55,041 nucleotides of DNA from a virus. The stretch lies in IMG/VR virus record IMGVR_UViG_3300023116_000059, positions 1 to 55,041 of that record; one strand, written 5' to 3'. The notes beneath the pieces were generated by a model, which did no database searches, had not been told where the DNA came from, and saw only the letters and a list, made by a program, of their open reading frames with translations. The position numbers and the translations under genes were made by a program. Positions 1 through 55,041 of this stretch are shown piece after piece. Every line of letters begins with the position of its first letter. Within the stretch, counting starts at the first letter, position 1.

Positions 1-15
1 TCTTGTGTATGCCAT
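1..15 (-). CDS. 17: Start of terminase large subunit gp17 (partial)
   Basis: Only the first five codons (MAYTR) lie in the window; the gene runs off the left edge. The start is supported by a good ribosome-binding site (GAGGTG) about 8 bases upstream and by a GATAAATA late box just before it. The identity is inferred from T4 gene order: gp13, gp14, gp15 and gp16 precede it, and gp17, the packaging ATPase/nuclease, follows gp16 in T4-like phages. Five residues cannot prove the family. Confidence 0.6.
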
Positions 16-34
16 CTAGATTACACCTCTGAGA

Positions 35-42
35 TATTTATC
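35..42 (-). promoter_or_regulatory. T4-type late promoter box upstream of gp17
   Basis: The minus strand reads GATAAATA, matching the T4-like late -10 core. It includes the TAA stop codon of gp16 and lies about 20 bases before the gp17 start. Recognition by a gp55-like late sigma factor is inferred from the match. Confidence 0.5.
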
Positions 43-439
43 TCTTGTTGCCGTTCATCTGCTTCAGCATCTTCTGAAGTTCCGCAGTGCTACCGACAAA
101 CATAGCGTTGTTGGTGACCTTGGATGGACCTTTCTTTTCTTCGTCAAGATCCTTCATTTTCTTATGAAGATCCTGTAGTTTCTCAGTCATGTCTGCAACA
201 TGCTTCATTGCCGCTACAGCGACCTCATACGCTCTTGGGTGCCCTGACTCCTGAGCGACCTCTAAAGCGCCTCTGACCGCCTCCTGACCCTGATCTATGA
301 GGCTGTATAGTTCGCCTCTGGTATATTCATAATCTTTTTGGCGATCGTCATCAGTTTTCTCAACCTTTACTGGTGGTTTATCCACCACAGGTTCAGCACT
401 GATATTGAGGATCCCCTCCATGTTTTCTTCTAGGCTCAT
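38..439 (-). CDS. 16: Terminase small subunit gp16
   Basis: This 133-residue protein is the DNA-recognition and regulatory subunit of the packaging motor; in T4 it forms rings that control the gp17 ATPase/nuclease. The acidic N-terminus (about residues 1-35) leads into a predicted helical centre (about 45-105) with coiled-coil character around DMTEKLQDLHKKMKDLDEE, as in T4 gp16. The C-terminal stretch TNNAMFVGSTAELQKMLK is, from memory, typical of cyanophage gp16. Its ATG overlaps the gp15 stop codon in an ATGA arrangement, which suggests coupled translation. The length is somewhat below T4 gp16 (164 residues). Its position directly before gp17 agrees with the assignment. Confidence 0.88.
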   Translation of the reverse strand: MSLEENMEGILNISAEPVVDKPPVKVEKTDDDRQKDYEYTRGELYSLIDQGQEAVRGALEVAQESGHPRAYEVAVAAMKHVADMTEKLQDLHKKMKDLDEEKKGPSKVTNNAMFVGSTAELQKMLKQMNGNKR

Positions 440-1236
440 AAGAATTCAATTCCTTCATTAAATCCAAAGTCATCACCAGCATCAACCAGAGCGTCATCAT
501 TAACATCAATGACACCATCTTCGTTGATATCGGTAACTGCTTTGGGAGTATATGTTCGTGTAACTGTTCTGCGATTGACAGATAAATCTCCAATTGTTTC
601 GTGGATGATTGCTTTCTTGATGACATCCGCAGTATTGTAAGGACCGTAGAGATAAGACTTCATTGTGAAGTTTAGAGTGTAAACAATATATCTACGCTCT
701 AAAAAACTATCATCCCATGCATCTTCATAACTTACATTATTCAAAACAATAGCAATATCTCTCTTCTCATTCATGTCTGGGATCATGTTGAGAGTTAATG
801 AAAATGATGGTTGAAAATATGGTAGAATTTGCTCTACAATTTGCAAAGCATCGTCTTGAGATTTTGCAATAACTCCTAGTTCAAAACTTAGATTATAAGG
901 AATAGGAACATATTGCACTCGGACTTCATTACCATTACCATCAATGATCGTTTTATATTTTTGAATTGGTGATGTCTTACGGGTAGAATCGTAGTCAATG
1001 CTTGTCATCTCAAAATAGAGACGTGGTAGAGTGATTGCTACTTTTCTAGTTGATGCTCCTTCTTCTAAACGAACTAGGAATTTTTGTTTAGGTCCATAAG
1101 CTAATGGAACTTTTATTTCTTCCAGAACTGTCCCATCACTAGGATCTGTACTTTTCAATGTGATATTATTGAAAAGCGTACCAAATGCTACAATATTTTT
1201 GCGAACAATTTGATTGTAAAAATGTGACCCTAACAT
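436..1236 (-). CDS. 15: Tail sheath stabiliser and completion protein gp15
   Basis: This 266-residue protein is the likely terminator of the contractile tail; T4 gp15 (272 residues) caps tube and sheath and joins the tail to the neck. It begins MLGSHFYNQIVRKNIVAFG, a pattern like the start of T4-like gp15, followed by a mixed alpha/beta body. The final 35 residues are acidic with repeated DxNxDG-like loops (around INEDGVIDVNDD), which resemble calcium-binding loops. It starts inside the TAATG formed with the gp14 stop codon and ends in an ATGA overlap with gp16, so gp14-gp15-gp16 read as one coupled unit. The family call rests on length, the N-terminal pattern and gene order. Confidence 0.85.
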   Translation of the reverse strand: MLGSHFYNQIVRKNIVAFGTLFNNITLKSTDPSDGTVLEEIKVPLAYGPKQKFLVRLEEGASTRKVAITLPRLYFEMTSIDYDSTRKTSPIQKYKTIIDGNGNEVRVQYVPIPYNLSFELGVIAKSQDDALQIVEQILPYFQPSFSLTLNMIPDMNEKRDIAIVLNNVSYEDAWDDSFLERRYIVYTLNFTMKSYLYGPYNTADVIKKAIIHETIGDLSVNRRTVTRTYTPKAVTDINEDGVIDVNDDALVDAGDDFGFNEGIEFL

Positions 1237-2360
1237 TAGATACTACCTGTATAATTACCAGCTTCACCAAACGGATTTCCTTCCGTCCAATCAATGATGT
1301 CGTCAGCTTCATCTTCGATCACTCTATTTTGATCGTAGTTGCTGTTCACATTATTTAGAGTGTCAAATGTCTCTGGAGACCACTTAGCACCAGAAGTTAG
1401 ACCAGTAATTACTTCAGCAGTAGTAAACGTTCCTGTTCTGTTGATGACTTGGAGAGATCTGGTTGTGCTATCCCAAGACTTGACTTCTGCTCTGTTGTCT
1501 TTTGGTGAGTAGTCAATGGTAACGATAGGTGCTGAAGTATACCCAGAACCACCGTTAGTGATAAGGATGCCATTAACAATACCAGTCGAGCTAACTGTTG
1601 CAGTTGCTGTTGCACCTATACCACCTCCTCCAGAAATAGTTACCGATGGTGGTGTCGCTTGCTTATAGTGTGATCCACCATCGGTAATAGTTATGCTAGT
1701 AACAGCATCACCTGTAATAGTTGATGTTGCCTTAGCAAGGAATTCATCGCCAACAATTTCTTCACCTACAATAAAGTCTCCAGATCCACCAGGATCCATG
1801 TAAAGTCTGATAGCATTATCAAAGAGTTGTTCCATCTCATCAATTTCTGCAACTCCAGTATCAAAGTCATCACTACCATATTCATAGATCTCAGCAGTGA
1901 TAGCATAGAATTGGATCTTGCCAAACTGGAAAAATGGTTCTTCCTTACCAACAAACTTGATTTCGTAGACATCTTTTGTTAGTGGAAAGTATAGTAGATC
2001 CCCTTCATTGGGTCTACTATCGATTACTAGGTTTGGATTGTGTTGTGCTACTTCTTCATCCCAACGTCTTGTAGACACACGAAAAATAATCTCATCTGTA
2101 ATTCTTAGACCGAACTTGGAGATGAACTCTGCATTGTCAGCAAAACCCTGAACATTTTGCAACAACATTTCAATTTGAAACTGTTCTTCGTACTTAGAGA
2201 AGCGTACTTCATCCAGAGTGCTGTCTTGTAGAACTATCCTAGGGATATAGTATACATCTGAACCAAACAGTTTGATTTGCTCATCCACAAGATCCTGAAC
2301 GAGACCTTGTTCGCCACTGTGACCTTGGTAGTAAGTTGGAAAGTAGGGACTGGTAGGCAT
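1236..2360 (-). CDS. 14: Neck protein gp14 with inserted Gly-rich module
   Basis: This is the neck (head-completion) protein that with gp13 forms the collar where the tail docks. The start MPTSPYFPTYYQGHSGEQ and the DVYYIPR segment are typical of T4-like gp14, as is the end around EGNPFGEAGNY. At 374 residues it is much longer than T4 gp14 (256). The extra length lies mainly near residues 205-290, a Gly/Thr-rich stretch with the repeating pattern 'GGSxYxxxPxVTI' that looks like the beta-repeat modules of the giant fibre proteins in this window. It starts one base after the gp13 stop codon and its TAA shares one base with the gp15 ATG. Confidence 0.88.
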   Translation of the reverse strand: MPTSPYFPTYYQGHSGEQGLVQDLVDEQIKLFGSDVYYIPRIVLQDSTLDEVRFSKYEEQFQIEMLLQNVQGFADNAEFISKFGLRITDEIIFRVSTRRWDEEVAQHNPNLVIDSRPNEGDLLYFPLTKDVYEIKFVGKEEPFFQFGKIQFYAITAEIYEYGSDDFDTGVAEIDEMEQLFDNAIRLYMDPGGSGDFIVGEEIVGDEFLAKATSTITGDAVTSITITDGGSHYKQATPPSVTISGGGGIGATATATVSSTGIVNGILITNGGSGYTSAPIVTIDYSPKDNRAEVKSWDSTTRSLQVINRTGTFTTAEVITGLTSGAKWSPETFDTLNNVNSNYDQNRVIEDEADDIIDWTEGNPFGEAGNYTGSI

Positions 2361-2361
2361 C

Positions 2362-3162
2362 TTATCCGATCATATCCATTGGTGGGATTGCATACTTGCT
2401 GAGAACTTCGCTTTCGATTTTCTCAATTTCTGCTAGTGCGTCTGTGTAGATTTCTCTACCGTTAAGAGTAACACCGCCAGGTAATTGAACGTTGTTATAC
2501 TTAATTAGATTCATGCCCCACATCTTTTTCATCAGTGAGGTAGCATATCTTTTTACAAACATATCATTATACATTTCCGTAGCGTCTGTTGGATCAATAA
2601 GACGATGACACTCAATGAGGATATTAGACCCTTCTTTGAGAAAGTCTTTATCTAAATCCATATAGAGACGATCGCGGCGTTGTGTATATCTAAATTGCTG
2701 GAAGGATCCATTGTTAAGAACCATATCCAGTGTCTCTAGATATTGCTTGTTCATGTAATAGTTAAGAATATCAAGTGATCCAAATGCATAGAGATCATTC
2801 AAGAACAGTTGATATTCAACACCAAAAAGATTCGAACGGATTGAATTGCTGACAAGACCAAATACTCTGGTGATACCAACTACATGATCTGGGATTGGAA
2901 TATAGTTAGTAGTCTCTTTCCAGTCCGTTGATCCCTCTGTAGTAGTTACACTAGCAGCGAATCTTGTCTTATCATCAGCAGTAATTTCATGGAATAGATA
3001 TGCACGCTCCATACCGTTGTAGCAGTTCTCTTGAAAGAACTGAATGGTATCATCAATAACGTTGTTTACTTGCTCGTCATCAATGTTAACTTGGAGAACA
3101 GGCTCACCAAGCTGCCTCTTACAGTATGTGATAAGTTCAGCTCTTGAATTTGGAGATGCCAT
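2362..3162 (-). CDS. 13: Neck protein gp13
   Basis: This 266-residue neck protein partners gp14. The family pattern is clear: RAELITYCKRQLGEPVLQVN near the N-terminus, then NIDDEQVNNVIDDTIQFFQE, an aromatic-rich centre, and a C-terminal helix with EIEKIESEVL. I chose the ATG giving MASPNSRAEL because family members start like this. A TTG three codons upstream (at 3171) is an alternative that lies closer to the AGAAGG ribosome-binding site, which sits in the 3' arm of a strong hairpin (see 3172-3206). The next gene, gp14, follows after one base. Confidence 0.9.
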   Translation of the reverse strand: MASPNSRAELITYCKRQLGEPVLQVNIDDEQVNNVIDDTIQFFQENCYNGMERAYLFHEITADDKTRFAASVTTTEGSTDWKETTNYIPIPDHVVGITRVFGLVSNSIRSNLFGVEYQLFLNDLYAFGSLDILNYYMNKQYLETLDMVLNNGSFQQFRYTQRRDRLYMDLDKDFLKEGSNILIECHRLIDPTDATEMYNDMFVKRYATSLMKKMWGMNLIKYNNVQLPGGVTLNGREIYTDALAEIEKIESEVLSKYAIPPMDMIG

Positions 3163-3171
3163 TACACACAA

Positions 3172-3206
3172 AAATCCCTTCTTACCTATTTAGGAAGAAG
3201 GGATTT
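3172..3206 (-). terminator. Terminator-like hairpin carrying the gp13 ribosome-binding site
   Basis: A perfect 12-bp stem (AAATCCCTTCTT / AAGAAGGGATTT) extends by CCT/AGG to 15 bp with one bulge and a 4-base loop, followed on the minus strand by a run of five T. It looks like an intrinsic terminator behind the 61-residue gene. The AGAAGG ribosome-binding site of gp13 lies in the 3' arm, so transcripts spanning the whole hairpin would hide it. Confidence 0.75.
3187..3193 (-). promoter_or_regulatory. Possible late box in the hairpin loop before gp13
   Basis: The minus strand reads CTAAATA, a variant of the late -10 core that also fits other sites in this window. A transcript starting some 6-8 bases downstream would begin in the 3' arm and lack the 5' arm, leaving the gp13 ribosome-binding site free. 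This is inference by analogy with T4 genes e, soc and 49. Confidence 0.4.
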
Positions 3207-3208
3207 AG

Positions 3209-3216
3209 TATTTATT
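3209..3216 (-). promoter_or_regulatory. Late promoter box overlapping a stop codon
   Basis: AATAAATA on the minus strand matches the late -10 core and contains the TAA stop codon of the 61-residue gene. A transcript from here would include the complete hairpin before gp13. Confidence 0.45.
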
Positions 3217-3397
3217 CTGCTGGTGTTTCTTCTGGCGTTTTTGATTCTCCTGCTAGAAGTCCAAGAGTTTCCAATCCACCAGTTAACTTTAATCTGTATT
3301 CTTTTGCTTTCTCTAGTTGCTTTTCCAGTTCAATAATTTGTTTTTCTGTTTCAGCAATCTGCTTTTCAAAATTTTCTTTAAGTTGTGTAGGATCCAT
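3212..3397 (-). CDS. Small coiled-coil protein, function unknown
   Basis: This 61-residue protein has a nearly continuous Glu/Lys/Gln-rich heptad pattern over residues 4-40 (for example KQIAETEKQIIELEKQLEKA), which predicts a coiled coil. A short hydrophobic segment (GGLETLGLLAG) and a Pro/Glu tail follow. A clear ribosome-binding site (GAGG, 7 bases before the ATG) supports the start. It sits between another small coiled-coil gene and gp13, and a hairpin follows its stop codon. I do not recognise a named family. A small structural or assembly role would fit the location. Confidence 0.72.
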   Translation of the reverse strand: MDPTQLKENFEKQIAETEKQIIELEKQLEKAKEYRLKLTGGLETLGLLAGESKTPEETPAE

Positions 3398-3404
3398 AAT
3401 AACC

Positions 3405-3698
3405 TCAAGTGAATGTAATTTTAGACTCTTCTTTCAGAATTTTTGTTCTGATAAGATCCATAGTTTCTAGTGCTGCCTCAAGTTTAGTAACCATGGTTTT
3501 GAGACCATTGTACTCAGTAAGATCAACACGAGTCATGGAAGCTGTAGCTGCTTCTAGTTCTTTGCCTTTTGCTTCTACACGCTCTCTTGCTTCAGTTAAC
3601 TGAGAAACAAAACCTTCCCACATAGAATCAAAAGTAACTTCTTCTTCTTGTGTTTCTTCTTCTTGTGTTTCTTCTGTAATTACAACTTCGTCAGACAT
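3405..3698 (-). CDS. Acidic coiled-coil protein, function unknown
   Basis: This 97-residue protein has a very acidic N-terminus holding an EETQE duplication, encoded by an exact 15-bp tandem repeat. Helical segments follow, including LTEARERVEAKGKELEAATA and a Leu/Met heptad stretch near residues 65-90. The ribosome-binding site GAGGT before the ATG overlaps the TGA stop codon of the upstream oxygenase-like gene. A consensus TATAAATA box lies 20-30 bases upstream of the start, so it probably has its own late transcript. No named family is recognised. Confidence 0.72.
   Translation of the reverse strand: MSDEVVITEETQEEETQEEEVTFDSMWEGFVSQLTEARERVEAKGKELEAATASMTRVDLTEYNGLKTMVTKLEAALETMDLIRTKILKEESKITFT
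3642..3671. repeat. 15-bp perfect tandem duplication
   Basis: The unit TTCTTCTTGTGTTTC (plus strand) occurs twice in direct succession inside the 97-residue gene and doubles its EETQE segment. This is probably a replication-slippage product. Confidence 0.85.
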
Positions 3699-3707
3699 AG
3701 TAATACC

Positions 3708-4283
3708 TCATGGTGATTTATTTATAGTTCGTGTAGATTGGTCCATTCCAAGGTGTGGTCGGGTATCCCACTTAAGATGTGAATACTTTCCATCAGCATA
3801 AACATACTGCAGAAACGCTTGTACATGTTCAGTACCTGTGTATGGATTTCTCCAATGCGGTATCTCCGCACCAGATGAAATTACGATACTACCAGGATCT
3901 AGATCAAATTCTTTTGTTTCTCCATTAACCTCAAAACACAATGGCCATGGTGAGTCTTTACGCAGACAACAACTAGCAGTTACTTCTGAACTTGGTCTGT
4001 CTGTATGTCGTTTTAACTCACTACCATTCTCGTAAATTCTAGCATATGAGTAAGTAGGAAACAACTTTCTACCAACTGCTTCTTCTATTACTGGTTGTAT
4101 GTACAACGATAATGCTTCGAAGCACAGTGGACCATACCATGCAAATGCATTTGGAACTTCTTCCTCATCAAATCCCATGCCATTATCATAGATCCTCATG
4201 ACATCACGCATCATCGTGAACTCAAGATCCATTATCTTTACCACTTCTGGTGGTATAGCATCCTTTACTTCAAGTAAGAACAT
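3708..4283 (-). CDS. 2OG-Fe(II) oxygenase-like protein, prolyl-hydroxylase type
   Basis: A 191-residue predicted non-haem iron dioxygenase. The iron-binding HxD is visible as H93-T-D95 (LKRHTDRPSSEVTAS), in the strand context typical of prolyl 4-hydroxylase-like folds (YARIYENGSELKRHTDRP). The distal histidine is probably H143 (GAEIPHWRNP). A 2OG-anchoring Arg/Lys is less obvious than in its neighbours. Such enzymes use O2 and 2-oxoglutarate to hydroxylate a substrate; the substrate here is unknown. It is the last gene of the halogenase/oxygenase cassette and its start overlaps the upstream gene by 14 bases. A late promoter for the next gene lies inside its 3' end. Confidence 0.75.
   Translation of the reverse strand: MFLLEVKDAIPPEVVKIMDLEFTMMRDVMRIYDNGMGFDEEEVPNAFAWYGPLCFEALSLYIQPVIEEAVGRKLFPTYSYARIYENGSELKRHTDRPSSEVTASCCLRKDSPWPLCFEVNGETKEFDLDPGSIVISSGAEIPHWRNPYTGTEHVQAFLQYVYADGKYSHLKWDTRPHLGMDQSTRTINKSP
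3719..3726 (-). promoter_or_regulatory. Consensus late promoter TATAAATA
   Basis: An exact T4 late -10 octamer on the minus strand, inside the last codons of the oxygenase-like gene and about 20 bases before the ATG of the 97-residue gene. It would start a transcript entering the neck gene block. Confidence 0.6.
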
Positions 4284-4944
4284 AATGATTTCTATCTAGA
4301 TTTGTATAAGATGGTTCATACTTCTTAGACCTACATGGAATGCTAATGGATAATCTCTTATTAGATGGAATTGCTTGGTGAAATGTGCGAGAAGGTATGT
4401 AGATTACATCGCCAGGTTCTAGTGTCTCTTCAAATTCCAAATCTAATTTGGGTATCATACTGTTAATTTCTTCTTGGGGAAGTAAATCAGATGCAACATT
4501 TTTGAATAATCTCCATGTTGTAGTTCCTTCCACTTGAACAATAAAGTTTGGTGGAATATCTACATGGGGAGCAAAAGACTGAGACTTTGAAAGACCGCCG
4601 TATATGTGTGCATCACAAAGAACTGGGAAATATTCTTCTATAAGTTTACATAGATCATTAATCTCTTTGTTGTATGAAGAATATTGTAAGATAACAAAAC
4701 ACAATCCTTGGCGAATCTTATCGACAATAAATCTCTTGTCTTGTACATAATTACCATACCAAAAATACTTCTGATATGGAATATCAATTTTGTTGCCAGC
4801 CTCAATAAGTTCAACAAACAGTTTATTGGTATTAATAATCTCCTCTACAATTTTCCAAGATACCAATCCGCTGGGATCAATAACTTCTCTTCCAACAACT
4901 GGTTTGTCGTTGTACTTATCAATTTTACCCAAAAAGTTTTTCAT
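4270..4944 (-). CDS. JmjC/cupin-like oxygenase
   Basis: A 224-residue cupin-type protein resembling JmjC hydroxylases. The metal triad is visible as H127-V-D129 (SFAPHVDIPPNFIVQVEG) and distal H189 (PSRTFHQAIPS). Between them lie the usual VQVEGTTTWRLF strand and the LEPGDVIYIPSR turn that precede the distal His in this family. Related enzymes hydroxylate amino-acid side chains or small metabolites; nothing here fixes the substrate. It overlaps the gene before it by 20 bases and the gene after it by 14 bases, so it belongs to the same coupled cassette. Base composition is very AT-rich (one 60-base line, 4621-4680, has 16 G+C). Confidence 0.78.
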   Translation of the reverse strand: MKNFLGKIDKYNDKPVVGREVIDPSGLVSWKIVEEIINTNKLFVELIEAGNKIDIPYQKYFWYGNYVQDKRFIVDKIRQGLCFVILQYSSYNKEINDLCKLIEEYFPVLCDAHIYGGLSKSQSFAPHVDIPPNFIVQVEGTTTWRLFKNVASDLLPQEEINSMIPKLDLEFEETLEPGDVIYIPSRTFHQAIPSNKRLSISIPCRSKKYEPSYTNLDRNHYVLT

Positions 4945-5515
4945 GAAAATTAAATGTTAAGACCACTCGTGCGTTTGTTTCTTTGGGTGAAGAACTTGCA
5001 TGGTATTGCTTACCATCAAAAATTGCAATCCTACCTTGTTTTGGTGTGATGCGATGCATTACACTATATTCATTAGACTCTTCTGTCTCGTTGAATACAA
5101 ATGTATCACCGTCAGAATCATTCACATAATATAAACATGTGAATGTTTGACCAGTAACTATTTCTGGATTGTGATCAATGTGGGGATGATTCCACTCTTG
5201 CTTAAATTCTCTATTGTTCCAAACATTGGAAATATTCAATCCACATCTAATTCTAAACAAATGTAATGGTTTATGATACCCAATCTGTTCTTCAATAAAA
5301 AATGACATCCATTTAAAATAGTCATAAGAAGATCCTCTGGGATTGTATTCGTTGAATGGTGTGTGGTGAAATCCTGGTTGAGCATACTCACCTTGAACAA
5401 ATGCATTCCTAGTGATGTCTTGGATGTAATACCAAGGAAAATAATCACCAAAGCAATAACTATGAAGATCTTCTTGTAAACGAACAGGTACTATATTGTC
5501 AACTACTTTAAACAT
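4925..5515 (-). CDS. 2OG-Fe(II) oxygenase
   Basis: A 196-residue predicted dioxygenase with a clean motif set: H112-I-D114 within EWNHPHIDHNPE, distal H172 (GKQYHASSSPKETNARVVL), and R183 eleven residues later, which suits 2-oxoglutarate binding. The TCLYYVNDSDGDTFVF strand and the GRIAIFDG turn before the distal His are characteristic of the superfamily. It is part of the cassette, with an 8-base overlap to the previous gene and a 20-base overlap to the next. Comparable single genes are common in cyanophages; the substrate is unknown. Confidence 0.82.
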   Translation of the reverse strand: MFKVVDNIVPVRLQEDLHSYCFGDYFPWYYIQDITRNAFVQGEYAQPGFHHTPFNEYNPRGSSYDYFKWMSFFIEEQIGYHKPLHLFRIRCGLNISNVWNNREFKQEWNHPHIDHNPEIVTGQTFTCLYYVNDSDGDTFVFNETEESNEYSVMHRITPKQGRIAIFDGKQYHASSSPKETNARVVLTFNFHEKLFG

Positions 5516-6092
5516 TTTTTGCCCTCACATTAAACGCCATTGATATTCTATCATCATTACTACTAGACTTTTCTACAGAGTGTCGCAACCACGATGGAAA
5601 TATAACCATCATATTTGGAATGCTATTATACCTCCACATTGATGCTGCTAATCTGGAAGTATTAATTCCAAACTTAGATGCAATCATATAATCTTCATTT
5701 GAGTCTCTCTCAAAATTGATACCACCAGCATTCACATCCGACTTAATGTAAACACATCCAGAAAAACATGAACCCACATGTGCATGAGATTTATTGTAAT
5801 CTCCTTTCTTGTTAATGTTGAACCAAAAGTTTTGCAACTCTGGTATATCTTGTGAACCATATTCGAGAAAACACATACGAAGGTTTCCCTTTAAGAACTT
5901 TAGAAAGTTCTCAAATAGTTCTGGTGGTAGTTGATCTTCTGTGAAATCTTCTGATTGCCAACCTCCAGCATTAGAGATGACTCTTCCGTCACTTCTCTCG
6001 CGCAAGTTGTAAACAAATTCTTCTACTTTTGGTAGATCTAAGTTTGCGTCAACCGACCAAATGGGAGTCGGGAAAATATATTCAAGATTCAT
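5508..6092 (-). CDS. Putative 2OG-Fe(II) oxygenase, TIGR02466-like
   Basis: I start this 194-residue protein at MNLEYIFPTPIW because its ATG overlaps the TGA of the preceding gene (ATGA) and because this family typically opens with a 'PTPIW' stretch. A longer reading frame beginning ten codons upstream is less likely. Family-like features are NFWFNINKKGDYNKSHAHVG (H103, H105), the strand CVYIKSD, and FPSWLRHSV (H171) followed by R182 eleven residues on, with RISMAFN at the end. The proximal metal motif reads HxH rather than HxD, as I recall for this family. The substrate is unknown. Confidence 0.75.
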   Translation of the reverse strand: MNLEYIFPTPIWSVDANLDLPKVEEFVYNLRERSDGRVISNAGGWQSEDFTEDQLPPELFENFLKFLKGNLRMCFLEYGSQDIPELQNFWFNINKKGDYNKSHAHVGSCFSGCVYIKSDVNAGGINFERDSNEDYMIASKFGINTSRLAASMWRYNSIPNMMVIFPSWLRHSVEKSSSNDDRISMAFNVRAKNV

Positions 6093-6829
6093 ACAGTAAA
6101 TGTCGCAAAAGTATGTGACCATCTAAAATCTACACTGTCTTCAATATATGGAGTGTGTGAGATATTTGGATGATACATCGTCATACAACTATATTTAGTT
6201 GGTGCCATGCCAAGGGGTTCGAACCCCCAGTAGAGTGCTTCTTCATCCGAGAAGTTGGTAAACCTCTCTTCCCTTTCTCTAGCACCCATGCTGTGCCACT
6301 CGTTGTATAAAGGATGCTCAGAGTCAACATGGAAGTCATAACTAACGCCATACTCTTTTCCTTTGTATTTGAATATACGAGTGCCAGTCTCGGTTTCTGT
6401 GTGATCTGTAAACCATAGATTTGCTACAAGACCACTACCGTAGTCTCTGTGTGGTAGTCTCCACCTTTTGATAGGTCTACATTCATCTTTCCAATATAGA
6501 TTTCCCCAATCATTAAATCCAGTTCTATATGGAGGTGGACCATATATGTTACTAATCAATTTATTAATTTTGTTTGTAGCAAATGTTGCTAAATGAATAG
6601 TGGCGAAAGGATTTGTATCTTCAAACTCTGGTTCATTGTTCATGCGCCAAATAGGATTTGAATTTACGAATTTTTTAAATTTTTCAAAACTACCATCAAC
6701 AAAAGGGCACTCAGTTACCCAGTAACCGATGCCCTTCTCTAGTTCAAAATATTCTTTTTCAATCTTTTCCTTAACAAGGATCTCTGTGTCAAAATAAACA
6801 GACGATGGATTTAATCTATTGAATTTCAT
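6089..6829 (-). CDS. DUF6445-like protein with oxygenase-like metal motif
   Basis: A 246-residue protein with an HxD-type site H127-R-D129 (RWRLPHRDYGSGLVANLWF) and a C-terminal NISHTPYIEDSVDFRW in which H225 and R236 are eleven residues apart, the spacing seen in the neighbouring dioxygenases. The order 'PHRD...LWFTD...TGTRIFKYKG' resembles DUF6445, a group that from memory often lies beside tryptophan-halogenase-like genes in bacteria. The catalytic role is inferred only. It overlaps both neighbours (14 bases and an ATGA). Confidence 0.65.
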   Translation of the reverse strand: MKFNRLNPSSVYFDTEILVKEKIEKEYFELEKGIGYWVTECPFVDGSFEKFKKFVNSNPIWRMNNEPEFEDTNPFATIHLATFATNKINKLISNIYGPPPYRTGFNDWGNLYWKDECRPIKRWRLPHRDYGSGLVANLWFTDHTETETGTRIFKYKGKEYGVSYDFHVDSEHPLYNEWHSMGAREREERFTNFSDEEALYWGFEPLGMAPTKYSCMTMYHPNISHTPYIEDSVDFRWSHTFATFTV

Positions 6830-7418
6830 GACCTATGTAATTAAAAGAGATTGCTATTCTTTCTTTATCCGAGACATATGTTGGAACTCTATGTCTTACC
6901 CACGAGGGAAACAAAATAAACTCATACTGTTCACATGGCACTGGCTCTGATATAGTATCAATTCCGTTCATAGACTTATATGGAGTTAACCTTTTAATAT
7001 AATCCAAAGGATCGCATAACTGAATATGACCATCATGAAAAGGTTTTCTAAAATAGAATACACCAGAAATATGGGAGTTGCCATAGTACCCATCATTGTG
7101 AGAATGTTCTGCTGTTGTATCTTTGCAGGTGTGGTGGTTTGCCCAAGAATCTCTTATGCGTACATCTAGATTTGCATAGTTAAGAATGTCCCAATATCTT
7201 TTTACTTCTTCTGTCAGAGGTTCGAACAACCAATCAAAAACTTTATTTTCATGTAGTGTTAAACCAAACTGTCCTGTAGACTTTCCACTTTCTCCTGCCC
7301 AATAATTTGACGGGCAATGAGAAAATGCTGACTTCAAAAAATTATAAGAATCTAAATCTTCTTGCTCGGTTGGTATAATACTACCTTCGTATATTTTTAG
7401 AGAAAATAAATTAATCAT
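6816..7418 (-). CDS. Putative 2OG-Fe(II) oxygenase, TIGR02466-like
   Basis: This 200-residue protein resembles the gene two positions downstream in layout: a substrate-side segment around DSWANHHTCKDTTAEHSHND (H105, H107, D109), the strand SGVFYFRKP, then LFPSWVRHRVPT with distal H176 and R187 eleven residues later, ending RIAISFNYIG. These are the hallmarks of the TIGR02466-type oxygenase family. The two copies differ widely outside the motifs, so they are old paralogues or independent acquisitions. It overlaps the preceding gene by 8 and the next by 14 bases. Confidence 0.76.
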   Translation of the reverse strand: MINLFSLKIYEGSIIPTEQEDLDSYNFLKSAFSHCPSNYWAGESGKSTGQFGLTLHENKVFDWLFEPLTEEVKRYWDILNYANLDVRIRDSWANHHTCKDTTAEHSHNDGYYGNSHISGVFYFRKPFHDGHIQLCDPLDYIKRLTPYKSMNGIDTISEPVPCEQYEFILFPSWVRHRVPTYVSDKERIAISFNYIGHEIQ

Positions 7419-8211
7419 AGTATTTCTTAAGTACCTTTAGAACTCTGCCGAGTTTATTTTTCATGTTGGCCATATATGGTTGTGTATGGTCATAAACAAA
7501 ATTCATTTCTTGTTCACATCTATAATCGGATTCTGTAGCATCCTCAGATGTAAAAGAAAGACCATGCAAAAGTCTTCTGGATATAGGAATGTATTGTGCT
7601 AAAGGAGTTCCTGCTTCTAATACAGTTTGTCCTTCTAGTTTGTGCCAAAACAATTGTATGTTAACTTCATATGCAATTTTAGGATCTAAAATTCCTTGTA
7701 CAGCACTGAATCTAGTTTCATTTACAAATGGCACTTTTGTAACCAGAAAAATAATGTCATCATCAGATGTTATCCGCCAAGGAGTGTTTATCTTTAAGAC
7801 ATTTTTATATGTACTAGTGCTTGAATCAATCAACCATTTTGATACTGCTTCCTCGTGTAGAGTTGCGTATGGTGTACCAGAAACTAATGTTGGAGCTTGA
7901 AGACTCATATTGCCGTCATTCATACTGATAACAACATCAGCACAATTTCTAACAATTAATCCATGGTTCATAATTGAATGAACTGCTGGACAATTGTTAA
8001 TACTATGAATCTCTCCTGTGTATCCTTTGGCGGCATTAAAAATTTTTGCCATAGGACACTTAGATTTTCTTTCCTGATAATCTTCTTGCTCTTCTGCAAT
8101 CCAATCTCTCTTCAGAAATTTGGATGAAATTACAGGATATAGTGTATTTACTGCAGGAAGTAAACTAAAAAATCTAACAGATGGACTCTTCTTTTTGCGA
8201 CGAGTAAACAT
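7411..8211 (-). CDS. Cassette protein of unknown function, possibly DUF6065-like
   Basis: A 266-residue protein directly behind the halogenase, with a 38-base overlap. It starts with a basic patch (MFTRRKKKSPSV). Its centre has two strand-rich segments, HGLIVRNCADVVISMNDG and PWRITSDDDIIFLVTKVPF, and then a stretch ending LEAGTPLAQYIPISRR. That last pattern (a strand followed by 'aGtPlaQ.vP..R') recalls DUF6065 proteins, but I cannot confirm this. There is no HxD-type iron site like those of its neighbours. Several Cys and His residues (such as CPMAK, NNCPAVHS and RCEQE) could matter. Its conserved place beside the halogenase would be the key clue to function. Confidence 0.62.
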   Translation of the reverse strand: MFTRRKKKSPSVRFFSLLPAVNTLYPVISSKFLKRDWIAEEQEDYQERKSKCPMAKIFNAAKGYTGEIHSINNCPAVHSIMNHGLIVRNCADVVISMNDGNMSLQAPTLVSGTPYATLHEEAVSKWLIDSSTSTYKNVLKINTPWRITSDDDIIFLVTKVPFVNETRFSAVQGILDPKIAYEVNIQLFWHKLEGQTVLEAGTPLAQYIPISRRLLHGLSFTSEDATESDYRCEQEMNFVYDHTQPYMANMKNKLGRVLKVLKKYYD

Positions 8212-9772
8212 AATCTCTTAAAAATTCAAACGTAGATGGGAGAGTATCAACATACTCTTTGATTTTCTTTTCATATTCTAGATGATCAGATAGGACAGTT
8301 GACTGTTGTAGACTATCTGTAATATCTTTTACCCGAGAAGCAAATCGGTACTGTGTCTCCGATAACGGATTATACCCCATACCAGCAGCAATGTAAAGAA
8401 GACCGTCAAGTGGACCTAGATCGTGGAATCTAGTGACACTATATACAAATTCTTGATAAAGTCTTGGAGCTCTCATAACTTGATCAAACATCTCAATGTC
8501 TTTAACAACTTCGATGTTATTTGTGCAATGCTTCCAATAAGAACTATCATCTCTTTGAGAAAGAACATAATGCATTGCAATGAAATCTTTCATTTCTTCA
8601 ATGTCTTTATCTGCAGAAATGTTATAACCATCTATATCTGCTTTAGAAATAAATCCATTTCTTCTTTGTAAAGTGTCTAGTAATCTGAGAGCATTTTCGT
8701 GTGTAGTTAATAAACCTGTGGACTCTAGTGGTTCTAGGAATCCATATGATAAACCAATGCCAACACAGTTCTTAACCCAACCACGTTCTCTTTTACCATG
8801 GCGAATATCAATCTTAAAGAACTCTGCTTCTTCCGCTCTTTTTTTATCTTTTTTTGCTAGATGTTTTCTAAATTCTGCTTCTGCTAATTCTACCGTAGTA
8901 AATTTTTGAGAAAAGCAATATCCAGTTCCAATACGATTCCATAATGGAATGTCCCAAACCCATCCATACTGAAGTGCGTGGCAGTCAGTTACATTATGAA
9001 TTTCTTTTTCTTTATCCACATATGGAATACGAGCAGCAAGTGCTGTGTCGTTAAGAAGGATGTCATTGAAACTAATAAATTTAGATCCCATCTCTTCTTC
9101 TAAAAGAAGAGACTTAAACCCTGTGCAATCAATATAAAGATCTGCGGATATTCTAAGTCTTGGAGATTTTTCTAAAAGAATCCAATCTATACTGCCATCT
9201 TCTTTTTTAAAAACTTTTTGTACCTTGTCTCTAACAACACGCACTCCATTAGGAATACATATTTCATTTTTTAAATACTCTCCAAACTTAGTGGCATCAA
9301 AATGATATGCGGTATCGTCAATAAAATCAAAATTTCTAATGACTTCCCTACTGGTTGTCATTTTATTTGCATCTGCAAGATATGTGATTGGATTGTAATA
9401 CTCGGCATATGAAGAAAAGTTTTCTTGATGCCTAAACTTATACCAATCTTGTGGTGTTTTATTACCACTAAAGTCATGTTGACCAAATGGATATTGGAAC
9501 CTATGTCCCAATTCTTTGAAGTCTGTAAATTGAATTGATACTTTATAAGTGGCATCACACTTAGGCATCCACTCTTTGTCTTTACCTTCAAGACCAATAG
9601 CGTGTAGATACCTGTTAATATGACCTAATGTAGATTCTCCTACTCCAATAGTAGGAACATCTTTTGGTTCAATAACAGTGATTATTGTATTTTTTAAATT
9701 CTTTGCTAAGAGAGCAGCAGTCATCCAGCCAGAGGATCCACCCCCGACAATACATACCGAACGAATTTTCAT
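8174..9772 (-). CDS. Flavin-dependent tryptophan-halogenase-family enzyme
   Basis: A 532-residue FADH2-dependent halogenase (PrnA is 538). Visible motifs: the Rossmann GGGSSGW at residues 10-16; the GVGEST loop at 43-48; the catalytic lysine K77 (CDATYKVSIQF), matching PrnA K79; DCTGF at 215-219; the diagnostic WVWDIP at 271-276 (WxWxIP); and GFLEPLESTGL, which holds the active-site glutamate. In this family FADH2 and O2 oxidise halide to HOX, which travels to the lysine and halogenates an aromatic substrate. The cyanophage Syn10 homologue VirX1 is known to prefer iodide and to accept many small substrates, so the 'tryptophan' label need not hold here. The gene heads the oxygenase cassette. 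No flavin reductase is in the window. Confidence 0.92.
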   Translation of the reverse strand: MKIRSVCIVGGGSSGWMTAALLAKNLKNTIITVIEPKDVPTIGVGESTLGHINRYLHAIGLEGKDKEWMPKCDATYKVSIQFTDFKELGHRFQYPFGQHDFSGNKTPQDWYKFRHQENFSSYAEYYNPITYLADANKMTTSREVIRNFDFIDDTAYHFDATKFGEYLKNEICIPNGVRVVRDKVQKVFKKEDGSIDWILLEKSPRLRISADLYIDCTGFKSLLLEEEMGSKFISFNDILLNDTALAARIPYVDKEKEIHNVTDCHALQYGWVWDIPLWNRIGTGYCFSQKFTTVELAEAEFRKHLAKKDKKRAEEAEFFKIDIRHGKRERGWVKNCVGIGLSYGFLEPLESTGLLTTHENALRLLDTLQRRNGFISKADIDGYNISADKDIEEMKDFIAMHYVLSQRDDSSYWKHCTNNIEVVKDIEMFDQVMRAPRLYQEFVYSVTRFHDLGPLDGLLYIAAGMGYNPLSETQYRFASRVKDITDSLQQSTVLSDHLEYEKKIKEYVDTLPSTFEFLRDYVYSSQKEESIC

Positions 9773-9778
9773 ATTAAA

Positions 9779-10237
9779 TCACTTATCGCGGAAAGGGTCT
9801 AGGCGAGATTCTTCTGGAAGAGTATTCCACTGAGGAGCTTCGGGAGTACCGAATCTAAATTCTTTCTTACCAGCAGTGTTTGCTGGGTCTGCTATAAACT
9901 GAGCAGTAGATGGAACAGATGATTTGATGTTATCTACATGAGTAATCCATTCGCCACTAGCAAGATTGCCTGCTTTGATATCTCTGTACAACATATCAAG
10001 TTGATCTTCTACTGTACCATATGCAACTCGTCTCTTGAGATCTTGATCTCCTTCAAGTTTGTCTTCTTGTCTCAACCACGTTCCATCATAGTTAAGAATC
10101 CAGTTGCTAGAAACATCATCATGGGGACATAGGCACCACTTAATTGCAGTGTCTGGACCGTTATAAACTTCGAATTCTTGTCCAACTTCTACAACGTCAG
10201 TAATGCACCCACGGTAATCAACGAGTACGCTTTTCAT
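9779..10237 (-). CDS. Conserved phage protein near tail fibres, function unknown
   Basis: A 152-residue protein. The segment VAYGTVEDQLDMLYRDIKAG followed by a tryptophan-containing helix is a pattern I associate with small proteins next to marine phage tail-fibre genes. The N-terminal 60 residues are strand-rich with WCLCPHDD and WILNYDGTW. It has its own late box (GATAAATA) upstream and an AAGGAG ribosome-binding site 12 bases before the ATG. It lies between the adhesin paralogues and the halogenase, 6 bases from the latter. A fibre-associated or chaperone role is possible but unproven. Confidence 0.7.
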   Translation of the reverse strand: MKSVLVDYRGCITDVVEVGQEFEVYNGPDTAIKWCLCPHDDVSSNWILNYDGTWLRQEDKLEGDQDLKRRVAYGTVEDQLDMLYRDIKAGNLASGEWITHVDNIKSSVPSTAQFIADPANTAGKKEFRFGTPEAPQWNTLPEESRLDPFRDK

Positions 10238-10264
10238 GGTCCTGTAAATCTCCTTATGTGTAGT

Positions 10265-10272
10265 TATTTATC
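10265..10272 (-). promoter_or_regulatory. Late promoter box GATAAATA
   Basis: Matches the late -10 core, touches the stop codon of the last adhesin gene, and lies about 28 bases before the 152-residue gene. It is the closest plausible promoter for the halogenase cassette. Confidence 0.55.
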
Positions 10273-11029
10273 AATTGTATTCATAGACGACTACCATGCC
10301 ATCTCTTCCAGTTGCACCATGGTTAGAACTTGCATATCCAGAAGTGCCACCACAACCTGGTGCAGCATGAGTTCTATAATTGTGAGCAAAATTACCACCT
10401 TGTGGGTGACCAGTAACTCCAGCACCGCCAAAATATGTATGCCCGCCTTTACCGCAAGCCCATCCCATATGTCCAGTTCCACCGCCACCATACTGATTAA
10501 AGTCTCCACCAGAACCTACGCCTGGTAGACCGCCACAATGTTGGTGAGATGTATTAGCACCATTGCCACCAGTTGCAGAGCAGAAACTACCAAAAGATGT
10601 AGTTCCTCCACTACCAGCTGCTCCAGAATAATATGTCCAAGATCCAGAACCTTGTCCAATTGTAACTGTTACTTGACTAAGACTGGAAGCATCAATTAAT
10701 TTTTCTGCATATCCACCAGCGCCACCAGATTCATTAAATCCAGATGCTGCGCCACCGCCACCTACAAGTTGTACTAGAATTCTGGTAACACCTGCTGGTT
10801 TAGTCCATGTTCCCGATGAAGTAAACGTTTGAATGCTAGCAGGACCAGCAACTTGCCAAATAACGTCAGTTCCATTGCTGTACAAAAACTTTCCTGATTG
10901 ACCAGCTGGTGATGGAGGAAGAGTATCTTGATTGATGAGTAGTCCACCAACATTCAAACTATACCCAGTGGGAATAGTAATGTTAGAACCAGTAGCAGAT
11001 TCTAATCTGTTAACACGTAATACTGACAT
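10271..11029 (-). CDS. Glycine-rich adhesin-like protein, copy A
   Basis: A 252-residue member of a four-gene tandem family. Shared layout: a short N-terminal segment with an 'ATGSxIxIPxG' motif (residues 11-22), a linker with PxPxGxxGK, a beta segment 'FTSSGTWTKPAGVTRI', then about 160 residues of Gly-rich sequence ending GMVVVYEY. Invariant elements are YYSG, NTSHQHCGGLPG, GHPQGGNF and a histidine in THAAPG. Gly-rich layers of this kind resemble polyglycine-II adhesins such as T-even gp38, which bind host receptors at fibre tips; this is an analogy, not a proven homology. It starts four bases after the stop codon of copy B with no obvious ribosome-binding site, so it may depend on reinitiation. 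Confidence 0.72.
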   Translation of the reverse strand: MSVLRVNRLESATGSNITIPTGYSLNVGGLLINQDTLPPSPAGQSGKFLYSNGTDVIWQVAGPASIQTFTSSGTWTKPAGVTRILVQLVGGGGAASGFNESGGAGGYAEKLIDASSLSQVTVTIGQGSGSWTYYSGAAGSGGTTSFGSFCSATGGNGANTSHQHCGGLPGVGSGGDFNQYGGGGTGHMGWACGKGGHTYFGGAGVTGHPQGGNFAHNYRTHAAPGCGGTSGYASSNHGATGRDGMVVVYEYN

Positions 11030-11030
11030 T

Positions 11031-11789
11031 TTATTTAAATTCGTAGACTACAACAACACCACCCTTTCCATTTGCTCCTAGATTACTGGTGTGATATCCA
11101 GCTGGACCTCCACAACCATAAGCAGCATGGGAAGAATGATTATGAGCAAAGTTTCCACCTTGTGGGTGACCAGTTGCACCAGCACCACCAAAATAAGAGT
11201 TTCCAGCAGGAGGACCAGACCAGTACATATGTCCAGATCCACCTCCACCATAAAGATTCAAATCTCCACCAGAACCTACGCCTGGTAGACCGCCGCAATG
11301 TTGGTGGGAAGAATTTGCTCCGCGACCAGCGGTAGCACTTAGATAAGTGCCAAAAGACGTAGAGTTTCCACTTCCTGCACTGCCAGAATAATAAGTGGGG
11401 GATGTTGATCCTTGTCCAACAGTTACGTTTACGGAAGTGATAGAAGAGACATCCAACAATCTTTCGGAATATCCTCCAGCAGCACCTGTTTCTCCAACAC
11501 CAGAACCAGCACCGCCACCACCTACAAGTTTCACCAAAATTTTAGTGACACCAGATGGTCTAGTCCATGTTCCACTTGAAGTAAAAACTTGAATTCCAGT
11601 AGGTCCAACATTCTCCCATGTTAGAGCACTACCTGTAGATTTGAGAAATTTCCCTGCATTTCCAGCTGGATTTGGTGGCAAGGAAGATGAAGACAAAACA
11701 GTTCCTTGAACACTCAGTTCATATCCAGATGGAATACTAATTTGAGATCCTGTTTGGGATCTAATTTCATTAACTTTTAAAATAGACAT
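11031..11789 (-). CDS. Glycine-rich adhesin-like protein, copy B
   Basis: 252 residues with the same architecture as copy A, to which it is closest (FTSSGTWTRPSGVTKILV and GVGSGGDLNLYGGGGSGHM are near matches). Specific loops differ, for example around the second Gly-rich stretch (MYWSGPPAGNSYFGG) where copies C and D share another sequence. The HQH motif within SSHQHCGGLPG is retained. Its ATG follows the TAA of copy C immediately, implying coupled expression. Variation in surface loops on a constant frame suggests alternative receptor-binding tips. Confidence 0.72.
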   Translation of the reverse strand: MSILKVNEIRSQTGSQISIPSGYELSVQGTVLSSSSLPPNPAGNAGKFLKSTGSALTWENVGPTGIQVFTSSGTWTRPSGVTKILVKLVGGGGAGSGVGETGAAGGYSERLLDVSSITSVNVTVGQGSTSPTYYSGSAGSGNSTSFGTYLSATAGRGANSSHQHCGGLPGVGSGGDLNLYGGGGSGHMYWSGPPAGNSYFGGAGATGHPQGGNFAHNHSSHAAYGCGGPAGYHTSNLGANGKGGVVVVYEFK

Positions 11790-12539
11790 TTATGCGTACT
11801 CCCAAATACAAACCATACCACCTCTACCAGTTGAACCAACATAAGAACCTGCCCAACCATTAGCTCCACCAGTACCTGGTACGGCATGAGATGAGTGGTT
11901 GTTATTAAAGTTGCCACCTTGTGGGTGTCCAGCAGCACCACAACCTCCAAAGAAGTTAGTACCTCCTCTTCCGTTATATCCATGACCAGTTCCACCACCA
12001 CCATAATATGAGAAAACACTGCCAGAACCAAGTCCTGGTAGTCCTCCACAATGTTGGTGAGATGTATTAGCGCCGTTACCTCCAGTTGCTGTTAAGAAAG
12101 TTCCAAACGATGTTGTATTTCCTCCTGCAGCACCACCTGAATAATAACTACCACCACCACCTGTTCCACAAGTAATAGTTACTTGACTCACGCCGATCAT
12201 ACTAATATACGCTTCAGCATATCCACCAGAACCACCAGATTCTCCATATCCAGAAGCACCACCACCAGCTCCAACTAATCTTACATGTGCAAGACGAGTT
12301 CCTGCTGAGGGTATATATGTTCCACCTTGAGTGAATACTTGAATTGCTTTTGCGCCACTTTCAGCAAAAATAATATTAGTTCCGTCAGAACCATATAATT
12401 TTCCAGTTCCGCCAGAAGGATCTGGCAGTAAAGTAGCAGCATCTAGAAGAACGCCACCAACTGTTAGGTTAGTTCCAGTAGGAATTAAAACCTGTGTTCC
12501 AGTAGCTGGTCGTAGTTCATTAAACGCTAAGGTGCTCAT
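11790..12539 (-). CDS. Glycine-rich adhesin-like protein, copy C
   Basis: 249 residues. From TRLAHVRLVGAGGGASG to the end it is almost identical to copy D, whereas the N-terminal 80 residues differ. It carries the family landmarks ATGTQVLIPTG, YYSGG, TSHQHCGGLPG, GHPQGGNF and a C-terminal WEY. The nucleotide match with D includes exact stretches of 50 and 64 bases (see repeats), so D and C arose by recent duplication or were made uniform by gene conversion. It has its own CTAAATA box upstream. Confidence 0.72.
   Translation of the reverse strand: MSTLAFNELRPATGTQVLIPTGTNLTVGGVLLDAATLLPDPSGGTGKLYGSDGTNIIFAESGAKAIQVFTQGGTYIPSAGTRLAHVRLVGAGGGASGYGESGGSGGYAEAYISMIGVSQVTITCGTGGGGSYYSGGAAGGNTTSFGTFLTATGGNGANTSHQHCGGLPGLGSGSVFSYYGGGGTGHGYNGRGGTNFFGGCGAAGHPQGGNFNNNHSSHAVPGTGGANGWAGSYVGSTGRGGMVCIWEYA
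11827..11876. repeat. Exact 50-bp repeat, copy in adhesin C
   Basis: Identical to 12609-12658 in adhesin D, at a constant offset of 782 bases. It encodes the shared C-terminal Gly-rich segment. Confidence 0.85.
12244..12307. repeat. Exact 64-bp repeat, copy in adhesin C
   Basis: Identical to 13026-13089 in adhesin D, again 782 bases away. It encodes the LAHVRLVGAGGGASGYG region. Confidence 0.85.
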
Positions 12540-12568
12540 TACACTAGTGCATACTTTGTTGCTTCATT

Positions 12569-12575
12569 TATTTAG
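12569..12575 (-). promoter_or_regulatory. Late promoter box CTAAATA before adhesin C
   Basis: The minus strand reads CTAAATA and includes the TAA stop codon of adhesin D. It lies 30-36 bases before the start of adhesin C. Confidence 0.45.
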
Positions 12576-13324
12576 GTATACTCCCAAATAACGACCATAC
12601 CACCCCTTCCAGTTGAACCAACATAAGAACCTGCCCAACCATTAGCTCCACCAGTACCAGGAACCGCGTGAGATGAATGATTATTATTAAAGTTGCCACC
12701 TTGTGGGTGACCAGCAGCACCACAACCTCCAAAGAAGTTAGTACCACCTCTCCCATTATACCCGTGACCAGTTCCACCACCACCATAATATGCAAACTGA
12801 CCACCTGTTCCTATGCCAGGCAATCCTCCGCAATGTTGGTGGGAAGAATTTGCTCCATTCCCACCAGTCGCAGACATATAACTACCAAAAGACGTGCTGT
12901 TTCCAGCACTAGATCCTCCAGAATAATATGTCCCCCCGCCACCAGTGCCGACCGTAATCGTCACAGAACTGACACCAGTCATATTAAAGTATCCTTCGGC
13001 ATATCCTCCAGATGCACCAGATTCGCCATATCCAGAAGCACCACCACCAGCTCCAACTAATCTTACATGTGCAAGACGAGTTCCTGCTGTTGGAGTATAT
13101 GTTCCGCCAGATGTGAATACTTGTACATTTGATGCGCCAGGACTATCTTGGTATACATGATTGGTTCCATTTGAACCAACCAATTTACCTCCTTGTCCAG
13201 AAGGACTTGGAATAAGAACATCGGAATTTAAATTGACAGGACCAAGATATAAATTAAATCCACTAGGGATCTCAATTTGAGACCCCGTAGCACTCTCAAG
13301 TTTATCAATAAAAAAGATACTCAT
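12572..13324 (-). CDS. Glycine-rich adhesin-like protein, copy D
   Basis: 250 residues, first of the four paralogues to be transcribed. It begins MSIFFIDKLESATGSQIEIP, has FTSGGTYTPTAGTRLAHV as the beta entry to the Gly-rich body, and ends GMVVIWEYT. Landmarks YYSGG, SSHQHCGGLPG, GHPQGGNF and the SHAVPG histidine are present. It starts three bases after the stop codon of the 3313-residue fibre gene, as a fibre-tip protein gene often follows the fibre gene. A consensus TATAAATA sits in the 3' end of that fibre gene. Confidence 0.72.
   Translation of the reverse strand: MSIFFIDKLESATGSQIEIPSGFNLYLGPVNLNSDVLIPSPSGQGGKLVGSNGTNHVYQDSPGASNVQVFTSGGTYTPTAGTRLAHVRLVGAGGGASGYGESGASGGYAEGYFNMTGVSSVTITVGTGGGGTYYSGGSSAGNSTSFGSYMSATGGNGANSSHQHCGGLPGIGTGGQFAYYGGGGTGHGYNGRGGTNFFGGCGAAGHPQGGNFNNNHSSHAVPGTGGANGWAGSYVGSTGRGGMVVIWEYT
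12609..12658. repeat. Exact 50-bp repeat, copy in adhesin D
   Basis: Partner of 11827-11876. Confidence 0.85.
13026..13089. repeat. Exact 64-bp repeat, copy in adhesin D
   Basis: Partner of 12244-12307. Confidence 0.85.
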
Positions 13325-13327
13325 TGG

Positions 13328-16300
13328 TTATACCACAGACCATGCTGCACCTGAATCGATGGTAACAGTCGTGCCACTATTTATAGTGATGGGACCAGAG
13401 CTTAGGGCGTTGGTTCCTGCTGGGACAGTGACATTTTCGGAAACTGTATTTCTATTAGACTTAAATACGCCGTAAGAATCTAAGTATTGCTTATCTCCAT
13501 TTGCATAATATACTAGAGTGTTAGTTCCATCAGCAAACGACGCACCATTGACACCAAGAGAACCAGATACCTGTAAAGAATAAGTTGGGTTTCCAGTGAA
13601 TCCACTAGCAGTAGGATCTGGATTAATCCAAACTTTGGATGCTCTATAGATATCGAGTTCGTTTGCTGCTTCAGTCCAACGTGAGGTAACAAATTCGGCG
13701 TTGTTTTGGAACAACTGACCATTAAAGTTAACATCACCTTCAATATTAAGTTGATAAGTTCTTAGTGTGTTATCTTCTGGATCATTACCTTGGAACGAAG
13801 AGGTGTTAATTGCAACCTGTTTTGTGCTACCTTTAACAGAAATAGCAGGAACAGATTGCCAATCAGTAGCACCGTTAGTTGCGGATGGTGTAATTTCAAA
13901 TACATCATCTGCATTTAATTGGTTACCGATTCTAAAGTTTCTGAAACCAGATGCACCACGGAAATATAGTGGAGCACCAGTGTTATCAGCAGCATCTTGA
14001 ATCGTAAGAGATGTGTCAGCAACAATAGTTGTTGCATTCATCGAACCATTAACCGACAGGTTGCTGGTTGGATTCATGGTCTTGATACCAACACGACCGT
14101 CACCTGTAAAGATGACTCTATCGTTTGCAGTACCACCATCAGTCATTCTGAAGATGAAGTTAGAGTTTGCTTCATCATTGTCACCGTAGTCGGTGTCATT
14201 TACAGATACTACCTTGAGGTATGCTTCGTTGGTATTGTTGTTGCCGTCCTGATTCTTGAACATCAACTGAATACCGCCAGGTACTGCAGTGAAGTCTCCT
14301 CTGAGGGTTTCAAATCTTGCAGCAGTCCAAATATCACCGTTGCTTACATTCGCATAAGAATGTAGTTGTGCCTGTGGATCTGTGGTTCCTAGACCAACGC
14401 GATTGTCTGCGGAGTCAACATATAGTGTACCACTATCTACGTTCAGGTCATTCGTCATTGTGACGTTACCTGTTAGACCAGTTGTACCAGAAACAATCAA
14501 GTTAGAACCAGCACCAGTCAACTCAAGCGTGCCCGTCATGACATCGCCTGCCTTAAGGACGTTGAGAGATGCAGCACCAGTTAATGATGCAGTAATTGTT
14601 CCAGCAGCAAAATTGCCATTCTGATCACGGACAACAGCAGATCTTAGAATGAACTCACCTTGTGCATTATATGTGGAAGCAACATTGGTTGTATTGAATA
14701 CTGTATTACCAGAGTTCCAAACTGTACCACCATTAACTGTAAATCCATTAGAATCTACAACCTGAGCATCCAAAGTACCAGAACCATTAGATGCATTACC
14801 ACCAGTTGCTACAATTGCCGAGTTATAAGTAGTTGCTGCAACTTGAGAAGATCTGAAGTAAATTGCAGGGGAAGATGCAGCTCCATCTGTTCTACCCATG
14901 TAGAGTTTGGCAACGCCATTATCACTCTCTAGTCTAGAAACTTGGAACGTTCCGCTAACATCTCTAGTGTAATCTTGGAAGTTAACGCGATTGGATGCCG
15001 TACCAATTGTCAGTGCCTTACCTTGTTCACCATCAAACGAACCAGTTGTCAGAGTACCAGTTAAGATGGTGTAATCATTAAAGTTATCGGTATCATTAAA
15101 TGTAGTGAGGTTGGTAATTAGAATCGTACCAACACCCTGAGAGTTGGCGTTATAGAGGTTAACAACCAAGCCTGGTAGGAATGGTGTAGCATTAAGAATA
15201 ATGCCAGAAATATAAACATTAAATCTTGGTAGACCAGTTGTTTCACGTACTTCAATCGCATCTTGGAATGCTTTCTCATCTTGGTAAGTAGGAAGTCTAT
15301 TGTCAGATAGAGTTCCATAGTTCATGTTCAGAGCATTCTGATACCACTCACCTTGCTTATTAGCAAGTCTGAATGCGTTTGGACCTTGCTCACCACCAGC
15401 AGAGTAATCATTGAGAGAAGTCCAAACCTTTGCCCAAGAACCCCATGCGGTAACGTTAGTTCCAGAACCACGAATCCACATGTTGTCATTATCGGTGAAT
15501 GCCAACTGTCTGATACCACCGTAAGTGGAGTCGAAGCTGCTACCACCATTTCTGATTGTGAGTGATAGGTGTCTAGCACCACCATCAGAGAGACCATCTG
15601 CGGTGTTGTATCTGGTCTGAGCAATAATACCTTCAGAGAAAGTATTTGGCAGAGAGTTGTCATTGGGGTTGCCAGTACCCGTAATCATACGGATTGTGGA
15701 ACCAGACTGACCAGAGATACTGATGTCATACGTACCACTCATACGGTCTGGGTTGACCGTACCAGCATTCAGGTTAGATGCGTTGAGGTAGTATGCACCT
15801 TGAGCACCATCGAGCAAGTCAGCGTCTAGACCACTGTCTGCACCAGTCTTAAGTTGGATAGAACCATTACCAGCTGTACCGATGTTAAATTGAGATTTAA
15901 AGAATCTTGCTACACCAAGTGTTCCGTATAGATCAGAAGAAATGGTTGCATCGGTAACACGGTCTAGGTCAACTGCAACGTTTGCATATTGCTTGTTAAC
16001 TGTGGAGACTTTTGCTTGTAGAACTAACTGAGAACCACTTCCAATTTCTGCTGGAGAAGTTGTAACAGTAAAGTCACTTGTATATCCAGCACCACCACTG
16101 GAAATAGCAACATCGGTAACAACTTGATTGGTAACAACAATGTTAACTCTCAATCCACTACCAGTACCACCTGTAAGTGGTACGTTATAATACTGACCAG
16201 AGGTAAATCCGAGACCACCATTAGCAATGATGATGCTGTCGATGAAGTTACCAACCGTGTATGTAGATTCAAATTTGAGTGGAGATGCACCGCGCTCAAA

Positions 16301-19300
16301 TTCGATAACAGTTCCTGCAGGAATAGTTGCAACAACTGGGTTGTTCAGAGAAATAGTTGTCAGACCACCAGTGGTAACAACACCACTGATATTTGTATTT
16401 GGTTGAATACCAGTTACACTATCTACAACCTCGTGACCCAATAGTACATCGGAATTGGTGGTAAAGATCATCTGGGAAGAACCAGATGAACATTGAGTAT
16501 TCAATGCTGCAAAGTATCTTGTTTCTGCTCCCTTTAGCGATTGAACAACAGGTGCATATGCTTGGTCACCTCTTAGGAATGTATTAGAGTTTGCAGCGTC
16601 TGAGTTGTTTGCAAGACGTGCTGTTTCAATAACACCTTCAACAATCTGGTTTGCGGAAATTGTATCCGAAGATAGAGATACCCAGTTAAGATCATCGGAA
16701 GCAGAAGTATTGACAACTCTGTTAATAGAAACTGTTTCTGCTGGAATATCGCTGGATAGAATAACTTCGGTGTCTTCAATCTTGATCTGGTTAACAATGT
16801 CACCATATAATCTACTTTCAATTAGACCTACAGCAGTTGCAGTTCTACCAGTTCCTGTTGGAGCGTCGAATGTAATTGTAGGTGGTTCGGTGTATCCAGT
16901 ACCACCAATGTAATTGTTATACTCATAGATCTCAATAGTAACAACCTGACCATTTGCAATGGTACAGAAAGCTCTTGCCTCAACAGCACCAAGACCAGGA
17001 TTACCACCAGCAATTGTGATGACAGGTGGTGAAGTGTATCCTTCGCCAGGATCGGTAATGTTGATCTGGTACAGAACACCTTTTCTGTATTCTGTTGCTT
17101 GAATCTGACCTCGTGTAGTGTTATCTGTAAATGTTAAGTTAGCAGCACCAGATGTAGCAGGAACAGCACTTAGAGTAATTTCTGTGCTGCTGTTGATAGA
17201 CTGTACAGTAATCTGACTTCCGTCATTTGTAAGTTCACCAGTATCACCAGAACCTTGGGTGACAACCCAACCAGTAGAAATGCCCGCAGTTGTTGTTAGT
17301 GTTACTTGCTGTGAGTTTGCATCTAGGTTTGTTGCTAGTGGTCCAACAGTCCCATTTGGATTTCTTCCAGTGAAGATATCTCCAATAGTAAAGGATAGTG
17401 TTGCGGAGGGATTGAAACCAAGATATAGACTTCCTAAGTCATTGTTTAGGATGTAAGATGAACCCTCATCTTGCTGAATTGCAATGTCACCAGCAAGTGC
17501 GCCTTCAATAGCAAGTCTTTCATCTTCGTTTGCAACGGTGAAGACGTTGAAAGGACGCAAAGCAGGGATCTGGTCAGCGGAGATCTTACCAGAATCGGTT
17601 AGTTCGACCAGTGCTCTAGGAACAGCGTTTGTAGAGTATGGTTTGTTGATGTATGGACCAAGGTTGTTGGTAATAAAATCTTTAACTGCCTTCTGAGTTG
17701 GGATTTTGCTGTTAGAAGAATTAGCGCCGCCAAGAGTGTTGGATGCGTCGAAACCAGTAACAACAACGTCTCCACCTTTCAGTTTCAAGAATTCAACTTC
17801 CGAGATGGTAACAGTACCCGTGAAGGTAATAGCACCAGTTCTGTTCTCGATCTTAGCGAACGTACCAACCTTGAAGTCACCAAGTTCGTCAGTACCAGAA
17901 ACGTATACACGACCATATAGTTCGGATACTTGTTCGTTAGACTCAACCTTAGTGCCACCGTTTTCGGGCAATGCATTGTAGTCAGTACCAGAACCAGCAA
18001 ATTCCCAAGTGTGAGAAGAAGAGTTAACAATAGATGGTCTGTGTAGTCTAATTGTTTCACCAACCAGAGAAGCATTTGATACTGCCTGACCAGTTAAAGT
18101 ATTTTTAAACTCTGCAGGTCCACCAGTTCCACTGTCAATAGTAATTTGAGCAGAGAAAGGAGGACCAACTGTTACTGCACCAACAGCATCGATAAAGTAT
18201 TCAATTTCGCTATTTACATTCTCATGACCATCAATCTTGACGATATAGTGCTCTAGTGGTTCACGACCCAATCCATCAATAGTGAAGATTGTTCTACCAG
18301 TAGGAGTAGACGAAGAGTTGGAAATAGTTGCAACGTCAAAGCTATATGCTTCATCTCTGTAACCAATTGCGCGTAGTGCAAATGTACCAAAGTTGGTAGC
18401 GGAGTTGGTAATAGATGCATAACCACCAGACTCAGCAAGAACACCGTCTTCGCAGAAGATAACGAAGACCGAAACCAACTGGGTGTAACCATCGTTAACA
18501 ATCCTATAACCAGTACCACCAAAAGAAACAATCGTAAATGCCGCAGCAACCATCGACTTACCTTGGTTGGGGAAGGATGCGGATCCGTCAAGTTCCAATC
18601 CAGGGAATGGGCAGTTGGGTTGCTTGACTTTTGCACCGTCAACCTCAGCACCGCCACCACCTAGGAAAGAGATAACAGATGAGTTCTGGGTATATGGTGA
18701 TGCTTCAATGATTGGGTAATCATCGTAGTCAGATCTAATTGTAACTAATTGACCATTAGCATCTGTGATATAATTATCGGGATATGTATAGAGATTGGAA
18801 GTGTCATAGAGAGTTCCAAAGTCCTTGGTTGTTGCGCCAGGAGCAGTTGTTCCTTCTAAGATGTCTCCAATTAGATCCATCAATGTTGTAATCGAAGATT
18901 CAACATTCGCACAATATGGTGTGCCTGCTGGATCTGTTAAAATTGTATTGTCTGTAAATAGTGGAATTGGAGTGTGGACGGGAGTATACTGAGCACCAGA
19001 ACCACCATTTGTCAACCAATTTCGCATTGCAAGGATTGCTAGTTCCTTGACTCTATCAAATGCATACGCTGTAGCAGGTCTCTGTGCCTCTGGAACGCCT
19101 GTTAACTGCGCTCCAGTGTAGTATGCCTCAGCAGCGGTAACAGACCCTGCATTACCTCCTAGAACGAGGTCGCGGATCATGTAAGTAATGATGTAATTGA
19201 TATCTCTACGGCACTTCTGTTCGCCTACGGTGTTATCCAGTTCGGTAACAACAAAATCTCCAGTGTTCTCTACTGGGAGACTGTCGAGATTTCCTGCAGA

Positions 19301-22300
19301 AACTGCATCTGTCGCAATTTCAACTAGAGTGTCGATAGCAGATTGAACGTCAATACAAGCAGCAGTATTACCAGAATCGCCATAAATGACCGCTTCATCT
19401 GCTGTACCATAGACTTGAGGACCAGCGGAAATGGTTAGATCTTTTTCATATAAAGAGTTAGTAACGGCAAGTTTCATCATGTCTCTTGCCTTATTGAAAG
19501 CGGTAACGCTCTCTGCGGTCTCACCTACAAGACCGTTGCTGATTGGATCACCATTTTGATCAAAATATTGTTCGATGAAGTTAATTGTAGATGCGTTGCC
19601 ACCAATGGCAAGGTCTGCTTTAACAGCATCGATTAAGTAACCAAGGTCTCTCTTACACTTAGTCTCACCAGTTCCAGAAACACCTGTGTTCTCTGCGGGC
19701 AGAGCATTTAGATTGCCAGCGAGAAGAGCATCAGTAATAATTTCTGTTAGGGTATCGGTTGCTGTTTGTACATCAGCACAAGATCCTGTATTAGTATTAG
19801 AACCAGTGAGAGGATCAGCAGTTACAGTAAGATCTTTAATTGACAATTGGTTTGTCAATGCCGCCTTCATCAGATCTCTTGCCTGATTGAATGCGTAGAT
19901 AGATTCTGTCTCTTCTCCTTCTAGACCATTATCAATTTGTGTTGTAGTATCATCGAAATATAAACCAATGAACTTACGAGTATACTGGTTGCCTTGTGTG
20001 AATAAGTCAAGAGATACTGCATCGATCATATAACCGATGTCTCTCTTACACTTGGTTTCAGTAGAAGCAACAGCAGGATACTGTGTGACCATATTAGTCC
20101 AAGCAGTACCAATAATTTCACTGCGGTTCTGTTGGATCAATCTATATGCATCAGCATATCTAGAACCAGAGTCTGTTTGAGAGTCGCCAGGAATATAGAA
20201 GTCTGGATGGAATACAGCAATCTGAGCAACAGATCTGTCGATGATTTCACTTCTATTCGCTTCAATTAAGTTGACACCATCTTGATATCTGTTTGCTTGA
20301 GGATCAACAGTACCAAACTGCAATGTTGGATATTGTACTTTAGTTAATTCTAGTGCTTCATCAGCAATAAAGTCTCTGTTTCTAGCAATCAAATATGCCG
20401 CATCTAGATATGTACCAGATGCATTATTTGAAAGAACATCAACAAACAGATAGAATAGTGTATCAATTGCAGATGCTACATTTGCACAACCAGTTATGGG
20501 GTCATCAATAACAGTTGGGTCAAAATATCTTTCCACAGTAGAATATTGTGGAGTGTAGATAGGTTGACCAGGCAAACCAGTTCCAGTTCTCCACTTACGC
20601 ATCGCAAAGATGCAAAGTTCGCGTGCATATTCAACGGCACGGACTGTTTGAATAATCTCATAGTCAACGTAATCAATGTAGCTGCTTGTTCCATCAAGGT
20701 AACGCTTAGCAGCTTCAATAGTATGATAGTTGCTACCAAATTCTAAGTCTCTGATTACAGCATTAACAATATGTCCAACGTCTCTACGGCACTTCTCATC
20801 GCTGATAGGAATATTAAACGATGGATATACTTTCTGACCTTGCTCACACTCAACTAAAATGTCTTCAATTTTGACAATATCTTTTTCTGCAATTCCTACA
20901 ATAGTTGCATTAACTGTAATTGTAGCAAATCCAGTTACATTGTTGCTATAGTTAAAACCAGTAACTGTATATGTTGTTCCGTTAAACGTAACAGTACCAC
21001 CGCTAACATAAGTGTGATCAAACGAAGATCCACCAAGATATACACTAAACGTATCATTAGTTACGTTTGTTGTGCCAATGTTGAAAACAGCAAAATGTTT
21101 CTTGGCAAATTCATCTAGAACTCTTAGTACAACTTCATCTTTGATGAAATCAATATTGTTTCTAATCTGTAAACAAGCATCCTGATATCTTCTAGCAATA
21201 GGAGTTGCTAGGTTGAATGTGTTTGGAGAGTTGAGCAAAGACAGAGTAACTGACTTAGACTCTTTTTTTACCAGTGCAAACTGACCAGGATTAAAGTTAT
21301 CGAGAGTAACAAGACTAGGATCGGTTACTTTCTTGGGAATAACAAATCGTCTTGCACGACCATCAGCATCTTCAATAACTTTATAGATTCTTTGTCTTCC
21401 ATTTAAGTAAGACAAGTCTGGACTTGAAACAGGCAAACCCTCAATGAAAATTTCTTGACCTTCTTTAAAGTCATGTGTATTCTGTCTACCAACCAGAGCG
21501 TTGGTATAGAACACAATACCACCTAGATCTTCAGTAGATCCAGGATCTTGGAAACCACCAGAAAATGTTCCTTGCTGAGTAAAGTCGATTCTTACAATAG
21601 GAAGACCCGAATCGTTCTCAGCTTTATCTTCGAATACAACCTCACCTTCCGCTCTAATCGAACGAATATCGGTAGAAACTAAATTGTAAGTTGTAAATAC
21701 TGGATCACCATTTCCGTCAGTACCAGTTTGAATATCATATTGGAAAGTTTCACCAGCGTTGAAAGTACCACTGTTAACTTGTAAATCAAATGTACCTGTT
21801 ACATATGCATCGTTACCGACAGTAGTCTTAAATGAAACTACTAGCAAAGTACCAATTGCACCAGTGTTAACACCACGTACAGTTAAACCAGCAACTAACT
21901 GAGATAAACCTTCGTTGTTTTGGAATGTAACTCTGGACTCATCGGGACCAAAAATTTGATGACCTACTGGGAAATATGGTTCAAAGTCACCACCAGAGGA
22001 TGCATCATATGTGATTCTTTGCTTATCGTCAAAGACCATAGCAAAGTCCCAAGTAGAAACTGGATCATTGTTAGAGTCAACTTTATCTCGATAAGTTACA
22101 CCAATAACGTAGTTCTTATCACCAAACTTAAAGATGTGCTTTCTTGGATTGTTAGGTCTGATGATAACCAAACGTAAGTTATCACCAACGACCGATGCAT
22201 CTGGTGGAATAGAGATTGGGTTATCTTCTACGTAATCGCCACCAGCAACAATAATTGTTTCTTTGACGCCAGGCGTTTGCCACGCTAGTTGACATGCCTT

Positions 22301-23269
22301 TTTAATTGTTCTGACAGGGGCAACAGCAGATCGACCATCATTCTGGTCGCTACCAATCTGCTGAGAAACATAGATTCTACCACCAACGTCATTTGTTGCT
22401 AGATTTAGAACGTATTCTGTGGTTGCAATTTTGTCTGATCTATCGCCAAGTAATGGAGTGATAGAGCGGGGGAAAACACCAGAATCACCAGACTGTAGAT
22501 AGAATGGCTGATTCTCATCTTCTACACGGAAACCAATATGCTTAAACTGTACTTCTCCGTTGAGAGCGATACCATCGGTATGTGAAGGTGCGCTCGATCC
22601 TGTTTGTCCAGTATTTAATGCTTGGTAAATATTATTGCCAGCCCATCTATATGAATCTTCTTGTAAAACAACGTTTGGTACAAAAGATTGACCTGTGGAG
22701 TTGGCAAATGTTTTTAAGTTAGGTGCTCTAAAATTAGCATCTGCAGTAACAAAGTTGTCAATATCTAGGTTTAAAATTCTCGCCGTGTCAGAAATGATAG
22801 ACGTAGAAGTTCTAATAGCACCGTTAACGTCCAGTTCATAATCAACGGTGTCTAGGAATGCGGTAGCAGTAGCACCAGTACCATTACCACCTGTAATTGT
22901 TACAATAGGTGCTGCAGTGTATCCATTACCTGCTTCATCTACGATGATTGCAACTACGGCACCGTTATTGATAACAGCAGATGCTAACGCCTGAACGGGT
23001 TCTTCTCCAGTTGGGGCAGAGAGAGTAACATTTGGTTGTAGAGTATATCCTGCTCCACCACCACCAGGATTGATTTCGATTCTCTCTACTCGTTTACCAG
23101 TTCGGTTAATACCGATACGTGGCAAATCGGTTTCGCCATCGATCTGAGCACGAAATATTTCTTTCTCATTAGATCCAGAACCTGATCTAATAGTTACTTC
23201 TTGTTCACCGACAATTCTTGGCTTTAAAGCCTTGATAATTTCTTTATCGGAATTAAACTGAAAACCCAT
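13328..23269 (-). CDS. Giant tail-fibre/virion structural protein (3313 residues)
   Basis: A mosaic structural protein of cyanomyovirus type. The N-terminus has Gly-rich 'GGxGYTxxP' beta repeats (residues 70-140), then a segment GSDQNDGRSAVAPVRTIKKA and GDYVEDNPISIPP (about 305-360) that recalls parallel-beta proteins. Residues about 825-1455 contain four units of a helical repeat bounded by C(K/R)RD and C(A/I)(D/N)V. The centre has KIPTQKAVKDFITNN, common in marine phage fibres. The C-terminal third has LDADLLDGAQGAYYL, a knob-like WGSWAKVWTS segment and GLGTTDPQAQLHSYAN, and ends with the frequent fibre terminus around SGPITINSGTTVTI. It probably forms a long fibre or baseplate fibre. Exact correspondence to a T4 fibre gene cannot be settled. 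A CTAAATA box lies about 41 bases upstream. Confidence 0.82.
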   Translation of the reverse strand: MGFQFNSDKEIIKALKPRIVGEQEVTIRSGSGSNEKEIFRAQIDGETDLPRIGINRTGKRVERIEINPGGGGAGYTLQPNVTLSAPTGEEPVQALASAVINNGAVVAIIVDEAGNGYTAAPIVTITGGNGTGATATAFLDTVDYELDVNGAIRTSTSIISDTARILNLDIDNFVTADANFRAPNLKTFANSTGQSFVPNVVLQEDSYRWAGNNIYQALNTGQTGSSAPSHTDGIALNGEVQFKHIGFRVEDENQPFYLQSGDSGVFPRSITPLLGDRSDKIATTEYVLNLATNDVGGRIYVSQQIGSDQNDGRSAVAPVRTIKKACQLAWQTPGVKETIIVAGGDYVEDNPISIPPDASVVGDNLRLVIIRPNNPRKHIFKFGDKNYVIGVTYRDKVDSNNDPVSTWDFAMVFDDKQRITYDASSGGDFEPYFPVGHQIFGPDESRVTFQNNEGLSQLVAGLTVRGVNTGAIGTLLVVSFKTTVGNDAYVTGTFDLQVNSGTFNAGETFQYDIQTGTDGNGDPVFTTYNLVSTDIRSIRAEGEVVFEDKAENDSGLPIVRIDFTQQGTFSGGFQDPGSTEDLGGIVFYTNALVGRQNTHDFKEGQEIFIEGLPVSSPDLSYLNGRQRIYKVIEDADGRARRFVIPKKVTDPSLVTLDNFNPGQFALVKKESKSVTLSLLNSPNTFNLATPIARRYQDACLQIRNNIDFIKDEVVLRVLDEFAKKHFAVFNIGTTNVTNDTFSVYLGGSSFDHTYVSGGTVTFNGTTYTVTGFNYSNNVTGFATITVNATIVGIAEKDIVKIEDILVECEQGQKVYPSFNIPISDEKCRRDVGHIVNAVIRDLEFGSNYHTIEAAKRYLDGTSSYIDYVDYEIIQTVRAVEYARELCIFAMRKWRTGTGLPGQPIYTPQYSTVERYFDPTVIDDPITGCANVASAIDTLFYLFVDVLSNNASGTYLDAAYLIARNRDFIADEALELTKVQYPTLQFGTVDPQANRYQDGVNLIEANRSEIIDRSVAQIAVFHPDFYIPGDSQTDSGSRYADAYRLIQQNRSEIIGTAWTNMVTQYPAVASTETKCKRDIGYMIDAVSLDLFTQGNQYTRKFIGLYFDDTTTQIDNGLEGEETESIYAFNQARDLMKAALTNQLSIKDLTVTADPLTGSNTNTGSCADVQTATDTLTEIITDALLAGNLNALPAENTGVSGTGETKCKRDLGYLIDAVKADLAIGGNASTINFIEQYFDQNGDPISNGLVGETAESVTAFNKARDMMKLAVTNSLYEKDLTISAGPQVYGTADEAVIYGDSGNTAACIDVQSAIDTLVEIATDAVSAGNLDSLPVENTGDFVVTELDNTVGEQKCRRDINYIITYMIRDLVLGGNAGSVTAAEAYYTGAQLTGVPEAQRPATAYAFDRVKELAILAMRNWLTNGGSGAQYTPVHTPIPLFTDNTILTDPAGTPYCANVESSITTLMDLIGDILEGTTAPGATTKDFGTLYDTSNLYTYPDNYITDANGQLVTIRSDYDDYPIIEASPYTQNSSVISFLGGGGAEVDGAKVKQPNCPFPGLELDGSASFPNQGKSMVAAAFTIVSFGGTGYRIVNDGYTQLVSVFVIFCEDGVLAESGGYASITNSATNFGTFALRAIGYRDEAYSFDVATISNSSSTPTGRTIFTIDGLGREPLEHYIVKIDGHENVNSEIEYFIDAVGAVTVGPPFSAQITIDSGTGGPAEFKNTLTGQAVSNASLVGETIRLHRPSIVNSSSHTWEFAGSGTDYNALPENGGTKVESNEQVSELYGRVYVSGTDELGDFKVGTFAKIENRTGAITFTGTVTISEVEFLKLKGGDVVVTGFDASNTLGGANSSNSKIPTQKAVKDFITNNLGPYINKPYSTNAVPRALVELTDSGKISADQIPALRPFNVFTVANEDERLAIEGALAGDIAIQQDEGSSYILNNDLGSLYLGFNPSATLSFTIGDIFTGRNPNGTVGPLATNLDANSQQVTLTTTAGISTGWVVTQGSGDTGELTNDGSQITVQSINSSTEITLSAVPATSGAANLTFTDNTTRGQIQATEYRKGVLYQINITDPGEGYTSPPVITIAGGNPGLGAVEARAFCTIANGQVVTIEIYEYNNYIGGTGYTEPPTITFDAPTGTGRTATAVGLIESRLYGDIVNQIKIEDTEVILSSDIPAETVSINRVVNTSASDDLNWVSLSSDTISANQIVEGVIETARLANNSDAANSNTFLRGDQAYAPVVQSLKGAETRYFAALNTQCSSGSSQMIFTTNSDVLLGHEVVDSVTGIQPNTNISGVVTTGGLTTISLNNPVVATIPAGTVIEFERGASPLKFESTYTVGNFIDSIIIANGGLGFTSGQYYNVPLTGGTGSGLRVNIVVTNQVVTDVAISSGGAGYTSDFTVTTSPAEIGSGSQLVLQAKVSTVNKQYANVAVDLDRVTDATISSDLYGTLGVARFFKSQFNIGTAGNGSIQLKTGADSGLDADLLDGAQGAYYLNASNLNAGTVNPDRMSGTYDISISGQSGSTIRMITGTGNPNDNSLPNTFSEGIIAQTRYNTADGLSDGGARHLSLTIRNGGSSFDSTYGGIRQLAFTDNDNMWIRGSGTNVTAWGSWAKVWTSLNDYSAGGEQGPNAFRLANKQGEWYQNALNMNYGTLSDNRLPTYQDEKAFQDAIEVRETTGLPRFNVYISGIILNATPFLPGLVVNLYNANSQGVGTILITNLTTFNDTDNFNDYTILTGTLTTGSFDGEQGKALTIGTASNRVNFQDYTRDVSGTFQVSRLESDNGVAKLYMGRTDGAASSPAIYFRSSQVAATTYNSAIVATGGNASNGSGTLDAQVVDSNGFTVNGGTVWNSGNTVFNTTNVASTYNAQGEFILRSAVVRDQNGNFAAGTITASLTGAASLNVLKAGDVMTGTLELTGAGSNLIVSGTTGLTGNVTMTNDLNVDSGTLYVDSADNRVGLGTTDPQAQLHSYANVSNGDIWTAARFETLRGDFTAVPGGIQLMFKNQDGNNNTNEAYLKVVSVNDTDYGDNDEANSNFIFRMTDGGTANDRVIFTGDGRVGIKTMNPTSNLSVNGSMNATTIVADTSLTIQDAADNTGAPLYFRGASGFRNFRIGNQLNADDVFEITPSATNGATDWQSVPAISVKGSTKQVAINTSSFQGNDPEDNTLRTYQLNIEGDVNFNGQLFQNNAEFVTSRWTEAANELDIYRASKVWINPDPTASGFTGNPTYSLQVSGSLGVNGASFADGTNTLVYYANGDKQYLDSYGVFKSNRNTVSENVTVPAGTNALSSGPITINSGTTVTIDSGAAWSVV
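13378..13385 (-). promoter_or_regulatory. TATAAATA box inside the fibre gene 3' end
   Basis: An exact late octamer on the minus strand in a small palindrome (CACTATAAATAGTG), 54-61 bases before adhesin D. It lies within coding sequence, so it may be chance. Confidence 0.4.
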
Positions 23270-23309
23270 TTTTTATCCAGCCCCAGCCGTAGTTTTATAT
23301 GCTCGTTTA

Positions 23310-23316
23310 TATTTAG
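23310..23316 (-). promoter_or_regulatory. Late promoter box CTAAATA before the giant fibre gene
   Basis: Lies in the 49-base gap between the 169-residue gene and the giant fibre gene, about 41 bases before the latter's ATG. Confidence 0.45.
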
Positions 23317-23318
23317 TG

Positions 23319-23828
23319 TCAGGCCCATGCAACACTGACAACTTCAACTACAGCAAGCCATTTAATTGATGTAGTTGTACCACCTCTCACGGTAGAATAA
23401 CTAAATTTGTTTGCTGCACCATCGTCAAATGGTTGAACAGTCCAACTCTCTCCAACTGGAATATTATCTCTGATAATTGTTTCCAAACTAGAAATAGTAT
23501 CAACTTGTCCCGATGCATCATTAGTAACACAATTTTCAAACTTTGCTACAAACGTACCAGAATTTGTTGTGTTTACAGCGATAATCTGTGCGGTAATAAA
23601 ATTGATAGATGATTGTGGTAAATCAATTTGATCTCCAACTAAATTCACGGAAAGAATTGCAGTATTCGTTCCTCTTAAAATATATCGTGTTGATTTTGAA
23701 TCGGTATAAAACTGATTCTTTAACTCAAAAGTATGGATGTTTCTCGCATTGTAATCATGCGACAACATCTCAACATCACCAATTGAGAATCCCCCAAGGG
23801 AGTCAAATGTCTTTAAACTTCCTGCCAT
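23319..23828 (-). CDS. Small virion-associated protein, function unknown
   Basis: A 169-residue strand-rich protein starting MAGSLKTFDSLGGFSIG. It sits between two fibre genes: its stop codon precedes the giant fibre gene and its ATG follows the 1268-residue gene stop codon after one base. Sequence features include a central NTTNSGTFVAKFENCVTNDA and a C-terminal hydrophobic strand IKWLAVVEVVSVAWA. From memory a protein of this type accompanies fibre genes in cyanophages, which suggests a structural or fibre-attachment role. No named domain is recognised. Confidence 0.72.
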   Translation of the reverse strand: MAGSLKTFDSLGGFSIGDVEMLSHDYNARNIHTFELKNQFYTDSKSTRYILRGTNTAILSVNLVGDQIDLPQSSINFITAQIIAVNTTNSGTFVAKFENCVTNDASGQVDTISSLETIIRDNIPVGESWTVQPFDDGAANKFSYSTVRGGTTTSIKWLAVVEVVSVAWA

Positions 23829-23829
23829 T

Positions 23830-26800
23830 TTACTTCTTCTGGTTGTAAGAAACTACGTTAATGTTAACAACATCATTAGTTGCAAGATCATCATGTAGAG
23901 TAAATGTCACTCTTGCATTGAACAGGGAGTCAATGTCAAAGGTAGCATGAATTAGATCAGCACCTGTTTTAATGTTACCGTATTCACTAAAATATACGGT
24001 TCCACTCTTATCTATGACAGCAAACTCGATAAACTCTTTGTCACCTGTGGTTGTATTATGTGCCACACAATAAACTTTAGCAGACTCTTCTGTGTTAACA
24101 TTATAAAGAGTTGCTGCACCTACATCTGCTGTGTCCTTGACTAAAGGAATATCAACTGTAGAAATTCTCAAATCATTATATTCAATAGTCTTCAGATCAG
24201 TGTCAAATAATTTGACCATCTCTGGAGTACCACTTCCAAATCCTAGGTTATAATAGATATCACCCAAGGAATCTAATCTTAGGAGAGGATCTACATTGAG
24301 TCCAGCAGATAGACCAAAATCTAGTTGACTCTTAGTTGTATGTAAGAATGCACTGGAAGTTAAGTGCTCAAAAGTGGAAGTATTATTATCTAGAGTGATT
24401 CTATTTCCTGTTAAATTGAAATCTCCGTTTGTTGATACAAATGTATCAATATCAAATTCGATATCATTTTCTTGTACTCTTAGAGTGTTTACTCCATTGT
24501 TGTAGAAGAACAGTGTATCTTCATCTGATCCTGGAGATTGTTCTGCTTTAATCTCGGTATCTTGGTCGATATCTTTTACACCACCAAGACCACCCCACTG
24601 GTTTCCGTTATAACCTTCAAACTGACTATCTGAAGTATTGTATCTAATGGAACCCTGAATAGCAGCACCACGCTCATCTCCATTACCAACTGGAATTACG
24701 AGAGAAGAAACTGCATCACATGTAATTTTTTGTCCTGTATTTGGTTGAAGAACAAGATCACTTACTGTAGTTGTAATTTTGTTTTCAAATAATTTTAGAT
24801 CATTGTTAATTAATACAGGAAGATCTCCTTGGGGTCCAATTCTAAGTTCTGTACATTCATCAACAATTAATGGGTTTACTGCAAATGCATACCAAGTTAA
24901 GAGGGCAGTGTTATTTGACTGTTCTCCTTCGGTATGCTCTGGCGCATTACCATCAGTTGCAGTAACACCAGAACCAGTTACTTCATACAGATTGTTTCTG
25001 TACTTGAGATATTGACCTGCGCTTACTGGTGTGTTTGCTGCCCAATTGCTATACGCAGGGACAGTTGGATTCAATGCACGTACTTTATTGACTTCATAAA
25101 ACTCCATCCAGAACGGAGTGAAGCGCATTGTAATCTTACTATCATTGTAGAAACGTAAGATGTTATCGTTTACGCCAACTTCTAGTTCTGCGGTAATAGT
25201 CGTGTTGCCATCTAGGTCACGAACACCACCCAGAGAAGACCATTGCCCAGTGTCTTCGGAATAACCTTCATACTGCTGTGTGGTGGTATTAAATCTAATA
25301 GCACCATCCTCTACAATACCAACGCCTGGTCTTTGTGCTGTTGTACCAGAAGGAATAACAAATGCTGTCAGAGCATCACACTTCGCAACTCTGTTAGCGG
25401 GAGGGGTAAACAACAAATCATTAGATCCAGTTGTAGAAATGTTATTGTCTACAATGGTTAAAATATCTTTGATGTTAAATTTAAAGTCAGTTCTAATTTC
25501 ACCTGCTGTTAAGAAGTCTCCAGAACTTGTTTGAATATTTGCTTCTGTTCCAAAGTTTACAAATGCACCTGTTAACTGTACGTTACCAGATCCAGATGTA
25601 ATTTCGATAGTATTATCGTCAGTATATAAAGCAGACTTGACTTCTTCTGCAATTAGATCTGTGGTATTTGTTGTGGTGGTATTTACAGTTTCAACGTTAA
25701 CAGTATCACCAGTAATAGCAGCAACGTTAATGTTACCAGTTGCAACATCACCAGTTACTACATCTTCGGAAATAATATTAGAAACACCAATTTCAAATCC
25801 ACTACCAAAAGTTTTTGGATTATTATAATTTACTGTAATAACAGACTGACCTGACATATATGGGTGGTCAGTACAGAAATAGTAAAGAGTTGATGGTGTA
25901 GAATCTGTAGGAACAATTCTTACAGTTTCACTTCCATATTCAACTTCATTTCCTTCGTATAAAGCACCTCTAATAATACATGGTGTTGCACCAGCCTGAG
26001 TGGGAAACTCAGACATAGTAATTACATTTCCATTAATTGCTTCTACAACAGCTCCTTCTGCAAATTGACCAGAATCAGTAACAACAACACTGGTATCGAC
26101 AATAACTTCCATACCAACTAATACACCAGATGCATTAGTTACTGTAATATCTTTAGATGCTACATCTAGATTTACAGTTTCAACTACAGGTTGAGTCCAA
26201 TAACCACCTTGGTGAATAGAGAATCTGAATGGATGTCCACTGGCACCACTTACATCAAAATCATATGTGTTACTCTTGTATAGTAATAGATCTGGGTAAA
26301 TTACAGCACCATTTCCATCATCAATATCGATGGTATATCTGTTTACGTTGTCTGACGTATCAACGGTAGCAATTGTAGCACCACCGCTTGTGGTAGAAAT
26401 TGTATTTCCAGATCCAGCACTTCCAGATATACTTTCTACAACAATAAAATCAACTAACGATCCATCTAAAACAACTTCTCTAACTAAAATTTCAGACGCA
26501 TCTCCACCAGGACCATTAGGATCAGTTGCAAATAACGTTTGTCCAACAAAGAATGTACCAGCAGCAATATTAGTTGTAAATGTTAACTGGTTTAAACTTA
26601 TCGTAGATACGACATAATCAAATGGAATTGTTAGGTCTAGATTATTAACACCAATTATGTCTCCTACATCATATCCATTGCCAGCAGCATTAACAGAGAC
26701 GCTGGTGACGACACCAGCTTTATCAATTGTAAAATTATATCCATTACCATTTGATCCCCATGGAGCATCAACATCAAAGTTGACACTACCACCAGCATCA

Positions 26801-27636
26801 ATAGATCCGCTAACACTAAATGTTGTCTCGTCTAAAACCGATTGAATGGTAATGTCTTGTGTTGCGCCAGAAATGGGATCTACAGGAGCAGTGATTGTGG
26901 CAGTACCGCCAGTCTGTGTGAAGAACCAACCAGGATAAATGCCAGCAGTAGAAGCAACAGTAATTGTTCCAAATTCATCGTCTGCTGTTCCACTGCCAGA
27001 GACATCTGGTGGCAGTGTTAAAATGTCACCAACAATATAGTTTTCACCATAATTATCAATGGTAGTTTGAATAAAACTGCCACTAGAGAAGAGAAGTGTT
27101 ACTTCAATTCCTGTACCAGAACCACCTGCAAGATTGACTTGACTGTAGTTTTGAGATCCTCCACCTGCACCAGTGTAAATGTATCCAGAACCTGGTGTAG
27201 TAGTTCCATCAAAAGGAGATACTGTGATATCAAACGTACCACCAGAACCAGTACCACCAACGCCAGGAATATCTGTAAACTCTCCAACGTCGTAATTTTC
27301 ACCAGGTGCTTGTACAAAAATACCTTGTGTATATAAAGTATTTTTCCTAATTACAAAGTCTCTGTAAAAGGTGGTTTGATTATCATTGTAATCATAAATC
27401 CTTTTACCGTTAACAGCAAACGCCATTGTTCTGACGTTAGACTTATAAAAACCTAACGTATCGTCAGAAGTGAATGCTAGAGAAGGGAAATCTTTGGTTC
27501 CATCCCCTAGTTTTAGAACACCAGTAGAAAGGTCTGTTCCACCAGCAGAAATATTGAATAGGGCGGCACCTAGTTGATTAATTTTTTGTCTTTGGACTTC
27601 AAAAGTATCTGTCCTAGCGACGTTAATTGCGGGCAT
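23830..27636 (-). CDS. Tail-fibre-like structural protein with cupredoxin-like segment
   Basis: A 1268-residue protein. The N-terminus (MPAINVARTDTFEVQRQKIN) with the following LGDGTKDFPSLAF and NGKRIYDYN resembles the virion-attachment part of marine phage fibres. Gly-rich beta modules occupy about residues 110-340. Residues about 433-605 resemble a cupredoxin: SGHPFRFS (H468) and YYFCTDHPYMSG (C588, H591, M594), with an inserted beta module between them. A Thr/Val-rich segment near 625-665 (TGDVATGNINVAAITGD) looks like a trimeric shaft. Two related units with VIPxG...IRFNT/IRYNT...FEGY/YEGY...LGGV lie towards the C-terminus. It probably forms part of a fibre or baseplate appendage. Confidence 0.78.
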   Translation of the reverse strand: MPAINVARTDTFEVQRQKINQLGAALFNISAGGTDLSTGVLKLGDGTKDFPSLAFTSDDTLGFYKSNVRTMAFAVNGKRIYDYNDNQTTFYRDFVIRKNTLYTQGIFVQAPGENYDVGEFTDIPGVGGTGSGGTFDITVSPFDGTTTPGSGYIYTGAGGGSQNYSQVNLAGGSGTGIEVTLLFSSGSFIQTTIDNYGENYIVGDILTLPPDVSGSGTADDEFGTITVASTAGIYPGWFFTQTGGTATITAPVDPISGATQDITIQSVLDETTFSVSGSIDAGGSVNFDVDAPWGSNGNGYNFTIDKAGVVTSVSVNAAGNGYDVGDIIGVNNLDLTIPFDYVVSTISLNQLTFTTNIAAGTFFVGQTLFATDPNGPGGDASEILVREVVLDGSLVDFIVVESISGSAGSGNTISTTSGGATIATVDTSDNVNRYTIDIDDGNGAVIYPDLLLYKSNTYDFDVSGASGHPFRFSIHQGGYWTQPVVETVNLDVASKDITVTNASGVLVGMEVIVDTSVVVTDSGQFAEGAVVEAINGNVITMSEFPTQAGATPCIIRGALYEGNEVEYGSETVRIVPTDSTPSTLYYFCTDHPYMSGQSVITVNYNNPKTFGSGFEIGVSNIISEDVVTGDVATGNINVAAITGDTVNVETVNTTTTNTTDLIAEEVKSALYTDDNTIEITSGSGNVQLTGAFVNFGTEANIQTSSGDFLTAGEIRTDFKFNIKDILTIVDNNISTTGSNDLLFTPPANRVAKCDALTAFVIPSGTTAQRPGVGIVEDGAIRFNTTTQQYEGYSEDTGQWSSLGGVRDLDGNTTITAELEVGVNDNILRFYNDSKITMRFTPFWMEFYEVNKVRALNPTVPAYSNWAANTPVSAGQYLKYRNNLYEVTGSGVTATDGNAPEHTEGEQSNNTALLTWYAFAVNPLIVDECTELRIGPQGDLPVLINNDLKLFENKITTTVSDLVLQPNTGQKITCDAVSSLVIPVGNGDERGAAIQGSIRYNTSDSQFEGYNGNQWGGLGGVKDIDQDTEIKAEQSPGSDEDTLFFYNNGVNTLRVQENDIEFDIDTFVSTNGDFNLTGNRITLDNNTSTFEHLTSSAFLHTTKSQLDFGLSAGLNVDPLLRLDSLGDIYYNLGFGSGTPEMVKLFDTDLKTIEYNDLRISTVDIPLVKDTADVGAATLYNVNTEESAKVYCVAHNTTTGDKEFIEFAVIDKSGTVYFSEYGNIKTGADLIHATFDIDSLFNARVTFTLHDDLATNDVVNINVVSYNQKK

Positions 27637-27829
27637 TTTTTACTAACTCTTTCAGGAGGGACTTAATCTCAGAGACTTCATTCTTCAACATATTTATGTC
27701 ATCTAACGCGGAACTTAGCTGTTTCGCTTTACGTCTTGCTTCAATAGCAGAAACGTTCTGATTAATGATAGCGCCTGTGTTTTCGTCCCTTACTAACCCG
27801 TCGTGACCACTTACCTTGATATAAGACAT
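27623..27829 (-). CDS. Small conserved coiled-coil protein
   Basis: 68 residues. The N-terminus MSYIKVSGHDGLVRDENTGA is a pattern I associate with a small protein conserved in T4-like marine phages. The C-terminal half (SSALDDINMLKNEVSEIKSL) has heptads of a coiled coil. Its 3' end overlaps the fibre-gene start by 14 bases, and it begins 9 bases after the DUF4815 gene stop codon. The location fits a small structural or assembly factor. Confidence 0.75.
   Translation of the reverse strand: MSYIKVSGHDGLVRDENTGAIINQNVSAIEARRKAKQLSSALDDINMLKNEVSEIKSLLKELVKNARN
27691..27698 (-). promoter_or_regulatory. CATAAATA box, possible late promoter for the 1268-residue fibre
   Basis: Matches the late core inside the 68-residue gene, about 55 bases before the next start. 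It lies within coding sequence, so it is uncertain. Confidence 0.3.
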
Positions 27830-27838
27830 ACGCGGAAA

Positions 27839-30800
27839 TTAGAAAGAAGCAACGGCTCTGATGTCTTGAATCTTAGGTACGTATGCAGGATCAGGAGACT
27901 TCATTACAATCTTGACGGCAAACGATGCAAATTCTTCGATATCATTAGCACTATAAACTAGTTCTTGATAAGAAGATTGTTTTTCCGAAATACCAGAAAT
28001 AGTATTTTCGGAACTTGCAATCTCAAAGACATCTGGTTGACCATTTCCATTGAAATAGATCCACTCGATATCTTCAAAGTTTTCTTGACTTGCAGACTTC
28101 TTAAACTTATATAGAACTTCGATGTTTGCAATGTCTTTGGTATTTGCTGTTAGATGCACATTGATTCCAGTAGCAGGGTTGCTAATTGCAATTTCTTTTG
28201 TTACATACTTAGCAACAGAGGAACTGTTCTTCGAAGTATTTTCTTCGATGAATTGAGTTCCATTTGTATAACCAACAGAAGCAACTTCCAAGAATTCTTG
28301 TTCATCTTCTGCCTGACCCTGATAGGAGATCATATCTCCTACACGGAAAATATCAAATCCTTGTTCGTTAACATCAGCATTTCTGTTAAAGGAAGAGTTG
28401 TCAATAATCCTTCCATTAAAGTCATCATTGATAGGTCTTCTATCAACTCTTACTGTCAACTTATTATCACGTCTGTTCCAGTTTACGGTATTTCCATCAA
28501 TAGTGTTCTCATATACTTGAGATGGAGTAGATGGATTTCTCGCAATAATTGGAGAAGCATCTGGAATATCAAAGAATTGCTGAACAGGATTGCTGTTGAC
28601 TTTAATTGGGTGCTGTGCTAAAGTTGGATTTACAATAGAAGAATCTGGGTTTAGAGATGTTTGATCTCCAAACTTAAGTCCATCTCTTAAACTGTAGTAA
28701 TTATTTGTACTGACTTTAACAAAAATAGTATCATTAACAACTTTAACAATTGTTCCAACTGCTTTAGTTTCATGACCAATTACAGTTTGACCTGTTGTAA
28801 TTGTGGTGCCAGTTGTATTAGAAACCGTGAAACTATAAACAGGTAAGAATTCCAGAATCTGGTCTCTTCTTCCAAAACGATTTTCTTTACCAGAAGCATT
28901 TTCAACTCTGTTTGTGGATGTCTTGAGAGACGCTACTCCCAAATCAACAACAGGCGACAGGTACGATACTGTCGAAGAAAGATTCATCTTATATGTTAAG
29001 GATCTTTCAATTCCATTCATAGTCTGGTTAATTGGCGAAGCAATAACCTTCTGATTAGTAAAGAAATGAGTTTCATTCAAGAATGTTCTTTCATATTCTG
29101 TTTGAGAATATGACTCATAGTTTGATGTGATTGCATCTACAGGTTGAATGTTTGTTGTAATAACATCCGTTTCAATTTTAGTTCCAGTGCTGGAAATATA
29201 TCTAATCTGTGGATAGAGAGATTCATATTTTCTGTTATATGATGCAAGAACATTTGTACCACCAAGAGAATTGGAAGATGCTTTTGATGTGGAGAAAATG
29301 GAATACGTATCAATACCAGAGTTAGAAACTTGGAATAGATTGGAATTCAATGTAGAAGCAGAAATACCACCTACCTCATCAGCGTTCTTGTAGAATGCAT
29401 AGGATTTACCACTATCTTCGAATCCATGGTTGTGATGATTAACCTTCACAATGTTATTGTTATTTCCAAACAATGTTGAGTCTGCATTAGACTTAGCAGA
29501 TGCATTTGTTTGGAATACACCAGATTCTACTAATTCATAACCAAGTGGTTGGTTAGTCAGAAGCAATTCAGCACGGCGAGAGATATCAAACTCTGCTCTG
29601 TATAGAGTGAACTTAACATCTTCAAAGATGTCTTCTGTCCAGTTATCTACATTCTGAGATCTGAACACAGAACCTAAAGATGGTTGAGTTGTAACTGTAG
29701 TGCTAGTAGCAATTTCAGTTTCGCCTAATCTAGATGCCCAAAGTTCGTAGTCTGTAGAATCTGTTTCAATGACCAATGCATACTCTGCTTCATTTTCAAG
29801 ATATACTGGGTATTCGAATTCAAAGTTGGTTGGTGTTGTAGATTCTGTAACATCTCCACTATCAGTAGCAATGCCCATTCTTACAGCAGGAACATCAATA
29901 GTAATAAATGACTCAATTTCACAACCAGCAGCACCATTTCCAACTCCTTTGATAACAACAGAAGGTGCTTCTGTGTAACCAAAACCAGAAAGAGACAACT
30001 CTGCATTGTAAATACGACCACCAGAAACATCGAGTCTTGCAGTAGCAGTAGAACCGCCAGGAAGTTGTGGGGATTCGATGACAGCAATAGCAGAAGAATA
30101 ATTTCCACCTGTTGCCTTAACTTTTAGTCTAGTAACCCTGCCGCTATCTTTGGCAATCTGTAAAGTTAGATCTGTATTATTCTTAGCATTATCTAAAGTT
30201 AGAGTTTCAGAAACCAAACCTTCATTAGCAATAAATGACTTGCCATTGTGGTTGGAAAGAACTACAGTGTATACTTGCTCATTGGTGAGAGAATACTTGC
30301 CACTAGCAGTAGCGACAAGCTCTACATTGTTCTTATCGTAAATCTTAACGATAGGTCCAGAAGCAGAACTTCTTTGACCAACTAGACTCTCTCCTTTGTA
30401 TAGAGAAATGTTTCCACTACCAAATACTTTTAGATATGTGTATGGAGTGAGAGTTTTTTCTGTGCCAGGAACAATATTCTTGCCTGGTTTACCAGACTCT
30501 ACATTTGTCAAGTATACTTTACATGGGATATTTTCACTCTTCTTAGAGAAGAAGAGGTCTACACCTGTTGTAAAGACTCCACCATCAAAGTTTTCAATCT
30601 TAAATGTTTGTGCCATTGGATTTGGCTTTAATGGATTGTCCGTATTGCTGTTAACTAACTGGACACCCTCATTAGATTTGAAGTAAGATGGTCTTGTAGA
30701 AATAATGCTAGATGGATTTTCTGGTAAAATACCCGAAGCGTAGAACTTAACTTCGGCATATGTATCTACATTTTCCTTACCAATATTCTCAGAGCTAGAA

Positions 30801-33800
30801 GTAAATCTGATAGTCTTGATGCCAGTAGTAATACGTACTTCTTCAGCAGATGTGTCATAATCTACATCTTCAATCTTACCAGACCATGCGCTATTTTCTC
30901 TAGGTGGTAAACCAGCAGGAATTAGAATAATTCCACTAGCATTACCATTCTCATCAGTAACAATATCTCCATTAAAGGAAGACAGGGAGTTGCCAGCAAT
31001 ACCAGTAAATCTCTGGTCTGGATTTACCCAACGCGAAACGTCTCTTCCTTCGAGGAATGCATATACTTTTGTATTTGGTTTTAATCTTCTAATTACATAC
31101 TTAACTGGAATGCTTCTTGCAAAGAACTGTAGAGAGTTGGATACAACATTGCCACCAACTTGCTTCTGTTGAATACCCTTACCAACAGCATTGTTGACAG
31201 GACTTACATTAGAAGAACTTTGTGTAGATGCAAGATCAACAGTAGATCTAACTGCTTCTGTGTTGATAGTACCAAGAGAATTGATATTTTCAAATACTGG
31301 AGCAGAACCAACCCAGTTAATTACAAAAGAATTATAGAGACTGGAGTATGCTTCTTCGACATCTTCCTTAGCAAGGAAAATTGAGAAGATGTTTGTATTA
31401 TTATCTACAACCAATGGAGCAATGCTGGTGTCATACCACTGATCTACTGGGGGAGATAGTTCTCCATCACCAACATACTGAAGAACTACAAATGGATTTG
31501 GATTGATAGTCTTAGTAGCAAAAGCATTTCCTAGCAATTCTAGGTTCTCGTATGGAAGAGTTACAATATCTCCTTTTCTGGAATATCCAGCAACAGATCT
31601 TTGATCTTCACGATTGTAAACTTCTTCTAGTAGAATAGAATCTTCTTTAGACTGAGCTCTTAATACAGACTGTTGTGTGTCAACTGCAGACTGGTGATCA
31701 AGAGAAGATAGATTACCACGATGGGTTTCAAAGTTGTCAACAAAGAAACCAGACTTAAATCTATCTAAACCAACATTATCCTTAACTTGCATGTTGAGAG
31801 CTTGTTGCTCAAGGATGCTAAGTGTGGTATAATACTCAAGACGCTCGATACGCTTCTCCAACTTACCGATGTCACGCATTGTGTAACGACGGTTGTCTAC
31901 AGGAGTAATTCTTACATCCTTACTGGTCTCTGTATATGCAGGGATGTACATGTAGTACAAAGGTACTGCATCGTTAAGAGGATCTGGTTTGGATGGGTTT
32001 AGAGAAGAGTTGCCTTCTTTAACTACAAATTCTCCTTTATTTGTCAAGAACAGTGCATCAATACGAGACAAATATTGAACTTGTGAGAATGAGAAAGTAT
32101 ACTCTAAATTAGAGTCAGGCGCAGGAGAAGCAGAAATAACAGCACCAGATCTGGAGAAAGAACCTTCCGTTCTCTCTAGAATAGATGTATCTTGGAAACC
32201 ACTAACAATTGCTTCATTGTCAACCTTTGGTCTAAAATCAATAACATTCTTTAGTTTTGTTAGACCAAGAACGTTAGAGTTGAAAACAGGAATTTCGTTA
32301 GAGTCTACACCTGCTTCGTGAATATAAGAATCAACTGTACAGAAGTCCCCAGCAGAATGTTCGAAATAATCGAAAGCAATAACTAGTTGACCAGCGGGAG
32401 GTTCAGCACCTGGTTTCAATACAATACGAGAAACGTCATAGATTGTATCTCTCTGACCATCATCAAATGTAAATCTATCAGTGATGTCTGTACCAGCAAC
32501 TAGATTGCCAGCAGTATCAACTTCTGGTGGGGAAGTAGATGTGCCTTCATAAACATATCTTAGTTTGAAAGCATCTGCATATGATTTCTGATCAATAGAA
32601 TCCGAATCAAAATCTCTACCTCTAAATGGAACAACTCTATCACCAGAAGAGATAACAACAATTCTCTTTCTTCTAATTGCTGTTTTTAATCTTGGTTTTG
32701 CTTTGTCAACTTCTAATGTTGCTGTTAGTTTTAGTTTTGGATACTGTCCATTTTCAGGAATAAATCCAAAATAATCCTTAGACAAGAAAATATTAATACT
32801 ACCAGAAGTTAGTCCAGTAGTTCCTTCTGTAGCAGATGTAATTTCCACTGCATCTGCTGGAATGTATACGATGTCACCAGCAACAATATTTGGTGCATCA
32901 CCAGCATCTAGTACAGTTACAATATAATTTTCTTCAGTAAATGCAGTAAATCTTTGAGTTCCAAAAGGTAACTGTGCAGCAAATGTAATATTGTCTTGTA
33001 CAGTAGTTGCAGTTACAAAGTCTCTTCTAACATAATACTTAATCTTGGAATCTTCTGGGTCTCTTACAATAGATTCAATCTCATTGCTTCCTGTTGGGAA
33101 TAGGAGAGTACCTTGATTTTGATTTGCAACTTTTGGTCTGATTCTAACAATACTATTATTAGTAACGTCTGCTGGCAGTGCTGTATCTAGATAAACTCTA
33201 GTCTTAGATGTACCGATTGGTTTTGTTGCATATTGAACAATTGCTCTAATAGTGTTATTGTCAACATCGGTAAATTGAATGACATCTCCCTGTAAAAGGA
33301 GACTAGATGCATCTGCACTAAAACTATTTGATTCTAGGAACTTATATCCTTGACTACCAGAGAAAGTAAACTGAGTTACATCTGTGATCTCTGCGTAGGA
33401 TTGATCGTCAACTTCTACGTCTGCGGTAAATGTATTTGCATTTCCACTGCCATATTGTGCAGAGAAAGATTTAACAGCAGAAGCGTTATAAGTGGTTACA
33501 GCATTTCTAATTAAAACAGCAGTAATAACTGCATTACTAGAAGGTTGATCTGCTCCAGATGGAGTGTTGATGCTTACTAGAGGTGGTTGAGAATATGTAT
33601 CAGAGACAGAATTAAAGTTTACAATACTGCAACCATAAACTTTTCCGCCTGAAGTCACTTTTAATTGTACTTTACTGTTGTCATATTCAACACCGTTCAA
33701 AGAAATAGTAAAGTCTTCAGTATATCCTTGTCCTCTTCTTACAACAACAAAGTGGGAAATAGTATTGTCTTTTGCAATCTTGAGCGTATTGCCAGATTCG

Positions 33801-35965
33801 TCAGCAATGGTTTCTCCAGACTTGAAGCTTCCAAACAATACTTTTAAGAATAGGACATTCTTGGCAGTGTACAATCCATCAGCAGGACCCTCTACAACGC
33901 CGTATGCGCCACTCTCTAGACCATATACATACTGACCAGCAGTAAACGCTGTCACACTCGCAATGGGAGACTGTGTGATAATTTTAGTGAAGTATGTAGG
34001 ATCAAAGAATGAGAATCCAAATACAGAATTGTAACTAGATACTCCGCCAGCAAGACGACCTTTAGAAAGAACTACATCCGTATCTGTATTAAAACCAGCT
34101 CCTCTCTTAAGAAACTTGAAGTTATTTGGTTTTACTTTACCAATTAAAGGAGTAATAGTATTACTGTAGTCTACAATCTCGCCAAAATAACTAGTATCCG
34201 CTTTAGCGTCTGCTTCGGACTTGAATAGTTTTCTAATAAAATTGGGATCACCTTCATCATATTCTACTAGAGAAATAATATCATCTTTGTTTCCACAAAT
34301 TGTTAACTCTAAATATTTGACACTTGTGGTAGGATTGATCTCTGGTCTGTTAATCTTTGCATAAGAAATAGATTTAACAGAAGAAACTACTGCAGGAGCT
34401 CCAGATGTACTTCTAGATTTTACAAACCAAAGTTCTCCAATTACATTTTCAAAAGTTCCATCCGTGATCGATCCCAAGTTTGGATTGGAAGTTGATTGAA
34501 CTTCAATAGTAATTGTCTTAATAGCATCACTTGGATTGAATTTCAGTCCTCGTCTTGATAATGTTTGCCTGTGTGCATTTACATCTTCAGTATTATTAAA
34601 TCCTAAAGATCCATCATTAAATGTAGAATATAAGAAAACATCTGGATATGCAGTTAGTTCTGGTGCTTCTGCATTAAGAGGGACACTACCAAAAACATTG
34701 GTAATATTGAATGTTGGCAAACCTCTCGTTTTTAAAGTTACATTGTCTGTGTTTAGACTTTCTCTTGCTTTAGGAACTTCAATATATTTGGTTTCTTTGT
34801 TGACAATTTCATATCCTTTGATATATGCTTTACCAGGACCTATAGCAGCAAGCATAAGTCTAGAAGCTTCTTCGCTTTCTTTTCCATTATACTTACCAAA
34901 TTCATCAACAGAATAGATGCCGTTATTTCCATCTTTTTGTTGATACTCTCTGATATCAATACCAAAGTTATCTACAACATAGTCGCCAGACTCATCAAAT
35001 GTTCTGCGTGCTAGTGTTTGCTCTAGTAGAGAATAGTCTGCAGGAGTAACTTTTTTCTGAATAGCACCTCTCTTAACAGTGAGAAGTTGAATGAAATTTT
35101 TATCGGTGATTTCATCAAATCCAAATTCTTTTAGATTTAATTGAATCTGTAATCTATGTGCGCCAGGTGCAGTAAAGTTGGAAGATCCTCGGGCATTATC
35201 GTATAAAGATTGATCCTCCTCTGGAGTTACAATATTTTCTACAATAGTAAATCCAACTTTTGCTGTTGGTTTATCATAATATTCGTCAATAACAAGAAGC
35301 TGAGAATCATTTCTAACAAAAAATCCATTGACAAAGTAGATTCCTTCTTCTACCTTAACAGCAGAAGCAAATCCCATAGCAGGACTTTCAATAGAAGATA
35401 CTTGTTTTGTATCTGGATCGGTAATAGCAATGCTAGTTGGCAGAACACTACCATCAGTACCGACAACTAAAAGTGGAGTATTGATACCATTAACAACTTC
35501 TAGAGTTTCACCTTGTCTAAAAGTAGTCTCATTATTAGAGTTGCCACTATTTACATACTTAACGTATACTGTATCTGATGTAGTTTCGGTTGCAATATTT
35601 GCAGACAAGACAGTTCCAATGACGCCAGACGTTAGACCAACTAACTGTTGCCCCACAAGTTCTCTAATATCATATTTTCTGTATACAATACCATTACCAT
35701 CATTGATAGCAACTTCTGATACAGACGACAACTTAACGTAATCAAGTTTGGTATTTAACCCAACTTCGCCAGGAATAACCAATTCTCCTTGTTTAAAGGC
35801 ATGTCTACCAAAACTTTCTACTTGGTTTTGGAGAATTGATTGAACTTGAGTTAATTCTCTTCCCTGAATAGAATAACCAGGACGGAAAAGAATCTTATAA
35901 AAATTCTTACTTACGTCGAAGTCATCATAATATGGGGCTACATTAAAGTTAGTCTTTTGTGGCAT
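27839..35965 (-). CDS. DUF4815-type virion structural protein (2708 residues)
   Basis: The N-terminus NVAPYYDDFDVSKNFYKILF followed by GYSIQGRELTQVQSILQNQV is the signature of DUF4815 proteins, which follow gp8 in cyanomyovirus genomes and are counted as baseplate or fibre-attachment proteins. A conserved segment near residue 1368 reads YTMRDIGKLEKRIERLEYYT, a likely coiled coil. Repeated Gly-rich beta modules occur in the C-terminal half (ATGGNYSSAIAVIESP and GFGYTEAPSVVI). T4 places gp9, gp10, gp11 and gp12 after gp8; none is recognisable here, so this protein probably replaces part of that set. Upstream lie a late CTAAATA box and a GGCGGAG ribosome-binding site. Confidence 0.85.
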   Translation of the reverse strand: MPQKTNFNVAPYYDDFDVSKNFYKILFRPGYSIQGRELTQVQSILQNQVESFGRHAFKQGELVIPGEVGLNTKLDYVKLSSVSEVAINDGNGIVYRKYDIRELVGQQLVGLTSGVIGTVLSANIATETTSDTVYVKYVNSGNSNNETTFRQGETLEVVNGINTPLLVVGTDGSVLPTSIAITDPDTKQVSSIESPAMGFASAVKVEEGIYFVNGFFVRNDSQLLVIDEYYDKPTAKVGFTIVENIVTPEEDQSLYDNARGSSNFTAPGAHRLQIQLNLKEFGFDEITDKNFIQLLTVKRGAIQKKVTPADYSLLEQTLARRTFDESGDYVVDNFGIDIREYQQKDGNNGIYSVDEFGKYNGKESEEASRLMLAAIGPGKAYIKGYEIVNKETKYIEVPKARESLNTDNVTLKTRGLPTFNITNVFGSVPLNAEAPELTAYPDVFLYSTFNDGSLGFNNTEDVNAHRQTLSRRGLKFNPSDAIKTITIEVQSTSNPNLGSITDGTFENVIGELWFVKSRSTSGAPAVVSSVKSISYAKINRPEINPTTSVKYLELTICGNKDDIISLVEYDEGDPNFIRKLFKSEADAKADTSYFGEIVDYSNTITPLIGKVKPNNFKFLKRGAGFNTDTDVVLSKGRLAGGVSSYNSVFGFSFFDPTYFTKIITQSPIASVTAFTAGQYVYGLESGAYGVVEGPADGLYTAKNVLFLKVLFGSFKSGETIADESGNTLKIAKDNTISHFVVVRRGQGYTEDFTISLNGVEYDNSKVQLKVTSGGKVYGCSIVNFNSVSDTYSQPPLVSINTPSGADQPSSNAVITAVLIRNAVTTYNASAVKSFSAQYGSGNANTFTADVEVDDQSYAEITDVTQFTFSGSQGYKFLESNSFSADASSLLLQGDVIQFTDVDNNTIRAIVQYATKPIGTSKTRVYLDTALPADVTNNSIVRIRPKVANQNQGTLLFPTGSNEIESIVRDPEDSKIKYYVRRDFVTATTVQDNITFAAQLPFGTQRFTAFTEENYIVTVLDAGDAPNIVAGDIVYIPADAVEITSATEGTTGLTSGSINIFLSKDYFGFIPENGQYPKLKLTATLEVDKAKPRLKTAIRRKRIVVISSGDRVVPFRGRDFDSDSIDQKSYADAFKLRYVYEGTSTSPPEVDTAGNLVAGTDITDRFTFDDGQRDTIYDVSRIVLKPGAEPPAGQLVIAFDYFEHSAGDFCTVDSYIHEAGVDSNEIPVFNSNVLGLTKLKNVIDFRPKVDNEAIVSGFQDTSILERTEGSFSRSGAVISASPAPDSNLEYTFSFSQVQYLSRIDALFLTNKGEFVVKEGNSSLNPSKPDPLNDAVPLYYMYIPAYTETSKDVRITPVDNRRYTMRDIGKLEKRIERLEYYTTLSILEQQALNMQVKDNVGLDRFKSGFFVDNFETHRGNLSSLDHQSAVDTQQSVLRAQSKEDSILLEEVYNREDQRSVAGYSRKGDIVTLPYENLELLGNAFATKTINPNPFVVLQYVGDGELSPPVDQWYDTSIAPLVVDNNTNIFSIFLAKEDVEEAYSSLYNSFVINWVGSAPVFENINSLGTINTEAVRSTVDLASTQSSSNVSPVNNAVGKGIQQKQVGGNVVSNSLQFFARSIPVKYVIRRLKPNTKVYAFLEGRDVSRWVNPDQRFTGIAGNSLSSFNGDIVTDENGNASGIILIPAGLPPRENSAWSGKIEDVDYDTSAEEVRITTGIKTIRFTSSSENIGKENVDTYAEVKFYASGILPENPSSIISTRPSYFKSNEGVQLVNSNTDNPLKPNPMAQTFKIENFDGGVFTTGVDLFFSKKSENIPCKVYLTNVESGKPGKNIVPGTEKTLTPYTYLKVFGSGNISLYKGESLVGQRSSASGPIVKIYDKNNVELVATASGKYSLTNEQVYTVVLSNHNGKSFIANEGLVSETLTLDNAKNNTDLTLQIAKDSGRVTRLKVKATGGNYSSAIAVIESPQLPGGSTATARLDVSGGRIYNAELSLSGFGYTEAPSVVIKGVGNGAAGCEIESFITIDVPAVRMGIATDSGDVTESTTPTNFEFEYPVYLENEAEYALVIETDSTDYELWASRLGETEIATSTTVTTQPSLGSVFRSQNVDNWTEDIFEDVKFTLYRAEFDISRRAELLLTNQPLGYELVESGVFQTNASAKSNADSTLFGNNNNIVKVNHHNHGFEDSGKSYAFYKNADEVGGISASTLNSNLFQVSNSGIDTYSIFSTSKASSNSLGGTNVLASYNRKYESLYPQIRYISSTGTKIETDVITTNIQPVDAITSNYESYSQTEYERTFLNETHFFTNQKVIASPINQTMNGIERSLTYKMNLSSTVSYLSPVVDLGVASLKTSTNRVENASGKENRFGRRDQILEFLPVYSFTVSNTTGTTITTGQTVIGHETKAVGTIVKVVNDTIFVKVSTNNYYSLRDGLKFGDQTSLNPDSSIVNPTLAQHPIKVNSNPVQQFFDIPDASPIIARNPSTPSQVYENTIDGNTVNWNRRDNKLTVRVDRRPINDDFNGRIIDNSSFNRNADVNEQGFDIFRVGDMISYQGQAEDEQEFLEVASVGYTNGTQFIEENTSKNSSSVAKYVTKEIAISNPATGINVHLTANTKDIANIEVLYKFKKSASQENFEDIEWIYFNGNGQPDVFEIASSENTISGISEKQSSYQELVYSANDIEEFASFAVKIVMKSPDPAYVPKIQDIRAVASF

Positions 35966-35999
35966 TGTACTCCGCCAAATACTAGCATCTTGTCTTTAG

Positions 36000-36006
36000 T
36001 ATTTAG
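36000..36006 (-). promoter_or_regulatory. Late promoter box CTAAATA for the DUF4815 gene
   Basis: Lies just behind the gp8 terminator and 35-41 bases before the DUF4815 ATG. The terminator-promoter pair separates two transcription units. Confidence 0.55.
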
Positions 36007-36013
36007 TAGAGAT

Positions 36014-36043
36014 AAAAAAAATCCCCCCATTGCTGGAGGGATT
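36014..36043 (-). terminator. Intrinsic terminator after gp8
   Basis: On the minus strand a 9-bp stem (AATCCCTCC / GGGGGGATT, one G-U pair) with loop AGCAAT is followed by eight T. It begins 19 bases after the gp8 stop codon. Confidence 0.85.
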
Positions 36044-36061
36044 AATGATGTCTCTTTCACA

Positions 36062-37882
36062 TCAGAATTCGATGACTAGTTTGATGTCTTCAATTTGGTC
36101 AGGAGCACGAGTGATTAGACGACGGTTCTCGATGTAAATTAACTCACCCGAGTTATTTTTAATTTCTGGATTAGCAAGTCCAGAAGCAAATGTAGAACCT
36201 AGAAGCGAACCATTATAGCTGTTGTTGACATCACCCTGAGAAGCAGAAGCAGCACCAATAACTTTGTTAGCAGTTCCAGTTTCAAAAGCTCTTACTGTAC
36301 CAGTGTCTGTATGAGCATCAACTGTTTGGATATACTTGAGTGTACCGTTAGTTGTGGAACCTTGGTCAAGTGTCCAAGAAACAACGGTTCCCTTTGCAGT
36401 ACCACCAGTTACAGTCTGAGAAATCTCTTCGTCAGGAATGTAATCGGCAGTTGCACCACTGATCTTGATTGCCTTTAGACCAGAGAGGGTATCTGCAGTA
36501 GCATAAGTAGTGCTACCAAACTCAAGAGGGTCCTTGATGATGCCGATGCGGCGGAAGTCGTTATCAACAGGGAAATCACCAGAACCTTCAGCATAGGTTA
36601 GGCGAATATTTGTCATTACACGCTTGCCGTTGAGTTCAGTCTCAAAGTCAGAACCATGACCACCTTGAGGAGGAACAATTGCTTCTAGAGCACCAGTTGC
36701 AGTTGCAGGAGTTGCAACACCGCTGGTTAGACCAGCATCAGAGAAGAGGTTACCGTTATCTAGGATAACGTTAGCATAAGTGTAACCAGATCCACGAGTT
36801 TCGATACTTGCAGAAGTAATTGTACCATTACCATCTGTTACAAAACTTACAACACCACCAGTGCCATCGCCCTGAATTGCGGTGTAAAGTGTTTGAGAAG
36901 CAGGTAGGTTTAGACCAGCATCTTCGATTACTACAACATCGATAGGAGCAGGAGTGTTAGTTGCTAGCTGCTCAGTTGCTTGACGAGAAGCATTAGATGG
37001 TAGTACAATAGGCATGAAGTCCGAAGATAGGAACTTCAAAACGTCATCAGTTGGGATGGTGTACATATACTTCCAAATGTAACCAGCACCAGAAGACTCG
37101 GTGTAGATGCCAGTAGCAGCATCGTAGTTAGCGCCACCAACAATAGGTTCTTCAGTTGCGTTCTGACCAGATAGGTTAGAAGGATTTTCTCCGTTGTAGA
37201 GGCACTTGAACACTTCATAAGAAGAGTTCATAACATAGAACTTAGCGGAAGCAATAGACGATTCGCCAGTTGCTGTCTCTTTACCAATTTGACCACCACC
37301 AGCTGGTGTTTCGGAATAGTCGGGTTTCCACATGTCATACTTAGGATTGGCGACTAGATCCCAGTTGTAACGACGAATAACTGTTCTTGCAAAGGAATCG
37401 GTAACACGCTTTGCTGCGATCAATTCGTCATATACTTCAAACTTTTCTCTCTGGTTGTCTAGAGGAAGGGGAGGAACGTCTTCAGTTGCGTAACGATAGA
37501 CACCTGCTTTAGCAGTAACGCCTGTATCAGAACCACCAGCACCACCAGTTCTTCCTTTTAATGTTTGACCCAATGTAGGAGTCGAGTTAACACCGTTAGT
37601 ACCAAATACGTCGGTTAGTAGTAGGGCGTTAGCGTAAATCTTGGCAATTGTGGCACGGAACGTTGTGGAACCATATGTTCCAACATAAACCTCATCTCCA
37701 ACGGAGAAACTACCACCCGCTTCGGAATAGTATTCTAGGTATGCTCTCCATGGTTGTGGTCTACCCACGAAGAAGTACATTCTGGATCTTTCGGGATCAG
37801 TCTCGCTACTGCCCTCAGTCAGCGATTCTAGGAATTGCTTAGCATTAAAAATCCTAAACTTATCAGAGATAATAGCAGCCAT
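36062..37882 (-). CDS. 8: Baseplate wedge subunit gp8
   Basis: A 606-residue gp8-type wedge protein. Recognisable segments are SRMYFFVGRPQPW at the N-terminus, RVTDSFARTVIRRYNWD, YEVFKCLYNGENPS, GAGYIWKYMYTIPTDD and GGHGSDFETELNGKRVMTNI near residue 407, all typical of T4-like gp8. T4 gp8 is 334 residues; the extra length here comes partly from Gly-rich inserts (GGAGGSDTGVTAKAG and SIETRGSGYTYANV). gp8 dimers bridge gp7 and outer wedge parts in the T4 baseplate. The gene is preceded by a double TATAAATA and followed by a strong terminator, so it may be a single-gene late transcript. Confidence 0.92.
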   Translation of the reverse strand: MAAIISDKFRIFNAKQFLESLTEGSSETDPERSRMYFFVGRPQPWRAYLEYYSEAGGSFSVGDEVYVGTYGSTTFRATIAKIYANALLLTDVFGTNGVNSTPTLGQTLKGRTGGAGGSDTGVTAKAGVYRYATEDVPPLPLDNQREKFEVYDELIAAKRVTDSFARTVIRRYNWDLVANPKYDMWKPDYSETPAGGGQIGKETATGESSIASAKFYVMNSSYEVFKCLYNGENPSNLSGQNATEEPIVGGANYDAATGIYTESSGAGYIWKYMYTIPTDDVLKFLSSDFMPIVLPSNASRQATEQLATNTPAPIDVVVIEDAGLNLPASQTLYTAIQGDGTGGVVSFVTDGNGTITSASIETRGSGYTYANVILDNGNLFSDAGLTSGVATPATATGALEAIVPPQGGHGSDFETELNGKRVMTNIRLTYAEGSGDFPVDNDFRRIGIIKDPLEFGSTTYATADTLSGLKAIKISGATADYIPDEEISQTVTGGTAKGTVVSWTLDQGSTTNGTLKYIQTVDAHTDTGTVRAFETGTANKVIGAASASQGDVNNSYNGSLLGSTFASGLANPEIKNNSGELIYIENRRLITRAPDQIEDIKLVIEF

Positions 37883-37916
37883 TTGTTTTTCGTTCCGACG
37901 TGGTTTGTGCCAAAGT

Positions 37917-37930
37917 TATTTATATTTATA
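37917..37930 (-). promoter_or_regulatory. Two overlapping TATAAATA late promoter boxes before gp8
   Basis: The minus strand reads TATAAATATAAATA, two exact late octamers sharing two bases, 35-48 bases before the gp8 start. It is the strongest late promoter candidate in the window. Confidence 0.7.
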
Positions 37931-37935
37931 CAGTT

Positions 37936-40900
37936 TTACTCCATGACCATTGGAATGATTTCAGAAGTAGTGGTAATATTGTTAGCGCCGTTGACGCTTA
38001 CGCAACCTAAGAACTGAGTTGCAGTTCTACCAGAGTAATAAATTACACCAAAGTTGGTGCCATCACTATAATATAGGTGTCCAGAATCTGGGAAGTATGT
38101 TGTATTTGCAACATCAACAGTGCCTGGAACTGCACCAGAAGCACCAGTATATATAGCGACTGGATTTTGAATTGATGGGAGACCTAGATTAAAGTATTCA
38201 TTTGACTTGGTATAGCTTGTATTCTTTCTATCTTCAAAATCGGTAATAGTTAGACCACGGAAGAGTCTATCCATATCTTGAATACTGAGACCAGAAACAT
38301 TAGCAGTGCCATCGTCATATCCAACATAATCAAAATTGCCAATAGTAGATCCAACATTACCTCTTAGATAATTGCCAACATACTCATTATTTTCACCAAA
38401 GATAAAGTTATCAACTTCTAGTGTAAAACCAGATCTTAACTGAATGATCTTAGGATCAATCAAGAATACAATAGTTCCATCTCTCTGGACGAATGGGTTA
38501 ACAATGTTAACATCTTCAACGTATCCATCAACAAATCCTGCTGGTGGTAGGTCAAAGAAGATTTGGGTAAAGACTTCATTTCTAACGGTAACAATTGTGC
38601 TTGCTGCCTGAATTTCTGCGCCAAGTACGGTGGTAGTACCAACCACCGCCACTTCAGATACAGTTGCTGCAATTGGTGCTTCTGGATCAGGTTGACCAAG
38701 ACGCTCAGTTGTGATATTTTGTAAATGAATATCATGCTTAACCTCAACAGTTCCTTGAATAACGAGGGACTGTTTGGTGGTCTGTACATTTGTAACAATT
38801 TGTGGTTGTTGTGTATGAAGACCGATATTAGTCTTCATATTAAATGCAGACTTAACAGTTACAAACTTACCACCTGCTTCTGCGTGAGATTCTCTAACAC
38901 TCTCAATAGTAGAGATAGATGCAATCTTTTGATCTAGATTAATATTAAGAACAATCTGTTTTTCTACTGTTTGTACGGAATCCAAATCAATTTGAATCTG
39001 TTTCTGCTTCTGAGAAGAAGAAACATTAGTTACAGTACCAACAGTAACAATAGATGCTTCAGATTGAATATTCTGAATACCAACTGGTGCGATGGAAATC
39101 AGATCAGGAATTTGTCTAATAAATGTTCCTGCCAACCAATCTTGCTCATTGGTATTATCCTGAGCACGAGTAATCTTGAGGAAACGATCAGAAATCTTGC
39201 GTGGGTAGAATACTACCTCATCACCAACCATAAGTTTGCCGTTTGTGGTAAACTTCTGAGTATCATTGACATATAGAACTGTATCTCCAATGAGGAAATC
39301 AACAACTGTGTATGCACCAGCAGCATAGTAGTTAACGTTCTCGATAAAGGAGTTGTCAATTTTTCTTTGAACAGTTGTTGTAATCTGTTTCGTGACAGAG
39401 AAAGTGCTAAAGGATTGAATATTATCAACTCTAGAAGAGAGATATGTAACAATATTAGTAGGTTGTGTCTGTGGTGTAACGGTAGGAGCATCAAATCCAG
39501 TCTCCCAGTATCCAATCTTAATAGATCCTGGTTGTAGAACAGGCATCTGTTGAGCATCTTCCACTGCTGGTAGAGATGTCCACATAGTGCTCTGCCAGTA
39601 GAGAGTATCTGCTGGGATATTTGCCAAGATAGAACTGACAAAACCACCTGTTACGGCTGGATCAGAAGATCTGGTGATAACGGAAGACGCCGCCATATTA
39701 AATCTGGCGCTACCTTCTCCAACACCACCAATAAATGGGTTGAGTCTAGTAAACTGAAGATCTAATCCAAAAGTATTGGTGTCCCTAATAACGTCAAAAC
39801 CCCTTGCTACAACTACCTTTGGAGCAGTTGTATATCCAGAACCATTGTCAATAATATCAACGCTAATGACTTGTCCTTTACTTACAAGAACATTTGCTCT
39901 AGCGCCTCCGCCATTACCATCTAAAGAAATAAACTCTAAAATTGGTGGAATGAAGTATTGATATGCGGTGGGTTGTGTGATAGGATCATAACTACGCTGG
40001 TTCCATTCAAGTTTTTCGATTTTACCTGTAGGAATTTTTAGTCCTTCACTATCATAAACAAATTCACCTTCCGAATCCTTTTCATACTCTAGAATAGCGA
40101 CAACGGAAAGACCCTCACCTCTTGCAACACCATTGTAAGAAGTTACAGGTACGGTGCCATAGATTTTATTTGAAATCTGTTGGTTGGGTCTATTTTCATT
40201 GCCGTATACAACAGGAGGTAGTGAGAGAATGGATCTCATTCCATCCTCACCATCAATTTTAATTTTATATCCTGGTGCTACATTTACAAATTTTTGAGTA
40301 TCAAATAGGGATTGATTAGATTTAGAACTACCAGTCCACTGAGAAGTATTTCTAAGGACCTTAATGTTATCAGCATTTTTAGTTACAGATAACGTGTAAT
40401 CATTAAAGTTTGCCCATGGGAAATCATAAGTCAAGTAGTATCTACCTTTAACTGCAAATACAAACTTAAGACCTTCAATAATTTCGTATGGATGACCAAA
40501 CAGTGTTAATTCGAATGTGTTGCCTAAAATCGAATAGTTAACAATTTCGCCAAGTGTGTTATAAGTGCCATCTGGTCTAACTTGCCATACTTGTACAGCA
40601 TTCGCAACAAACTCTCCCTTCCACGCACCTTTAGTAAATTCCTGAACAATATATTCGCCTACAGCATTAAGATTGTTCCAAGTAAGTTTAGAATCTTGAT
40701 AATAAAGATCTGGTCTATAACCATAGAGTTGCAATGTTTGACCAACATCTCTACCATAAAGTAATCTTATATCAATCTTCATTTCCGCTTGAATGGGAAC
40801 ATTGAAGAAAATATTGGGACCAGAAATCTCATAAGAGAATGTATCTCTTTGTAGCACACCATCTAGGAATACCAAGACATATCTGGGATCATCAATTTTT

Positions 40901-43900
40901 TGTACTGTTAAATCTTCTACATCTAAGATTAGGAATGGACCAGTTCTTACACCGTCTACTAGTTCATAATCAATAGTTAAACGCTTGTAATTGCCAATAC
41001 CTACACCGCCATAGAATTCAACTGCTTGTTTTTCCTGAACAAGTTTTAGGTTTTCTGATTGATCCCAAACAGGTGCTACATCAAATACAATTTGATTAGG
41101 AACTGTTTCTCTATTAATTACATAAGAGTCTTCTGGTGGATAAGACTCTGTAAACTTAGGACGTTGTAAAATTCCATTTAGATAGATGAATAGATCTTCA
41201 TCTTCTTCTGTGACAACAGCAGATCCATCTTCCCAATAAAGATCAAATGCCTTATTCTTCCCATCAATATACTGTGGGTTGGATCTTGTAAGAGTTACAC
41301 CATTAATAATGTCCGCAACAGTTTCTTGAAGAATGTTAATAGCAGAAATAACATCATTACATTCTTTTACTGGAATGTCAGGATCAAGAATAATGTCGTG
41401 ATTTGTAAGAGGTCTTGTTCCACTGTATAGTCCAGTTGGATTCAGGTTTTCTGCAGTAATAGGAACTAAATTTCTTCCCTCGGTCAAAATTGTATCTACA
41501 ATTTCATAATAAGTGTTAAGAGTTGCTTCAACATCTGCACAATATGGAACCTCTGTATCCAGTAGGATACTATTGTCTACTACAGGTTCAATAGCAGTGT
41601 ATGTTCCTGCTGGCAATGTCTGACGCATTGCAAGAACCATTAACTCAACTGCTTTCTCATAAGTTCTCAAAGACTCGTTGAGTTGATCATTGATATATCC
41701 AAGTTCATTGCCAATGTAATATAATTGACCAAATTCGACAACTTGTGCGTTACCACCAAATCTTAAATGATATGTAATAGCATCAATTAAGTATCCAATA
41801 TCACGCTTACACTTGTCGGTTTTGTTTGCCCAACCAATATTAGGGAATTGGGATTGTGCCCAACCTACCGCTTCTTCTTTAATGTATTCTGCATTATTTC
41901 TAATGATATCAGAAGCGTCAATATATGTACCACTATTGATACCACTTAACTTAAATGTGGCTTGAGTAGTTCCAGAGAAAGCAATTTCAGCAATGTAAGT
42001 ATCGCCAGGTTCAACTTCGAATGTTTCTCCATCAACAACTCTGGATACCGTTCTTGTAGATGATACAACACCAGCACCACCAGTAGTACCTTCAATATCA
42101 ACGATGCCAACTTCAGCACCACCAGAACCACCAGCGTTTTGTGTTGCTGCTCTGGATACTAAAATTGTGTTTTCATCTAGAATTCTTACAACTTTTGTTC
42201 CTTCTGGGAACGCTCTTCCAGAACTTACAATAGAACCAACAATAATGTTTTCTGTGTTGTCCATTGTAATTTGAGTAGATCCAGTAGAATATCTTACAAC
42301 TGGTTCTGTGTAATCCCAATTTCTAATGGCAAGTCTGCAAAGTTTTTCTGCATAGTTGACAGCAAACAAGAATTCTTGTAAAATATCCTTATAGTATACT
42401 CCTGCTTCTGTTTCCTTAAAATAAGTAGCAAAATCAAAACTATCTGCATTGCCGCCAAATCTCAAATCGTGAGAGAATGCTTTAATTACAGTTTCTAGAT
42501 CTTCTAAGAATTTAAGTTCTTTTACATTCCAATCTACCGCAGTGTAAGTAGCTTGAGTATATCCAAGAGTTTCTTCTAAAATAAAATCTAGATTGTTGTC
42601 AATTTGGTTAGCAGCATCAATCCATCTGCCATTGCGTTGACTAATAGATGCTAACTTCTTAAAATAACGATCGTTGTATTGATTTTGATTAAATGCAACA
42701 TATCTTCCATAGAAAGTTACACCACCAAATGCAGTGACATCATCACCGTCATCGCCAGTTAACTTTGTTCCATCTCCATATGGAGGTTGAGCAAAAATAA
42801 TGTTGTCATCTTGTACAGTATAAGAAAGTCCTGCTTCCTGAACAACACCATCCAGAGAAATGATCAGATTGTTTGCGCTAACTGGAAATACTGGATTATC
42901 ATTAAAGTCTCTTAATTGGAAAGTGGTTGTTCCAGTTCTATTAGAACCTAGGCTTGTATCACCACTCTCCAGTTCTCTGCCATCAAAAGGATTCTTATAC
43001 CACCATGGTTTACCGTCAGCAATGATATCATCATAGAATCCAGCAGTTCTATTATAGATTCTTACATTAAATGCGCGTAGATCATTGAAGTTGAATTCTG
43101 AAGATGCAACAGACCCACTTCCTCTTTGCTTTTTAGAATCTTCAACTTTTTGTATAGATTGTGTAACAACACGTCTCGTGCTTTCAACAGTAATCTTATT
43201 CTTATCTGGATCCCAAAGTTGTACTACCGAGAAATGCGATGCTTTTGGCATCTTCTGTGGCATTCTGATGTTAGCATCAGTTTCAATGTCAACTTCACCA
43301 AACAGTAAGAAACCTGCTGGGTGTGTTGTAGACTTGATTAACTCACGCCATTGATCAATAGGAGTTTTGGATTTAACAACGTAAGAATAATCTTGATAGA
43401 AGAATGAGTCGGTAATTTTTTGATTTGATACACCAATGATGCCTCTATCGGAATTGAAAGATCCTTGGTTATCAAAGAAAGTCTCAATTCTTTCGTTCAA
43501 TATAGAAACATATCTGTCAATGATATTAGCAGACGTTTGAGACACCAATCCACGGATAGGCAAAGCATCTCTAAAATATCCACGAATATTTCCAACTTTC
43601 AATAAGTTAGAACCATTTCTCCATTCTAATACAATACCGCTAGCAACTTCAATACCACCAAGAGTTTGTACTACTTTTTCACCATTCTTGAATTGACTAT
43701 GTGCAAAATCTTTTACTTTAAAAGTAGTTGCTGATGTGAACAGGGATCTAACAGTTTTATCATCATGATACGATCCACCATTTTTGATAATTCTGATGCT
43801 TTGTGGAGATCCAATGTTTGTGCTTTCAGCGTATGCTTTTAAATCAGTTTCAATAATTTTTGCTTCTGGAGCATATGTGTAGTTCTTACCACCATTTTTT

Positions 43901-46900
43901 GCAGTAATAGCAAAGATCTTACCATCTCTGATAACAATATTAAATTCTGCCCCTACACCATCAGCATCAATTAACTCAACTTTTGGTTTAGAATAATTAG
44001 ATCCACCCTCGGTTAATTCAAAACCAGTAACAGTCTGAGTATTTGGATCAATAATAACAGTTCCAGATGCTCTCAGAGAAGTAGATGGAGAAACACCTTT
44101 TACAATAGGTGTCTTTTTGTAATTGGTGCCTAAATTAACTACATTAACAGAATTGATCTGACCAATAGCAAACTGACCAGTTGTTGTATATGTAATAGAT
44201 CCAGATCCATCCCACAATGGAATCTCATCTAACTCATACACAAATTTAGTATCAGTTACATATGCAAGAGTTTTAGTTCCTTGTAGAGGATCACTAACAA
44301 TCTTTAGATAGGATCCTTCTGCATCAATAATGCCATTTTTATCAAAATAGTAAAAATTGAGGAAATCTGTTCCGACTTTTTCTGTATAAGTATTAGCACT
44401 TTGTCTAGATCCAAATCCAAATTTAACATCAACAAAAGATCCTGGATTGCCTGCTTTAACTGTAGAATTAATTCTTTCTACAGTAACGAGGTTAAAGTTC
44501 TTACTTGGACTAATATCAAAGAAAGATCCTGTCAGAGAACTATGTGATGTATCAAATACGTATCTGTAATACTCTTGAATGTCTAGTAGTGGGTTAACAT
44601 CAAAATTGACATTATCTTCTGAAATTTCAAATTTAAATACAGGATCTTCAGCACTAGAAGTTCTTACCAACCTAGAAGGTGTGCTAGAATCAAAAAATAG
44701 AATTGAATTTGTTATCTTATTCGCAGTCTTAATCTCAATTCCATAATTGAATACGATAAGTGCTTCTTGAGTCTTATTATCATAACTGTAAATGTATCCA
44801 TCACCATTTGCAGATCCAATATGATATAATGGATCAAAATTGTATTGACCATGATATAATGTAAATGCTTGACCAGTAAAATGATCTTTCTGTACAGTTC
44901 CTTCTTGTGCTCTTTCAACAATTACTGTACTACCATCAATATCTACAACTTTTACAATTTCAGTTCCAATTTTGAACAGATCTTGTCTTACAATTCCATC
45001 AGTAGATACTAGAGGGAATCTGGTGGATCCTTTTGCTACACCAACGTGATCAACATACAATGTCAATCTGCGAGTGCTTTGAGAAGCAATAGATCTACCC
45101 AAAGAGTTATCATCAACCCCTAAGTATTCGCCTTTACTATATCCAGTACCACCATCCGATAAAACGCAAGAAGAAACTCTGCCACCAATAACAGTAATAT
45201 TAGCTTTAGCACCAGTACCAGAACCACCTGTTAGTGGGACATCGATATAGATGTCGTCGGTATAATCAGCACCACTTTCAAGTAAATCAAATCTACCAAC
45301 ACCATCATAATTAAGCGATGTTTGAATTTGTGGAGCTACAAATTTTACTTTTTGATATAATCTTTTTCTTACATAGTAGTTTTTAGTCTTAGTAGAATCA
45401 TCTGGGTTGATGTCAATATCAACCTTATCACCAAAACCAAGACCATGTGGTTCTGTGGTTTGTACTAGTGCTACATTCTGGTTTACATCAAATGGCTCTA
45501 AGTTATCACTCATTGAAGAGAATGTGATAATTTTAGTTCCAGCTGTGTTGAGTAAATTATCAGACTGTAAATAGTATTCTGTGTTAACTACAAACTCTCC
45601 ACTCAAAACTTTGAGTTTTACAACGTTCTGACTATTTGTTGTTTCTAAAACTTCACCTTCTGCAAAATTTCCACCTATTCCATCTGTGAGGGTAATGATA
45701 GCACCCTTAGTATAAGATGAATTTTGATCTAGAAGAATATTGAGAGTTTTGATATCTGCAGAGAAAGTTCCAGTGTTATCAAAAGATCCAATAACATTTC
45801 TTAGAATAACGATATTGTCATTAACAACATTACCAATAATTTGACCAGAAGCACCAGATGCTGGTTGTCTAAGGAAATCATCTTGGAATAAGTAAGCACT
45901 TTGAATCGTGACAAGTTTTACTACCTTGTCTTCTTTAGACTCAATATAATCAACAGATTTTCCTTTAACCGATCCTACAACTGCTTCAATATCTTCACCA
46001 TCAGTTCCTCTGCTATCAAATAAGAATTCACAACCAACCGAGAAGTTATTATGAGATTCTGTGGTATTAATTGATTCTACTGTACCTGATTTGACACTAT
46101 CAATAACACCAACGAAACCAGCACCATTGACAGGCATATCTGGTTGTGCTAATCTTCTTACATTAGTAGGGAGCTCATTTTGACTAATTGGAGCATTGTA
46201 ATTAGAGTCTACTGGTAGAGAATAGAAGTTTTCACCAATAAAATATGGGAACTTTGGTTTTTGCTCCTGATCAATAGTTAAGAAATAAGCATAGGTTCCT
46301 TCTGGGTATTCTGGAGTAACACAGTAACGACCATTGTTTTGATCTAGAGTTCCAGATCTGTGGATATATTCATAGTCGTCAATAAAAGTTCCTAGAGGAT
46401 ATGTGTCTACAGAAGGACCAGCAAGTCTTCTATTCTTGTTTCTGTAACTAGATGTCATTCTGATAATATCAGAAGTAAGGTCTAGTGGGTTTTCACATGC
46501 AAATGGACCATAAATTGGATTGCCATCATATGCAAAACCAAGAATTGGAGAATGGGTTTTTTCCGATGGTTCTGTGCCAATAGCTAATAAGTTGTCATCT
46601 AGGAGAAGTCTTAGCTGTTGTGGATTGGCAAGATATCCATAACCATAATCTAGACTCTTATTAATATTCTGGAAAAGATATCCGTTATTAGAGTCAACTA
46701 GATTTTCATACTTTTTAAATCTATTCTTGACCCATGTTTTTAATTTTGGTTCTGCTGTAGCATCAACACCAACTGGAATGATATCTACTTGGATATTTTC
46801 TTGAGTGTAGAAGTTTCCAGCGTCAATTTGCTCAAAACTGTCAAGTCTGCCATCTGGAGTGATAACACTGGTATAAGAAGCAAATCTACCTCTTCCTGCC

Positions 46901-48807
46901 CTATCAGTAATTCTGACAATGGGTGGGGTAGAATAGTATTCACCAGCATCTTCAATTTGGAGACTGGTTACTCTGCCACCAGTAACAATACCTTTTACAG
47001 ATGCTCTACGACCAGATGTAATCGTAATTACAGGATCTTTGGGGAAAGTATCTGTCGTGTTTACTCTAATACTTTCAATGACTTCACCAGAAAGAACAGC
47101 ATATGCTTTATCTGGTACATTGTCTATCAACACATAAGGTGGATTCTCATATCCCCTTCCTTGGTTAACAACTCTAATAGATTCTAATTTACCAAAATTG
47201 ATTCTATCTTCATCTTTATAACTAAAGACTCGTACACCATTTACTAGAATGCCAACATCTCTAGTCGATGTTTCATAAACTTCAGTAGTTCTAGTAGATT
47301 GCTTTCTGATTAATTTTAAAAGATTTTGATCTTTAACTGGTAAAGTTACACCACCATTTAAAATATCATGTGATGGATATCCAGAAGATGTGATATAATA
47401 GTATTGATCATCTTCAAAAATAGCGGAGACATCAGTGTTAGCATCATTTAGTGCTGCAGTGACGTTAGCATTTTGAGAAGATTGGACAGAGAGGTATCTG
47501 TTAAAGATCCATCTAATGTTATTAGATGCGGTATCGATAATTTTTGGATTGTCAGTTGTAAATCCAGATTCTGATACTTGTACGCTATCACCAGCATATG
47601 CATATGGATGAGTAGCACTTGGAATAACATTGTAGACAACACCTAGTGTAATAAAGGTGACATTGCCTTGTTTAATTAATGTTGGTTTGTAAATTGCTGT
47701 TCCTTTGCTATGTGCTTGGATAACAGAATCGACACCTCTATTCGTTACATTAAATTGATTGACATTTTTTGAATCATATTCAAAAATCTCTTGATCGATT
47801 AAGAATTGACCACGAGCAGGGAATCCAGAAGTAGAAAATGCATTTAATACCAAACCAGATTGACTGGAAGGAACTGCCTTCTCAAGTCTAGTCTTAGTTG
47901 AGATTGCAAAACGACCGTTAACAGTCTCTGGAGCAAGAACAATGTTCCATGTTGTCTCGCCATCATACACACCATCAACGAAAGCGTTATCTACAGTTGC
48001 AGATGCAAAACCACTTTCGTCATCTTGTGTGATGATTTGACCAATTAGTTCCTTAGGATCACCAGATAGAATTTTTACTTTTAATGCATAAATGTTGATC
48101 CAATCAGCATTCGATGCTTTATATGTAAAATCTTTTGGTTTGTAAACTTCTGGTTTAGTTTCTGGTCCAGCAACTAATGAATTAAAGACAAATTTAATTG
48201 AAGCGTCTGTACCTTTAGACCTATAGAACTTTTTAATATTCTTAATAAGAGTTCTTTTGTCTACCTCAGGTTTTAAATACTTTTCAGGGAAAGACGCAAG
48301 ATACTGTTTCTCAAAATTTCTTACAAATGCATATAAGAATAGATTGGTAATATTATAAACTACTGCACCAGATTGATGTGGTGCTGCTTCTGTAGTTTTA
48401 AAATCGCTAGATGTATACAAATCACCTAGAGATGTGTTTCCACTCACACCTCTACGGCAACCTACAAGATCATTACCTACTTTTTCTTCATAAAAAACAA
48501 TTTCGTCATCAATACGAACAAATCCGTTTTTCTCTACAAAACCAGAAGAATTGGATAAGGTAATTGTGGTAGACTGATTATCTACGCTAGTAGCAAGTGT
48601 TCCTTGCTGATTGAGGATACTCTTTTCATAAAAATCAATGTCAGCATAATCCTCGATGTTAGTAATAACATCTAGTGCTTGACCCTGCAACTCCTGCTGC
48701 TCATAATATCTCTGGACAAACTTTGAAAATAGTTCGTACTCGGATGAAATGAACTGAGGTAGTTGAGACTCAATGAGGGTAGAAATTCTCTTAGTCTTGA
48801 CTGCCAT
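37936..48807 (-). CDS. 7: Giant baseplate wedge protein, gp7-like (3623 residues)
   Basis: It lies exactly between gp6 and gp8, the place of gp7 in T4, but is over three times the length of T4 gp7 (1032). The N-terminus (TLIESQLPQFISSEYELFSK) and the following 'VQRYYEQQELQG...NIEDYADID' segment are typical of the large cyanophage protein at this locus, including RTLIKNIKKFYRSKGTDASI. Residues about 750-860 form a YHYH-type domain (SPILGFAYDGNPIYGPF ... EYPEGTYAYFLTID ... FPYFIG). Residues about 2115-2425 hold helical repeats with C-KRD and CADV like those in the 3313-residue fibre. Many Gly-rich 'GGxGYxxxP' modules alternate with these. Naming as gp7 rests on position more than on sequence. 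Confidence 0.78.
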   Translation of the reverse strand: MAVKTKRISTLIESQLPQFISSEYELFSKFVQRYYEQQELQGQALDVITNIEDYADIDFYEKSILNQQGTLATSVDNQSTTITLSNSSGFVEKNGFVRIDDEIVFYEEKVGNDLVGCRRGVSGNTSLGDLYTSSDFKTTEAAPHQSGAVVYNITNLFLYAFVRNFEKQYLASFPEKYLKPEVDKRTLIKNIKKFYRSKGTDASIKFVFNSLVAGPETKPEVYKPKDFTYKASNADWINIYALKVKILSGDPKELIGQIITQDDESGFASATVDNAFVDGVYDGETTWNIVLAPETVNGRFAISTKTRLEKAVPSSQSGLVLNAFSTSGFPARGQFLIDQEIFEYDSKNVNQFNVTNRGVDSVIQAHSKGTAIYKPTLIKQGNVTFITLGVVYNVIPSATHPYAYAGDSVQVSESGFTTDNPKIIDTASNNIRWIFNRYLSVQSSQNANVTAALNDANTDVSAIFEDDQYYYITSSGYPSHDILNGGVTLPVKDQNLLKLIRKQSTRTTEVYETSTRDVGILVNGVRVFSYKDEDRINFGKLESIRVVNQGRGYENPPYVLIDNVPDKAYAVLSGEVIESIRVNTTDTFPKDPVITITSGRRASVKGIVTGGRVTSLQIEDAGEYYSTPPIVRITDRAGRGRFASYTSVITPDGRLDSFEQIDAGNFYTQENIQVDIIPVGVDATAEPKLKTWVKNRFKKYENLVDSNNGYLFQNINKSLDYGYGYLANPQQLRLLLDDNLLAIGTEPSEKTHSPILGFAYDGNPIYGPFACENPLDLTSDIIRMTSSYRNKNRRLAGPSVDTYPLGTFIDDYEYIHRSGTLDQNNGRYCVTPEYPEGTYAYFLTIDQEQKPKFPYFIGENFYSLPVDSNYNAPISQNELPTNVRRLAQPDMPVNGAGFVGVIDSVKSGTVESINTTESHNNFSVGCEFLFDSRGTDGEDIEAVVGSVKGKSVDYIESKEDKVVKLVTIQSAYLFQDDFLRQPASGASGQIIGNVVNDNIVILRNVIGSFDNTGTFSADIKTLNILLDQNSSYTKGAIITLTDGIGGNFAEGEVLETTNSQNVVKLKVLSGEFVVNTEYYLQSDNLLNTAGTKIITFSSMSDNLEPFDVNQNVALVQTTEPHGLGFGDKVDIDINPDDSTKTKNYYVRKRLYQKVKFVAPQIQTSLNYDGVGRFDLLESGADYTDDIYIDVPLTGGSGTGAKANITVIGGRVSSCVLSDGGTGYSKGEYLGVDDNSLGRSIASQSTRRLTLYVDHVGVAKGSTRFPLVSTDGIVRQDLFKIGTEIVKVVDIDGSTVIVERAQEGTVQKDHFTGQAFTLYHGQYNFDPLYHIGSANGDGYIYSYDNKTQEALIVFNYGIEIKTANKITNSILFFDSSTPSRLVRTSSAEDPVFKFEISEDNVNFDVNPLLDIQEYYRYVFDTSHSSLTGSFFDISPSKNFNLVTVERINSTVKAGNPGSFVDVKFGFGSRQSANTYTEKVGTDFLNFYYFDKNGIIDAEGSYLKIVSDPLQGTKTLAYVTDTKFVYELDEIPLWDGSGSITYTTTGQFAIGQINSVNVVNLGTNYKKTPIVKGVSPSTSLRASGTVIIDPNTQTVTGFELTEGGSNYSKPKVELIDADGVGAEFNIVIRDGKIFAITAKNGGKNYTYAPEAKIIETDLKAYAESTNIGSPQSIRIIKNGGSYHDDKTVRSLFTSATTFKVKDFAHSQFKNGEKVVQTLGGIEVASGIVLEWRNGSNLLKVGNIRGYFRDALPIRGLVSQTSANIIDRYVSILNERIETFFDNQGSFNSDRGIIGVSNQKITDSFFYQDYSYVVKSKTPIDQWRELIKSTTHPAGFLLFGEVDIETDANIRMPQKMPKASHFSVVQLWDPDKNKITVESTRRVVTQSIQKVEDSKKQRGSGSVASSEFNFNDLRAFNVRIYNRTAGFYDDIIADGKPWWYKNPFDGRELESGDTSLGSNRTGTTTFQLRDFNDNPVFPVSANNLIISLDGVVQEAGLSYTVQDDNIIFAQPPYGDGTKLTGDDGDDVTAFGGVTFYGRYVAFNQNQYNDRYFKKLASISQRNGRWIDAANQIDNNLDFILEETLGYTQATYTAVDWNVKELKFLEDLETVIKAFSHDLRFGGNADSFDFATYFKETEAGVYYKDILQEFLFAVNYAEKLCRLAIRNWDYTEPVVRYSTGSTQITMDNTENIIVGSIVSSGRAFPEGTKVVRILDENTILVSRAATQNAGGSGGAEVGIVDIEGTTGGAGVVSSTRTVSRVVDGETFEVEPGDTYIAEIAFSGTTQATFKLSGINSGTYIDASDIIRNNAEYIKEEAVGWAQSQFPNIGWANKTDKCKRDIGYLIDAITYHLRFGGNAQVVEFGQLYYIGNELGYINDQLNESLRTYEKAVELMVLAMRQTLPAGTYTAIEPVVDNSILLDTEVPYCADVEATLNTYYEIVDTILTEGRNLVPITAENLNPTGLYSGTRPLTNHDIILDPDIPVKECNDVISAINILQETVADIINGVTLTRSNPQYIDGKNKAFDLYWEDGSAVVTEEDEDLFIYLNGILQRPKFTESYPPEDSYVINRETVPNQIVFDVAPVWDQSENLKLVQEKQAVEFYGGVGIGNYKRLTIDYELVDGVRTGPFLILDVEDLTVQKIDDPRYVLVFLDGVLQRDTFSYEISGPNIFFNVPIQAEMKIDIRLLYGRDVGQTLQLYGYRPDLYYQDSKLTWNNLNAVGEYIVQEFTKGAWKGEFVANAVQVWQVRPDGTYNTLGEIVNYSILGNTFELTLFGHPYEIIEGLKFVFAVKGRYYLTYDFPWANFNDYTLSVTKNADNIKVLRNTSQWTGSSKSNQSLFDTQKFVNVAPGYKIKIDGEDGMRSILSLPPVVYGNENRPNQQISNKIYGTVPVTSYNGVARGEGLSVVAILEYEKDSEGEFVYDSEGLKIPTGKIEKLEWNQRSYDPITQPTAYQYFIPPILEFISLDGNGGGARANVLVSKGQVISVDIIDNGSGYTTAPKVVVARGFDVIRDTNTFGLDLQFTRLNPFIGGVGEGSARFNMAASSVITRSSDPAVTGGFVSSILANIPADTLYWQSTMWTSLPAVEDAQQMPVLQPGSIKIGYWETGFDAPTVTPQTQPTNIVTYLSSRVDNIQSFSTFSVTKQITTTVQRKIDNSFIENVNYYAAGAYTVVDFLIGDTVLYVNDTQKFTTNGKLMVGDEVVFYPRKISDRFLKITRAQDNTNEQDWLAGTFIRQIPDLISIAPVGIQNIQSEASIVTVGTVTNVSSSQKQKQIQIDLDSVQTVEKQIVLNINLDQKIASISTIESVRESHAEAGGKFVTVKSAFNMKTNIGLHTQQPQIVTNVQTTKQSLVIQGTVEVKHDIHLQNITTERLGQPDPEAPIAATVSEVAVVGTTTVLGAEIQAASTIVTVRNEVFTQIFFDLPPAGFVDGYVEDVNIVNPFVQRDGTIVFLIDPKIIQLRSGFTLEVDNFIFGENNEYVGNYLRGNVGSTIGNFDYVGYDDGTANVSGLSIQDMDRLFRGLTITDFEDRKNTSYTKSNEYFNLGLPSIQNPVAIYTGASGAVPGTVDVANTTYFPDSGHLYYSDGTNFGVIYYSGRTATQFLGCVSVNGANNITTTSEIIPMVME

Positions 48808-48811
48808 CTAC

Positions 48812-50608
48812 TTACTCTTTGTATGCTGTGAAACTGGAACTCGCAACATCAACATCAAGATAAACTTCACGAGATGCTTTAATATCATTTGAAAGTGGTT
48901 TTACCCTCACGGAGATCCTATTATCAAAGAAGCTACCTTTAATAATTGTCAATGCATAAATTTTTAACTCGCCTTTCTCATAATTAATATCGCCAATATC
49001 GCTGTCTAGGACAACTTTATTGCCAGTTGCAGGATCTATCCTATATAGGACGATTTTGCCCGACCTATCTTCGATATAGACATCATAATTAGGATGTTCA
49101 GTAACCCTAAAACCAGTAGATGATAAAACAGGATCGTCGCAGTCAGTATCGAACGCATTTTGAAAACATAGTTCATAATAAAAAGTTGAATTTAATTGAG
49201 GATAGAAATCCTTCCTCATTGTAACAGTTGTTAAATTTGAGTTAATTGAACGATCGGCATCATCGATAACAGCAGTAGCTTTACTATATCTAAACTTGCC
49301 ATTAAATTTTTCTGTGCTAGACTGATTAAGATAGTCTTGTACAGAACGAATCACTTTTCTTTCAATGTCGGTTGTAGTTTGATCTGTACTGTTTCTATCA
49401 TAAAATACAGAACTTTTCAGTTCAACATAAAGAATAGATGGGTCTATAATTTGTGGTTCGATTGATGCAACCACATACTTCTTAAGACCATCAATAATTT
49501 CTTTCTTTGTTAAGGATGTTAAGTAAGATGCATCCTTTGGTTTCAGTGAAATGAATACTTTTCCATACTGTGGAGGATCTGCTTCTTCTCCGCCATAGAC
49601 AATAATGTCACTTACAGCAGGATAAATCTGTCTCACAATAGTCTCATAGTCAGATGCAGTTACTGCTCTGTCTTGTGCTCCATAAGAACGAGGTGCATTG
49701 AACTTAATCTTGTTAGTGTTCTCAAGTTCTTCTCCACCTGCAGATGCAATAGATGAGTTAACAGTTACGCTATATGCAGTGGGTGGAGTGCCGTTTTGGT
49801 TCTCTAAGACACCAGAGAATACAAATGACCTTACACCATTGGATGCAGGACCATTTGTTACCATGTAAGAGACTTCTGCTCTTGTTCCGTTCTCTAGTGC
49901 TTTTCCTAGTACACCATCACCAAACAGAACTTCATATCTGTTATCTTCAATCTCATCTAGGAAAAATACTTTGGACGACCCATCAATACCAAGAATGTTC
50001 TTTGCTAGTAGGTATGGTTCGTTAAATGAACCTCCGCCAGGATAAACCTTAACAAGAACCGTAGTTGTGTCAATATTGTTATTGTCCAGAATGAATTTCT
50101 GGGAAGATAGTGATGTATCAATCGTAAACGTATTAGTCAGAAGACTTCCTTCTTTAACCGCTACGTTTGTAAATACTGCTTGCTGATTAGATACTTGCGC
50201 TTTTACATCTTCTTGTACAACATAGCGATAAGTATCATTGTCATAAGTAGCAACAAAACCTGTACCTTTCTTAAGATTTAACTCGGTATCAGTTGTTGGG
50301 TTGTCATAGTTTACAGTAAAGGACACATACGCAGTTGGAGCAGTAGCACTCTTCGGTGTGTAACCTAATTGCTTCGCAATCGCTACTACGTTGTCCCTCA
50401 ACGTGGCAGAATCAATGAATAGTTCATTGACTACCATATTGGTGTTAAACGCCGTGTAGTACGTGTTATACGCCAATACGTCAATCAAGTTCGCTAGAGC
50501 AGAACCCTCAAAGTCATAATCGGTAAAATCCGATGATGCTCTAAGATAATCTTTCAGAGCGACTTTGATTTCTTCAAAGTCTAAATTGGCAACCTGAGTA
50601 TAAGGCAT
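48812..50608 (-). CDS. 6: Baseplate wedge subunit gp6
   Basis: A 598-residue protein (T4 gp6 is 660). The N-terminal segments FEEIKVALKDYLRASSDFTD, LANLIDVLAYNTYYTAFNTN and ELFIDSATLRDNVVAIAKQL are highly characteristic of gp6 and of the wider gpJ-like baseplate family, followed by APRSYGAQDRAVTASDYETI in the middle. gp6 dimers form the inner ring of the baseplate that holds wedges together. Its ATG lies in the TAATG formed with the gp25 stop codon. Its TAA lies four bases before the ATG of the gp7-like gene, with a purine-rich ribosome-binding site (GAGTAAGTAG) across the stop codon. Confidence 0.94.
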   Translation of the reverse strand: MPYTQVANLDFEEIKVALKDYLRASSDFTDYDFEGSALANLIDVLAYNTYYTAFNTNMVVNELFIDSATLRDNVVAIAKQLGYTPKSATAPTAYVSFTVNYDNPTTDTELNLKKGTGFVATYDNDTYRYVVQEDVKAQVSNQQAVFTNVAVKEGSLLTNTFTIDTSLSSQKFILDNNNIDTTTVLVKVYPGGGSFNEPYLLAKNILGIDGSSKVFFLDEIEDNRYEVLFGDGVLGKALENGTRAEVSYMVTNGPASNGVRSFVFSGVLENQNGTPPTAYSVTVNSSIASAGGEELENTNKIKFNAPRSYGAQDRAVTASDYETIVRQIYPAVSDIIVYGGEEADPPQYGKVFISLKPKDASYLTSLTKKEIIDGLKKYVVASIEPQIIDPSILYVELKSSVFYDRNSTDQTTTDIERKVIRSVQDYLNQSSTEKFNGKFRYSKATAVIDDADRSINSNLTTVTMRKDFYPQLNSTFYYELCFQNAFDTDCDDPVLSSTGFRVTEHPNYDVYIEDRSGKIVLYRIDPATGNKVVLDSDIGDINYEKGELKIYALTIIKGSFFDNRISVRVKPLSNDIKASREVYLDVDVASSSFTAYKE

Positions 50609-51000
50609 TATCGTGTACGCTCTAGCAAGAAGTCTACACCAACAACTGCGTCATCTCTTCCAACGATTCGATAGTATAGTTCTACTTCGTATGCATTATT
50701 ATCAAAATCTGGAGTGCAAATAATATTTTCAACTCCAATACGTGGTTCAAAATTTTCTAGGGTTTGAATAATCTCGCCCTTGATTAAACCAGCAGTAGCG
50801 TAGTCCATTGGTTCGAACAACAAGTTCTGAACACCACATCCAATATCAGGTTGAAATAGTCTTTCTCCCTTTTTGGTAAGTAGAAGAACGGTAATCGCTT
50901 GTACAATAGCTGCCTTGTCCTTCACTGTTACCAAATCGTCGGTAACAGGGTGTTTCTTAAAAGTAACACTCAGATCTTTAAATGTCTGAAAGGTCGGCAT
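50608..51000 (-). CDS. 25: Baseplate wedge subunit gp25
   Basis: A 130-residue protein of the gp25 family (T4 gp25 is 132), conserved from phages to type VI secretion baseplates. The core pattern is clear: AIVQAITVLLLTKKGERLFQPDIG, then FEPMDYATAGLIKGEIIQTL, the conserved EPRIGV motif near residue 88, and a strand-rich end (YEVELYYRIVG). It follows a late box AATAAATA and a run of small genes and is coupled to gp6 through a TAATG overlap. It starts the baseplate block. Confidence 0.95.
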   Translation of the reverse strand: MPTFQTFKDLSVTFKKHPVTDDLVTVKDKAAIVQAITVLLLTKKGERLFQPDIGCGVQNLLFEPMDYATAGLIKGEIIQTLENFEPRIGVENIICTPDFDNNAYEVELYYRIVGRDDAVVGVDFLLERTR

Positions 51001-51024
51001 TTAGACACAGTAATAGGCTGTTTC

Positions 51025-51032
51025 TATTTATT
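51025..51032 (-). promoter_or_regulatory. Late promoter box AATAAATA before gp25
   Basis: Matches the late core on the minus strand, 25-32 bases before the gp25 start, and touches the stop codon of the 71-residue gene. Confidence 0.5.
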
Positions 51033-51247
51033 CACTCCGTCCAACGCTCTACAAAATCGTCAAAACCTCCCGCTCCTCCACAAGGGCGTTCTAGACGGTC
51101 TTCGGGGAGTGGGTATAGTTCTTCCTTCATCTTTGACTTACGACGCCTTGCAGCGGCATCTAGAAGGCGATCACTGTCAGTTTCGGTGATCAGTGTCATG
51201 CCTTCTTCAATAAATTCTTCACCTTTGTCTACTGGAAATAGTCCCAT
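51032..51247 (-). CDS. Small protein of unknown function (71 residues)
   Basis: Begins MGLFPVDKGEEFIEEGMTLI, then a basic stretch LLDAAARRRKSKMKEELY and a Gly-containing acidic tail. The start is well supported: a GGGAGG ribosome-binding site lies 8 bases before the ATG, the best match to the anti-Shine-Dalgarno sequence in this part of the window. That site lies within the 3' arm of a terminator-like hairpin, suggesting regulated translation. Its stop codon touches the late box for gp25. No family is recognised. Confidence 0.72.
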   Translation of the reverse strand: MGLFPVDKGEEFIEEGMTLITETDSDRLLDAAARRRKSKMKEELYPLPEDRLERPCGGAGGFDDFVERWTE

Positions 51248-51249
51248 TG

Positions 51250-51293
51250 AAAAAACCTCCCTAAAGTCTGTTTCCAGAACTTTTAGAGAGGTT
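51250..51293 (-). terminator. Terminator-like hairpin carrying a ribosome-binding site
   Basis: On the minus strand a stem of about 14 bp (AACCTCTCTAAAAGT / ACTTTAGGGAGGTT, one bulge, one G-U pair) is followed by six T. The 3' arm contains GGGAGG, the ribosome-binding site for the 71-residue gene. Confidence 0.75.
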
Positions 51294-51307
51294 GCTATCT
51301 CTTTAAA

Positions 51308-51314
51308 TATTTAG
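51308..51314 (-). promoter_or_regulatory. Late-type box CTAAATA upstream of the hairpin
   Basis: Lies just behind the 48-residue gene and before the hairpin, so a transcript from here would contain the complete hairpin. Confidence 0.4.
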
Positions 51315-51336
51315 TTTTGCTCGGCGCTTTCGGTGA

Positions 51337-51483
51337 TTAGCGCCCTTGACCCCTGTACTTCTTCTTCGCCTTATTCCGAGATGTCGCGGCATACTTCGTA
51401 TTCTTCGACGAACCTTGCCGAGTAGTCTTCGGTTTGCCCTCGATAAACTTAGTGCCACTCAAACCAATCTTTGTTCGTGCCAT
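51337..51483 (-). CDS. Small basic protein (48 residues)
   Basis: A short gene between the 128-residue and 71-residue genes. The predicted protein starts MARTKIGLSGTKFIEG and ends NKAKKKYRGQGR, with no hydrophobic core and a strongly basic composition (many Lys and Arg). Its ATG lies two bases after the stop codon of the 128-residue gene, and it fills an otherwise empty gap exactly. A Lys/Arg-rich tail ending in YRGQG is a pattern I recall from other marine T4-like phages. It might bind nucleic acid or act as a small assembly factor; this is inference. Confidence 0.68.
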   Translation of the reverse strand: MARTKIGLSGTKFIEGKPKTTRQGSSKNTKYAATSRNKAKKKYRGQGR

Positions 51484-51485
51484 AG

Positions 51486-51872
51486 TTAATTTTCAATTCG
51501 TGAACCAATTACTATTGTAGGATAACTGAAGGGACCTGTCAAGGTCCTCGGTGAGGTTACGCCCGTGACTAACGTTGCTTCATCACCAGTGACTGCGAAA
51601 AGATTCCCATTGATTAACACAGTCTGGTTAACTACTGGGTTAAGTCTTCGTATTCCTGGTTGACATACACCAAGCACATTAGTAGGCAGTGGAGTGCCCT
51701 CTACTTCGTCTAGAAGGATGTTCTCGGCAACTGGGTAATGTTCTACGTACTCGCCCTCGAACTTTACGTTAGGACTCGTTGTAGATGCCCCTCCCAGTTC
51801 CTTGGCGGGGAATGTACATAACCCATCTGTACTGGGCGTATCTATGCAATCTGGTCCAACTACATTGGGCAT
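51486..51872 (-). CDS. Possible PAAR-like spike-tip or small structural protein
   Basis: A 128-residue strand-rich protein with few charged helices. It opens MPNVVGPDCIDTPSTDGLC, has STTSPNVKFEGEYVEHYP, then QTVLINGNLFAVTGDEATLV and ends FSYPTIVIGSRIEN. The succession 'SPxVxxxG ... VxINGxxxAVxGD ... IGSR' is reminiscent of PAAR-type proteins that cap phage tail spikes, and the location just before gp25 fits a baseplate part. No complete PAAR metal site is evident, so this remains a suggestion. It is closely spaced with both neighbours (2 bases each). Confidence 0.55.
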   Translation of the reverse strand: MPNVVGPDCIDTPSTDGLCTFPAKELGGASTTSPNVKFEGEYVEHYPVAENILLDEVEGTPLPTNVLGVCQPGIRRLNPVVNQTVLINGNLFAVTGDEATLVTGVTSPRTLTGPFSYPTIVIGSRIEN

Positions 51873-51874
51873 CG

Positions 51875-52105
51875 TTATACTTGTGTTGCGATTTTTACTA
51901 TGTCTCTCTTTAACCCTTCAACATTATTATGCAAATAATCTAATGTCTGAGCGATCGTCTCATACTCCTCAGATGATGGGCGGTGGTACATCAAGGTGGG
52001 GCGCTCCAGTTGCGACATCCGTTGGTCCAGGCTCTGCAATCTCTCTGACAGCCAGAGGAGTGTCCTCTCCTGCTCGTTCAATCTCTCCAGTAACTCGTCC
52101 GTCAT
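51875..52105 (-). CDS. Coiled-coil protein (76 residues)
   Basis: I use the ATG giving MTDELLERLNEQERTLLWL because AGAGGTG lies 6 bases upstream; a GTG three codons earlier is an alternative. Residues 1-38 form heptads (LLERLNEQERTLLWLSERLQ), and a second helix follows (QTLDYLHNNVEGLKRDIV). A coiled-coil structural or scaffold role is possible. The first 137 bases overlap, in a different frame, the 3' part of the gene upstream. Confidence 0.65.
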   Translation of the reverse strand: MTDELLERLNEQERTLLWLSERLQSLDQRMSQLERPTLMYHRPSSEEYETIAQTLDYLHNNVEGLKRDIVKIATQV

Positions 52106-52214
52106 TTTGATCACCTCTCATGAATGCGTTGGATGCTCTCTCTTCAAACTCGTCGCAAAATTTGTCAAAGTTCTCTAAGATCTTTGCGTAATTTTCAAAA
52201 TCGGGTTTTTCCAT
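51969..52214 (-). CDS. Small protein (81 residues) overlapping the next gene
   Basis: Starts MEKPDFENYAKILENFDKFC, a plausible helical protein up to about residue 35. From RGDQNDGRVTGEIERAG onward it is Pro/Gly-rich and lies in the 137-base overlap with the 76-residue gene. A late box GATAAATA lies about 46 bases before its ATG, making it the first gene of the late block. The weak ribosome-binding site and low-complexity tail reduce certainty. The N-terminal part is unique sequence and looks genuinely coding. Confidence 0.55.
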   Translation of the reverse strand: MEKPDFENYAKILENFDKFCDEFEERASNAFMRGDQNDGRVTGEIERAGEDTPLAVREIAEPGPTDVATGAPHLDVPPPII

Positions 52215-52259
52215 AATTTTTTTCTGGGGGAATTTTTTTATATCGGGTCCCTCGAAGAA

Positions 52260-52267
52260 TATTTATC
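52260..52267 (-). promoter_or_regulatory. Late promoter box GATAAATA at the head of the structural block
   Basis: Lies in the 162-base gap 52215-52376, which holds no gene. It matches the late core 46-53 bases before the first gene of the block, with a hairpin (52340-52359) on its upstream side. Confidence 0.55.
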
Positions 52268-52330
52268 GGTCGTCTGGATACTTTTGTAGGTTAGGAAGGA
52301 CCCACGTTTTTCGCTTGGCGACCCTAAGTA

Positions 52331-52359
52331 ACAACAAAGGGGGGCAAATCACTGCCCCC
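52331..52359 (-). terminator. Probable terminator between small-gene cluster and late block
   Basis: On the minus strand a 7-bp stem (GGGGGCA / TGCCCCC) with a 6-base loop is followed by the T-rich CTTTGTTGTT. It lies about 18 bases after the HicA-like gene stop codon. Confidence 0.6.
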
Positions 52360-52376
52360 TCGGTATACCTTACTGT

Positions 52377-52553
52377 TCAATCGCTAAGTGTTAACTGCTT
52401 AGCGATTTGCTTGCCTACGAAGTCACGAACTTGATATGGAATTGTTATCTGTTTAGATGATGATTGATGGCGGTAGATCATATGCTTAGCGCCTTGCCTA
52501 TGCATAATCCAACCCTGTGCTTTTGCTAGTTTTTTGAGTTGCTTACTGGTCAC
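52377..52553 (-). CDS. HicA-like toxin, no HicB partner seen
   Basis: The GTG start at 52553 gives MTSKQLKKLAKAQGWIMHRQ, the usual opening of HicA/YcfA proteins, and forms a GTGA overlap with the preceding stop codon. A GTG three codons earlier is possible. The 58-residue length is normal for HicA. Aligned without gaps from GW onward to Burkholderia HicA, the catalytic histidine falls on H24 (GAKHMIYRH). The later QITIPYQ strand fits the dsRBD-like fold. HicA family members cleave mRNA and are normally held by HicB encoded next door; no HicB-like gene is visible here. The phage protein may use the fold for RNA binding instead. Confidence 0.78.
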   Translation of the reverse strand: MTSKQLKKLAKAQGWIMHRQGAKHMIYRHQSSSKQITIPYQVRDFVGKQIAKQLTLSD

Positions 52554-52816
52554 AGTTCCCACAGCATTTCGTTCATCTCATCTGCATCGATTGCAGGGTC
52601 ATTCCATGCAACACCGTCGCCAGTCTTGCAGAGGTGGCGACCAATCTGCCCATCCATCATGCAGCGCACAAACTTATCCCAAGGGGTCTCAATCCCTGCA
52701 TCTCTGTATACAACACATGCCTTAGCAGTGTTATAGAGAAACTCATCATTGTTGATCCACAGGGATGCATTCCAAGTTTCGTAGTTTGCCCAACCGTTGT
52801 AAGTTTCAGTGCTCAT
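52550..52816 (-). CDS. DUF7249-type small protein
   Basis: An 88-residue protein with the signature TYNGWANYETWNASLWINND near the N-terminus, which I associate with DUF7249, a family found on phages and plasmids with unknown role. The rest is mixed, with CVVYRDAG and a C-terminal acidic helix DADEMNEMLWEL. Its stop codon overlaps the HicA-like start, so the two are translationally coupled. Whether this protein acts as antitoxin to the HicA-like protein is open; it does not resemble HicB. Confidence 0.72.
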   Translation of the reverse strand: MSTETYNGWANYETWNASLWINNDEFLYNTAKACVVYRDAGIETPWDKFVRCMMDGQIGRHLCKTGDGVAWNDPAIDADEMNEMLWEL

Positions 52817-52871
52817 GATTCAGTGACAGGGTGAAGTGAAGATGGGGTTAGGATCGCGTGGCGGACGCTTC

Positions 52872-53054
52872 TCAGTATCCGTAGCGGGCACGGCGTCGCT
52901 CGGTTTCGTAGCGGCGGGCGTCGATGTCGTCAGCGGTGAAGTAATCATCGAAGTCTCCGTCGCCCATGTCGGTGGCATAGTTGGCAGGTTGCTGACCAGC
53001 ACGACCAGCGAGAGCAGCGAATGAGAAGCGGTCAAAGTTGGTTTCGTTTGTCAT
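52872..53054 (-). CDS. Small protein, function unknown (60 residues)
   Basis: I chose the ATG giving MTNETNFDRFSFAALAGRAG; a longer frame would overlap the preceding small gene. The C-terminal half is acidic then basic (FDDYFTADDIDARRYETERR). The DNA is strikingly GC-rich (42 of 60 bases in 52861-52920), unlike the AT-rich genes elsewhere. No ribosome-binding site is visible; TATACT lies six bases before the ATG, which could be a -10 element of a leaderless transcript. Confidence 0.55.
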   Translation of the reverse strand: MTNETNFDRFSFAALAGRAGQQPANYATDMGDGDFDDYFTADDIDARRYETERRRARYGY

Positions 53055-53070
53055 GAGACTAGTATAGGGG

Positions 53071-53184
53071 TTAGGGGCGCACAATCTGCTCAACAGTGGA
53101 CAGAGCATCTGCTGTCACAGTACGGGCAGGGGTGCTGGTCCAGAAGAGGACGCCAACCGCTGCTAGGATGACGAGTCGGAACAT
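53071..53184 (-). CDS. Predicted single-pass membrane peptide (37 residues)
   Basis: The reading frame gives MFRLVILAAVGVLFW as a hydrophobic segment, followed by a polar tail that ends STVEQIVRP. It is very likely a small membrane-anchored peptide with the C-terminus outside the membrane core. It fills the gap between the 73- and 60-residue genes and ends 16 bases before the latter. I recall similar short peptides from cyanophages but cannot verify this. Function unknown. Confidence 0.58.
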   Translation of the reverse strand: MFRLVILAAVGVLFWTSTPARTVTADALSTVEQIVRP

Positions 53185-53231
53185 GGTCTGTCTGTGAAAC
53201 TCAGGGGAACGGGAACGGGTGAGGGCGTCGA

Positions 53232-53453
53232 TCACTTGGCAACCCCGAACACCAGATCAGCGATGGCGTTGCTGTTGGCATCGGTGCGACACCAGCGGAT
53301 GGGTTCACCAGCAGGGGGGCACATCCAGATCATGCATTCCTCTCCCCACAGTTGACCGATCCTGAAAGCGTGGTTCATATCGGTCGCCCAGTCGCACCCG
53401 TTAGGATCGAACTTGCCCCATGCTGAGGGTTGAACTGCAATGGCGTTGGTCAA
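53232..53453 (-). CDS. Small protein, function unknown (73 residues)
   Basis: Starts at TTG (MTNAIAVQPSAWGKFDPNG), which shares bases with the TGA stop codon of the 44-residue gene (TTGA), with GGAAA five bases upstream as the ribosome-binding site. The sequence is Trp/Cys/Met-rich, with CMIWMCPPAGEPIRWCRTDA. Cysteine pairs might bind metal. No family is recognised. Confidence 0.6.
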   Translation of the reverse strand: MTNAIAVQPSAWGKFDPNGCDWATDMNHAFRIGQLWGEECMIWMCPPAGEPIRWCRTDANSNAIADLVFGVAK

Positions 53454-53584
53454 TTGCGTTTCCTTTGAACTGAAGTCATTATAAGCACCCCTAGGGCACG
53501 TTTGGCGGCATTCCAGACCAGTTCGCCAACTGTCCCCACCTCGCTAGTGTAGACGGGGTGATGAGGCATAGAATAGTGCGCCAT
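53450..53584 (-). CDS. Very small protein (44 residues), coupled to the next gene
   Basis: The frame gives MAHYSMPHHPVYTSEVGTVG and then ELVWNAAKRALGVLIMTSVQ with a basic end. It has a predicted amphipathic or hydrophobic helix at residues 20-38. The TGA stop codon is built into the TTG start of the next gene, a typical coupled arrangement that supports both genes. No clear ribosome-binding site. The histidine-rich N-terminus (HYSMPHHP) is notable. Function unknown. Confidence 0.58.
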   Translation of the reverse strand: MAHYSMPHHPVYTSEVGTVGELVWNAAKRALGVLIMTSVQRKRN

Positions 53585-53619
53585 GACGTGGTAGTGTGGT
53601 TGTACTAGTTCGAGCCGCG

Positions 53620-53647
53620 ATTCTCAATAAGAAAGTCTATTGAGAAT
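53620..53647. repeat. Perfect 10-bp inverted repeat with 8-base loop
   Basis: ATTCTCAATA at 53620-53629 and TATTGAGAAT at 53638-53647. It lies in the 85-base gap 53585-53669 between the 67- and 44-residue genes. No run of T follows on either strand, so it is not a standard intrinsic terminator. It may be an RNA structure, a protein-binding site or a rho-independent remnant. Confidence 0.75.
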
Positions 53648-53669
53648 GAACGATTGCCGCGGCCGAGTG

Positions 53670-53873
53670 TTACTTAGCGTCAGGGATTAGGTTGATCAAA
53701 GTGTCCTCATCATACACATATTTGATCTCTTCAATCATCTCATCCTCACTCATCTTTTCATACTCATCCATTAAGAAATCATGCGCCAATTGCACCAAGG
53801 TGTCCATATCCATGCCATCGATAATGTGGTTGACATAGTTCTCTTTGAGTTCAAAAAGTTCGAAGTCGTTCAT
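53670..53873 (-). CDS. Acidic small protein, function unknown (67 residues)
   Basis: Begins MNDFELFELKENYVNHIIDG and continues with further acidic helices (DEYEKMSEDEMIEEIKYVYD). The strongly negative charge and the all-helical prediction suggest a small interaction protein. I recall a similar protein in cyanophage small-gene clusters. No clear ribosome-binding site is visible. Confidence 0.65.
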   Translation of the reverse strand: MNDFELFELKENYVNHIIDGMDMDTLVQLAHDFLMDEYEKMSEDEMIEEIKYVYDEDTLINLIPDAK

Positions 53874-53912
53874 GTTAAGAATGCAGTGATGAATGTGTGG
53901 ACTAAGTTATGC

Positions 53913-54275
53913 TCAGGCGAGCAGCAGAGAGTAAGGCAGATCACCCAATTTCATGCCATTGCGAAACTCAGTCACAAAGAATTCAGTGCCATTGTAGAGA
54001 CGAATGAACCACTGATAGTTCTTTTGAAACACACCCTCACCAGAAATGCCATGCTCACCGAGAATAGCATTGATGCGAGATTTGGTAGTGTTGGATTGCC
54101 AACCACCGTCAAACAGACGCACATAGTTCTCACCTACGTCTGCAATGTGGTTGCCGTGCAGATACACTTTAGACTCACCAGTTTCGGGGTCAAACTCTAC
54201 ACGAGTGTTGTCTTTAGACCAGTTGAGATTGTTGCTGATAGCGGCATTCATCTCACGTTCGATCTTGCGGGTCAT
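53913..54275 (-). CDS. Conserved small phage protein (120 residues)
   Basis: Opens MTRKIEREMNAAISNNLNWS, then a strand-rich part TRVEFDPETGESKVYLHGNH and the most recognisable segment LFDGGWQSNTTKSRINAILG. The pattern 'VYLxGNxIA ... DGGWQSNTTKSRxNA' occurs, from memory, in diverse phages; the function is unknown. The C-terminus has FIRLYNGTEFFVTEFRNG. It may be part of an early or middle transcription unit. Confidence 0.68.
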   Translation of the reverse strand: MTRKIEREMNAAISNNLNWSKDNTRVEFDPETGESKVYLHGNHIADVGENYVRLFDGGWQSNTTKSRINAILGEHGISGEGVFQKNYQWFIRLYNGTEFFVTEFRNGMKLGDLPYSLLLA

Positions 54276-54335
54276 GTGAAGCGGTTTTTGAACTTGAAAC
54301 TACAATACAGGAGATGGGGGGCAATGGGGAGAATG

Positions 54336-54360
54336 GTGGACACTCCCCCAATTGTCACAT
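54336..54360. repeat. 25-bp intergenic motif, copy 1
   Basis: Plus strand begins GTGGACACT and ends TTGTCACAT. It matches 54595-54619 at 20 of 25 positions and lies at the end of the 65-residue gene (overlapping its last bases). Confidence 0.6.
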
Positions 54361-54552
54361 GCCGAAGAACTCTTCGAACTCGTCAGCGATACGATCGACC
54401 AACCAGTCGCTAGCGTTCACGCTGAACACATCACAGACCCAATCGACGCAATCGTTGAGATCAGTCATGTTAGAACACATGTACTCCCGAAGGGCGGGAG
54501 CGATGTCCAGATCGAACTGCTGGACCATGGAGGAAGTGAGGTTGTTTGTCAT
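54355..54552 (-). CDS. Acidic small protein, function unknown (65 residues)
   Basis: Begins MTNNLTSSMVQQFDLDIAPA and ends WLVDRIADEFEEFFGM; helical and acidic with three cysteines (CSNMTDLNDCVDWVCDVF). TATAAT lies exactly six bases before the ATG and no ribosome-binding site is visible, so a leaderless transcript is possible. No family is recognised. Confidence 0.6.
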   Translation of the reverse strand: MTNNLTSSMVQQFDLDIAPALREYMCSNMTDLNDCVDWVCDVFSVNASDWLVDRIADEFEEFFGM

Positions 54553-54564
54553 GATGACATTATA
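54549..54564 (-). promoter_or_regulatory. TATAAT -10 element close to a start codon
   Basis: The minus strand reads CCTATAATGTCATCATG: the -10 hexamer lies six bases before the ATG of the 65-residue gene. No TTGACA-like -35 element is visible at 16-18 bases. Role inferred only. Confidence 0.35.
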
Positions 54565-54594
54565 GGCACGGGGTTTGGCGATCTGCGAGGCAAA

Positions 54595-54619
54595 GTGGAC
54601 ACTGCCCCGACTGGCACAC
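54595..54619. repeat. 25-bp intergenic motif, copy 2
   Basis: Plus strand begins GTGGACACT and ends CTGGCACAC, in the gap after the 66-residue gene. See 54336-54360. Confidence 0.6.
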
Positions 54620-54628
54620 TAGTTAGTG

Positions 54629-54829
54629 TTAATTAAGCACCACACGATAATCTATAGTCCTGACGCAATATCCTGCAGCAGAGGTAATCTCTTCTACCAA
54701 ATCATCACCATCATCTGCCTCCCAAAATGTGCCCACGTAGTCATCATAAAAGTCCTCACATTCTTGTTCCGTCATGGGATACAAATCATCCCCAAAATCA
54801 AACTCGATGTAGGTAACTTGGAATTGCAT
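54629..54829 (-). CDS. Acidic small protein, function unknown (66 residues)
   Basis: Begins MQFQVTYIEFDFGDDLYPMT and contains GTFWEADDGDDLVEEITSAA and a C-terminal CVRTIDYRV. The combination 'IEFDF ... VWEADDxDDLxEEIT ... TGxCIxSIDY' is, from memory, found in small proteins of marine picocyanobacteria and their phages. Function unknown. The gap downstream holds a 25-bp intergenic repeat. Confidence 0.65.
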   Translation of the reverse strand: MQFQVTYIEFDFGDDLYPMTEQECEDFYDDYVGTFWEADDGDDLVEEITSAAGYCVRTIDYRVVLN

Positions 54830-54864
54830 TGTTGTTAATTAGTGGTGAATGAGTTAGTGTCAGT

Positions 54865-55041
54865 TCAGACCATCACAAGGTCAGGCGACTTCTTTACACT
54901 GAAGGACATAAAGTTGTCACACCCGATAGACATACCCTCAGTGCCAAACTCTTCAACAATCTCCCACGATTCATGGTCTTGTTTGATGATAACAGCACCA
55001 GTACAGTTAGCATCAGCAATGTGTGCCTGATAGAAACCATA
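54865..55041 (-). CDS. C-terminal part of an unknown protein (partial)
   Basis: The reading frame is open from the right edge to a TGA and gives at least 58 residues, including HESWEIVEEFGTEGMSIGCD and the end KKSPDLVMV. It probably belongs to another small gene of this cluster; too little is visible to name it. The 5' part lies outside the window. Confidence 0.55.
   Translation of the reverse strand, partial: YGFYQAHIADANCTGAVIIKQDHESWEIVEEFGTEGMSIGCDNFMSFSVKKSPDLVMV

Follow-up and report, generated by a model that had tools for sequence, protein, structure and literature searches.

A conserved halogenase–oxygenase gene cassette linked to one class of tail-fibre adhesins in cyanophages

We analysed a window of viral DNA of 55,041 nt (IMG/VR record IMGVR_UViG_3300023116_000059, positions 1–55,041) and found that eight overlapping genes form a conserved unit tied to one class of tail-fibre adhesin. 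It encodes a halogenase orthologous to VirX1, six proteins of the iron-oxygenase type, and one protein with a dUTPase fold. Each enzyme comes from a known family, and the novelty lies in their conserved grouping and its association with a single adhesin class. The adhesin linkage points to a phage that modifies its own host-binding tip chemically. We estimate a probability of roughly 60% that the genes are a late-expressed cassette for maturing the tail-tip adhesin by hydroxylation and halogenation, where the linkage is observed and we infer the chemistry and the target. The features of the region are summarized in Table 1.

Table 1 Features of the adhesin and cassette region in the window.
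Feature	Position	Strand	Basis
Giant structural (distal tail-fibre-like) protein, 3313 aa, upstream of adhesins	13328–23269	-	position homologous to Sf-FP1/S-RIM44 'structural protein'
T4/cyanophage late-promoter-like motif TATAAATA, upstream of adhesin 1	13378–13385	-	motif search
Gly-rich tail-fibre adhesin 1, proposed substrate	12572–13324	-	phrog_863 E=1.7e-48
Gly-rich tail-fibre adhesin 2	11790–12539	-	phrog_863 E=5.9e-39
Gly-rich tail-fibre adhesin 3	11031–11789	-	Pfam Gly_rich_2 E=1e-10; phrog_863 E=1.3e-59
Gly-rich tail-fibre adhesin 4	10271–11029	-	Pfam Gly_rich_2 E=9.8e-11; phrog_863 E=2.3e-60
Late-promoter-like motif GATAAATA, 35 bases upstream of gene at 10237	10265–10272	-	motif search
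Small conserved gene between adhesins and halogenase	9779–10237	-	phrog_1787 E=1.3e-25
Gene 1, predicted VirX1-type flavin-dependent halogenase	8174–9772	-	Pfam and PHROG profiles, VirX1 match
Gene 2, predicted dUTPase-fold protein, cassette-specific	7411–8211	-	phrog_7084, distant DUF6065; predicted structure
Gene 3, 2OG-Fe(II) oxygenase	6816–7418	-	PF13759 / TIGR02466; HxH...H...R
Gene 4, predicted 2OG-Fe(II) oxygenase fold	6089–6829	-	phrog_1644/3234, distant DUF6445; HxD...H...R; predicted fold
Gene 5, 2OG-Fe(II) oxygenase	5508–6122	-	PF13759 / TIGR02466; HxH...H...R
Gene 6, 2OG-Fe(II) oxygenase	4925–5515	-	PF13640; metal motif
Gene 7, JmjC_2 oxygenase	4270–4944	-	PF08007; among solved relatives, closest to NO66/MINA53 histidyl hydroxylases
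Gene 8, probable Fe oxygenase	3708–4283	-	phrog_2954; HxD...H
Small cassette-associated protein	3405–3698	-	phrog_20247
Neck protein gp13 (head-tail adaptor), downstream border of cassette	2362–3171	-	phrog_211 E=1.2e-46

Composition and order of the eight-gene set

The preliminary description had reported eight consecutive genes that overlap at every junction. All eight open reading frames were present from 9772 to 3708 on the minus strand, and the seven junctions overlapped by 38, 8, 14, 34, 8, 20, and 14 bases from gene 1 to gene 8; the fourth becomes a 4-base ATGA overlap if gene 5 starts at Met11. The arrangement is not due to chance, because the identical order recurs in Sf-FP1 (40–65% protein identity) and in S-RIM44, which carries one extra halogenase. 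The VirX1 gene of Syn10 lies inside an expanded version of the cassette, accompanied by some nine additional oxygenase-like genes. It had been argued beforehand that a pathway would be untenable if the homologues occurred only as scattered single genes; cultured cyanophages and IMG/VR loci alike had the set in one contiguous, collinear stretch, and this conserved gene order rules out such scattering. In P-RSM6, S-WAM1, and S-SZBM1, a segment homologous to phrog_20247 comes after the halogenase. The phrog_1787 gene was located between adhesins and halogenase in 62 of 62 adhesin loci from IMG/VR, and its counterpart in S-CREM1 bears the name YorD-like.

Gene 1 matched Pfam Trp_halogenase (PF04820) over its full length (E=1.4e-104) and contains the FAD-binding GxGxxG as GGGSSGWM. 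The best-matching solved structure was VirX1 (6QGM chain, 500 bits; runner-up, 247 bits), and the Syn10 cassette halogenase (113999–115588) aligned over the full length at 46% identity. K77 and the glutamate of PLESTG, both pointed out previously, were invariant among 12 phage homologues, the latter as E350 of EPLESTG; the catalytic Lys (K79 in VirX1) and the active-site Glu are both kept in gene 1. WVWDIP was also found, with slight variation in other phage homologues. By sequence, gene 1 is a predicted halogenase of the VirX1 branch of the PF04820 superfamily. VirX1 from Syn10 (PDB 6QGM) is an iodinating flavin-dependent halogenase; gene 1 is its orthologue, shares the invariant Lys and Glu, and like the VirX1 gene sits in a halogenase–oxygenase cassette. 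VirX1 was characterised in isolation with small-molecule substrates; gene 1 is known from its sequence.

The product of gene 2 had been left as an unknown protein, which we correct to a dUTPase-like fold. Searches of Pfam, NCBIfam, and PDB sequences gave no usable match, and the fold was therefore assigned by structure prediction, for which IMG/VR loci served as alignment rows. The model (pLDDT 90) matched dUTPase in Foldseek with a probability of 1.0 (E=6.6e-4; TM 0.61 by target length). A GxxD...AGTPL stretch, judged by eye, is similar to dUTPase motifs III–IV, and the Pfam dUTPase profile weakly matched one of 40 family members (E=0.14). The predicted structure places gene 2 among dUTPase-fold proteins, and we do not class it as a true dUTPase.

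Each of the other six proteins carries the HxD/HxH and distal His described for them, and these metal motifs were conserved among 44–61 homologues per family. The motif residues are H105xH107/H176/R187 in gene 3, H127xD129/H225/R236 in gene 4, H113xH115/H181/R192 in gene 5 (R182 with the Met11 start), H112xD114/H172/R183 in gene 6, H127xD129/H189 in gene 7, and H93xD95/H143 in gene 8. All four arginines named in the preliminary description (R183, R182, R236, and R187) were correct, each lying 11 residues past the distal His. The Arg at this position in 2OG-Fe(II) oxygenases binds 2OG. The metal triad and this Arg were 96–100% conserved in genes 3–6 (55–61 homologues).

Genes 3, 5, 6, and 7 were recognised as 2OG or JmjC oxygenases by Pfam or PHROG profiles, with Pfam family matches for genes 3, 5, and 6. 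Profile–profile comparison left genes 4 and 8 separate from genes 3, 5, and 6. Gene 4 was settled by its structure predicted with AF2 and searched with Foldseek (pLDDT 94.7; Foldseek probability 1.0), by which it is a predicted 2OG oxygenase. Gene 8, whose HxD...H was 100% conserved, gave no Pfam match and no strong hhalign match, and is a probable Fe oxygenase from its conserved motif only. The PHROG names 'DNA endonuclease V' for gene 6, 'ferrochelatase' for gene 8, and 'minor coat protein' for gene 4 were rejected as functions: the motifs of genes 6 and 8, and the motif and fold of gene 4, are of the oxygenase type.

Gene 7 matched PF08007 (E=4.6e-20) and was closest by sequence to the NO66/MINA53 histidyl hydroxylases. 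It shares the family profile and HxD...H with the JmjC_2 ribosomal oxygenases NO66, MINA53, and YcfD; unlike these, it consists of the catalytic domain only (224 aa) and has no ribosomal partner gene nearby. Cyanophage 2OG genes in general have been assigned to DNA repair or 2-oxoglutarate/nitrogen signalling; other such genes lie near uvsX/uvsY (PMC2984593), and an NtcA/2OG model has been published (PMC3037559). These roles are highly improbable for the present oxygenases, as the cassette lies between adhesin and neck or helicase genes, away from repair genes, and has among its members a halogenase and a relative of JmjC_2 protein hydroxylases.

Linkage of the cassette to one adhesin class

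The phrog_863 profile matched all four adhesin copies in the window. Adhesin 1 was 60% identical to an Sf-FP1 tail fibre protein, and a sequence search of solved structures in the PDB gave no match for the adhesin. As with the gp38-type polyglycine adhesins of T-even phages (PMC6957217, PMC12892980), a small Gly-rich tip protein is encoded after a long fibre gene. The cyanophage adhesins differ in occurring as three or four tandem copies, in having conserved instead of hypervariable loops, and in having enzymes encoded downstream.

IMG/VR loci picked by the adhesin were counted only if at least 3 kb downstream was present (n=62). The halogenase was directly downstream of the adhesins in all 62, and gene 2 and at least two oxygenases were each found in 61. 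By comparison, control loci picked by the neck gene contained a VirX1-type halogenase in 2/31 and this adhesin in 0/31. A tblastn search with one adhesin against 50,697 phage records matched exactly the 20 cassette-bearing records. The adjacency occurred in two genome contexts, beside neck genes and elsewhere, often near a helicase. Exceptions were S-B64, in which a VirX1-like halogenase is far from the adhesin (of class B, see below), and four cases with a halogenase and no recognised adhesin (L062, L064, L081, and L098).

Halogenase and adhesin distances were correlated across 44 lineages (r=0.85), a level equal to that among the cassette genes themselves, and the partial correlation with gp13 controlled was 0.75 (n=13). 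Two S-RIM44 isolates had flanks 96–97% identical and tail-fibre genes 65–70% identical, and their adhesins and cassette were wholly replaced. Tail fibre, adhesins, and cassette were exchanged as one block in these isolates. Isolate ES_42_0910 is a cassette phage, as are Syn9, Syn10, and S-CREM1, whereas S-RIM44 W2_10_0709, Syn1, and S-RIM2 are free of the cassette.

A sister class of adhesins, class B (90 records), occupies the equivalent locus without the cassette, and the four class B genomes searched contained neither cassette nor halogenase. Class B keeps on average 80% of the Gly columns and none of Tyr134, Asn159, His164, and His187, which cassette phages retain at the tip with 98–100% conservation. 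A 'His-rich tip' was rejected as a signature, as class B and the cassette-linked class A contain similar amounts of His and Tyr overall and differ only in where these residues lie. Class B forms one clade, and a different receptor may account for its residues. A search of IMG/VR for more class B adhesins yielded one contig only.

The cassette belongs to the same locus type as the host recognition cluster, or metaviromic islands, of marine myophages (PMC7029224, PMC3909814). Among the island genes, Mizuno et al. listed Fe(II) oxygenases and XkdW, with the oxygenases filed under 'host recognition'; the available text of these papers was not found to describe a halogenase, a fixed operon, linkage to an adhesin class, or modification chemistry (PMC7029224, PMC3909814). 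As this region is a known hypervariable island holding both tail fibres and auxiliary metabolic genes (PMC7029224), the linkage could be that of cargo travelling with tail fibres, which is a point against adhesin maturation. We doubt that a selfish or multi-purpose gene block hitchhikes here by homologous recombination: S-B64 does keep its halogenase elsewhere in the genome, but adhesins and cassette are adjacent at another genomic position as well, the adhesin loci (62/62) differ from the controls (2/31), the sister class lacks the cassette at the equivalent locus, and the partial correlation is independent of gp13.

Late-promoter-like motifs and the likely target

T4-type late-promoter-like sites (NATAAATA) were enriched approximately 30–60 bases before the first adhesin (23 of 62 lineages). 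The motif also preceded the cassette-head gene, the counterpart of the gene at 10237, in 34 of 58 lineages at a median of 32 bases, and was found before genes 2–5, 7, and 8 in only 1 of 256 cases. These sites mark the adhesins and the cassette head and almost never internal genes.

Alternatively, the cassette might act on a molecule or receptor of the host cell surface, perhaps to block superinfection by phages with the same adhesin, and travel with an adhesin that it leaves unmodified. This would account equally for the linkage and the block exchange, and glycosyltransferases of the pelagimyophage host recognition cluster were proposed to act on the host surface (PMC7029224). It is nevertheless unlikely, as the late-promoter-like placement is late for superinfection exclusion and the tip residues separating cassette-linked from cassette-free adhesins are not predicted by it.

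That the cassette makes or tailors a halogenated small molecule or peptide is improbable, although auxiliary metabolic roles such as antibiotic protection, proposed for prnA, have been suggested in print (PMC2984593, PMC9964418). Natural-product tailoring clusters combine the same chemistry, a flavin halogenase and 2OG oxygenases, and VirX1 accepts many small aromatics (PMC8407142). However, neither the eight genes nor their conserved neighbours include a scaffold-building enzyme, carrier protein, or transporter/exporter, and the cassette is linked exclusively to a structural gene class and has the late-motif placement.

The preliminary description proposed that the set modifies one target in several steps, possibly a fibre or adhesin side chain, a host surface molecule, or a small metabolite. 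The contiguous set was borne out, and the adhesin is clearly favoured among these targets because of the linkage, the joint replacement in S-RIM44, the correlated divergence, and the late-promoter placement; the stepwise chemistry stays conjectural. Adhesin maturation is further favoured by the tip residues that class B lacks, by the closeness of gene 7 to protein histidyl hydroxylases, and by the large and open active site of VirX1 (PMC8407142). Counting against it, along with the exceptions to the adjacency, the similar overall tip composition of the two adhesin classes, and the single-clade nature of class B, VirX1 is known from in-vitro work with small aromatic molecules and not with proteins, and the JmjC relative is also found outside cassettes.

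In the adhesin-maturation reading, the phage would equip the distal tail-fibre tip with three or four glycine-rich adhesins, and a late operon just downstream would supply the VirX1-type flavin halogenase, its dUTPase-fold partner, and six iron oxygenases. The oxygenases would hydroxylate conserved tip side chains, with His as the first candidate target of the NO66/MINA53-like gene 7 protein and Asn, Pro, or others for the remaining oxygenases. The halogenase may target Tyr134 or another aromatic side chain, or else a conserved His, and the dUTPase-fold protein could have an altered or non-catalytic partner role. Modification of the tip would adjust how it binds the receptor or how stable its polyglycine loops are. 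More tentatively, a ribosomally made receptor-binding surface might be multiply hydroxylated and halogenated (Br or I) by the late operon and exchanged between phages with its chemistry as one host-recognition module; one or two halogenases, together with as many as about nine oxygenases, would then introduce non-canonical side chains into conserved Tyr/His/Asn loops.

Implications for cyanophage host recognition

Ever since the first genomes, VirX1 and the numerous 2OG oxygenases of cyanophages have, to our knowledge, lacked an established natural substrate. Published work that we found, as far as its text was available, treats the cassette genes singly, under DNA-repair, antibiotic, or nitrogen functions (PMC2984593, PMC9964418, PMC3037559), and no discussion of the natural substrate or gene context of VirX1 was found in the accessible part of the review (PMC8407142). 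VirX1 can now be placed among its neighbouring genes and be given a specific candidate target, open to testing and present in cultured phages. If adhesin maturation is correct, this would be, as far as the searchable literature goes, the first phage system with dedicated enzymes that halogenate and hydroxylate a virion receptor-binding protein. Many 'auxiliary metabolic' oxygenase genes would be given a reason, a source of protein-acting halogenases and hydroxylases would be available, and the reading of phage host recognition from sequence would change.

The cassette and its enzymes

The window is an entire IMG/VR contig, and its source is a T4-like cyanophage. Transcription on the minus strand runs from a giant structural protein through four tandem tail-fibre adhesins, a phrog_1787 gene, cassette genes 1 to 8 and two small genes to the neck genes gp13 to gp15. 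The adhesins are glycine-rich and belong to phrog_863, with Pfam Gly_rich_2 matches in two. As the preliminary description had stated, the eight cassette genes are consecutive and overlap at each junction (7/7). In the head closure protein gp14, residues 189-342 have matches in numerous PHROG families of structural proteins, a pattern that resembles insertion of a common repeat or domain.

Gene 1 encodes an orthologue of VirX1, the flavin-dependent halogenase of cyanophage Syn10. Gene 2 had been taken for an unknown protein; its AF2-predicted model (pLDDT 90) shows a dUTPase fold and no oxygenase-type enzyme, with a low Foldseek TM-score by query length (~0.3). Genes 3, 5, 6 and 7 are assigned as oxygenases by profile, gene 4 by its predicted fold (TM-score by query length also low, 0.4-0.5) and gene 8 by motif. 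The metal ligands are kept in all six (44 to 61 homologues). Genes 3 and 5 carry HxH in place of HxD, and the putative iron site of both could therefore consist of three histidines. The nearest likeness of gene 7 is to NO66 and MINA53, hydroxylases of histidines in ribosomal proteins. Every cassette enzyme is a member of a known family. Conserved Fe-oxygenase motifs were also observed within phrog_274, phrog_2954 and phrog_1644, whose names (DNA endonuclease V, ferrochelatase and minor coat protein) have propagated into RefSeq phage annotation.

In 34 of 58 lineages, a T4-type late-promoter-like motif, NATAAATA, precedes the phrog_1787 gene by ~32 bases; the motif also stands ahead of the first adhesin in 23/62 and of the first halogenase in 14/63. 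Before genes 2, 3, 4, 5, 7 and 8 it occurs in only 1 of 256 cases. Since the motifs stand at the heads and are nearly missing from these genes, the count of putative promoters points to one late operon with the timing of virion assembly.

Coordinates of features in the window and in the loci compared
Feature	Record	Position
Cassette, genes 1-8 (minus strand)	window	9772-3708
Head closure protein gp14	window	1236-2360
Late-promoter-like motif	window	13385
Late-promoter-like motif	window	10272
Late-promoter-like motif, next only here	window	3726
Halogenase and oxygenase set	Sf-CH11 (L016)	7835-12935
Halogenase beside gp13	L043	6326-8109
Halogenase beside gp13	L041	7132-8944
Halogenase and collagen-like protein	L063	9992-13261
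Adjacent gene 6 homologues	S-WAM1 (L013)	13053-14288
Short gene 6-family oxygenase	L348-L351 (class B loci)	~7100-7960

Occurrence in other phages

The same eight genes in unchanged order were found in Synechococcus phage Sf-FP1 (40-65% identity, checked protein by protein), where, as in Sf-CH3, the cassette occupies the equivalent place. S-RIM44 keeps the eight-gene order, preceded by an additional halogenase. The set is shorter in Sf-FR1, longer in Syn10 and S-CREM1, and takes variant forms in P-TIM40, P-RSM6, S-WAM1 and S-SZBM1. The VirX1-type halogenase of Syn10, earlier mentioned as an iodinating member, itself sits within such a cassette. Homologues of gene 2 occur in 15 phage records, 14 of which are cassettes of the window's kind; the remaining one, in S-RIM4, matches at 21% and is not located near a cassette. 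The adjacent gene 6 homologues of S-WAM1 are 185 aa and 100 aa long, and the second appears truncated.

Adhesins and a full-style cassette were also present in a 188 kb contig of a Nonlabens xiamenensis assembly (L268, NZ_RMVE01000006.1) and in a contig of the Euryarchaeota MAG TMED129 (L267). Because both carry these genes, they look like T4-like phage sequence within bacterial and archaeal assemblies; host and contamination are both possible. A 14.7 kb Maricaulis MAG contig (L273) holds a partial cassette (halogenase, gene-2-like and several oxygenases) with no recognised adhesin.

Linkage to one class of adhesin

With the exception of Sf-CH11, all cultured cassettes examined are immediately preceded by phrog_863 adhesins and a phrog_1787 gene. 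In Sf-CH11, two structural-type genes (GspG C-terminal domain, LamG) flank the set where the usual adhesins would stand. A tblastn search of 50,697 phage records with one adhesin matched 20, exactly the cassette-bearing records. Among IMG/VR loci picked by adhesin similarity alone, the halogenase was downstream in 62/62, a count that is evidence for one adhesin class (class A, cassette-linked) because the picks were the 80 most similar sequences. Loci picked by gp13 had it in only 2/31 (Fisher p ~5e-22, loci counted as if unrelated; they are not independent, and dereplication leaves 63 lineages). Correlated distances of adhesin and cassette, for which the gp13 control covered 13 lineages, can arise from shared descent.

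Conversely, 53 of 64 halogenase-picked loci had the adhesin upstream. Of the remaining 11, two that were inspected carry a tandem trio of small adhesin-like proteins in its place, a further two share this gene arrangement, and one other is adjoined by a collagen-like glycine-rich protein. At L043 and L041, a cassette-type halogenase beside gp13 comes after a tandem array of three adhesin-like proteins of ~195 aa (phrog_15750, weak C1q match), which suggests that a second tip class of another family is also paired with a halogenase. At L063, the halogenase is followed by a 451 aa collagen-like protein with 36% glycine, and farther downstream are two ~200 aa ORFs, oxygenase-like by eye.

Two S-RIM44 isolates share 96-97% identity on either side of the region. 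Between these flanks, identity drops to 65-70% in the tail-fibre genes, and one isolate, whose tip gene is different and which has a single oxygenase-like gene, lacks the adhesins and cassette of the other entirely. Therefore, tail fibre, adhesins and cassette are exchanged as one block in S-RIM44.

A sister group of adhesins within phrog_863, termed class B (90 records, query S-B64), occupies the tail-fibre locus with a phrog_1787-like gene and without the cassette; the phrog_2928 halogenase was absent from all four class B genomes searched. Class B retains on average 80% of the conserved glycines. Tyr134, Asn159, His164 and His187 are 98-100% conserved in class A (116 sequences), whereas class B has Asn/Asp, Tyr/Gly, Tyr and Ser/Asn, respectively. 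Total His and Tyr content differs little between the classes, so it is the positions that carry the signal, which is consistent with modified residues but also with different receptors. In class B loci L348-L351, a short gene 6-family oxygenase lies just upstream of the adhesin, so cassette-free tips may also be tied to one oxygenase.

Proposed role in adhesin maturation

On evidence that is comparative throughout, the cassette most likely serves to mature the adhesin of the tail tip. Gene 7 would contribute a NO66/MINA53-like protein, whose relatives hydroxylate histidines. A trimeric state is typical of dUTPases and usual for tail-fibre tips. VirX1 is described in PMC8407142 as a trimer with a large accessible active site and bulky aromatic substrates. 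We speculate that threefold symmetry is matched between enzyme and adhesin substrate.

In the papers covered, prnA and the 2OG oxygenases appear individually, as auxiliary genes (PMC2984593, PMC9964418, PMC9146016, PMC3037559), with proposed roles in protection against antibiotics or chlorination of Trp (PMC2984593, PMC9964418), DNA repair (PMC2984593, PMC9146016) and nitrogen signalling (PMC3037559). Two papers are closest to the present finding: Mizuno et al. place Fe(II) oxygenases of hypervariable islands under host recognition (PMC3909814), and a host recognition cluster of tail fibres and auxiliary genes is described for marine myophages (PMC7029224). The literature searched, chiefly non-subscription, yielded no account that treats the cassette as one unit or links it to a single adhesin class; earlier notice elsewhere is possible. 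The enzyme families themselves are known, and what is new is the cassette as a unit together with its proposed role.
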